Shown one piece after another: positions 1-64,000 of a DNA stretch of 64,000 bases. The stretch is from Apostichopus japonicus (Eukaryota; Echinodermata; Holothuroidea; Aspidochirotida; Stichopodidae), in contig NC_092582.1 in the NCBI RefSeq assembly GCF_037975245.1, positions 26,352,077-26,416,076 on the forward strand, read 5' to 3'. How positions within the stretch are numbered: position 1 is the first letter of the stretch; each line of letters begins with the position of its first letter. Position numbers and translations under genes: made by a program. The notes beneath the pieces were generated by a model that made no database searches, was not told where the DNA came from, and saw only the letters and a list, made by a program, of their open reading frames with translations.

Positions 1-2536
1 TGTCCTGGTTAAGTTTCAAACAATTAACCCGCATCCACCGGACTATATCTGAAAGGCATGCTTGGACCTTTAAAGATACATCATTCCAGGACTCAAGGGC
101 ACCAAAATTCAAATACAATTGCGTATCATCAGCATAACAGTGATGGTTGATGTTATGGCGCTGAATTATTTCTCCAACTGGACGGGTAAACATACAATAT
201 ATCAAAGGACCAAGTACAGATCCTTGTGGCACCCCAAATCTTAGCTGTTTCTCATCAGATATAACATTGTCAATTTGTATACATTGCATTCTGTCCCTAA
301 AATATGATTTAAACCATTTTAATGAGTTTGACGCAATTCCAAAAGTATGTTGGAGACGATTAAAAAAGATCTCATGATCAATAAGATCGAAGGCTGCCGA
401 TAGGTCCAACATGACCATCATTGTTTGGGACCTCTTGTCAAGAGCTGCGGCAATATCGTTATGTACTCTTAGTAAAGCTGACTCAGTTGAATGGTACTGG
501 CGATATGCAGATTGGAGATAATCATGCAAAGCATTGGCATTTAAGTGATGTTGAAGGCGTATTGCAACAACTTTTTCTAAAAGTTTGGATATAAAAGGTA
601 AATTTAATACAGGTCGGTAGTTTTTAAACACTTCTTTATTCATACCAGGCTTTTTGAGCAGTGGTTTAACAATAGAACGCTTAAAACAAGACGGCACCTT
701 TGATTCAATGAGTGATTGGTTTATGATGGCGGTTATAATTGGCAAGAGTGCATCGACACATTGCTCCAATAGCCAGGTAGGTATAGGATCCAAGTTGCAG
801 GACTTTGCTGGGGAGCTTGTAATTAGCTTCCGTACCTCTTCTTCGGTGGCAGGAGAGAAAGATTCTAGAGGACAACCACCAAAAATACTATCGTCTGCCA
901 TTATGTCTACACTGGCCGTGGCATCACAAGTATCATATTCCTCACGAATAGCTGCTACCTTGTTTATAAAGAACTCACCAATTTGATTAGCAAGACTTTC
1001 AACACATGTGTTTGATGGCAATGTGGCATCATTTGGTTCACCCATTAAGTCTTTGGTTAGACTGAAAAGTCGTCTTTGATCACTGCCACATTCCGCAATT
1101 TTGTTGCAATAATAGTTCCGTTTTTCTTGAACTAGAAGTTTATTAACAACTTTGCATTGGTTTCTATAAATTTGCCAGTGGACAGTAAGACGAGTCGTCC
1201 TCAATTTTCTTTCAGCCTTTCTTCGTTCATGTTTTGCATGTCTGAGTGTGTCTGTGAACCATGGGGTATTGGGTCGTAAAGTAATTGTCTTGGTACATTC
1301 TGGTGCATGGCGATCAACTAATTTGCTCAAATGATTAATGTAGGCAGCCACTAGCTCCTCAACCGACTGATTGACATTCATTAAGGTTTCACAATGTTTG
1401 ATGTCCTCGATAAAATCAGGAACATTGATATCACGAAACTTTCTGAACGTTGTAACTTTGCGAATGTGATCTGGTTTATGCGTATTGATGTTGAGACTTA
1501 CAGCGTAATGATCACAAGTCAAATTTCCATTCATATTACCGAGACATGCGTCAACAATAGATGGTGAACCATACAGTATGTCACTGTGTTCTCGGGTTAT
1601 CACTACATCCAGGGTATGTCCAGCACGATGAGTTGCACCAACGACATGTTGTTTTAAACCATGGACATTTAAAAGTCTAGAAAACTTCTGTGAATCAACA
1701 TCATTAGGGTTATCCAGGTGAAAGTTCAAATCACCAACGATGATCACACGATCTTTCATGGCTGTAATACTTTCTAGATAAAGTGCCCATTCATCAAAAA
1801 ATATAGAATTCTTGAATCCATTTTTAGAAGAGGGAGGGGGTCGGTAGATAACACTTAATGCAAATTGTAAATCACCAGTGCTGATACAGCAATCCATATG
1901 CTCAAAATGCGTGTAGAGATTATCCTTAGTCGAGGTGTTAATCTTTAGTGATAATCCAGATTTAAACAGCAACCCAATCCCTCCTCCAGTCTTTCCGGTG
2001 GAACGGGGGACATGCTCAAATTCATAACCCGTAGGGACAAGGTTACCTATTACAGAGCTGTCAGTCACATTTCCCAGCCATGTTTCAGTTAGTGCTAAAA
2101 TGTCAATATCATTCGATACAACAAAGTCAGAAACAGATATTGCTTTATTGCTGATGGAGCGAACATTTTGTAAGAACACTATTAGCGGCTTGGTATGCTG
2201 GTTATTGAACTTAAGTTTATGATACCTTTTTATGACATGTAAATTATTGCGGTGCGTTTTGATAGTTCTAACGTGGTTCACAAGCCTTGGTGTAATTACA
2301 GTTTGAATTTCATATTGCATATCATTATGGTATGTTTCTTTGAGTCCTGTAGGTAGCTGAATTAGATTGTTGGTAGGTAGCTGGATTAGATTGTTGAAAT
2401 TTATCCCTGATTGTTTACCCTCATTGATTTTGTTATTCCATTTAGCACAATCTCTATTTATAAGCACTGGTATGCATCTCCTGAATTTAATGCCAGCCTT
2501 TGTTCCTCTGCAAGTGGGTCTCCTGAATGGAGTAAA
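1..2536 (-). CDS. CR1/L2-like LINE ORF2: AP endonuclease + reverse transcriptase (3' part outside window)
   Basis: Reading leftward from the in-frame stop at 2539-2537, the frame stays open to base 1 (about 845 codons). The first ATG is at 2320. The endonuclease comes first: LQNVRSIS near 2175, then LALTETWL, GDLNFHLDN, HTLDVVI and CDHYAVSL, giving the Glu, Asp-Asn and Asp-His active-site boxes. A linker with SPTRDF-like basic segments leads to the reverse transcriptase: LDPIPTWLL near 790, KNYRPV near 610, AFDLIDH near 390, GVPQGSVLGP near 220 and YADDTQLY near 140. I checked the frame stretch by stretch and saw no stop or frameshift, unlike the two other LINEs here. The protein nicks DNA and copies its RNA at the nick (target-primed reverse transcription). 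The RT thumb and 3' UTR lie left of the window. Clade assignment to CR1/L2 is from motif style. Confidence 0.88.
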
Positions 2537-2650
2537 TCATCTATTGTCCTTTTCCATGGCTGAAAGCCCACACAAGACTTAACAGATTTCTCTACAGCAA
2601 GAAGAAATTCTCTTGTGTGTTTAATGGTTACTGCATGCATTTTCTTAACA
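1..2650 (-). mobile_element. LINE retrotransposon copy A (non-LTR), cut by the window edge
   Basis: This is the body of the element encoding the ORF above. Its 5' boundary is not clear. The first recognisable coding similarity is a basic stretch (RGTKAGIKF) near 2500. No ORF1 is recognised between 2540 and 3000. The downstream Ig gene lacks its first exons in this window, so the LINE may sit inside that gene's 5' intron. Confidence 0.8.
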
Positions 2651-2998
2651 CTAGTAAGGATAGAGAGTTCAAGATTTTCTCACAAATATTTAGTGGTAAA
2701 TCCAAGTACAAAAGTCACAAAAATATGTCCATATTTAACAGAATAACAAACACAACAAATACTGAAAAACACAGCAACTTTCCAAACAATATAACACAGG
2801 TTATTCCCAAAACAATGAGGAGCACTTTTGTAGAGCTGCCATTAGATAGCGCTGCATACAGTCACAATTATATTGCATTTATAGTATCAACACGTCGACT
2901 ATACATACGCATATCACTAAGTATCTGCGTATACGTTTGTCCGTTGCACTGCACGATGGAAATAAATATTAAGTAATCGGATATATAGAGGTTTTTAG

Positions 2999-3128
2999 AT
3001 TGTCAATGCCACCAAACTTGGAAAAAGGTACTCAATTCAAAATAACCTGTGCTAATTTACTTGAAAGTGCGAACTTCAAGATCAAAAGTACATCTGTAGA
3101 TATAATAGGAAGGTGCTTGGAAGTTTAT
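2999..3128 (+). pseudogene. Possible remnant of an Ig-domain exon
   Basis: After a TTTTTAG acceptor-like site, the frame with ATG at 3006 reads PNLEKGTQFKITCANLL, like the A-B strands of an Ig domain with its first Cys. It stops at 3128 with no Trp, second Cys or 5' splice site. The phase also differs from the phase-1 exons downstream. It could be chance. Confidence 0.2.
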
Positions 3129-3159
3129 TAACATAAATCGTGTTTACTTTTACCCACAG

Positions 3160-5832
3160 GCTGTGTTTGTGCGATTTGTCAGTCTCCTCAATATGTTGAA
3201 ATAGGAGGGAGTGCAGTATTAAAATGTGACTTTGATGTGAACACCCACAACGTTTACTGGTACAAGAATGTGTCTGATAGCATTCCTTTAATCAGATTTG
3301 AACAAGGGATCGTCCCACCAATTTCGGGCTCTGGCTTTGTTGATGCAAGCTACACTATCGGCAACAAAGGTTCTCTGATTATTTTTGATGTTTCAAAGAA
3401 TGAGGAGGGTACTTACAAAGTGCTGTCTTTCAACAAGAATTCCAGCAAATCAGAAATACACCTGGTTGTTGTATATGCACACGGTAAGATGATGTATTTG
3501 TCAGAGGGGTAGGCCTATGACCAAAGTTAGCACCTCAGTATTTCATAATTCTCCACATTATTTTAGTAATCACGAACACGTCATCTTGTGATTCTTCCGT
3601 CAGTATGCATGTGCGAAGTCCCTTTTTGAAGTTTACAATGACGTGGAAGGTGCAAATTTTTCTTCCAAATTCTTTTTTCAATCGCCAGACTACACGATGT
3701 TGGGGAATGATTCTTCTATATAGGAAAAATGACAAAAGTAACAATTAGTTTTGCACAAAAGAAAAGGAACAAGAACACAAATTATGAGTATATAAAAGCT
3801 AATATTAACGTCGTAAAACGAATCCCTTACTTATGATATACTTTGTTAATAATCCAGTTTTACTCTCTAAATACAGGTACTTGTGAAGGAGAGTTTCCAT
3901 TGATAAACTATTGTAAGGGCCAAACCACCTGTTTGGTAGATTTTGATAGTTTTCAACGTTTGGGTTGTTCCTTTGGATGTACAGAACCAGCTGTTGAACT
4001 GAGATGGTACATTAAACACGTAGGCTACAACGAGACAATATCAGTCAATGACACAGAGGAATCTAATGGAACATTAACCATCTTTATGTCAAGTATTGAA
4101 ATTAATAAATATATTGAAGAACCTCTAACTCAGCTTGTCTGCGAAGCAAGAGGAGCCGCCATAGGTACACGTGTCTTACAAGCTAGCATATTCATTGATA
4201 ACTCTGATGGCTGGGAGTCTAATGGCGGCAACACTAAATACTACCAAATAAACAGTCGAGCTATACTATTGTGTGGGGAGAATACGGAACCTTCTACCTT
4301 TATCTGGGAAAAAATAACTGGGAACAAGACAGAGGTTGTTATGTTTTATGACGGTGACAGACAACATTTACCTATTGGAAACTCACAGTGGTATGCTACT
4401 GAAAGAAGTACTCTAGTTGTGAAACAAGTAGATATAACATCTGAAGGAATATACAGATGTAAATTATATGATGGAGAGAACTATGGTGCTTATGAAATAA
4501 CATTGATCGTATTAGGTGAGCGGAATTTAATTACTTGGGCATATGTAGCATTTGATGAATATTATTGCGTTGATGAGTTGAAGAGGTATAGAGAAATGGC
4601 ATCATCATGAAGTTATAATATTCTGGCAAGAATTTTAATTTCAAGGATCGAATAAGGAATTATACCCATGATTAATTGCTACATATGTCAACATGTCAGT
4701 AGAACGCTACCATCAATTAACTAATCGTTTGTATATTTCCTGTTATTATTCAATCGACTTTGGTCTTGCTTTCTTCTATCAATAAAGCTTAAAGCATAGG
4801 CTTTGACCGATCGTTCAATCAATCCAGAATACAGGCTAAGGAAAATGGTATGGAGGTAGCTTATGTCATACTTCTTCTTTTGTGTTTATCTTCTATTATT
4901 AGTGAGAGGTCTGTTCACAAGCAGGGTTTTCCAATTGAGTTGTAAAACTGATTAAAAATGCCGTACTTCAAAAAAGCAGTTGAATCTAGGAAGAGGGAGG
5001 TGTACTAAAAACACTTATTTAACTACATTTATATTATGGAGACCACTTTGAGGAAAATATGTCTATTGTATTTACTCCCCTCTGATATGATGTCTATTGA
5101 GTGCCAAAAAATGTAGCTTTCACAAACGCTATATCTTTGTCTTTAGAAAAATATCGATTGAAGAATCCTGAAATAAAGAGTACTTCCATACATTTAACAC
5201 ATATATTGGAATTTGTTCGTTTTCTTTCAGTTTCTCCATCGCCACCTTTCCTACTGGTCGATGGTTGTCCACAAAATACACAACCTTGTATTGTTAACAT
5301 TAACAAGAATACTGCATACTTCAACTTAACATGTAAGGTCTACGAGGTCTATCCGCAGCCTACGTTACACATTGAAAACAATTTCCCACAAGGATTGGAA
5401 CTTCGGAGCCATACAAACTCTACCGATGGAAGAAACAATAGATACTCGGTCCGTACGTCTGCTGTGTTTCAATTATCTGAGTCTTTCAGCTATAGCGAGG
5501 ACATGTTCATAACATGTCGTGCTTTGGGTGTAGGGGCTTCCGCAATGAATTATCCGGAAAAGAAGATCAGAATATCCTACGGTAAGAGGCTGAAAAATAA
5601 ATTTAAGCCTGTTTCTATGAGTCGAATTTATTGATACTTCAGGCAAATGTACTGCACACTATATTTACATGCAAGTATATCAATGGTTGTTCGTAACAAA
5701 GTTATTTTAATTTCTTTTGCAGAAAGGTTCTCCGTGGACACAGGCACAAATTCGGCAGATTCCATCTATACAGGGAGTTTCATATCTTTTCCAATAACAG
5801 TAGTTTTGGTTTTCTTTGGTTTGTATTTTTAG
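3160..5832 (+). CDS. Immunoglobulin-superfamily surface protein, probably GPI-anchored (5' exons missing)
   Basis: Four exons are supported: 3160-3483, 3877-4515, 5231-5581 and 5723-5832, with stop TAG at 5830. All acceptors are AG, the three donors are GTAAGA, GTGAGC and GTAAGA, and every junction is phase 1, the usual arrangement for Ig exons. Exon 1 is one domain (VLKCDF, YWYK, EEGTYKV); the second canonical Cys is replaced by Val. The 639-bp second exon holds two domains (LRWYIKHV, LVCEARG; then ILLCGEN, FIWEKI, EGIYRCKL). Exon 3 is one domain (FNLTCKVY, MFITCRAL). Several N-glycosylation sites are visible (NVS, NET, NDT, NGT, NKT, NLT, NST). The last exon gives a short polar stretch, then a hydrophobic C-terminus (FPITVVLVFFGLYF) with no cytoplasmic tail. 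This suggests a GPI signal; a single-pass membrane protein is the alternative. No signal-peptide exon is seen, so the start lies upstream. The ligand is unknown; a role in recognition or adhesion is only inferred. Confidence 0.8.
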
Positions 5833-6028
5833 CTTCTTTCTTTTGAGGAACTGAATGGAACCTATATTGTAGTTATGAATGGAACATATATTACAGTTCT
5901 GACCCGCCTACTGTTATGCAGTGTATCACAGTTTGGAGCTCACCTAAACGGAGTACAATTCACGTTTTGAAAACAGCCTGTGGATCAATATCGTCATATC
6001 GGTCTCCCCCTACAGGAACTTATTTATT

Positions 6029-7264
6029 AAAGACCTGTTTCGCAATTACCATTTGTGTCGAAACTAGTTGAAAGAGTCGTTGCAAACAGATAAAGTCACC
6101 ACCTAGCTGTAAATGCACTGCACGATACCTACCAGTCTGCCTACAGGCATCACCACTCAACGGAGTCCGCTCTTTTGAAGGTGCACAACGACATAGCAGT
6201 TTCACTTGATTCGAAGTTTAATGTGGCTCTTATCTTACTTGACTTGTCCTCTGCTTTCGATGTCATCGACCACCAAATTTTGTTTCAACGTCTGGGAAAA
6301 ACTTTTGGGGTTACACTAAATGCATTAAGCTGGTTTAAATCTTATATGACAGGAAGAAAGCAATGGGTCAAAATTGGCCAGACTTCGTCGACAGCTGTTC
6401 AGCTTAGCAGTGGCGTCCCACAAGGCTCAGTACTTGACCCCATCATTTATTGTATGTTCACCAAACCATTGTGTGAAATCATAAAGCGGCACCAAGTCAA
6501 CTACCACTGCTACGCCGATGATACGCAACTCTACTTACAGTTCGATCCCAAAATGCCATGGACAGAAATACAAGAAAAGTTGCAGGAATGTGTAAACAAT
6601 GTTGGGATGTGGTTGAGGAGAAACAAACTTATGTTAAATGATGTTAAAACGGAAATTATTATTTTTTCACCTAAAACCCAATTGAAAGACGATGTAACTC
6701 CGCACATAACAGTTGGGACCAATACCATTTATCCTGCATCTATTGTTAAGAATTTAGGAGTTTACTTTGACTCTCATCTTACCATGGAGACCCAAGTTAA
6801 TCATATTATCAAGTCTCGCTATTTCCATATTCGTAGTATAGGTAGAATAAGAGATTTCATTACAACTGATGCATGTAAAATACTGGTTCAATCCCTCGTT
6901 ACCTCTCGCTTCGAGTATTGCAATTCTTTACTATTTGGTATAACACAGTCTCTAACAAACCGCCTACAACGCACACAAAATTGTGCAGCTCGCCTTATAT
7001 CTAGAACTCCTCGTCGCAACCATATATCTCCTGTACTGTATGAACTACATTGGTTACCTGTACGATTTAGATCAAAATTTAAAATTCTTTTACTCACCTT
7101 TAAGGCTCTTAATCACTTGACCCCTGGTGCCTAGTTACATCACCAATGAGACCATACCTTATATTCCGCCTAGATCCTTACGCTCAATGAATAAAAATTT
7201 ACTTAGTGTGCCTTCTACCCGATCATCAACATTTGAATTTAAACAGTTATTGTTAAAGCATTAA
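6029..7264 (+). pseudogene. CR1/L2-like LINE copy B, 5'-truncated reverse transcriptase
   Basis: The copy begins abruptly inside the RT at RPVSQLPFVSKLVERVV. It has an in-frame TAA at 6091, then runs open from 6094 to 7134 through the RT fingers and palm: STESALLKVHND, DLSSAFDVIDHQ, GVPQGSVLDP (Gly of the usual LGP is Asp) and YADDTQLY near 6513. A frameshift near 7130 separates the C-terminal piece ending KQLLLKH at 7264, and the segment that normally precedes it looks deleted. It is close to copy A but on the opposite strand, and is inactive. The source element belongs to the same clade as copy A. Confidence 0.85.
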
Positions 7265-7909
7265 ATAATGTTGTCATAGTATAGCTAATAATATTTTGTA
7301 TATATCAAGTAATCCTTAAATACAAAGATCGGCTCTGTATAGTATATACTCTTCATTTTATTCTTTCAAGATTTATTTTAATGCGCCTTATAAATGATTC
7401 TACAGGTTTCATTTTATTCACATTTTCTTTATTTCTTTATATTCCGATATTTTCCATCCATTGATAACAATTATAAGGCTACATCTAATACTTGCTCTAA
7501 TTATTGTTATATTTAGTCATTAATTATTCGATTTCATTATACTTCATCCATTTATTAATTTTACTTTCTTTCAAGATTTATTTGCTTTCTTTCGTTCCTC
7601 CTATTTCTATGTTATGAATTAATCTTTGATATTACTCACGCGTAATACAGTGAATATTAGAAGAATATTGTTAAATGTTATCAAAATAACAATGACTGAC
7701 TGTCTACCGTTAAACCATTGATTAATGGTGCTGTTTGCTGATTAATGAACATTCATGATCTCTTCATTGTTATTCAGATTTTGTCGTATTTGCTTTAACG
7801 CAATTGGATATTATGAAGCCATAAAGGTTTACCAATATAACCCAAGCCCCATCTTGCAAAATTGAATATAATTACATAACTATACAAACACCGACTAACA
7901 TATAAATAT
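7265..7909. other. AT-rich spacer, no gene seen
   Basis: A T-rich stretch with many TTTATT and ATTTC words follows LINE copy B; part may be its 3' UTR. No coding frame or structured RNA was recognised. Confidence 0.5.
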
Positions 7910-10900
7910 GGAAGAAATTCTTGGTGGCGCTGCTCTAGTGGCGACACACTCGCACTAGTTCTCTCCAGTTTTTCCAGTTTTTCGTCCATTTTAATGTTCG
8001 TTTTGTATAATCGTCTACTTTCATACATACAAGATGAAGCCAATCGTCTGGATGACCATATTGGTCGTATTTCTTGGGACATTATCTCTTTGTTTTGGAG
8101 AAATCAGTGATTTTCAGTCGACCGCCGACAAGAAATATTCTACAGCCGAGCTCTACGCACTACGCAGCCAGCCTATACATAGTGAGTTACAACGTCTGTT
8201 CATTGACAATAGCATTCCCAAAGAAATTCGAAAACGGAAACGGGGTAAGGCAGGAGGTGTGAGGAAGAGGAACAGGCGATTGAAGCACAAACCCTACCTA
8301 CCATCTATCATAATGGGTAACGTAGAAATCATTCACCGAGACCTGGCTTACCGAACACCATACTGACTCCCATGCCTCGATAGAAGGATTCACACTATTA
8401 AGAGAGGATCGGACAACTCAATCCGGGAAAGGAAAAGGGGGTGGGTGTGCATATACGTGAATCAGAAGTGGTGCCACCCGAATAATGCCCATATTAAACG
8501 TCACTCATGTTCCCCCAATATCGAGATTTTAACTGTCACATGTCGCTCTTATTACTTGCCACGGGAGTTTTCTCACGTTATTATTCACACTGTCTATGTT
8601 CCACATCGCAATGTTGCCAAATCAGCGGCAATGGAACTCATTGACATTATTGATAAATTTGAAACCTCCGCGCCGGATGCTCTCACTATAATCAACGGTG
8701 ATTTTAACCATTGTAATCTCAGACGAAGCAGTGTGCATTATTATCAACAAGTCAAGTGTGCCACCCGCGAAGCTGCAACCCTGGACTTGCTCTATACAAA
8801 TGTGAAAGACGCTTATCTGTCCGTCCAACTTCCCAAACTCGGTAGAGCAGACCATAATCTGGTTAATCTGATGCCCAGATATCGACCCATCGTGAAGAGG
8901 GAGAATCCCCGTGTAATCCATGTACAACAATGGAACAATGACGCTGTTGATCATCTGCGGGCTGAGTTGGACAGTACAGACTGGGATATGTTTGTGGAGG
9001 CCAGCGCTGACCTGGATGAACTGACACGTACAATAAGTGATTACATATCTTTCTGTGTTGACAATACCATCCCTAAGAAGGAAGTCAAAGTTTTCCCAAA
9101 TAACAAACCGTGGATCACAAAGAAGGTGAAGAATATCATCAACAAGAAGAAGGGCCTATTCAAGAGGGGTGACTCGGGCGCACTGAGGGAGGTACAAAAG
9201 GAGCTTAAAAGAGTGATCGCCCAGGAGAAAGCCGCTTACCGGGACAAGATAGAGAAACTGTTCACAGACAATAACATGAAACGGGTCTGGGAGGGTATTC
9301 GCCTTATGAGTGGCTACAGTAATAACTCTAGTTCTCGCCACATACCAGAAATGAGCCATGATTATGCCAATGATTTGAATCACTTTTATAACCGTTTTGA
9401 CCAGCAAGATTTTACAGATGAATATAGTAAGCTTCAAACCTTATTGACAAATTATACTTGTGACGTAGTGGTGTCCGAGGGGGACGTTAGTCGGCAGTTT
9501 TCCAGGATAAACCCATCTAAGGCTGCTGGACCCGATAATGTCCAACCTAAGGTTTTGAAGCATTGTGCAATAGAGCTGGCTCACATTTTTACTGTAATTT
9601 ACAATTTGTCCTTCAAAACTGGGGAGGTGCCTTATCTATGGAAGCAATCCAGTATTATTCCATTGCCAAAATGTTCTGTCATCTCTCGTATGAACGACCT
9701 TCGCCCTGTAGCGTTAACTGCAGTGCCAATGAAGGTATGCGAGCGTTTATTCTTAAATCGTTTTAATCCTCTAGTTGCTCCATTTTTAGATCCTTTACAG
9801 TTTGCTTACAAGGCTAGCCGTAGTTGTGAAGATGCCATACTGCTACTTCTTCAATGCCTGTACTCACACTTAGAGCACCGTGGCAATTCTGCACGCGTGA
9901 TGTTCTTTGACTTCTCTTCTGCATTCAACACTATTCAGCCTCACAATCTTGCTACAAAGCTTATCAACATGGGCATCCCACATGGGTTTATTCACTGGAT
10001 TGTCAAGTATCTCACAAATCGCACCCAATTTGTCAAACTCGGTCCAAACTGTCGATCTAACATTATTACCTCCAACACCGGAGCGCCGCAAGGCACAGTT
10101 CTAGCTCCGTTTCTTTTCACCTTGTACACGTCTGACTGCAGATCCCAGGAGAAGATATGTCCCATCATCAAGTTTGCCGATGACACAACCATGGCTGGTC
10201 TCATTCGTGGTAATGATGATGGGGCATATCTCTGCCAGCTGCAGTCATTCGTTGACTATTGTGACAGTAACTTCTTGCAATTGAATATTTCTAAAACGAA
10301 GGAAATGATCATCGACTTCCGCCGTAATGCTGTTGAACCTCCTCCAGTCATGATCAAGGGTAAAGAAGTTGAAAGGGTTCACTCCTACAAGTATCTGGGT
10401 ATTCACCTCAACAATAGCTTATAACATGGGATGGTCACGTGGATGCCCTGGTTAAGAAGTTAAATACCAGGTTATATTGTCTCAGAAAGTTGTCCAAATT
10501 CAACGTACGTACCGATATAATGCAAATGTTTTATAATTCTATTATTTGCGGAGTTTGGAGATACTGTCTTATATGTTGGGGTGGGAATGTCACTAAAGTC
10601 GAGAAGGACCGTATCGATCACATAATTAGAAAAGCTGGGGGAGTCATTGGAGGTCAACAGCATACAGTCGACTCGGTGTACCAGTCACTGCTTCAAACAA
10701 AGCTAGATTCAGTTTGGAATGACTGTTGCCACCCCTTCACTGTTATCTTAATGACAATGTAATTAACAGAGGCAGTGGCAGACTGAGACAGCCGTACACG
10801 AGAACTAATCGCTATCGTAACTCGTTCACTCCCCGTGCAATCAAACTTTTCAATGTCAACTTACGTCGCTAGGCTGTTGCAATAATCTTTTATCCTGTCC

Positions 10901-11057
10901 TTGTCTTACTGTTTTTCATTCTCATTCTTTAATCTCCATCTGTATATAGATATATTCTGTTGTATTTTCCTATGCTCATTTATTTTTGTACTGTTTTGAA
11001 CTTTTATGTGCGAGACACTAATTTCCTTATTTGGAGCAATAAAGTTTTACTTACTTA
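7910..11057 (+). mobile_element. Rex1/Babar-type LINE copy C (near full length, inactivated)
   Basis: The element spans a presumed 5' leader (about 7910-8033), the ORF2 remains (8034-10872) and a 3' UTR that ends with AATAAAG at 11038 followed by TTTACTTACTTA. The family is judged from FADDTTMAGLI, GAPQGTVLAP and the basic KRKRGKAGGVRKR stretch before the endonuclease, all typical of Rex1/Babar elements in the CR1 group. No target-site duplication could be fixed by eye. Confidence 0.75.
8034..10872 (+). pseudogene. Rex1/Babar LINE ORF2: AP endonuclease + reverse transcriptase, frameshifted
   Basis: The first frame (8034-8366) starts with a hydrophobic stretch, then ELYALRSQPIHSELQ, the basic region and LPSIIMGNV, the start of the endonuclease. 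About 45 endonuclease residues are missing before WLTEHHTDSHASIEGF, which is already in another frame. A further one-base shift near 8447 leads to the long frame ending at 10424: INGDFNHCN, TLDLLYTN, GRADHNLV, then RT boxes SKAAGPDNVQPKVL, FDFSSAFNTIQ, GAPQGTVLAP and FADDTTMAG. Frameshifts near 10421 and 10735 interrupt the thumb and tail. The end, FTPRAIKLFNVNLRR, stops at 10870-10872. Most of the protein survives, so the insertion is fairly young, but at least four lesions make it inactive. Confidence 0.85.
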
Positions 11058-14000
11058 AATCATTGCGTCGCAGTATCTGTTTATGATATTAGATATTACC
11101 AAGGAAATAATGTTTCCCTTCCTTTGTATTGTACTTGGTATCTTCCGTATTTCTGCATGTAAGTACAAATATATAATTTTTGCAACCAAACACACTTGTT
11201 CCCTTTGAGGCGATCCTGGTCTCTCATTGTGATAAAATTACAACCTATTCATTCCGTTTATCTGTTCCTATATCATAAGTTCATATCGTAAAATCTTATA
11301 ATGAAATTATTGATATGTATTGATGTTGTAATGTCAATGGAAGCAATAAAAGAAAACTAATCAGATAAATATTGTCAACAGTGTTATCTCTGTGTAACAT
11401 GTAGTCTATATACTAACCTGTAATATCAACCTCTTACTCTTTTCCTGTCCTGCATCAAGATCACACAGGTCATGGCTATACAGTAACTCTCAAAACAGGT
11501 GAGGCTGGTAGGCCTATATAGTTGCGGTTGGGATAAAAAAAAATCTTGTCCTAATAAAACTGTTGATAACGCTCTGTGAGTCTTTAATTATAACTTTCTC
11601 TTCAAGTTCATCTCAATTTTCTAGAAAGAAGTGCTTTTTGAAAGATTTTAACTTGCAACCTATTTACCAAATATTCAAGAGCGTATAATAAAATGATCGT
11701 AAAGTATATTGCTCAATGTGGCATCTGGTGACCATTATCTGATATTATAGCGTATTTTGGGGACACAATATCTGAATCATCTCCAGGCAGGATTTTTAAC
11801 GGTTTTAAATTGTACTGTTTTTTTTTCTTCTTAAAGAAGCGAATTTCCCTCGTCCCCATATGAAGATTTCTCCATCCATTGTGTTGATCATTGACGTCTC
11901 TGCACGAGTGAGGGGGGGGGGGTGTTGTGGTCTTGCAGCAAAAGAGATATATCGTCTCATTAACACCGCGGTTTATTGTATACCGCAAGCTGACATATTG
12001 TGACAATTCATGCTAAGCAAGAGATAGTATGGCAGATTGATACAAAGTTCAGTGATGGGGTAATGATTGCTCCTTGTTTTAGGTGTTTAATTAGTCAACG
12101 TACTGATAATAATCAGTTAATAAGTAAAAAATAAAAGAGAACACACATCAAAGTTCAAAATACGAAAGGGAAGAGGGGAAGGGGTGGCTGAAAATCTGGA
12201 CACACTAGCATATATGACGCCATTGTTGGTGCGTAAGATATGCATCACCATACATATATCATGACAAGACTGGACTGGAGAGTGCAGGAGGGGGGTGGGG
12301 GAGGGGGGAGGTTGGCGTGGTTTAGTTACATTATTTAGGTTGTACTGAGGCCACATGTGGTTCAATATCTTACCATGAACATTGCCTTGACAATGTCAAG
12401 TATAAATGAAGTAATTTTGACTTTTTTTTGCCGGAAGTCATTGTTTTCCAAGATGAATATGTTACGGAAAACGACAGTGGATCCATTTCGAGAGTGAGGC
12501 AAGAACGGGATGAGTGTGGAAGACTAATGTGACCGGAACGACGGTAAAACCTGATCATGTTTGGTTAACGTACGGATGAAAATAATTTATGATTTAACAA
12601 CACTTTAAGTAGCACTTTTGTGTGTACATTTGTAACTTCATTCGTCCCGACCAAATCATGTAATGTTAACTCCTATGATAATATAATCAACATGTTTAAC
12701 CATGTGACTGTGGCCGTACACCTGATGATAAGAAAGTACATGTTTTGACCAATAATACACGATGATAATTCATGACATACATTCATGTTATCTAACACAA
12801 ATTCAGTGTTATCTTTTACTTCTTCATTTACAAGCCTTCTATCTGCATACATTATTACATCGTGTAATGATATCATAATAAACCTGAACTTACTCTTAAG
12901 ACAACGTTACTTTACACATCTGTGATGAAAAGAAAATGTTTTTCTCTTTATAAACATTAAAGCAGCCAAAACCTTCAGACTCTTCAAAATTAGATTGTAA
13001 TTAATCAGATTAAGGCACCTTGTTGTATGTCTGTTAATGAGAGTAATTAATAAAGTACATGAGTTTGCAACCTGTCGTCAGACAATTAGTTTTTTATTTA
13101 GATTTAATCCTTTGAAGAACTAAAGATGAACTGGAAACATCCAAACTTGAATTTACTATTTGTTTGAAGTAAACCTTACAATTTCAACAAAGACTTTTGC
13201 CACGCTATTCCTGAAGCAAATAACAAATTTACCCAAAATCGACCTAAATATTTGTTATAAATATACAAATAATCTGCTTAGCCTAAAACGAAAGAGCCCA
13301 ACGTAACATATAGCATTCAATCTAAGAATACACTTAAAAAAATGTTGCATTCAAAGTTAACCATTTCTCTGCACTGGTTTTAACAATACGAACAGGGATC
13401 GCTGCACAGTTCTTATTTATCTGTGAGCAAAGCGTACGAGCGCCCTCTAAAAACAATAAAGTTTGCATCACCCTTCTTATTATAGTAAAGTTATCGTAAG
13501 ATGAAGACTGTGGATTACGGACAGGATAGTAAGAGTGAGGTTGTAGGATTATTTAGATCATACATGTTTATCTGAGATTAGAAGGGCCACCCTGACGTAA
13601 GTTAATTGTTAATGTTCACAGTAATGAATATTCAAAGAACATAATGATATAGATATAAACATCAAGAGAAACAAAGGTGGAACCAGAGTAATGTACAGCT
13701 TACTAAGTTACTACCGTGAAAGCTAATACCATTCATTGGAGGTTGGAGGCGGGGACTTGTGAGAGATTATAAACAATTAGATTTCGTTAACGTTCTGAAT
13801 ACAACTAAACATTTACAGGCTAAATTTAGCTAAACAATTCGTTTGAATCGGAACGATATGTTTATGATGGGAGTTAAAGGCCAAACTTGTTTTTATGTAC
13901 ATAATTTAAACAGGATGACCATCGAAATATTGCTCGTTATGGCATATATGGATACAAACGATTATTCCAGTACATTAGTCCATCATCTAGCATTTTGAAC

Positions 14001-15506
14001 GATAAGCCTGCATAGTCGGTCGAAAGACCTTGATTAACGATGATAAACTCCGATTATTAACCAGACAATCGGTCTAATTTTTAACCGATTATCCAATTTT
14101 ATTTCCTATTAGCTTTCATTTTCAGTTGTAAAACACGAAGTACCGGTTCAAAACAAGACTGGCATTGAGCAATGATCCAATTTTTCCGACATAATCAAAC
14201 TGGAATATATCATTAGTGGGTATTTTGCTTTGCCATACACGTGATTCAGGAATAATTTCGACATGCGAGTAAATATCCGGTAAGATTAGCATAACAATAC
14301 GAGTAAAATCTCATTCTGAATGAGAAGAAAACCGCAGGTGGCTTTAGCTTTGTGAACAATCCAGGGATAGATGTTCTGGTCATACAGTATTGTAATAAGA
14401 TAGCTTGAATAGGCTCGTTGCTCGTGTATACAATCCAACAATAGCAATTGAACGTACAGGGACTGCTGGTGTGATAGTGTAACCATTTAGTTAAATAATA
14501 TTTACTTCAAAGGCATCAATAAGACACTGCAACCTTCTCATCTTGCTCCTCATCTATGGAAATGTTTGTGCAAATTATTCTCATTGGATCAATATCCCAG
14601 GATTTTACCTTGTGAATATTTCACAATGATTTCGTAATCCAAAGTGATGTACCATGAATTCAGGACCAATAGTTTTCAGAGACCTGCATCATTTCGTGGG
14701 CTGAGAAAATGATTCCTTGTGAAGGAGGATTTAATTTTTCGAGAGGATCACTTAGGTTTTATACCGGGATACACTTTAAACTATAGCATAACGATAATTC
14801 TTATCAGGTGGTGAAGTTTGTAGGTAATTTTAGTATTTACCTTTCTGACTTCCCGAAAGCTTTGGAGATTAACAGATATTGGAAGACAAAGTATTGTCCC
14901 GTTGACCACTCGTCATCTGATGTGAGTACACATTCCAATGAAATTCTCTGTTAATATTATTTAACTGGAATAAACGGTATAATTAAACACGTACAACAAT
15001 TTACTTCTCAAAGTCAAAGACATAGGGTATCGTCACATCAACAAACCAGAACACAACCCAGAATTAAAACAACTTGAACTAGGCCAGCTTGAATTTTAAA
15101 AAAAAGAAGCAACTTATAATGACATTTGTTATAAGTAAGTTAAATAAATTAAATACCAGAAAACGTATCCCCTTGTAGAAACAATGACAAGGCAGTAGCT
15201 CTTAATTTAAAAATAATATGGGATAAATTTCAATCGCCTTTCCTGATATATCGATCGGAGAGGAAACAAACATACCGCTGATACCGGTCATAAAGTAAAG
15301 TAGCGGCTTAACCATCAACAGCCTAAATTGTTCTGTGGTTAAAATAATGTTTTGAACATCCTCCGATGGTCAATCACCACCCCAGTCTACCCCCTCCCAT
15401 TAAAAAGTGCATTGTGTAAGAATAGTCCTTCACTTTCAGCGGAGTTATTGTCTATCCTTTGTGCTGAAAACACAGGAACTAAAAAAGTACACATTCAACT
15501 GCGGTA
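11058..15506. other. Long AT-rich intergenic stretch, no gene recognised
   Basis: Only short open frames without family resemblance, codon structure or convincing splice context were seen. There are G runs near 11911 and 12290. Nothing with tRNA or rRNA character was found. Distal regulatory sequence or exons of neighbouring genes cannot be excluded. Confidence 0.5.
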
Positions 15507-16018
15507 TGACTAATAAACATACCGGACCTATTCGGACCATATCGTACCATACCGGACCATATCGGACCATACCGGACCCAACCGGAGGCAAAATAAATGA
15601 CCATCAAACACCACTGGACTATCAAATGCTTATTTTTTATCATTAAATGAATCCCGAAAACAATGAAATCTATTTGGGATGAAATAATTCACTTGTTTAT
15701 AAACTTTGAGGTATAGGCATTACCTACATTAGTGAGATTCGGCAGTGAATCATCAGTGATGAAACTCACTTTAATCAAAGTATACACCGCTAATTAGTGA
15801 GATCAGCCTGGCCCGACAGATTCTCCTGAGTAATCGATGAAATGGTCTCTTCTTACTTGTAATTTCTGTAATTTCACATTATTTCTTTAATTAGCACATA
15901 ACCAGCATTTTAATGATAAAATGTTATAAAAATGACTCCGGTGGTGTCTGACGGTCATTTATTTTGCCTCCGGTTGGGTCCGGTATGGTCCCATTGGGTC
16001 CGGTATGGTAATTAGTCT
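15507..16018. mobile_element. 512-bp MITE-like foldback element with TA flanks
   Basis: The left end (TGACTAATAAACATACCGG) and the reverse complement of the right end (AGACTAATTACCATACCGG) match, and the match continues about 90 bp inward through repeated ACCATACCGGACC words to GCAAAATAAATGACC. Both ends are flanked by TA (15505-15506 and 16019-16020). TA target sites fit a Tc1/mariner-type mobiliser. The interior has no coding capacity. Confidence 0.75.
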
Positions 16019-16572
16019 TACCCCGTCACACACTGTTTATAACTATATGCTAACCTTTTTTGGGAGGTCATTTTGATAACACCATGCCGGTTTCCTTTTG
16101 TTTAAACTGCACCCATAAAAGGCAAACGAATATGTCAATTATTTTTATGTGACAAGTTTATTAAAATTTGCTGAGAATGTATATTATACATCGAATGACG
16201 ATATCCGATTCTGTTTTACTTATAATTGTATGTCGTGAATTTGAAGGTTTGCTTCATAGACTTGTTTTCAACATAGATTTCAATCCTTTGTTGTTTTCTT
16301 TCTCTTTGACTCAGTTTCTAAAGGTCGCAAACATTGACCTATATTGATGTCTATAGAAATTTCCTAATTTACTTCAAAATAACAGACAAAGAAGACTGCA
16401 TATTATAAGCTAGCCCATACGTAGTAATGTATTGGACAATCTCACACCTTACGGGTATACACATTTTCGACAAGCTGTATAAAAGTTGTGAACGGCTTCA
16501 GATCGGTTTATATGCAGGTTTGATACCCATGCACATACGTATATAATCTACATAAGACAGTGGGCCATCATA
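16019..16572. other. Spacer between two MITE-like elements
   Basis: AT-rich sequence with no gene, repeat or RNA recognised. Confidence 0.4.
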
Positions 16573-17205
16573 CTACGATGGCCCGTTAGAGCCATAGTGT
16601 CAAATTGTCAAGTAAAATTTAAAAAATTTAAAACAGTCAATTGGAGAGAAAAAATTGACAAATGAAATTTCTGTGGCAAATGAAAAATAAATTGTGATAT
16701 GAAAAAATAAATTGTGCAATGAAAAAAATTCAAACAAAGAAATAATCTGTCATAACACTAGATGTTCTAATCGTAGTAACAGATTATTTTATCTGTTGTA
16801 ACAGAGTATTTAAACTGCAATAATGCTGACCAAAATCATGGAGGGGGCGCTGTCACAACACAGTGCGAGTGCAACATATACAGTACTGCATATAGCGCAT
16901 GACATATTCCACTTACCGAACAGTCATTAGAAGTTAAGTGTGTATAGCTAGTATAGTTCTAGTATTACATTTCTACGTCATTATGGGGGGGGGGGATTTT
17001 TATTAACGTGTAAGGTTCACATAATTTTGTAGTGCATTTTTGTCGGTTTTGGAATTCCATATACTCTTTGTTTGAGGTGTGAAGCCGACTTTTGTCGAAA
17101 AAAAATCTCTTCTCATGAATTATTTTTTCTTTGGCATTTTTTTCATAATTTTATTTTTACTTGACAATTTTTATTCACTATGGCCCTAATGGGCCTCCAT
17201 CGTAT
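16573..17205. mobile_element. 633-bp MITE-like foldback element with TA flanks
   Basis: The left end (CTACGATGGCCCGTTAGAGC) and the reverse complement of the right end (ATACGATGGAGGCCCATTAG) share the path to GCCATAGTG and AATTGTCAAGTAAAA, an imperfect inverted repeat of about 60 bp. TA sits on both sides (16571-16572, 17206-17207). The interior is rich in AAAAATTGACAAATGAAA-like words and is non-coding. Confidence 0.7.
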
Positions 17206-18563
17206 TATACAGTCAGCTTTCTAGGAGAGAAAATCTGATGAACATAAAAGTCAGGATATTTGTGGAAAACCTTGAGCATGTTTTACCCTGCTAATGTTTT
17301 GGTTTTATGCTAAATCAACTGTGTGGTTTAGGGGTGGGTAGGGGTTGGGAAGGGGCAAGTTTATAGGAGAGGATGGGATAGGGTGACCTACCGTGTCGAT
17401 ACTTTATGGAGAATTAATAATAATTTGACGTTCGTAACTATATAGGAAGTTTCTGTGCGCTGTTATTATATATAGCATATACCCTGTACAAAATAGCTAA
17501 TGTATACGGTGTTATGGATGGATGCATTTACACACACATGCATGCACAATGCATTGCAGTTCTTATCTCTCTCCGTCTATCTCTCTTCTTACGAGGAATT
17601 AAGATGTATTTTGGTTAACATTGTTAGTCTATCAAGATCCTGCTTGATTCGAAAACTTACAGGAATGTGTTATGACATGATATTATAGCATAGATTGTCT
17701 TGTAAATAGCTGTTTCCGCCAAAAGGCGCTTCATTGAGCCAGGGGCGAAAACCCTTGACCGGTAAATAATAGGATAGCTAGGATAATGTCATGACAAGAT
17801 AGAATCATTCTTTTTTTTTGTCGTTACACCGCAAGGTAGATCTCAATGAATAGATATCAATCAATATTTCAATATCAATCAATAGATATCAATCAAAATT
17901 ATATATTAGCCAATCTCACATAGGAATGTTCACGTTATAGGTGCTCTTGAAAATACAATAGAGAAGATAAAATCCATGGTACCGCTCCGTGCCACTTCAA
18001 TGTTGCAATGTAAAAGACCCGGAGATGGTTACGTGCAAACCACTTCAACTGCTTTATGACTGATGAAAGCATTGTGTTGCATATTATATAACGAATAAAT
18101 ACCAAGGCCGTTTCAACTGCATGTTCACATGACGTTCATAAAGTTGTTAACAGATTATTAGTTTAGCAAAAACTTGTTTTAAGCAAAAGATGACACAGAT
18201 ATTTTACTATTATAACCGGTGCCCATTATTAGTATGCAGGCTATCTGTCTGTTATTCTTATCGTCCGTCTGTCAGTCAATCTGTCTGTGTATATATTTCT
18301 GTCTTCTTGTATGTCAGTACTTCAAGCTGCTTTGTGTCTATGTCTGGTTATGCCTTTGTTGCATCATTTTGTCCCTATATCTGTTTTTCTCTATACATGT
18401 GTGCGTCGGTCTAATGAAATCCTCTTTAACATAAATGTACATCTTTCATGTGCTGACTATACAATGAATAGAATGGAATTAAAACTGTCACGTGATTCGT
18501 GTGTACGTCGATAACTACTAAATATTACACACTGTAGTACTACTAAACTGTGTGTTGAACTCC
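17206..18563. other. Spacer downstream of the transporter gene
   Basis: AT-rich, with an ATCAATCAATA-type simple repeat near 17850 and a degenerate CTGT repeat near 18240-18300. No gene recognised. It includes the transporter's 3' UTR at its right end, whose limit is not visible. Confidence 0.45.
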
Positions 18564-21481
18564 TCAGTTACTTCTCTTTCTCTTAAAGTGTAGCAGTGTC
18601 CATAACACGACCATGAGAGTTCCATTTAGGATACTGATTACCCCAAATAAGATAAATGCTCTGTTTAAGTGTCCGGTGTGATCAAGAATGTAACCTGTAA
18701 GTAGAAAGTAGATTTGTAATCAATGGAATTGTTTACTACTGCAACTTTGTCAATCTAATTATCAGAAAGAGATATTTTGAATTTGGCAAACAATAGCAAG
18801 ATCCGAGCAATGTCATCACGATAAACTATAGTATGCCTATACCGTAACCATCAGCGAGCCGTTGTAAGCATAAGTTTCTAGTATAGTTAGTTAATCATTT
18901 AAGTACACCGATGGAGATGTACTTGGTAGTTGGTACTTGTATTCGAAAATGCTCGGAAACTGATGCTTGGTACTCGGAACCTCAAGTATACTCGTTGGTA
19001 CTTGGATAAAACTATACCTGACTACAACACTATATATACCTACTATCAATTAATTTAGATCGTGCAAACTTTTTCGGCCAACTCGCTGCTAAAACGACTT
19101 CGGGCCGGAGTATGGGCTTTGCCTCGACCCCCCCCCCCCCCAGATTGGTTACCGTATATAAACCGGGAGAGTTCTTTGCTACTTACCGGGTGTGATCCCT
19201 GCCATTAAAGCTAGTATTCCATTACCAAAGTCCAATAATCCGAAGGCATCCTTGTAGTTGTCCGGTTCCACGATGTAAGTCAATAGTCCCGCGATCATCC
19301 CGGACTGCGCTGATAGGAAACACGCGTTAATGGCACTTGTAATAAACTGTAGGGCCAAAGAACCTTGGAAGGACGAGAACACTTCTTTGATGATAAAAAC
19401 GACTCCATTAATGAAATAATAAAAAGTGATTACAAGTATAGGTGAAATTTGGCATTTAAAGCTGAGAGAGGCAATTACTCTGCCAAACATCCCAGCAAGT
19501 CCTCCTATGCTTGCCGTCTGCGCTGCCTCTGAGGAAGTAAACCCTATCTCGATTGTGTGTGGAATCAGAAACAATGTCCATCCATCTGCCGGTAATTTTC
19601 GAGTGTTTGAAACAATAAAAAATAATACAAATACGGGACTTATTAATAGCAGATAATATTTTTTGATACCAGTTTTAAGTCTCTGCATCCACCTGGTATC
19701 AACATTCTGGTTATTTTCATCTCCGTTGTCTAAGTTATGTAACAACTCAATAGTTTCGTGTTCATCATCCGACTCATTAAGTTTATCATTATTCGCTGAC
19801 ACTATAAATCGTGGCTTTCGTAGAAGTAGTCCACATGGTATCAGGTGCAAACAGAGCGCGCCGAAGAGGATGAACGTGCCGTCATCTCCATAGGCAACGT
19901 GACATAATTCCATAAAAGGAGGAACCGCAATCATTCCCGCAAAACTACCCATCATCGACAGAGGCATTACGGACGCAAAGTCCTCTCGGAAATGGTCCTT
20001 CATACAAACAGCCACCGGCAGTAAAAGACAGGCGAAACCGATTCCTGCATATAATACACAAAAGAAAACGGTACGCTGCACAATTGAGGTGCTGCATATT
20101 TGACTATCTTTGTCAATAGAATACGTTGTAAAAGAGGAAAGTCCACATTTATTAAAGTGTGGACAATGGTTAATATACATTGTTTGTACCGTGGTAGAGT
20201 AGGGTCCGTTAAAAGACCCCCAGAAGTGTCCCCTTTTCATAAAATAGAAGTCCCCCCACTTCTTTTTATGGAAATGTACCATTTTTTTAATTGTCTTTGG
20301 TTGCTTTGTGTTTTGAAATTGCCCTTCAATTATTTCAAAAGTGACTTTTCTTTGAGAAATTCAAAAAATTCCGCTCACTTAGAAAGTGTTCTTTCGTTGA
20401 AAACTTAAAAGGAAAATTTTAATTAAAAAGTGCCGTTTTTTGAAACACTGAGACTTATTGTACAGGACGCAAAGAGTGTCCTCTTTGTCGAAGTTTTGAG
20501 TCAATTAAGGGCTTTGCTCTCTCAAATGTCCCACTGCATTTCGACGTTTGAACAATCCCCCTCCCCCCCCCCCTCCAACCAAAATAAACCCTCTCCCGCT
20601 GCCCAAGTCTGCCCTTCAATTACACTGAAAATACGACACTTCCGTTGATATAATTTCTTCAGGACTGTGTCGGGTGTAAATTGTGACCCCCCCAATCCCG
20701 CACCCCCCCCCCCCTTGCCCCTTTTCCTCATACCATTACACTTTCCAAACATACCTGATATTAAAGAGAAGACAATAAGCAGAACAGTTGTGTTGGCAAA
20801 TAAGCCAATGAGGATGTAGCCAAGACCAACCAGAAATCCACCAAAAGTACCGAGAACTCGATAACTAAAGAAGTTCAGCAGTATGCTGGATATCGGGCCT
20901 GAAGATTTAAACAGTTTATACGTTTGAATTTAGTCGGTGTGGTCATATAAGAGTAACTATACGGATTTTCATAAAGCCAAAGTACAGAAAGATCGGAAAT
21001 AATAATAACTCCCCCCCCCCCCCCCCCACACACACACACTTGAAAATACATTTTGTTCTAGAATATTGGCCTTGCTGACTTACATTGCTTTTATTAATTG
21101 TTTAATATTTAAATATCAAAAACATCATAATGTATAACCATTTGCCAAGTGATACTATCCCTTTCCCTGGGCCGCTTTAACAAAACCGCCGGGTACAAAC
21201 AACAATAAATTGATAGTATTCTTTCTTGCTCACCACATAGACGTCCGAGTGCATACGGTAAGAGAAGAATGAAGCCTGCTAACGTTCCAGATGTTTCTCC
21301 AGAGATAGAATTGAACAAGATTCCACCTGTCTTTACAGAACCAGTCAAGAAAAACATGACTAAGAACCTACTAGTGAAAACCAGCCACCGCGACAAATTG
21401 TCCTGTCTGTTATCTGCACATAGAAATGTATGGATATATATGGATATATATGGATATATATATATATATATATATATATAG

Positions 21482-21560
<79 letters not shown>

Positions 21561-21869
21561 GAAAATCGTAATGAGTTGGAAAATCCAGAACAGTGAAAAA
21601 ACTTCCAGCCTCAACCGGAATTCGAACCCGGGCCTCCCACTTTGTACGCGGACACCCTAACCAACTATAGGCCATGGACGCTGATTGTATGTCCAGAGGT
21701 TCGAAACCGGTAAGGATGGTCGTAATTCCACTATAGGCGTTCGTCACTATATATAAACAAAAAAAATTTAAATCTACACTTGCCTTTTCATAAAGTTTTT
21801 CATCATGCATCACACATGATATATAAATAGAGAAAATAAGACATACGTACCAGTCAATGCAGGTGCCAT
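18564..21869 (-). CDS. Monocarboxylate transporter-like protein (SLC16/MCT family, MFS)
   Basis: A complete gene in five exons: 21869-21851 (ATG, MAPALT), 21413-21234, 20898-20755, 20044-19187 and 18694-18564 (stop TGA at 18566). Every junction is phase 1 with GT-AG ends, giving 443 residues, near the usual 450-500. Membrane segments occur in each exon: [18 protein letters not shown] (TM1), [16 protein letters not shown] and [19 protein letters not shown] (TM2-3), [13 protein letters not shown], then the acidic TM6-7 loop ([13 protein letters not shown]) and the C-terminal half with [11 protein letters not shown], ending in [12 protein letters not shown] and a short basic tail. The family carries lactate, pyruvate and other monocarboxylates across the plasma membrane, mostly with protons. 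The usual DGGWGW signature before TM1 is not recognisable, so substrate and subfamily cannot be assigned. The long open frame upstream of exon 4 (20045-20282) is intron read-through. Confidence 0.85.
21431..21557. repeat. (TA)n microsatellite in transporter intron 1
   Basis: About 125 bp of nearly pure TA, interrupted by GCC near 21481. It abuts the 3' end of the SINE and may have grown from the SINE tail. Open frames reading Tyr-Ile repeats across it are artefacts. Confidence 0.95.
21558..21712 (-). mobile_element. tRNA-derived SINE with a (TA)n tail
   Basis: On the minus strand the sequence has an A-box-like TGGCCTATAGTTGGTTAGGG and, about 30 bp later, a B box GGTTCGAATTCC, the pol III promoter of tRNA-type SINEs. 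The tRNA cloverleaf is degenerate. A tRNA-unrelated body follows (GAAGTTTTTTCACTG), then the 3' end runs into (TA)n. It lies in the first intron of the transporter, in the same orientation. Confidence 0.65.
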
Positions 21870-22010
21870 TTCTCGGCCGCCAATATTGTAATCATTAAAA
21901 CCAGATAAGGAATGTAGGATTAATGAGACCGGTGTAGGCTTTCCTTTACAAAGCCTACTATTCCGAGATTTGGAAACGACGTGAACAGTTTGAAAACTAC
22001 ACATGTGTTC

Positions 22011-22992
22011 TCTCCGTAGACCAACTGAATACTAACAAGAAAAGTTGGTTGCCAGTGATATAATAGTTTAAACAGCTCTTCATTTTTATATATGTGTTTG
22101 TGTGCAGAATAAAACCTAAGTCGTTCATGTGTGAAGGTCGCAACACCTACGGGAAAAAAATACCATTATCAGCATTATATCAAGCATGGTGTACTGCAAT
22201 ATATAATTATGTAGGCCTATAGCTCCCACAGTCTCACGTAGTTAATCATGCCAAACGCGGAATTCGTTTATTAAGGGGTGTAGGCTACTAGCTATGGCAA
22301 AAGTATCGAACTGTGAGCAATTCAGTCTTGGTATACCATGTCCCCACCTCTGAAATTGTTGGTGGGGACGCGTCCCCGTGTCCCTGCGGGAAACGGCGCC
22401 CCTGATACTGATATATGTGTAAGATTTAACGTTATGTTGTGTTTTCAAAAATAAACTCGATGTCACGAGCTCAGCTCATGGAAATATGGTCTTCGCGAAA
22501 TGAAGTTTCGTAATCAGTTATAGACAAAGCGATTCATGGCGTCACTATAACTATAATTAGCATCACCAACATACATTAAATAATTGAGAGAGATTGTCTT
22601 ACTAAACATTTCAGGTTGCTTATAGATAACAAATCGACTTTTTCATGGCGGTTCAGTGTATGTGACAGTTTGTTATAATATAGGTTCTTTCAATCCACTC
22701 TGTTAACAGGTCTATCAAAGTATAATTTGCTTATAGCTGTACACCGACGGACCGGAGTATTATCGTTAAATCCAGGTCTCTGCATGTAACGGGTACTATA
22801 TATTCTAAGAATTCAGCGTATACATGCAGACAGAATTTACAGTACCAAAATTGTCGCGATACCTTGATAATCTGTAGGCAATAATGCAACACATGGAGTA
22901 CGGTTATGATAATATGTTTTAGTACTCACGAGAAAGACTTTCTTTATCACCATCGTTTGATTATAAACACGATGGTTGATTTCTTTGTCAGA
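22011..22992. other. Region upstream of the transporter gene, no other gene seen
   Basis: It should contain the transporter's promoter and 5' UTR; an exon-1-containing open stretch reaches about 22004. No TATA box or initiator could be chosen with confidence. Confidence 0.4.
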
Positions 22993-24134
22993 AGTGGCGT
23001 CGCCAGGGGGTGGCCTGGGGGCACATGCCCTCCCAAAAAATCGTGCCCCCCCCCGATGCGATTTGTAGTATTAAAAAAAAAACTCAAACAAAAACTTTAT
23101 CTGCGTCAATTACAAACATAAATATAGGACAGACTAAGTCCGAAAACTCTTGAACATAAAGTTACTTCAGGTTGCTTAAAATATCGCAAGATTGCATCTA
23201 AGGACAAGGGCGGCGGAAGCACTTTTAATCTGGGGGGGGGGGGGGGGGCACCAACGTCGAAGGGCACTTTGCAGAAATTCGATTGGACTGATGCAGCCTG
23301 ATATTTAGTACCCTTTATAACTCTTATTGTATTATCTTATTTGCATATACACATCACTCCATCAACGCCACCCCCCCCCCCTCCTCAAGAAAACAGTGCA
23401 TACTAGCACTGCAATATCTAATGTGCAAATTGGGAAACAAGGAAAAAGACAAAATGAGGTGAAATCATTATAAAGTCCAAGTCCCTGCACACGCGATCGA
23501 TACATGCATGAAAGCAAATGAAATATGTCAAAATACTGAAAGAAAAATAATTTTCTATGTGTTTTTCAATGGTTAAACTGATATTATTATGATCATTATT
23601 ATTGTAACGACTTTCCGAATAATTACAACCAATTTGGAAGGGTTATAACACGGCAAATGATGTATGTTATTGGCATGCGATGTTATAACTGATGCATGCC
23701 TATATGATATGAACATTAACATGTTGAACGCGCGAAAATTTTGGTAATATTTTTCGAGCAAGTCGTTACAGCCCCCCCCCCCAAATCAAATTGGGCTCCT
23801 ATGCCTGTGGTAGTAAACATTTAAAACTTCCCGAAATATTTCATTCGACGTGGGTTTCGCTTTGTAACTCTTTTTTATTTAGAAATTTTCATGTAGAAAA
23901 AGGGCACATTTTTAACCTGAGGAAAAGTGGGGGGCACGTTCCCCCTGTGCCCCCTCCGGTTCCGCCGCCCTTGTCTAATGACCTTAATTAATCAAACTTT
24001 TCTCAAAGGGGAGGGGATACCTCCTCATTAGACCTCTCCCCCAGGACGGATTTCACAAAAAAAAAACATGCCCCCTAATGAAGTGATGTTCCGCCCCCCC
24101 CCCCCCCAAGATTGAAATGTCTGGCGACGCCACT
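22993..24134. mobile_element. Foldback element with perfect 14-bp inverted ends (outer of a nested pair)
   Basis: AGTGGCGTCGCCAG at 22993-23006 is the exact reverse complement of 24121-24134. Next to each end is C/G-run sequence rich in GCCCCC. No transposase is encoded. A second inverted-repeat element sits inside it. Confidence 0.65.
23203..23975. mobile_element. Inner foldback element nested in the 22993-24134 element
   Basis: GACAAGGGCGGCGGA (23203-23217) is the reverse complement of 23961-23975. Inward of the ends there are a poly-G run (23232) and a matching poly-C-rich end. No clear target-site duplication and no coding capacity. Confidence 0.6.
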
Positions 24135-24459
24135 GTTTGTTAGAGCCGTTGAATAATGGACGGATCTTCCAAATGGTAGGTGACCGAAAGTGTCACCGGA
24201 AGCAAGTTCTGGGAGAGGGATAGAAATACTGTGTGTGTATGTGCGTGTGTGTCTGCGCGTGTGTCGTTACATGTCAATTTTGTGTCAAAAGGTTCTCCTA
24301 AACAACGGCTCAATCGATTTTCTTCGAACATATATTTGGAAGGTGCCACATGATATGAGCGATAGTATGAATGGTTAGATGGGTGGTAATATAAATATAC
24401 ATCAAGGGTATAAAACATTGAATTAAATTGCAACCACACATCCCTTACCAAAATCCCAG

Positions 24460-24740
24460 ATTTGGGCCAGATATAAGAATCCAGATCTGGCCCAGATCTG
24501 GAATATCAATCTGGGCTTGATCTGCTCCAGATCTGGAATTTATATCTGGCCAGATAAAAAAAGGGCAGATATAACTTGATATAAAATAAAGTTGGCCCAT
24601 ATAAAATTTTATCTGGTAAAAATTTATTGCTTACGTATCTGTATCTGGATAAATCTGTATCTGGATTGACTGTTTATCCAGTTATACCTGACTTTATTTG
24701 ACCAGATAAATCTTTATCTGCATATCTTTGGAATAACTGT
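24460..24740. repeat. Cluster of CCAGATCTGG / TTTATCTGG inverted words
   Basis: CAGATCTGG, CCAGATA and TATCTGG recur on both strands over about 280 bp, giving a self-complementary region. It is probably a degraded foldback element; its limits are not clear. Confidence 0.4.
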
Positions 24741-25427
24741 ATGTAAGCGGGTTATGTCAATCAAATAGGAAAGAAGTAGCCAAACCTGGACTAGCATTGA
24801 TCAGTTATCTCTGTTCTGGTATTATCTTTATACATATGTCTAAAGATTATAGGCTATCATGCAGGTAATAAGAGTACGTAGTCTATGTGTTTACCCTGGT
24901 AACTGAAATCCAGGTCAAGTGCATAGTTTTAGCATGAAGCAAAAAATGTACCCAACTCAGTCTTCGACTCCTAAGGCGCCCCGTAGGCCTATACGGTATT
25001 GAAGACGGTCAGAATTAAAGGTCATGCAGAGGTCAAATGAAGCGATACGCGACTTTTGTGTATGAATACGAAGTCAAATCTTGAGAACTTTGTAAAACCG
25101 TCACAGTAAGTTCAGTATTAATTATCAAAAGATGGACCGAGTCAGGTTAATATTTACCTGTTTGTTATAGCCTCTATATGACACACATTTGTTTGGAAAA
25201 GTAGTCCATATCTGCAATGTCATGCAGCGAGAACACACCACTCTTTTCCCACCACCAACCACACCAATCTTTTGGTTTCTCTCGATGTTTCGTGCACATC
25301 CATATTTGAAGTTACTGTTTAATTTTGATGAAACCACTTGATTTTATGCATGGAAGTATTTCCTGTCAGATAATATTTCCACGATTTAACCTCGGGGGTC
25401 AATCCATACAGTTGAATCGTTGAAAGT
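24741..25427. other. Spacer, no gene seen
   Basis: Only short frames without resemblance to known proteins. Confidence 0.4.
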
Positions 25428-25703
25428 TGGGACGGCCCGCGTATTTTTTTTCCCAGGACGAACGTGGGCATTGGCCAATCAAATCCATGGATTCCAAACA
25501 TGTGACGCTTTTTCAAAAAACATGTTCTGAATCTTTTTTTCCTAGTTTTGATCCCAGATTATGAACGACAATCCTTTATTTTCATAGTACGCGAAACCCT
25601 AACCCACTTTCTAAACCTTAACTCTGATTTCAAACGAATTTGTAAATTCCTGAAAAACCTGAAACCCACGTTCGTCCTGGGGAAAAAAAAAGCGGACGGC
25701 CCA
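25428..25703. mobile_element. 276-bp MITE-like element with about 38-bp inverted ends
   Basis: The left end TGGGACGGCCCGCG, a T run, then CCAGGACGAACGTGGG matches the reverse complement of the right end (TGGGCCGTCCGC, T run, CCAGGACGAACGTGGG). No target-site duplication identified; non-coding. Confidence 0.65.
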
Positions 25704-26049
25704 GTGTATCAATATGACAGATCACCTGATAACTGTGTTTGCGTAGACAGGTTACGGAATGACCGGACTGAACCTGGCCGACAGAGCTAGCAAACAGCAA
25801 ATTATACTCTAAAGTAGGTATAATGCGATCACCTGGCTGTAACGTGACAAACCGTGTGAATGATGAAGGCAAAGTGGGTAATATAGGATAGCATACAGTA
25901 ACACTTGGAAGAGTCCAAGTTAACGTGTTTTCTATTTATGCAAGTGCGTTGATTGTCCAAACAATTCAAATTACAATTCTCAATACTGGCGTACACATGA
26001 TTGACAAGGTGGAGAAGGGGTGGGGAGGGACTTTTTTCACGAATGAATC

Positions 26050-29000
26050 AATACAAACCTTAATACTACCCGAATCAAGCAGAACAGCAAAAACTGTGGA
26101 CTTCCAATAATTGCTAAGTAAATCAAACAGTATCACAATTTTGTCTAATTAAATGACCATCATATATCAGAATGCAAGGCACATTTTTCTTTAGTTTTGT
26201 TGAGTTTTCATGACAATCGAAGTGGGTCTACTATCAGCAGCAGGCGCATTCCGGCAGCGCCCTCATCTCCTACTTGCAAAAAATACTACACTAAACAGCG
26301 AAAACAGCCAAAATGACAACCCCATTTAATTGCTCAATTTAACCCCGTGATAATTTTTGTGCCAGCAATTGACCATCATAAATGAATGTAGGGGACATTA
26401 TTCTTTCATTTTCATGACTTTTCATGACAATCGAAGGGGGTCTACTATCAGCAGCAGGCGGATTCCGGCAGCGCCCTCATCGGCTCAATGCAAAAATACT
26501 ACACTAAACAGCGAAAACAGCTATAATGGCAACCCCCATTAATTGCTCAATTTAACCCCGTGATAATTTTTTTTCCATCAAATGACCATCATAAATGAAT
26601 GTAAAGGACATTATTCTTTCGTTTTCATGACTTTTCATGACAATCGAAGGGGGTCTACTATCAGCAGCAGGCGCATTCCGACAGCGCCCTCATCGGCTAG
26701 TTGCAAAAATTATACACTAAACAGCGAAATCAGCCAAAATGACAACCCCAATTAATTGCTCAATTTAACCCCGTGATAATTTTTGTGCCATCAAATGACC
26801 ATCATAAATGACTGTAGGGGACACTACTCTTTCGTTTTCATGACTTTTCATGACAATCGAAGGGGGTCTACTATCAGCAGCAGGCGGATTCCGGCAGCGC
26901 CCTCATCTCCTACTTGCAAAAAATACTACACTAAACAGCGAAAACAGCCAAAATGACAACCCCAATTAATTGCTCAATTTAATCCCGTGATAATTTTTGT
27001 GCCATCAAATGACCTTTCTCAATGCATTTGAGGGACATTATTCTCTCGTTTTCATGACATTTCATGACAATCGAAGGGGGTCTACTATCAGCAGCAGGCG
27101 GATTCCGGCAGCGCCATCATCAGCTAGTTGCAAAAATACTACACTAAAGAGCAAAAACAGCCAAAATGACAACCCCCATTAATTGCTCAATTTAACCCCG
27201 TGATAATTTTTTTGCCATCAAATGACCATTCTCTATGCATTTAAGGGACATAATTCCCTCGTTTTCATGACTTTTCATAACAATCGAAGGGGGTCTACTA
27301 TCAGCAGCAGGCGGATTCCGGCAGCGCCCTCATCGGCTAGTTGCAAAAATACTACATTAAAGGGCGAAAAAAAGCCAAAATGACAACCCCAATTAATTGC
27401 TCAATTTAACCCAGTGATAATTTTTTTGCCATCAAATGACCATCATAAATGAATGTAAAGGACATTATTCTTTCGTTTTCATGACTTTTCATGACAATCG
27501 AAGGGGGTCTACTATCAGCAGCAGGCGCATTCCGGCAGCGCCCTCATCGGCTAGTTGCAAAAATTATACACTAAACAGCGAAATCAGCCAAAATGACAAC
27601 CCCAATTAATTGCTCAATTTAACCCCGTGATAATTTTTGTGCCATCAAATGACCATCATAAATGACTGTAGGGGACACTACTCTTTCGTTTTCATGACTT
27701 TTCATGACAATCGAAGGGGGTCTACTATCAGCAGCAGGCGGATTCCGGCAGCGCCCTCATCTCCTACTTGCAAAAAATACTACACTAAACAGCGAAAACA
27801 GCCAAAATGACAACCCCAATTAATTGCTCAATTTAATCCCGTGATAATTTTTGTGCCATCAAATGACATTTCTCAATGCATTTGAGGGACATTATTCTTT
27901 CGTTTTCATGACATTTCATGACAATCGAAGGGGGTCTACTATCAGCAGCAGGCGGATTCCGGCAGCGCCATCATCAGCTAGTTGCAAAAATACTACACTA
28001 AAGAGCAAAAACAGCCAAAATGACAACCCCCATTAATTGCTCAATTTAACCCCGTGATAATTTTTTTGCCATCAAATGACCATTCTCTATGCATTTAAGG
28101 GACATAATTCCCTCGTTTTCATGACTTTTCATAACAATCGAAGGGGGTCTACTATCAGCAGCAGGCGGATTCCGGCAGCGCCCTCATCTCCTACTTGCAA
28201 AAAATACTACACTAAACAGCGAAAACAGCCAAAATGACAACCCCAATTAATTGCTCAATTTAACCCCGTGATAATTTTTGTGCCATCAATTGACCATCAT
28301 AAATGAACGTAAAGGACATTATTCTTTCGTTTTCATGACTTTTCATGACAATCGAAGGGGGTCTACTATCAGCAGCAGGCCCATTCCGACAGCGCCATAA
28401 TCGGCTAGTTGCAAAAATACTACACTAAACAGCGAAAACAGCTATAATGGCAACCCCCATTAATTGCTCAATTTAACACCGTGATAATTTTTGTGCCATC
28501 AAATGAATATCATAAATGACTGTAGGGGACACTACTCTTTCGTTTTCATGACTTTTTATGACAATCGAAGGGGGTCTACTATCAGCAGCAGGCGCATTCC
28601 CGCAGCGCCCTCATCGGCTAGTTGCAAAAATTATACACTAAACAGCGAAAACAGCCAAAATGACAACCCCAATTAATTGCTCAATTTAACCCCGTGATAA
28701 TTTTTGTGCCATCAAATGACCATCATAAATGACTGTAGGGGACACTACTCTTTCGTTTTCATGACTTTTCATGACAATCGAAGGGGGTCTACTATCAGCA
28801 GCAGGCGGATTCCGGCAGCGCCCTCATCTCCTACTTGCAAAAAATACTACACTAAACAGCGAAAACAGCCAAAATGACAACCCCAATTAATTGCTCAATT
28901 TAACCCCGTGATAATTTTTGTGCCATCAATTGACCATCATAAATGAACGTAAAGGACATTATTCTTTCGTTTTCATGACTTTTCATGACAATCGAAGGGG

Positions 29001-32000
29001 GTCTACTATCAGCAGCAGACGCATTCCCGCAGCGCCCTCATCGGCTAGTTGCAAAAATACTACACTAAACAGCGAAAACAGCCAAAATGACAACCCCAAT
29101 TAATTGCTCAATTTAACCCCGTGATAACTTTTCTGCCATCAAATGACCATCATAAATGAATGTAAAGTACACTACTCTTTCGTTTTCATGACATTTCATG
29201 ACAATCGAAGGGGGTCTACTATCAGCAGCAGGCGCATTCCGGCAGCGCCATCATCAGCTAGTTGCAAAAATACTACACTAAAGAGCGAAAACAGCAAAAT
29301 TGACAACCCCCATTAATTGCTCAATTTAACCCCGTGATAATTTTTGTGCCAGCAAATGACCATTCTCAATCCATTTAAGGGACATAATTCTCTCGTTTTC
29401 ATGACTTTTCATAACAATCGAAGGGGGTCTACTATCAGCAGCAGGCGGATTCCGGCAGCGCCCTCATCCGATCCATGCAAAGTACTACACTAAACAGCGA
29501 AAACAGCTAAAATGACAACCCCCATTAATTGCTCAATTTAACACCGTGATAATTTTTGTGCCATCAAATGACCATCATAAATGAATGTAAAGGACATTAT
29601 TCTTTCGTTTTCATGACTTTTCATGACAATCGAAGGGGGTCTACTATCAGCAGCAGGCGCATTCCGGCAGCGCCCTCATCGGCTAGTTGCAAAAATTATA
29701 CACTAAACAGCGAAAACAGCCAAAATGAAAACCCCAATTAATTGCTCAATTTAACCCCGTGATAATTTTTATGCCATCAAATGACCATCATAAATGACTG
29801 TAGGGGACACTACTCTTTCGTTTTCATGACTTTTCATGACAATCGAAGGGGGTCTACTATCAGCAGCAGGCGCATTCCGGCAGCGCCCTCATCGGCTAGT
29901 TGCAAAAATTATACACTAAACAGCGAAAACAGCCAAAATGACAACCCCAATTAATTGCTCAATTTAACCCCGTGATAATTTTTGTGCCATCAAATGACCA
30001 TCATAAATGACTGTAGGGGACACTACTCTTTCGTTTTCATGACTTTTCATGACAATCGAAGGGGGTCTACTATCAGCAGCAGGCGGATTCCGGCAGCGCC
30101 CTCATCTCCTACTTGCAAAAAATACTACACTAAACAGCGAAAACAGCCAAAATGACAACCCCAATTAATTGCTCAATTTAATCCCGTGATAATTTTTGTG
30201 CCATCAAATGACCTTTCTCAATGCATTTGAGGGACATTATTCTCTCGTTTTCATGACATTTCATGACAATCGAAGGGGGTCTACTATCAGCAGCAGGCGG
30301 ATTCCGGCAGCGCCATCATCAGCTAGTTGCAAAAATACTACACTAAAGAGCAAAAACAGCCAAAATGACAACCCCCATTAATTGCTCAATTTAACCCCGT
30401 GATAATTTTTTTGCCATCAAATGACCATTCTCTATGCATTTAAGGGACATAATTCCCTCGTTTTCATGACTTTTCATAACAATCGAAGGGGGTCTACTAT
30501 CAGCAGCAGGCGGATTCCGGCAGCGCCCTCATCGGCTAGTTGCAAAAATACTACATTAAAGGGCGAAAAAAAGCCAAAATGACAACCCCCATTAATTGCT
30601 CAATTTAACCCCGTGATAATTTTTGTGCCATCAATTGACCATCATAAATGAACGTAAAGGACATTATTCTTTCGTTTTCATGACTTTTCATGACAATCGA
30701 AGGGGGTCTACTATCAGCAGCAGGCGGATTCCGGCAGCGCCATCATCGGCTAGTTGCAAAAATACTACACTAAACAGCGAAAACAGCTATAATGGCAACC
30801 CCCATTAATTGCTCAATTTAACCCCGTGATAATTTTTGTGCCATCAAATGACCATCATAAATGAATGTAAAGGACATTATTCTTTCGTTTTCATGACTTT
30901 TCATGACAATCGAAGGGGGTCTACTATCAGCAGCAGGCGGATTCCGGCAGCGCCCTCATCTCCTACTTGCAAAAAATACTACACTAAACAGCGAAAACAG
31001 CCAAAATGACAACCCCAATTAATTGCTCAATTTAACACCGTGATAATTTTTGTGCCATCAAATGACCATCATAAATGACTGTAGGGGACACTTTTCTTTC
31101 GTTTTCATGACTTTTCATGACAATCGAAGGGGGTCTACTATCAGCAGCAGGCGGATTCCGGCAGCGCCCTCATCTCCTACTTGCAAAAAATACTACACTA
31201 AACAGCGAAAACAGCCAAAATGACAACCCCAATTAATTGCTCAATTTAACCCCGTGATAATTTTTGTGCCATCAATTGACCATCATAAATGAACGTAAAG
31301 GACATTATTCTTTCGTTTTCTTGACTTTTCATGACAATCGAAGGGGGTCTACTATCAGCAGCAGGCCCATTCCGGCAGCGCCATCATCGGCTAGTTGCAA
31401 AAATACTACACTAAACAGCAAAAACAGCTATAATGGCAACCCCCATTAATTGCTCAATTTAACCCCGTGATAATTTTTGTGCCATCAAATGACCATCATA
31501 AATGAATGTAAAGGACATTATTCTTTCGTTTTCATGACTTTTCATGACAATCGAAGGGGGTCTACTATCAGCAGCAGGCGCATTCCGGCAGCGCCCTCAT
31601 CTCCTACTTGCAAAAAATACTACACTAAACAGCGAAAACAGCCAAAATGACAACCCCAATTAATTGCTCAATTTAACCCCGTGATAATTTTTGTGCCATC
31701 AAATGACCATCATAAATGACTGTAGGGGACACTACTCTTTCGTTTTCATGACATTTCATGACAATCGAAGGGGGTCTACTATCAGCAGCAGGCGGATTCC
31801 GGCAGCGCCCTCATCTCCTACTTGCAAAAAATACTACACTAAACAGCGAAAACAGCCAAAATGACAACCCCAATTAATTGCTCAATTTAACCCCGTGATA
31901 ATTTTTGTGCCATCAATTGACCATCATAAATGAACGTAAAGGACATTATTCTTTCGTTTTCATGACTTTTCATGACAATCGAAGGGGGTCTACTATCAGC

Positions 32001-34441
32001 TGCAGGCGCATTCCCGCAGCGCCCTCATCGGCTAGTTGCAAAAATTATACACTAAACAGCGAAAACAGCCAAAATGACAACCCCAATTAATTGCTCAATT
32101 TAACCCCGTGATAATTTTTGTGCCATCAAATGACCATCATAAATGAATGTAAAGGACACTACTCTTTCGTTTCCATGACTTTTCATGACAATCGAAGGGG
32201 GTCTACTATCAGCAGCAGGCGCATTCCGGCAGCGCCATCATCAGCTAGTTGCAAAAATACTACACTAAAGAGCAAAAACAGCCAAAATGACAACCCCCAT
32301 TAATTGCTCAATTTAACCCCGTGATAATTTTTTTGCCATCAAATGACCATTCTCTATGCATTTAAGGGACATAATTCCCTCGTTTTCATGACTTTTCATA
32401 ACAATCGAAGGGGGTCTACTATCAGCAGCAGGCGGATTCTGGCAGCGCCCTCATCGGCTAGTTGCAAAAATACTACATTAAAGGGCGAAAAAAAGCCAAA
32501 ATGACAACCCCCATTAATTGCTCAATTTAACCCCGTGATAATTTTTGTGCCATCAATTGACCATCATAAATGAACGTAAAGGACATTATTCTTTCGTTTT
32601 CATGACTTTTCATGACAATCGAAGGGGGTCTACTATCAGCAGCAGGCGGATTCCGGCAGCGCCATCATCGGCTAGTTGCAAAAATACTACACTAAACAGC
32701 GAAAACAGCTATAATGGCAACCCCCATTAATTGCTCAATTTAACCCCGTGATAATTTTTGTGCCATCAAATGACCATCATAAATGAATGTAAAGGACATT
32801 ATTCTTTCGTTTTCATGACTTTTCATGACAATCGAAGGGGGTCTACTATCAGCAGCAGGCGGATTCCGGCAGCGCCCTCATCTCCTACTTGCAAAAAATA
32901 CTACACTAAACAGCGAAAACAGCCAAAATGACAACCCCAATTAATTGCTCAATTTAACCCCGTGATAATTTTTGTGCCATCAATTGACCATCATAAATGA
33001 ACGTAAAGGACATTATTCTTTCGTTTTCTTGACTTTTCATGACAATCGAAGGGGGTCTACTATCAGCAGCAGGCTCATTCCGGCAGCGCCATCATCGGCT
33101 AGTTGCAAAAATACTACACTAAACAGCAAAAACAGCTATAATGGCAACCCCCATTAATTGCTCAATTTAACCCCGTGATAATTTTTGTGCCATCAAATGA
33201 CCATCATAAATGAATGTAAAGGACATTATTCTTTCGTTTTCATGATTTTTCATGACAATCGAAGGGGGTCTACTATCAGCAGCAGGCGCATTCCGGCAGC
33301 GCCCTCATCTCCTACTTGCAAAAAATACTACACTAAACAGCGAAAACAGCCAAAATGACAACCCCAATTAATTGCTCAATTTAACACCGTGATAATTTTT
33401 GTGCCATCAAATGACCATCATAAATGACTGTAGGGGACACTACTCTTTCGTTTTCATGACATTTCATGACAATCGAAGGGGGTCTACTATCAGCAGCAGG
33501 CGGATTCCGGCAGCGCCCTCATCTCCTACTTGCAAAAAATACTACACTAAACAGCGAAAACAGCCAAAATGACAACCCCAATTAATTGCTCAATTTAACC
33601 CCGTGATAATTTTTGTGCCATCAATTGACCATCATAAATGAACGTAAAGGACATTATTCTTTCGTTTTCATGACTTTTCATGACAATCGAAGGGGGTCTA
33701 CTATCAGCTGCAGGCGCATTCCCGCAGCGCCCTCATCGGCTAGTTGCAAAAATTATACACTAAACAGCGAAAACAGCCAAAATGACAACCCCAATTAATT
33801 GCTCAATTTAACCCCGTGATAATTTTTGTGCCATCAAATGACCATCATAAATGAATGTAAAGGACACTACTCTTTCGTTTCCATGACTTTTCATGACAAT
33901 CGAAGGGGGTCTACTATCAGCAGCAGGCGCATTCCGGCAGCGCCATCATCAGCTAGTTGCAAAAATACTACACTAAAGAGCGAAAACAGCAAAAATGACA
34001 ACCCCCATTAATTGCTCAATTTAACCCCGTGATAATTTTTGTGCCATCAAATGACCATTCTCTATGCATTTAAGGGACATAATTCCCTCGTTTTCATGAC
34101 TTTTCATAACGATCGAAGGGGGTCTACTATCAGCAGCAGGCGGATTCCGGCAGCGCCCTCATCGGCTCAATGCAAAAATACTACACTGAGGAGCGAAAAA
34201 AAGCAAAAATGACAACCCCAATTAATCGCTCAATATAACCCCGTGATAATTTTTGTGCCATCAAATGACCATTCTCAATGCATTTAATTAACATTTTTCT
34301 CTCGTTTTCATGACATTTCATGACAATCGAAGGGGGTCTACTATCAGCAGCAGGCGGATTCCGGCAGCGCCCTCATCGGCTAATTGCAAAAATACTACAA
34401 TAAAGAACAGAAACATCAACAATGACAGCCCCCATAATTGC
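26050..34441 (+). repeat. 213-bp satellite array, left arm (about 39 copies)
   Basis: A near-constant 213-214 bp unit repeats head to tail. Landmarks are GACAATCGAAGGGGGTCTAC, CAGCAGCAGGCG, TTCCGGCAGCGCC and CCGTGATAATTTTTGTGCC. Units differ in blocks, and the variants recur with larger periods: CAGCTGCAGG at about 31999 and 33707, and TTTCCATGAC at about 32170 and 33878, both 1708 bp (8 units) apart. An 854-bp (4-unit) block repeats near 26.6-28.3 kb. Outer and inner end units are the most diverged. Each unit holds a short open frame of about 57 codons (see findings), not counted as a gene. Confidence 0.95.
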
Positions 34442-36531
34442 TGTGAGACTTAACTATGTTGTTTGAAAGATAAGTTATTCGAAACGGGTTAACAAATTAC
34501 TATCACCAACCGTTGTGGAGTTATCAGCGTTTAACCGAAATTGGATAATTGGAACCGTTCACTTTAACTTTGAAGTTGCCTGAAAACTAGAGCTGTGGAT
34601 GTAAAAATTGCCCCAATCGTCTCTGTCGTTTATTGATCTACGAATTTATATTCTAATACTTTTCCTCTAAGTGAGGGCGCTATTTCATACAGCAATTTCC
34701 TATTTAATGAAATCATTAGAAATTTACGCAGGATATGTAAAATGTTTTTCCGTATCTGATGAGTGTATTTTAAAGTAAATTAAGACTCAGAATACTTTGT
34801 TATTAAGTGCACTTTATATTAAAGTAAAGTAACTACTAATTTAACATACTTTCTTTAGAGATGCCTTGGCACAAATTAATTCATTACACCATTAATACAA
34901 AATGTATGCGGTGAAAGTGTTGTGAAAACTTTCATAATGAACTACTCCGGTCTTCTACATAATCTGCATACACCATCCTATTGGCAACCGTCGGGGAAAA
35001 GAAGACAACACTGTGAAAATTAGTTTTCAAACATGCTTTCGGAGGTGGGGGATGTTGAGCCCATTCCATTTTAAAGTAGGTGTCTAGAAGTGCATGAGTG
35101 TCGTAGTTGATTACATTTGTCATTTTTCTTCTGTAAATTTAAAACGAGGTGGGAGGGGGGGGGGGTGGGTTGCACAATACATCCATAAAGGTGAATTTTC
35201 AAAACCTCCCAAAAGAAAGAGATTCTGTAGTAATTTTGTAATAGACAGAAAATGAAATGAAAAAGACATACTCAAATACACTCAAGAAAGATACAGTCGA
35301 CGAAATAATAAGCTTGCTACAGTTGCATTTATGTACAACTACTTTAATTAGTTCTTGCCACATACGCCATGCACGTTTCTGGCTTTATGTACATTACACA
35401 AAATGAAACTCGTTTCAACTTCTAGGTGCTGTTTTTTCTGCATTATTTAAAGTAGCACACCTTGTGAGGATACTCACATCATAAAATCAGGCACAAACTA
35501 TCCAGGTATACTTATTAAAACCACATCTCGGGAGCATGCTGGATGAGGAAGATAACAAATATTCAACATATTCATTTCACGGCAGTGCATTGCATGATGG
35601 GAAATATTCGTTTCACATAAAATTTGTTGATCAAAGCCTTTGTTTTTCTGTATTATCTAGACACACACGTAAATGGCACGTGTAAACACTTGGGTGTCTG
35701 TTTTTTTTTAAGTTTACTAAATCTAACCTGACACGGGGTGTTGTAAAATTCCGATGTCAAATAATGCATAACATTTAAGAAACAGCAAACATTTCGGTTG
35801 TATTTTTTGTGATATTATACCATGTAATAACCGTGCAGAAAGATGAATGAGGATGGAGGGCCCAAAGGCAGTCCAAAAATGAAATAAATGCAGAATGTAA
35901 ACCACCTCCATAAATTCTACGATCTTCTTTTTTCCATCGTTATTATTCCTCGCAAAGAACTATAGTCTTTGAAGATAGTTAAGATAGATACTTTGTGAAA
36001 AGAGAAAAGCAAATTACCATAAACATTATACTAGCATGAAGAAAACCTTCTTAAACATGTTTTCCTACCCACCCTGCAGGTTAGACCAGTAAACCGGTCT
36101 TAACTGAAGTCCTGCCTGTAAGACAGCTGATATTTGCAGACCTCATTGTAGCTTTTAATACGGTTTCTCTTAGTGTAATTTTCGATCTTAAGAATAAAGT
36201 TAATTTTACAGTAGAAATACACAGGACTTAAATGATTAATTCAGCGTGTTTACATGTACGATGCTTGTTGCAAAGTTGACATCAGAGTAAACAAGGTACT
36301 ATATAGACCAAATAAGGTTAAACAATTTTGCCATTAAATTACCGTCATAATCGAATGTAAGGGATATTATTGTTTTGTTTTAGTTACATATGGGATAATC
36401 AAATCGGATGTTTTTCTTTCGGTTACAAACGCTGGCCACACATACAACACACTACAAGGGGTTGCTCCCGTATACATAGCGCAGATGCTTAGTTTATAGT
36501 TTGACCTCTTATGTATTGATCATAGAAGCTC
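34442..36531. other. Core of the foldback element, left side; no gene seen
   Basis: AT-rich sequence between the left arm and the 3' end of the transposase-like gene. Only a lone satellite-unit relic at 36318-36382 stands out. It should contain the gene's 3' UTR; no poly(A) signal was fixed. Confidence 0.5.
36318..36382 (+). repeat. Solitary degenerate piece of the 213-bp satellite unit
   Basis: TTTTGCCATTAAATTACCGT, then a CATAAT-GAATGTAAGGG-like stretch and ATTATTGTTTTGTTTT, aligns to the part of the unit from TTTTTGTGCCATCAAATGACC to TTCTTTCGTTTTC. It lies about 1.9 kb inside the left arm, in the arm's orientation. Confidence 0.6.
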
Positions 36532-39500
36532 CTAACTACGGGAAAGTATTGTAGTCGCTATGCGTCGTCTCTCGTAAGGTATATCATTCCATTTGACGTC
36601 TTTATTCAAACCCGTTGCGCTTTCGGCCAAGAGGCAAGTAAATACGCCGCAGTCACTCATGTTTCCTTGTTTGGCTGCGTCAGTTTTCATTCGAAAACGC
36701 CATTCATCTAGATTAAGAGATCTCTCAGTATTTGCGATCAATAAAAATTGTTTGATATGGTCGAGGTGTGTTTTGTTGTTCGTATTATTAAGAGAATCGT
36801 AGTAGACAACCTCGCGCTGAATGTTATCCACCACCACTAAAGTCCAATGAGAAACAGAATTTATGGGAATTAATAAGAAATCTTGCTGAAATATATCGGA
36901 ATTGCTACACCACCTATAAGCTTTGTCGTACCCATCGTTCAACAGGCTAGAAAAAAAGAATGTTGAGAAGGGGAATACCTTTGTGTTTAAAGATTTCTGA
37001 GCTGCCTCTGATAAAAGATTAAGATAAAAGTTAATGATATTGTCGTTTAACCACCCGTCCGGCTCCATCAGCAACTTCAAGTCGTTCACCATAACGTTAA
37101 TGCCAAATCCCCTGGTCACGGGTCGTCGTTGTGGGTTAAATAGGTCTTCGGCTACCTCGTCCTCCGTCGTCAAATCGATAATATCATCGGCACATTCTAT
37201 ATTTTTCTCAATGTTTTCCGTTGATCGATCCTGCTCAATAACAGGTGAGCGATTGTCATGTTTACCTTCTTTAGTTATCTGTGAATGTCCAGTGGTATGG
37301 TCAGATGTGCTAGTAGGGTTGCATACTTTCTCGTGGTACATGTCGTCCTTGGTCTGGGTTTTGCGCGTTTGTGTGACGAAACTTGAGTTAGACAGTGTTG
37401 GAGTCGTCGGTGAATTTTGTGTGTCAACATTGTCAACCTTTTCGTATACACATATGTATGCGTTATTAGCTGTTACTGTATGCAATGTCGACCCCAGGCT
37501 TGTATTGTCGTCTGCCACTGCCCATCCTGTCGAAGTTTTAAACAATGTTTGGTAATGTCCAGTACCAGTACTCTCACCAATGTGTTGAACCACAGTAGAC
37601 AAAGCATACACGGTGCATATCTTAGTAGGGATAACTAAATACTCTTCAATCTCTACAAAGCTACTGTCCTTTAATATTTGTTTACTTTTGCTATCGTAGT
37701 TATAACGTAGCAAGTGGACTATGAGCACTGGAGGTATTACGGTTAAAGACCTACTGATATCAAAAGTTTTATTTTTTTTACAGATATCACAATTAATAAA
37801 AGCAGAATCAGCGTTAAAATTGCAACAAATCAAGTCACTCATTGTGGTGTCGAATCTTGTGTTAGATATGGCTACCTGAAACATACAACCTGTTTCCTTT
37901 TTGATCTTTACACTACTGCACGACCTACACTTTGAATTCGTTTCCATCGTAAAAAGGATTTTGTCTGTCATACGCAAATGCGAGAGTAGTTGTATTGGTC
38001 CCTTAAGGAAAAATTCGCTGGCATCACACTGCGTACCTCTTTCAAAATCGCACAATGCGCACATAACTTTAAGAGTATGGATCATTTCGCTATCACTTAC
38101 AACCCTGCCGTGAAATAAGCTTCTCGATATATCTAGCAAAGTGTTAAGTCGCGAGTCACTCACGGATAAGGTACTTTCCCGGAAACATCTGTCTATGCTG
38201 CCAATACGAATAAATGACTGCAAAACTGAACTGAACCAGCAGTTATTTTCTAGATTTTGAAGCGGGGTGAACATAGGAACAACGTTGTCATATACGTTGT
38301 GACATTCGCTTGCCATGTCTCCACCTGTATATTCATTAATATTAACATTAGAAAGCACATTTCGTTCTTCATGAACGTTCTTATGGGGTGATTTTTGATA
38401 TACTGAACCCTGTGAATGTGATCTTTTTCGCGACCATTTTTCACGTATTAAGTTGGTGTTGCGTTTATCACCTGACTTATAGAAGTGTTTTACTGCATCT
38501 GAAAAAATAATTTCTAATCCACGAGAGTCTTTTGTTAATTCCTCGACAAGTTCGTCTATGCGATGAAATTTTCGTTTCCCTAACTGTATTTGCTTTAAAA
38601 CCCCCATACGTTGCTCCGAATGAGCTATAGACCGTGGAAACGAAATGCTGCTTGGTTGTCCATTTGCAACCTGCCATTTATGAAGAGAACTTGGTAGCAT
38701 ATCTGACCAAAGTGGTGCAGATGGAAGCAGGATTCTCTGTATCTCTTTTAGGAAAGTTACACAAAAGTAGGAGTTATGGTCGTCTCCAGTAGGTACTCCG
38801 GTGTAGTGACTGTTTCTGCAATCGAGGCGACCTTTCTCTATAACTTTACTAAAATGTTCAGTGAAAGGGGAATTCATACGGGAAAGGAATGCATCTTCTG
38901 ACAAATTAGTGCTGTTATTGTCAGAGGCAAAGTCGGTGTTACCTACAAAGAGGGGAGATAGTTCGTCTTTCTGTCCATTACCTTCTATGGATAAAGCTGT
39001 TATTCTTTGGTGTAATCTCTTTAAGCAAGACGATACTAGGGGTGACGCGCATTGGGACGAAAGAACAACAGAAATATCATAAACAATACATGCGAATGCT
39101 TTCAGGGAGCACGCATTAACCAGTAAGCTCAAGCAAAACATTCCAAAACGGTAGTGTTTTTTGTAATGTTTTTTTGTTAAATCTTTGCAATTTTTCATAA
39201 AGTGACCAATACATGCATGCGGTAAGGTTTTGTTACAGTCTTCGTGTGTTAATTTGCCATTCAAAATACTCCATGCACGGTTTAGGAACTGTTTGTAAGT
39301 TTCGTTGTTGAAAACATGCATGGCAGCCAATAAGAATACCCATGCCCTATCACTGTTGATTTGTACAGGGGTTGATATGCTACCATGCCCAAATAAAAGT
39401 TTTTCTTTATGTCTAAAAACGTTTAACCAATTCATAATGACAGGTAGACTTTGATCTTCGGATAATAGTATGGACACCGGCAAGGTTGACTTACCCTTTG

Positions 39501-40554
39501 TTAAATTTCTAACAGACAACTCATAATACAAAATTTGCTTTTTACCATGGCCTCTGTCCAACACCCCACCGGTCGCATCCCAGAATACTACGTCTGTTCT
39601 ACACATATCGTGCCATACCCTTAGTCCTCCTTCCGTGAAACATATTATATACATCGGACTAACAGATATTTGTTGTATGAAGCCGGGAACCCTACCACGA
39701 TGGTTATATTTTAAACAGTACTTCTGCTGCTTTTTTAGAAGACTTTTGATTTCGTCTTCATCATCACGTTCCTTAGACCTACTCTCACTTGAAATTTTCT
39801 GCATGACAGACAGCGTCCTGCCACAGTCGTTTCTGTTACCCGATGCTATAACTTCTGAAGATTTAGAAGACAGATTCCGTAAAAGAACTTTCATTGGCTT
39901 CACACCCATTGAGAGGGTCTTTCCCGCTAATCTCCTATCTAAGCCCCTAATTGGCCGAGCATGGATGTCGTACATGCTGTGCTTCATGTTTCCATTGAAG
40001 TTCACCGTGCATGAAAAGTTTCTATCCATGGAAATGAGTACGCTTACGGAACAATCTGCAAATTTGCAATACCCCTTGGCCCGGAATATCGTTTCACTAG
40101 TGTTATTGTCTATAAGATAATGGTATTTAAACATGATTACACAATAAGGGTTTATTTTAGACATACCATCTACGAAATACTTTTGCCATTCCCCTGTGGG
40201 AAGACACCTACCGCGTCTTTTACTTAATACTGTATTATAAGTGTCTGCATTGATTGAAAATGTTCCCTTCTTGGGAAACTGCTTAATAACGTAGTCATCA
40301 TTATTTGCTTGTGATCCAGACAACACACTTAACGTCTTATTTGATACACGGCTGGCAACTTCTGTACTTTCATTCTTACATGAATCGGTGTTTGTATCAT
40401 TACATTCATGGCTTGATTTGGCGGTAGGAGGTTGCGGATGTACTATTTCACTCGAGTTCAAGTTTTCTTTCAACTTAACACCATCTTTATCATGGTGCAG
40501 CTGAAATACATACGTACTTTCCGTTGTTACACTTACCAATACCGCAATAAAATG
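36532..40554 (-). CDS. Transposase-like protein with USP deubiquitinase and Ulp1 SUMO-protease domains
   Basis: One uninterrupted 4-kb frame; residues are counted from position 40539 (a TTG, not an ATG). Residues 90-290 are basic and Cys-rich. Residues 310-450 resemble a MULE-type RNase-H fold: VVFWDATGG (Asp321), VQINSDRAW (Asp397) and LPHACIGHF (Cys443, His446); the third acidic residue is unassigned. Residues 755-1035 form a USP: LQNLENNCWFSSVLQ (Cys767), zinc-binding CRSC (871) and CDIC (917), GTGHYQTLF (His995) and WAVADDN. DDIIDLTTEDE (1119-1127) is a SUMO-interacting motif. Residues 1148-1335 are an Ulp1/C48 protease: GWLNDNIINFYL, SHWTLVVVD (His1231), YYDSL (Asp1248) and QGNMSDCGVF (Gln1291, Cys1297). 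All protease residues are intact. The first ATG is codon 126, so the N-terminus must come from elsewhere, probably the PHD exon upstream. The gene lies between inverted satellite arms, consistent with a mobile-element gene. Confidence 0.8.
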   Translation of the reverse strand, partial: HFIAVLVSVTTESTYVFQLHHDKDGVKLKENLNSSEIVHPQPPTAKSSHECNDTNTDSCKNESTEVASRVSNKTLSVLSGSQANNDDYVIKQFPKKGTFSINADTYNTVLSKRRGRCLPTGEWQKYFVDGMSKINPYCVIMFKYHYLIDNNTSETIFRAKGYCKFADCSVSVLISMDRNFSCTVNFNGNMKHSMYDIHARPIRGLDRRLAGKTLSMGVKPMKVLLRNLSSKSSEVIASGNRNDCGRTLSVMQKISSESRSKERDDEDEIKSLLKKQQKYCLKYNHRGRVPGFIQQISVSPMYIICFTEGGLRVWHDMCRTDVVFWDATGGVLDRGHGKKQILYYELSVRNLTKGKSTLPVSILLSEDQSLPVIMNWLNVFRHKEKLLFGHGSISTPVQINSDRAWVFLLAAMHVFNNETYKQFLNRAWSILNGKLTHEDCNKTLPHACIGHFMKNCKDLTKKHYKKHYRFGMFCLSLLVNACSLKAFACIVYDISVVLSSQCASPLVSSCLKRLHQRITALSIEGNGQKDELSPLFVGNTDFASDNNSTNLSEDAFLSRMNSPFTEHFSKVIEKGRLDCRNSHYTGVPTGDDHNSYFCVTFLKEIQRILLPSAPLWSDMLPSSLHKWQVANGQPSSISFPRSIAHSEQRMGVLKQIQLGKRKFHRIDELVEELTKDSRGLEIIFSDAVKHFYKSGDKRNTNLIREKWSRKRSHSQGSVYQKSPHKNVHEERNVLSNVNINEYTGGDMASECHNVYDNVVPMFTPLQNLENNCWFSSVLQSFIRIGSIDRCFRESTLSVSDSRLNTLLDISRSLFHGRVVSDSEMIHTLKVMCALCDFERGTQCDASEFFLKGPIQLLSHLRMTDKILFTMETNSKCRSCSSVKIKKETGCMFQVAISNTRFDTTMSDLICCNFNADSAFINCDICKKNKTFDISRSLTVIPPVLIVHLLRYNYDSKSKQILKDSSFVEIEEYLVIPTKICTVYALSTVVQHIGESTGTGHYQTLFKTSTGWAVADDNTSLGSTLHTVTANNAYICVYEKVDNVDTQNSPTTPTLSNSSFVTQTRKTQTKDDMYHEKVCNPTSTSDHTTGHSQITKEGKHDNRSPVIEQDRSTENIEKNIECADDIIDLTTEDEVAEDLFNPQRRPVTRGFGINVMVNDLKLLMEPDGWLNDNIINFYLNLLSEAAQKSLNTKVFPFSTFFFSSLLNDGYDKAYRWCSNSDIFQQDFLLIPINSVSHWTLVVVDNIQREVVYYDSLNNTNNKTHLDHIKQFLLIANTERSLNLDEWRFRMKTDAAKQGNMSDCGVFTCLLAESATGLNKDVKWNDIPYERRRIATTILSRS

Positions 40555-41065
40555 TTACATTAAAACCAGACTTTACCGTTGAAGGAATACGCATACAGCT
40601 GTAATGGTACCATTCATCACATTGCTTGCAATGGATGTACTGTCGTTTGTTATCATAATACGTTTGACAAGTGCAATACTTTCTTTTCATATTAATGCCG
40701 ACCCAATTACTTGAAAATCTTTCTGGCTTACGTTTCCTCTTTTCCCTTGGTTTCGTTCTTGTTGCTCCTTCTCCCGATTCTACCAGTAATCGTATGTTTC
40801 CTCTGTTATTACACCATATGCTCCGGAGGACCTTCACTGACCTCTTGAGATTTTTTGTCGACCAGCCCAGCTCCATAACGACACTCTCCCAGAAAGCTTT
40901 TGATGGTGATGAGGTAACCGTCACCTTTTTTCTCACTGACGAAATTGCGGCAGAGATCTTGGCATACTCGGTACACGCAGGTCGTCCTCGCTTGTGAGCA
41001 CCGCCCTTTAGCTGAGAGAAATCCCTTGTCGGTGATCGTTCCAGGAAATGTTCGTGTGACTCTTT
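40490..41065 (-). CDS. PHD-finger / AT-hook exon upstream of the transposase frame
   Basis: The frame is open from a TATAG acceptor-like site at 41066 to TGA at 40490; the first ATG is at 40876. It reads HKRGRPAC (AT-hook-like GRP core), then KAFWESVVMELGW, a basic stretch KPREKRKRKPE, and a PHD finger (CTCQTYYDN, HCKQCDEWYHYSCMRI, FYCGIGKC). PHD fingers bind histone tails and AT-hooks the DNA minor groove. It overlaps the 4-kb frame by about 50 bases in another frame. A GTAAGT donor at 40536 inside the last PHD codons suggests splicing onto the larger frame, but no acceptor in the right phase is convincing; an intron ending at 40501 would be only 36 nt and would lead to a stop. Whether it is a first exon or a separate small protein is open. 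Confidence 0.6.
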   Translation of the reverse strand, partial: KESHEHFLERSPTRDFSQLKGGAHKRGRPACTEYAKISAAISSVRKKVTVTSSPSKAFWESVVMELGWSTKNLKRSVKVLRSIWCNNRGNIRLLVESGEGATRTKPREKRKRKPERFSSNWVGINMKRKYCTCQTYYDNKRQYIHCKQCDEWYHYSCMRIPSTVKSGFNVTFYCGIGKCNNGKYVCISAAP

Positions 41066-42435
<1,370 letters not shown>

Positions 42436-43614
42436 CGCTCACCATTTCTTGGAGTTAAGGATCAACCTTTTTCTTTCTTTCGAATGCACGAGGTATATGC
42501 CTTTAAGTCATTTTTTTACTATACTTTGCCTCTCCTCATTCTTGAAATTTGTACGCAGTACATATGACAAATAGTGCATTTGGAGATGTTGTTCAGTTGG
42601 TGGTGTATTTTAACGGAAAATTTAACATTAGGCTGGACACTATATGCACATTAGAACATGGGCTACTTGTTTTGAGGTATAATGCCTGTGTCAAATGTTA
42701 TGCCTATATAAATATAGTGAGCCAGAAGTTAAAGCAGCTAAGGTCCAGGAATTTCGTTTTCATGAACAATTTGCTAATGACTTTTATTTTACTGGCAAGA
42801 TTAAAAAAAAACAAGCTGTCGCAGAGACATCAGTAAGCAGATATGGTATATGTGCCACTTTAAGAAAAGATCAATATATATCACGTTAACTTCACTATAC
42901 GGGACAACAATATTAGATCCATATGGCTGTCATATTCTAGCATTACAAAATTACTATCATATTCTAGCATTACAAAATACTTCAGGTTCTTGGCGACTAC
43001 GTTGCGTTAGATAGTGTAAAACCGCCTATACACCCCCATTTCATCTCAACAGTGAGTAATACTGTATAGAAACCAACCATAGCCTTAAAGGAATACCAAT
43101 TATACAAAACCATGATTTTAACATCAGTCAATACTACAAGGTATAACCACTTTCAATAATTAATTCACAAGGGAATACAAATATTGGCAGAAACTATAAC
43201 TAATCTATGTACTATGAAGGAAAAACTGAATGACTGATTACAACAAGTATGTTAATGATCCTATTCAGCAGATAAATCAACTTACGCCAAGATATGCGGC
43301 ATGAACTTCTAACCCCTAAAAGGGAATATGGTAAGAGAGTTACAAACACATACACACAGCGTATGGTCAAGTTAGTGCAATACAAAACTTAAGAACCATT
43401 AATTGTGTTTGTTATAAGCCTTCTTCACTCTGTATCATTGTAGGATATCTTTAATAGGCCAAATTGACGTTATATTTGTCAACTAAAGAGTTCCACAGAA
43501 TTATAAATATAAAAACCTGTCCATTTTACACACAATTAACACATTTAAAACTGGGCAATGATTTTAAAGTACTTTCTCCTTTCAGGTTGGCATATAGACA
43601 TGTAGCTAATATCT

Positions 43615-43676
<62 letters not shown>

Positions 43677-44186
43677 GTTAATTTGAAGTAAAATAGGGCC
43701 TATATATATATAGAACAACGACATTTCAGATGAATTATAATTTGTACAACTTTTGCGATTGGGCGCTCCCAATCTACGAAAAGCATGTATCTCCTATGAA
43801 ACCAGTTAACTTTAAACATTCCTTACTAAGACCAATTCAAGGCAAAAACTAGCTACCAAGTGATATCAGGTTTATTAAATGCATTCCGTATGGGTTTTTT
43901 CACGTAATGATATAGACATGATAAAGTAAGAAGATGGAAATAACATAAAATGAAAGCCACGATTTGCTCTGATTACTTACGGATATGTCGGAGGATATTT
44001 TTTCTTCCTGTTGCTTGATAAGTCATCCCATCATACCTCTACATCCTCGTCATCTGGCGTTTGGTATCGCACTTTCGTTAACATTGGATTTATTCATTAA
44101 CAACTAAAATATCGAGTAGAAACGGCTTGCTCCGCTAGGGGAAAGTGCTTCCATATTACTGACCACATCTATTTTAAGTATTTAGT
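42436..44186. other. Core of the foldback element, right side; no gene seen
   Basis: AT-rich, with a second pure (TA)n run at 43616-43674 and a CATATTCTAGCATTACAAAA duplication near 42940-42980. No coding frame recognised. Confidence 0.5.
43616..43674. repeat. (TA)n microsatellite
   Basis: About 29 uninterrupted TA units. Confidence 0.95.
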
Positions 44187-47100
44187 GTAGCACTATCTGT
44201 TCATTGAGCTATTGAGGGCGCTGCCGGAATCCGCCTGCTGCTGGTAGTAGACCCACTTCGATTGTCATGAAAAGTCATGAAAATGAAAGAATAATGTCCC
44301 CTACATTCATTTATGATGGTCATTTGATGGCACAAAAATTATCACGGGGTTATATTGAGCAATTAATGGGGGTTGTCATTTTTGCTGTTTTCGCTCTTTA
44401 GTGTAGTATTTTGCATTGAGCCGGTGAGGGCGCTGCCGGAATCCGCCTGCTGCTGATAGTAGACCCCCTTCGATTGTCATGAAATGTCGTGAACATGGAA
44501 GAATAGTGTCCCCTACATATATTGAGGGTGGTCATTTGATGGCACAAAAATTATCACGGGGTTATATTGAGCAATTAATGGTGGTTGTCATTTTTGCTGT
44601 TTTCGCTCTTTAGTGTAGTATTTTGCATTGAGCCGGTGAGGGCGCTGCCGGAATCCGCCTGCTGCTGATAGTAGACCCCCTTCGATTGTCATGAAATGTC
44701 GTGAACATGGAAGAATAGTGTCCCCTACATATATTGAGGGCGGTCATTTGATGGCACAAAAATTATCACGGGGTTAAATTGAGCAATTAATGGGGGTTGT
44801 CAGTTTTGCTGTTTTCGCTCTTTAGTGTAGTATTTTGCATTGAGTCGGTGAGGGCGCTGCCGGAATCCGCCTGCTGCTGCTGATAGTAGACCCCCTTCGA
44901 TTGTCATGAAATGTCGTGAACATGAAAGAATAGTGTCCCCTACATATATTGAGGGTGGTCATTTGATGGCACAAAAATTATCACGGGGTTAAATTGAGCA
45001 ATTAATGAGGGTTGCCATTATAGCTGTTTTCGCTCTTTAGTGTAGTATTTTTGCATTGAGCCGATGAGGGCGCTGCCGGAATCCGCTGCTGCTGATAGTA
45101 GACCCCCTTCGATTGTCATGAAAAGTCATGAAAATGAAAGAGTAGTGTCCCCTACAGTCATTTATGATGGTCATTTGCTGGCACAAAAATTATCACGGGG
45201 TTAAATTGAGCAATTAATGGGGGTTGTCATTTTTGCTGTTTTCGCTCTTTAGTGTAGTATTTTTGCATTGAGCCGATGAGGGCGCTGCCGGAATCCGCCT
45301 GCTGCTGGTAGTAGACCCCCTTCGATTGTCATGAAAAGTCATGAAAACGAAAGAGCAATGTCCTTTACATTCATTTATGATGGTCATTTGATGGCACAAA
45401 AATTATCACGGGGTTAAATTGAGCAATTAATGGGGGTTGCCATTATAGCTGTTTTCGCCCTTTAGTGTAGTATTTTTGCATTGAGCCGATGAGGGCGCTG
45501 CCGGAATCCGCCAGCTGCTGATAGTAGACCCCCTTCGATTATCATGAAATGTCGTGAACATGAAAGAATAGTGTCCCCTACATATATTGAGGGTGGTCAT
45601 TTGATGGCACAAAAATTATCACGGTGTTATATTGAGCAATTAATGGTGGTTGTCATTTTTGCTGTTTTCGCTCTTTAGTGTATTATTTTGCATTGAGCCG
45701 ATGAGGGCGCTGCCGGAATCCGCTGCTGCTGATAGTAGACCCCCTTCGATTGTCATGAAAAGTCATGAAAATGAAAGAATAATGTCCCCTACATTCATTT
45801 ATGATGGTCATTTGATGGCACAAAAATTATCACGGTGTTATATTGAGCAATTAATGGGGGTTGTCATTTTTGCTGTTTTCGCTCTTTAGTGTATTATTTT
45901 GCATTGAGCCGATGAGGGCGCTGCCGGAATCCGCCTGCTGCTGATAGTAGACCCCCTTCCATTATCATGAAATGTCGTGAACATGGAAGAATAGTGTCCC
46001 CTACATATATTGAGGGTGGTCATTTGATGGCACAAAAATTATCACGGGGTTATATTGAGCAATTAATGGTGGTTGTCATTTTTGCTGTTTTCGCTCTTTA
46101 GTGTAGTATTTTGCATTGAGCCGGTGAGGGCGCTGCCGGAATCCGCCTGCTGCTGATAGTAGACCCCCTTCGATTGTCATGAAATGTCGTGAACATGGAA
46201 GAATAGTGTCCCCTACATATATTGAGGGTGGTCATTTGATGGCACAAAAATTATCACGGGGTTAAATTGAGCAATTAATGGGGGTTGTCAGTTTTGCTGT
46301 TTTCGTTCTTTAGTGTAGTATTTTGCATTGAGCCGGTGAGGGCGCTGCCGGAATCCGCCTGCTGCTGATAGTAGACTCCCTTCGATTGTCATGAAATGTC
46401 GTGAACATGAAAGAATCGTGTCCCCTACATATATTGAGGGTGGTCATTTGATGGCACAAAAATTATCACGGGGTTAAATTGAGCAATTAATGAGGGTTGC
46501 CATTATAGCTGTTTTCGCTCTTTAGTGTAATATTTTTGCATTGAGCCGATGAGGGCGCTGCCGGAATCCGCTGCTGCTGATAGTAGACCCCCTTCGATTG
46601 TCATGAAAAGTCATGAAAACGAAAGAATAATGTTCCCTACATTCATTTATGATGGTCATTTGCTGGCACAAAAATTATCACGGGGTTAAATTGAGCAATT
46701 AATTGGGGTTGTCATTTTTGCTGTTTTCGCTCTTTAGTGTAGTATTTTTGCATTGAGCCGATGAGGGCGCTGCCGGAATCCGCCTGCTGCTGATAGTAGA
46801 CCCCCTTCGATTATCATGAAATGTCGTGAACATGGAAGAATAGTGTCCCCTTCATATATTGAGGGTGGTCATTTGATGGCACAAAAATTATCACGGGGTT
46901 AAATTGAGCAATTAATGGGGGTTGTCAGTTTTGCTGTTTTCGCTGTTTAGTGTAGTATTTTGCATTGAGCCGGTGAGGGCGCTGCCGGAATCCGCCTGCT
47001 GCTGATAGTAGACCCCCTTCGATTGTCATGAAATGTCGTGAACATGAAAGAATAGTGTCCCCTACATATATTGAGGGTGGTCATTTGATGGCACAAATAT

Positions 47101-48035
47101 TATCACGGGGTTATATTGAGCAATTAATGAGGGTTGCCATTATAGCTGTTTTCGCTCTTTAGTGTAGTATTTTTGCATTGAGCCGATGAGGGCGCTGCCG
47201 GAATCCGCTGCTGCTGATAGTAGACCCCCTTCGATTGTAATGAAAAGTCATGAAAATGAAAGAATAATGTCCCCTACATTCATTTATGATGGTCATTTGC
47301 TGGCACAAAAATTATCACGGGGTTAAATTGAGCAATTAATTGGGGTTGTCATTTTTGCTGTTTTCGCCCTTTAGTGTAGTATTTTTGCATTGAGCCGATG
47401 AGGGCGCTGCCGGAATCCGCCTGCTGCTGATAGTAGACCCCCTTCGATTGTCATAAAAAGTCATGAAAACGAAAGAGCAATGTCCTTTACATTCATTTAT
47501 GATGGTCATTTGATGGCACAAAAATTATCACGGGGTTAAATTGAGCAATTAATGGGGGTTGCCATTATAGCTGTTTTCGCCCTTTAGTGTAGTATTTTTG
47601 CATTGAGCCGATGAGGGCGCTGCCGGAATCCGCCTGCTGCTGATAGTAGACCCCCTTCGATTGTCATGAAATGTCGTGAACATGAAAGAATAGTGTCCCC
47701 TACATATATTGAGGGTGGTCATTTGATGGCACAAAAATTATCACGGGGTTAAATTGAGCAATTAATGAGGGTTGCCATTATAGCTGTTTTCGCTCTTTAG
47801 TGTAGTATTTTTGCATTGAGTCGATGAGGGCGCTGCCGGAATCCGCCTGCTGCTGATAGTAGACCCCCTTCGATTGTCATGAAAAGTCATGAAAATGAAA
47901 GAATGATGTCCCCTACATTCATTTATGATGGTCATTTGCTGGCACAAAAATTATCACGGGGTTATATTTAGCGAAACATTGGGGTTGTCAAATTACCTGT
48001 TTTCGCTCTGTAGTGTAATATTTCTGCATTGCGAT
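44187..48035 (-). repeat. 213-bp satellite array, right arm (about 18 copies, inverted)
   Basis: The same unit as the left arm, in reverse complement (GGCGCTGCCGGAATCC, GTAGACCCCCTTCGATTGTC, GGCACAAAAATTATCACGG). Period is about 212 bp. Several units carry a 3-bp change in the GCTGCTG run, and one has an extra CTG (near 44876). Blocks recur at about 10 units (45214 and 47336). Right-arm units keep the CATTGAGC variant at the place where left-arm units mostly have other sequence. Confidence 0.95.
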
Positions 48036-48960
48036 TTTATAAAATACCTTATTAAATCATATTCAATCCTCATCATTTTTCAGACCATCAGTAATATCCA
48101 AGCATAAAAAAGTAATGTGATGACTCACAAAATCTCCCCAAAATCAATAAAGCAGGTTAGTTTAGGGTTATTTTCCGAAGTTTAACCTCTCAGATCGACG
48201 TACACTAATCTAACTTTTTTAGTGATACGTCAATAACCCCGGAGTTTATTTTCCAATCTCCCTACGAGCAAACAGACGAAGAATATCTAACATCAATACA
48301 AACTTCACTTGTCAATTGGGAAATTGAGCGTAAAGAATGAGGTACAGTTTGCGCCTTCTTTTAATTCCTTAAAATTAACAGACTAAAAACTTCGCCAATT
48401 TTGTCTATTTCCCCTGTCCCTTCGTTCTCAAGAGCATCTCACTTCGCATGGTAACGTTTTTGCTGTTAACAACATTTTCCGCATATTTCACATAATTTGC
48501 GGTCAGCCTTTGACCCAAACAGCCAACCTCCGCGACTACAGTGTTGAACTTTAGCGACGACGTTTTTTTTCGAGATACCTTCCTTTGCTTCCTTGGAATG
48601 CTCGATTGTCTGTGCAACCTGCATGAATTCAATACCCTATTCGAGGTAGACGCTGTTCATTTTCAGCGATCTGTCAGAGGTCTGTTGGCCAGCTTCAGCC
48701 CGGTTACGGAATGTACGTACCTGCAGTACGTGTTCCCTTCTTTACTTCCATGCACTAAGATATAGAGCTTAGGCGACCCAAGGAGCTGCTACTCTAACAG
48801 CTCCCTGGGCGACCTAAGTACACATGCATCCATATGTTGTAACGCTGATACGTTACATAGGATTTTTCCATTCGTACGAGGTCTGCTCTCAAGTGACGGT
48901 GGTGCTGACTCTGGAGCGATAGGAGCATGCTCTCCCTGTTAGTATTTAGTCTAGCAAAAG
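48036..48960. other. Upstream region of ALDH9A1, presumed promoter and 5' UTR
   Basis: CpG dinucleotides become more frequent from about 48480 than in the flanking satellite. A hairpin lies at 48768-48818. No TATA box was chosen. Short frames at 48405-48765 on both strands show no resemblance to known proteins. Confidence 0.4.
48768..48818. repeat. 51-bp hairpin upstream of ALDH9A1
   Basis: CTTAGGCGACCCAAGGAGCTG, a 9-nt loop, then CAGCTCCCTGGGCGACCTAAG: 21-bp arms that pair with few mismatches. It could be a tiny foldback remnant or an RNA hairpin in the 5' region; function unknown. Confidence 0.6.
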
Positions 48961-62112
<13,152 letters not shown>

Positions 62113-62289
62113 TACAATTCTATTCACTTTTGGAGTATCCTTGTGAAAAATCAAGCAAAGTATCATGTTATCATATTTTGCATTCTGAGATGTCTGTGGA
62201 CATTAAATCATCAACAGAGTGATGGATATCTCTGTCATACTTGCGTAGATGTATTATAGTGAGAACATGTGCTCTATTGTTTTTGGCAG

Positions 62290-62495
62290 CCAGTTGGGAC
62301 AATTTCCTAATGCTAATACCTCTCTTAACTGTACTCCTATATCCTGCTCTCAAAGCACTGTTATTGTCAGTACAAACAGTTCCTAACCTTGGTCTGATAG
62401 AAACATGATATTAATACTGCTTGTACTGACAATACGAGTGCTCTGAAGTGGGACATGACACTACAGTATAGTATAGACAAAATTGTCCCAACTGG
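62290..62495. mobile_element. 206-bp foldback element with 16-bp inverted ends, copy 2
   Basis: CCAGTTGGGACAATTT at the left is the reverse complement of the right end AAATTGTCCCAACTGG. Inside, GCACTGTTATTGTCAGTACA pairs with TGTACTGACAATACGAGTGC. Non-coding; related to the element at 57177. Confidence 0.75.
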
Positions 62496-63049
62496 TTGGT
62501 TTTGGAACAGACCTTATGAATATAAATGATGTTATGGGGTCAGACATAAAATCTTTATCATTCCCTCATCTGCCTATTCGAGTTGTAATAAAAATGGGTA
62601 TACAGTTGGTGGTTAATAGCTGGTACATGTAGACTTAAATTTTTTTTTGGGGGGGGGGGGACCATTCTGGGTCCATTTTTGTGAAGTTTGTAAAATTTGC
62701 AGTTTAGGTGCCACATTAGGATGGCATTAGAGCTTGTTCTTTAAGAGATGATTGGATAAAAGCTGGTAGTAATATTTTTCACTTTGCACCATTTTTCAGT
62801 GTCTTAGCATTCATGTTAGAATTCTCACTCCTTCAATAATATTGATAATAGGATATGGTAGTGAGCTCTATCTGGAGGGAGGGAGCTCATCAGGGTATGT
62901 GGAACATCCTTAAGTCATAAGCCATTGTACATCAGAAGGCAGATCCTTCCTATGCCAGTGAGGTACTTACCCATGTGTGTGTGTAAATTGCCCTGAAGGT
63001 GTATCAACCCTTACCCTTAATTGATGTTGATGATTGCCAGTTTATCTCA
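62496..63049. other. ALDH9A1 intron 8 sequence, no exon seen
   Basis: A poly-G run near 62650 and AT-rich sequence. I searched for the next ALDH9A1 exon (expected motifs of the INNYN and FGGYK kind) and did not find it. Confidence 0.5.
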
Positions 63050-63201
63050 GGGTGCTTTAACACTAAATCTGGATCAGATCTCGACGTCAGAGTCTGATCC
63101 TGCAGTTCAGATCCGGATCTGATCCTCCTATTTTGATGCTGGCAGAGGTCACCAGGATCTGATCCGGACGTCAAGATTTATTTTATGATGTAAACACTCC
63201 C
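63050..63201. repeat. About 150-bp imperfect inverted repeat with GGATCAGATC words
   Basis: TTTAACACTAAATCTGGATC at the left faces GATCCGGACGTCAAGATTT and TGATGTAAACACTCC at the right, with further GATCTGATCC words between. Likely a small foldback element; ends are approximate. Confidence 0.5.
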
Positions 63202-64000
63202 GCATAAACAGTGTCCTGAGATATCCAGCCTTGTTACGTCACAAGCATTCTCGCGTGAAATTCCAGTCCTGTATCATGCATGTGTTAATTCATATGTTGA
63301 TTGAGTGTGTGTGTGTGGACAGTATACATAGCGTAGTATTGTCACCCTAAGGCTATGCATTCATGACAATGGCAGTTTTTGAGTAAATGTACTAAACAAT
63401 CTACGTCTGCCAAAGATGACACTAAGCTTGCATGGGAAACAGGTTTAGTACCGAAACCGTTTTTTGGCCGACCAAATTTCAGTACTACATTTTATTTTAA
63501 GAAAACCGAAAAACACATGTTTTCAAACATAAATTTAAACAATTTATTGTCTATGTCGGCCTAATCCCTGCTTTTGCCAGAGACATTTTTCAACTTATAC
63601 TTGAAAGAGTAGATGGTAAATTCTCTACACTCCTTTAAGAGAAATTTATTTTACCACCAAGACACCACCCGCGAGTTATTGGACCAATCATAAAACAAGT
63701 AATTTACCAACTCCCAATTGAGCATAATGAGGTTTACGCTCTGCCCTATTCTCCGAAAATATAACATCTTAGTAGCGTAAATATGGGGGTAGAGCAATTG
63801 ATTGTATTTTCTCGGGAGGGGGTATTACAATAACATCTACATTTAGGAAGATTCTCCATCTGGTGCAAAAAGTTTTTGTGTTAACAAACGAATTCTATTT
63901 TTTTGTGTCATCATTAGCAGGTTAAACAATAAGCAACCGACCGAGCAAACACTTCCTTAGTTAACAGAAATTCTTAGACGAATGTAAGTAAATATTTACT
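63202..64000. other. Right-edge intron sequence, no gene seen
   Basis: Presumed to be still inside ALDH9A1 intron 8. A short GT run lies near 63307. No exon, RNA gene or clear repeat. Confidence 0.45.

Follow-up and report, generated by a model that had tools for sequence, protein, structure and literature searches.

Foldback elements, such as FB in Drosophila and TU in sea urchin, carry short repeat units in long TIRs, and a Foldback is defined by arms that reach the termini as such long TIRs. Foldbacks of both hosts are named in the description of Tetris, an element of Drosophila virilis in which a flanking domain is followed by 220-bp inverted tandem repeats and an inner domain (PMC4079207). 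Tetris has an 8-10 bp target-site duplication (TSD) and TIRs of up to 1,735 bp, and it gave rise to long free arrays; it is presented there as non-autonomous, with no transposase known (PMC4079207). Rehavkus elements are described with a PHD finger, a 9-bp TSD and repeats before the TIR, and the hosts named are insects and annelids (PMC6446971). Rehavkus-1_TC of Tribolium castaneum (Kapitonov, Gentles and Jurka 2006) is 9.5 kb long (PMC10218199, PMC6446971) and carries a 164-bp satellite in its inverted termini, mostly as five and eight monomers (PMC10218199). As far as these sources describe them, Tetris (PMC4079207) and Rehavkus-1_TC (PMC10218199) are precedents for arms built of units of about 200 bp, which the preliminary description of the present locus had thought to be without precedent. 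Pack-MULEs as first reported included none over 7 kb, most being 1-2 kb, and mobile segments between foldback elements in Drosophila are cited in the same source (PMC6431247). A text search of sea-cucumber genome papers, within the text available, gave zero occurrences of the phrase 'satellite DNA'.

The window analyzed here is a stretch of 64,000 nucleotides, C22:26352077-26416076, of the 671.6-Mb genome of Apostichopus japonicus. With a probability of roughly 0.9, we read its satellite-flanked gene as part of a cut-and-paste type DNA transposon family, Rehavkus/MULE-like, that was inserted as a unit.

The element in the window and its gene

In the window, TRF gave a period of 213 for the left array (38.8 copies, 91% matches) and a period of 212 for the right array (18.0 copies, 92% matches). 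When one unit was used as a BLAST query against the whole window, 39 matches on the plus strand were obtained in the left array and 19 on the minus strand, two of them partial, in the right array; no matches were found outside both arrays at E ≤ 1e-3. The orientation and counts are far beyond chance, and the satellite was confirmed on both sides of the gene in opposite orientations. Outside the arrays, homology between copies extended a further 390 bp or so on the left side and 673 bp on the right side. Since these unique outer domains lie beyond them, the arrays are subterminal and are not the element ends, ruling out the earlier picture of arms that reach the termini; the TIRs and the TSD also lie outside the arrays. 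The extent first proposed, 26050-48035, correctly enclosed the arrays and the gene, but its borders were too narrow (Table 1). The 25-bp TIR pair is imperfect (ACCGGACTGAACCTGGCCGACAGAG vs ACCGGGCTGAAGCTGGCCAACAGAC; 21/25 identical), and none of 20000 letter shuffles reached this value. Inward of the TIRs, the two ends were unlike until the inverted arrays began.

Table 1. Features of the element and its gene, in window positions
Feature	Position	Strand	Basis or comment
Left target-site duplication TACGGAATG	25753..25761	.	Identical to 48705-48713
Complete element, 22,943 bp	25762..48704	.	Borders where six-copy homology ends, with TIR and TSD
Left TIR, 25 bp	25762..25786	+	21/25 identical to right TIR read inward; shuffle test 0/20000
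Left unique outer domain (Lend)	25762..26150	+	94-98% in C3, C4, C8, C11; C14: positions 1-225 only, 97%
Left arm, ~39 tandem 213-bp units	26151..34442	+	TRF, BLAST
Interior with minus-strand gene	34443..44201	-	Conserved between copies
Stray satellite-like stretch in interior, 56 bp	36326..36381	+	82% identical to units; found using that stretch as BLAST query
Main ORF, 1340 aa: weak WRKY-like domain, DDE RNase-H-like core, USP, Ulp1	36532..40554	-	Pfam, predicted fold
Upstream ORF with PHD finger	40490..41065	-	PF00628 E=2.7e-7
Probable upstream exon, approximate	42041..42182	-	By eye; stretch read by predicted protein P0001
Probable first exon with start codon, approximate	44035..44084	-	By eye; N-terminus of P0001
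Right arm, 18 inverted tandem 212-bp units	44202..48031	-	TRF, BLAST
Right unique outer domain (Rend)	48032..48704	+	97-99% in C3, C4, C8, C10, C11, C14
Right TIR, 25 bp	48680..48704	-	Pairs with left TIR
Right target-site duplication TACGGAATG	48705..48713	.	Identical to left duplication

The gene is real and of PHD/DDE/USP/Ulp1 type. Pfam matched the 1340-aa ORF to UCH (E=8e-21) and Ulp1/C48 (E=2.2e-26), and a database protein from Apostichopus japonicus was 100% identical over the aligned part. No Pfam transposase model was listed for the window ORFs at E ≤ 10 or for six relatives at E ≤ 1; a DDE RNase-H-like core of IS256/MULE type was present in the predicted fold of the protein (mean pLDDT 64.6). 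Among the six relatives scanned, a PHD finger was found in P0002, P0003 and P0007 and was absent from P0006, P0009 and P0010. In the window copy, a short insertion breaks the frame between the main ORF and the PHD part, which were joined in four other copies with a frame open over 1509 aa. Between these four open copies, dN/dS ranged from 0.30 to 1.06 with few differences, so that constraint on the protein is no more than suggested.

Elsewhere in the window, a 37-bp minisatellite (55078-56598; 41 copies, 91% matches in TRF) was located between aldehyde dehydrogenase exons at 53787-54146 and 59389-59733, and a compound tandem repeat of 88/135 bp was present at 61063-62079. Reverse-transcriptase-like ORFs were observed at 1-2536 and 6094-7134 (both by eye) and at 8367-10424 (RVT_1 E=1.3e-26).

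Copies, target duplications and the satellite in the genome

Near-identical genes were found at C3, C14, C4 and C8, giving five with the window copy, and remnants at C11 and C10; 35 of 141 candidates were scored in this search, and the copies found are therefore a lower bound. The expectation that gene copies are flanked by inverted 213-bp arrays was borne out in 6 of the 7 copies with at least 96% identity. At the seventh (C10), the one arm read had 8 unit matches, and the element has two mapped right ends; this count leaves aside the degenerate gene copies located at C16:30.02 Mb and C17:22.04 Mb. Unit matches in the left and right arms were 39/19 in the window (C22), 26/19 in C3, 23/34 in C14, 42/34 in C4, 15/40 in C8 and 13/23 in C11, a range of 13 to 42 units per arm across the six elements read. 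Their lengths were 13.8 (C11), 20.3, 22.5, 22.9, 27.6 and 34.9 kb (C8). The gene was partly deleted in the C11 element, and the interior of the C8:17.3-Mb element held a 12.7-kb insertion (oriented positions 9095-21761; L022-L026) with no ORF over 200 aa; uninterrupted full copies measured 20-28 kb. In C14, 225 bp of the left outer domain were kept.

All six elements were bordered by perfect 9-bp duplications: TACGGAATG in the window, CAAAGAAAT in C3, CTATTGAAC in C14, AACGGGAAT in C4, TGTGAATGT in C8 and CTGTGTTTG in C11. Beyond the TSDs, the six copies shared only scattered repeats of up to 790 bp that were not aligned with the borders. Comparison of the copies shows that the gene was inserted together with both satellite arms and the outer domains as one unit, with 9-bp target duplications. 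This agrees with the preliminary description, which had proposed a single mobile unit with target duplications at its outer borders; the duplications lie at the TIR ends and not at the array edges. No empty site was found when the joined flanks were compared with the sequence of regions already read.

The two outer domains were then used as queries for a census of ends, which gives a lower bound (40 of 98 candidates were scored in one of the searches). Left ends with a minimum of 225 bp at 94% or better numbered at least 16, two of which are interrupted by an insert, and right ends with a minimum of 577 bp at 89% or better numbered at least 18. Pairing by distance and orientation gave at least 17 elements, including an 11.2-kb element on C10 with two right ends. 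The flanks beside the ends were common within the C17:1.418/1.478 Mb pair and within a pair of very large C9 copies, so that each pair counts as one site and the 17 elements represent 15 independent sites. Fourteen of these were testable, the final stretch of the right end being missing from the C17 pair. A perfect 9-bp TSD was present at 11 of the 14 and an imperfect one at 3. Further perfect TSDs were ACTGTGCTC (C4), GTACAGTCC (C3), GAATAATAG (C9) and CAATTTATG (C8), together with CTTTCGCAG in a C17 derivative, behind a 13-bp tandem repeat of the TIR tip (L036 7583-7608). The imperfect TSD on C20, GGTGATCAA, overlaps the element's last GGT; those of the C10 copy and of a mini copy on C22 measured 8 bp, or 9 if one terminal base is shared. 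In the C20 and C3:11.45-Mb copies, about 4.9 kb interrupt the left domain at one and the same position, yet their TSDs differed, indicating that the nested insert probably travelled with the element. Older relatives are suggested by weaker end matches (69-86%) that form pairs at C18, C7, C9:5.8 Mb, C12 and other places. At C8:15986935-15987049, the initial 115 bp of Lend were matched at 98% with no mapped partner, and several pieces (38-89 bp, 88-92%) were unplaced.

Nearest neighbors were determined for 311 nearly complete units drawn from C10 and the six elements, excluding nhmmer matches that did not cover model positions 8-205. For 226 units the nearest neighbor lay in the same arm, and for 80 it lay on the same side of a different element; 2 units had it in the opposite arm of their own element and 3 elsewhere. 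Units grouped by side and not by element, so that left and right arms are separate lineages carried with the element and changing by local duplication. Gene conversion homogenizing both arms of one element was rejected, with only 2 of the 311 units nearest to the opposite arm. The best-conserved 30-bp block of the unit was mildly above chance (36/5000 permutations reached it).

An exact 22-base core of the unit occurred 323 times in the genome, compared with 0 for a reversed-pattern control. Mapped elements contained 285 of the 323 occurrences, including all of the 100 places listed; the remaining 38 were unplaced and may belong to unread or partly read elements (C20, the C17 pair, C10, the giant copies described below) or be strays. 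The genome unit matches listed of 518 (40 of 63 candidates scored) also fell inside mapped elements by inspection. No free-standing arrays were seen among the 285 placed core matches. The satellite is therefore mainly or wholly element-borne, and the earlier suggestion that the element seeds free satellite arrays was not borne out among the matches placed; the opposite concern, that the satellite is unrelated to the gene elsewhere, was largely dispelled by the same counts.

Transposases at C12, C8:40.4 Mb and C20:28.4 Mb were 39-40% identical to that of the window and define a second family, family B. Its C20 copy is 19,282 bp long, with TSD CGATCGCGA (9 bp; 1/1 tested) and TIRs ACTCCGTAGAAGCTAGCGGACAATA / ATCGAGTTGAAGCTGGCGGACAATA that are identical at 19/25 positions. 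Between the two families, right TIRs agreed at 17/25 positions (0/20000 shuffles) and left TIRs at 13/25 (110/20000). The C20 copy has a left arm of about 17 units of 171 bp and a right arm of 7 degenerate inverted copies, and the left array of the C12 copy has at least 24 units of 171 bp, its end not being reached. Comparison of the 171-bp with the 213-bp unit detected no similarity (every match had an E of 2.6 or worse), and a common origin of the two was rejected. That one layout occurs with different satellites in the two families suggests a tie between inverted arrays and transposons of this type. Further families at 31-32% identity were found at C3/C16, C21, C7, C20, C2 and C1. A 45-bp minisatellite of 30 copies (L034 1-1364; C20:28364001-28365364) was located about 3.2 kb outside the C20 family B element.

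Rearranged and giant copies

Arm lengths varied between copies, and some copies have an inverted interior, fused arms or doubled ends. Two gene-less copies, of 9.6 kb on C17 and 10.7 kb on C4, kept about 2.1 and 0.6 kb of interior, respectively, at 84-93% identity, and in both the kept interior was inverted relative to the ends. Left and right unit models were trained on the six elements, with the C4, C17 and mini copies serving as independent tests. Units beside Lend scored as left-type in 14 of 15 cases on C17 and 9 of 10 on C4, and in the part read of the opposite array 3/4 (C17) and 4/8 (C4; mixed) were right-type. An inverted interior is what exchange between the inverted arms near the interior would give. 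The deletion was nearly the same in the C17 and C4 copies, and one event may therefore have occurred and then multiplied. The mini copy (C22:16568477-16570751, 2.3 kb) reads as a right end, about 6 units, an abrupt head-to-head join, an inverted 78-bp piece and 225 bp of left end; 6 of its 7 unit pieces were right-type, and the 78-bp piece was left-type (48.0 vs 42.3 bits). The long hairpin envisaged in the preliminary description gains indirect support from the derivatives, in which interiors are inverted and arms fused, both of which would result if arms of opposite orientation recombined.

Three copies were far larger. The C8 giant (ends at C8:36962927-37038928) spans 76 kb, and two C9 giants span 83 kb (C9:36447244-36530526) and 80.6 kb (C9:36358889-36439478). 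The TIRs of the C8 and C9 giants are directly bordered by perfect 9-bp TSDs, which differ between the two contigs, and 213-bp units begin at both ends of the C8 giant. Five samples of the C8 interior were compared with the window element, with no match apart from AT-rich stretches, and four of them (all except L066) were searched in the genome. L064 (bases 1-160 searched) and L065 were common to the C9 giants. One of these samples was 98-99% identical in both C9 giants in the same orientation and had 30 other matches, at 91% or less, all on C9 and C7. The other, a minisatellite, matched both C9 giants at 93-94% and places elsewhere equally well; its orientation was the same in all three giants. 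L067 and L068 (bases 100-250 searched) were dispersed repeats with no match in the C9 giants among those listed (40 of 1472 and 40 of 357 candidates scored). The 30 diverged copies of giant-borne sequence were clustered at C9 19.8-34.1 Mb and C7 13.9-14.1 Mb, which are a possible source of captured DNA. The simplest reading of these samples, and a strong lead, is that an element enclosing large host-like DNA moved between C9 and C8.

Alternative explanations and comparison with known systems

Satellite arrays are generally common insertion sites, and a gene-bearing transposon could have inserted by chance into existing arrays, or two arrays could have happened to flank a gene. This is hardly credible here: the TSDs are found outside the arrays, as are the TIRs and the unique outer domains, and this position of the TSDs already refutes it; past the TSDs the six copies have only scattered repeats in common, out of line with the borders, and units group by side across loci. 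Just as negligible a prospect is an assembly artefact that joined two arrays, a danger raised in the preliminary description. Long arrays are hard to assemble and the unit counts may be wrong; however, the same architecture recurred at six loci and in derivatives, with differing TSDs and differing unit counts per arm. An artefact was excluded because the same join recurs at many independently duplicated target sites. For the 76-83 kb copies, the rival to transposed giants is that they arose by segmental duplication, or that nested insertions enlarged smaller elements to this size. The two C9 giants have the same low flank, and their high flanks agree in the first bases, which makes it probable that one of them arose by duplication; two of the four C8 samples searched were dispersed repeats without a listed C9-giant match, and the minisatellite sample is equally at home outside the giants. 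We nevertheless consider this rival unlikely, given the different TSDs of the C8 and C9 giants, the satellite units at both C8 ends, the sample nearly identical in both C9 giants and more diverged everywhere else, and the minisatellite shared by all three giants in one orientation. If the giants hold up, they represent a very large unit of cut-and-paste type in an animal.

The role of the arms is more evenly contested. In the proposed mechanism, the PHD/DDE protein would bind the ends and cut; the arms would lengthen or shorten through unequal exchange or slippage within each arm, and recombination of one inverted arm with the other would yield the inverted and fused derivatives. The arms might be retained as an aid to transposition. 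Judging from the domain names alone, USP and Ulp1 probably remove ubiquitin or SUMO from the transposase or chromatin. That the arms offer the transposase many platforms for docking or synapsis, as opposed to a passive by-product or a chromatin role, is a tentative proposal with somewhat less than an even chance. Against it stand the only mild conservation of the best 30-bp block of the unit and the lack of similarity between the 213-bp and 171-bp units. We give similar weight to passive arms, that is, tandem repeats that grow in any long subterminal region with no role in transposition. The degenerate right arm of family B (7 copies), the range of 13 to 42 units in the six elements read and a mini copy almost without a left arm that still has an 8-9 bp duplication all favor passive arms, whereas inverted arrays of ~160-220 bp units in two families with unrelated units here, and in Rehavkus-1_TC and Tetris as their sources describe them, argue against this. 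The broadest reading joins these points: satellite arms would be essential and repeatedly re-invented, with complete turnover of the unit between families (213 vs 171 bp) but a constant layout in which short TIRs enclose inverted arrays of ~160-220 bp units; the arms would recombine to flip, fuse and double ends, and by this route tens of kilobases of host DNA would have been captured and moved as 76-83 kb giants between C9 and C8. We regard it as possible, a little short of even odds. The five gene copies, at least 17 mapped copies, side-specific lineages and chain of derivatives make arm function directly askable, and the same copies make it possible to ask about the rate of array change and about arm-driven inversion and cargo capture.

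Compared with Foldback FB and TU elements, the present element has similarly long inverted arms with tandem repeats; however, unlike outer domains (~390 and 673 bp) and a 25-bp TIR lie outside its arrays, and its arms are not terminal. An outer domain followed by ~220-bp inverted tandem repeats is shared with Tetris (PMC4079207), the best-known link between a foldback-like transposon and a satellite. In the account given there, Tetris has long TIRs and free arrays and no known transposase, whereas here gene copies are present, the TIR is 25 bp and no free arrays were seen. MULE-like ends able to carry captured DNA recall Pack-MULEs, which were at most 7 kb as first reported (PMC6431247), compared with 76-83 kb here. 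The element is best filed as Rehavkus-like, by structural features rather than protein comparison. It shares the 9-bp TSD (11/14 perfect, 3 imperfect), the PHD finger (in the upstream ORF in the window, joined to the main ORF in four copies) and satellite repeats before the TIR, here at either end, with units of 213 bp, or of 171 bp in family B. About 25 bp of TIR are clearly shared between its ends (21/25), with unlike sequence further inward up to the inverted arrays; a TIR of 26-400 bp is given for Rehavkus. It differs in a length of 20-28 kb for uninterrupted full copies vs 9.5 kb for Rehavkus-1_TC, in 13-42 units per arm vs mostly five and eight monomers, and in an echinoderm host vs the insects and annelids named in PMC6446971. 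The relevant passages of PMC10218199 and PMC6446971 do not mention, for Rehavkus, USP and Ulp1, outer domains that are unlike each other, or giant or inverted derivatives. What is new in the element relative to its known kin is the much greater length of its arms, the dissimilarity of its outer domains, its USP and Ulp1 domains, and its rich set of rearranged and giant derivatives.
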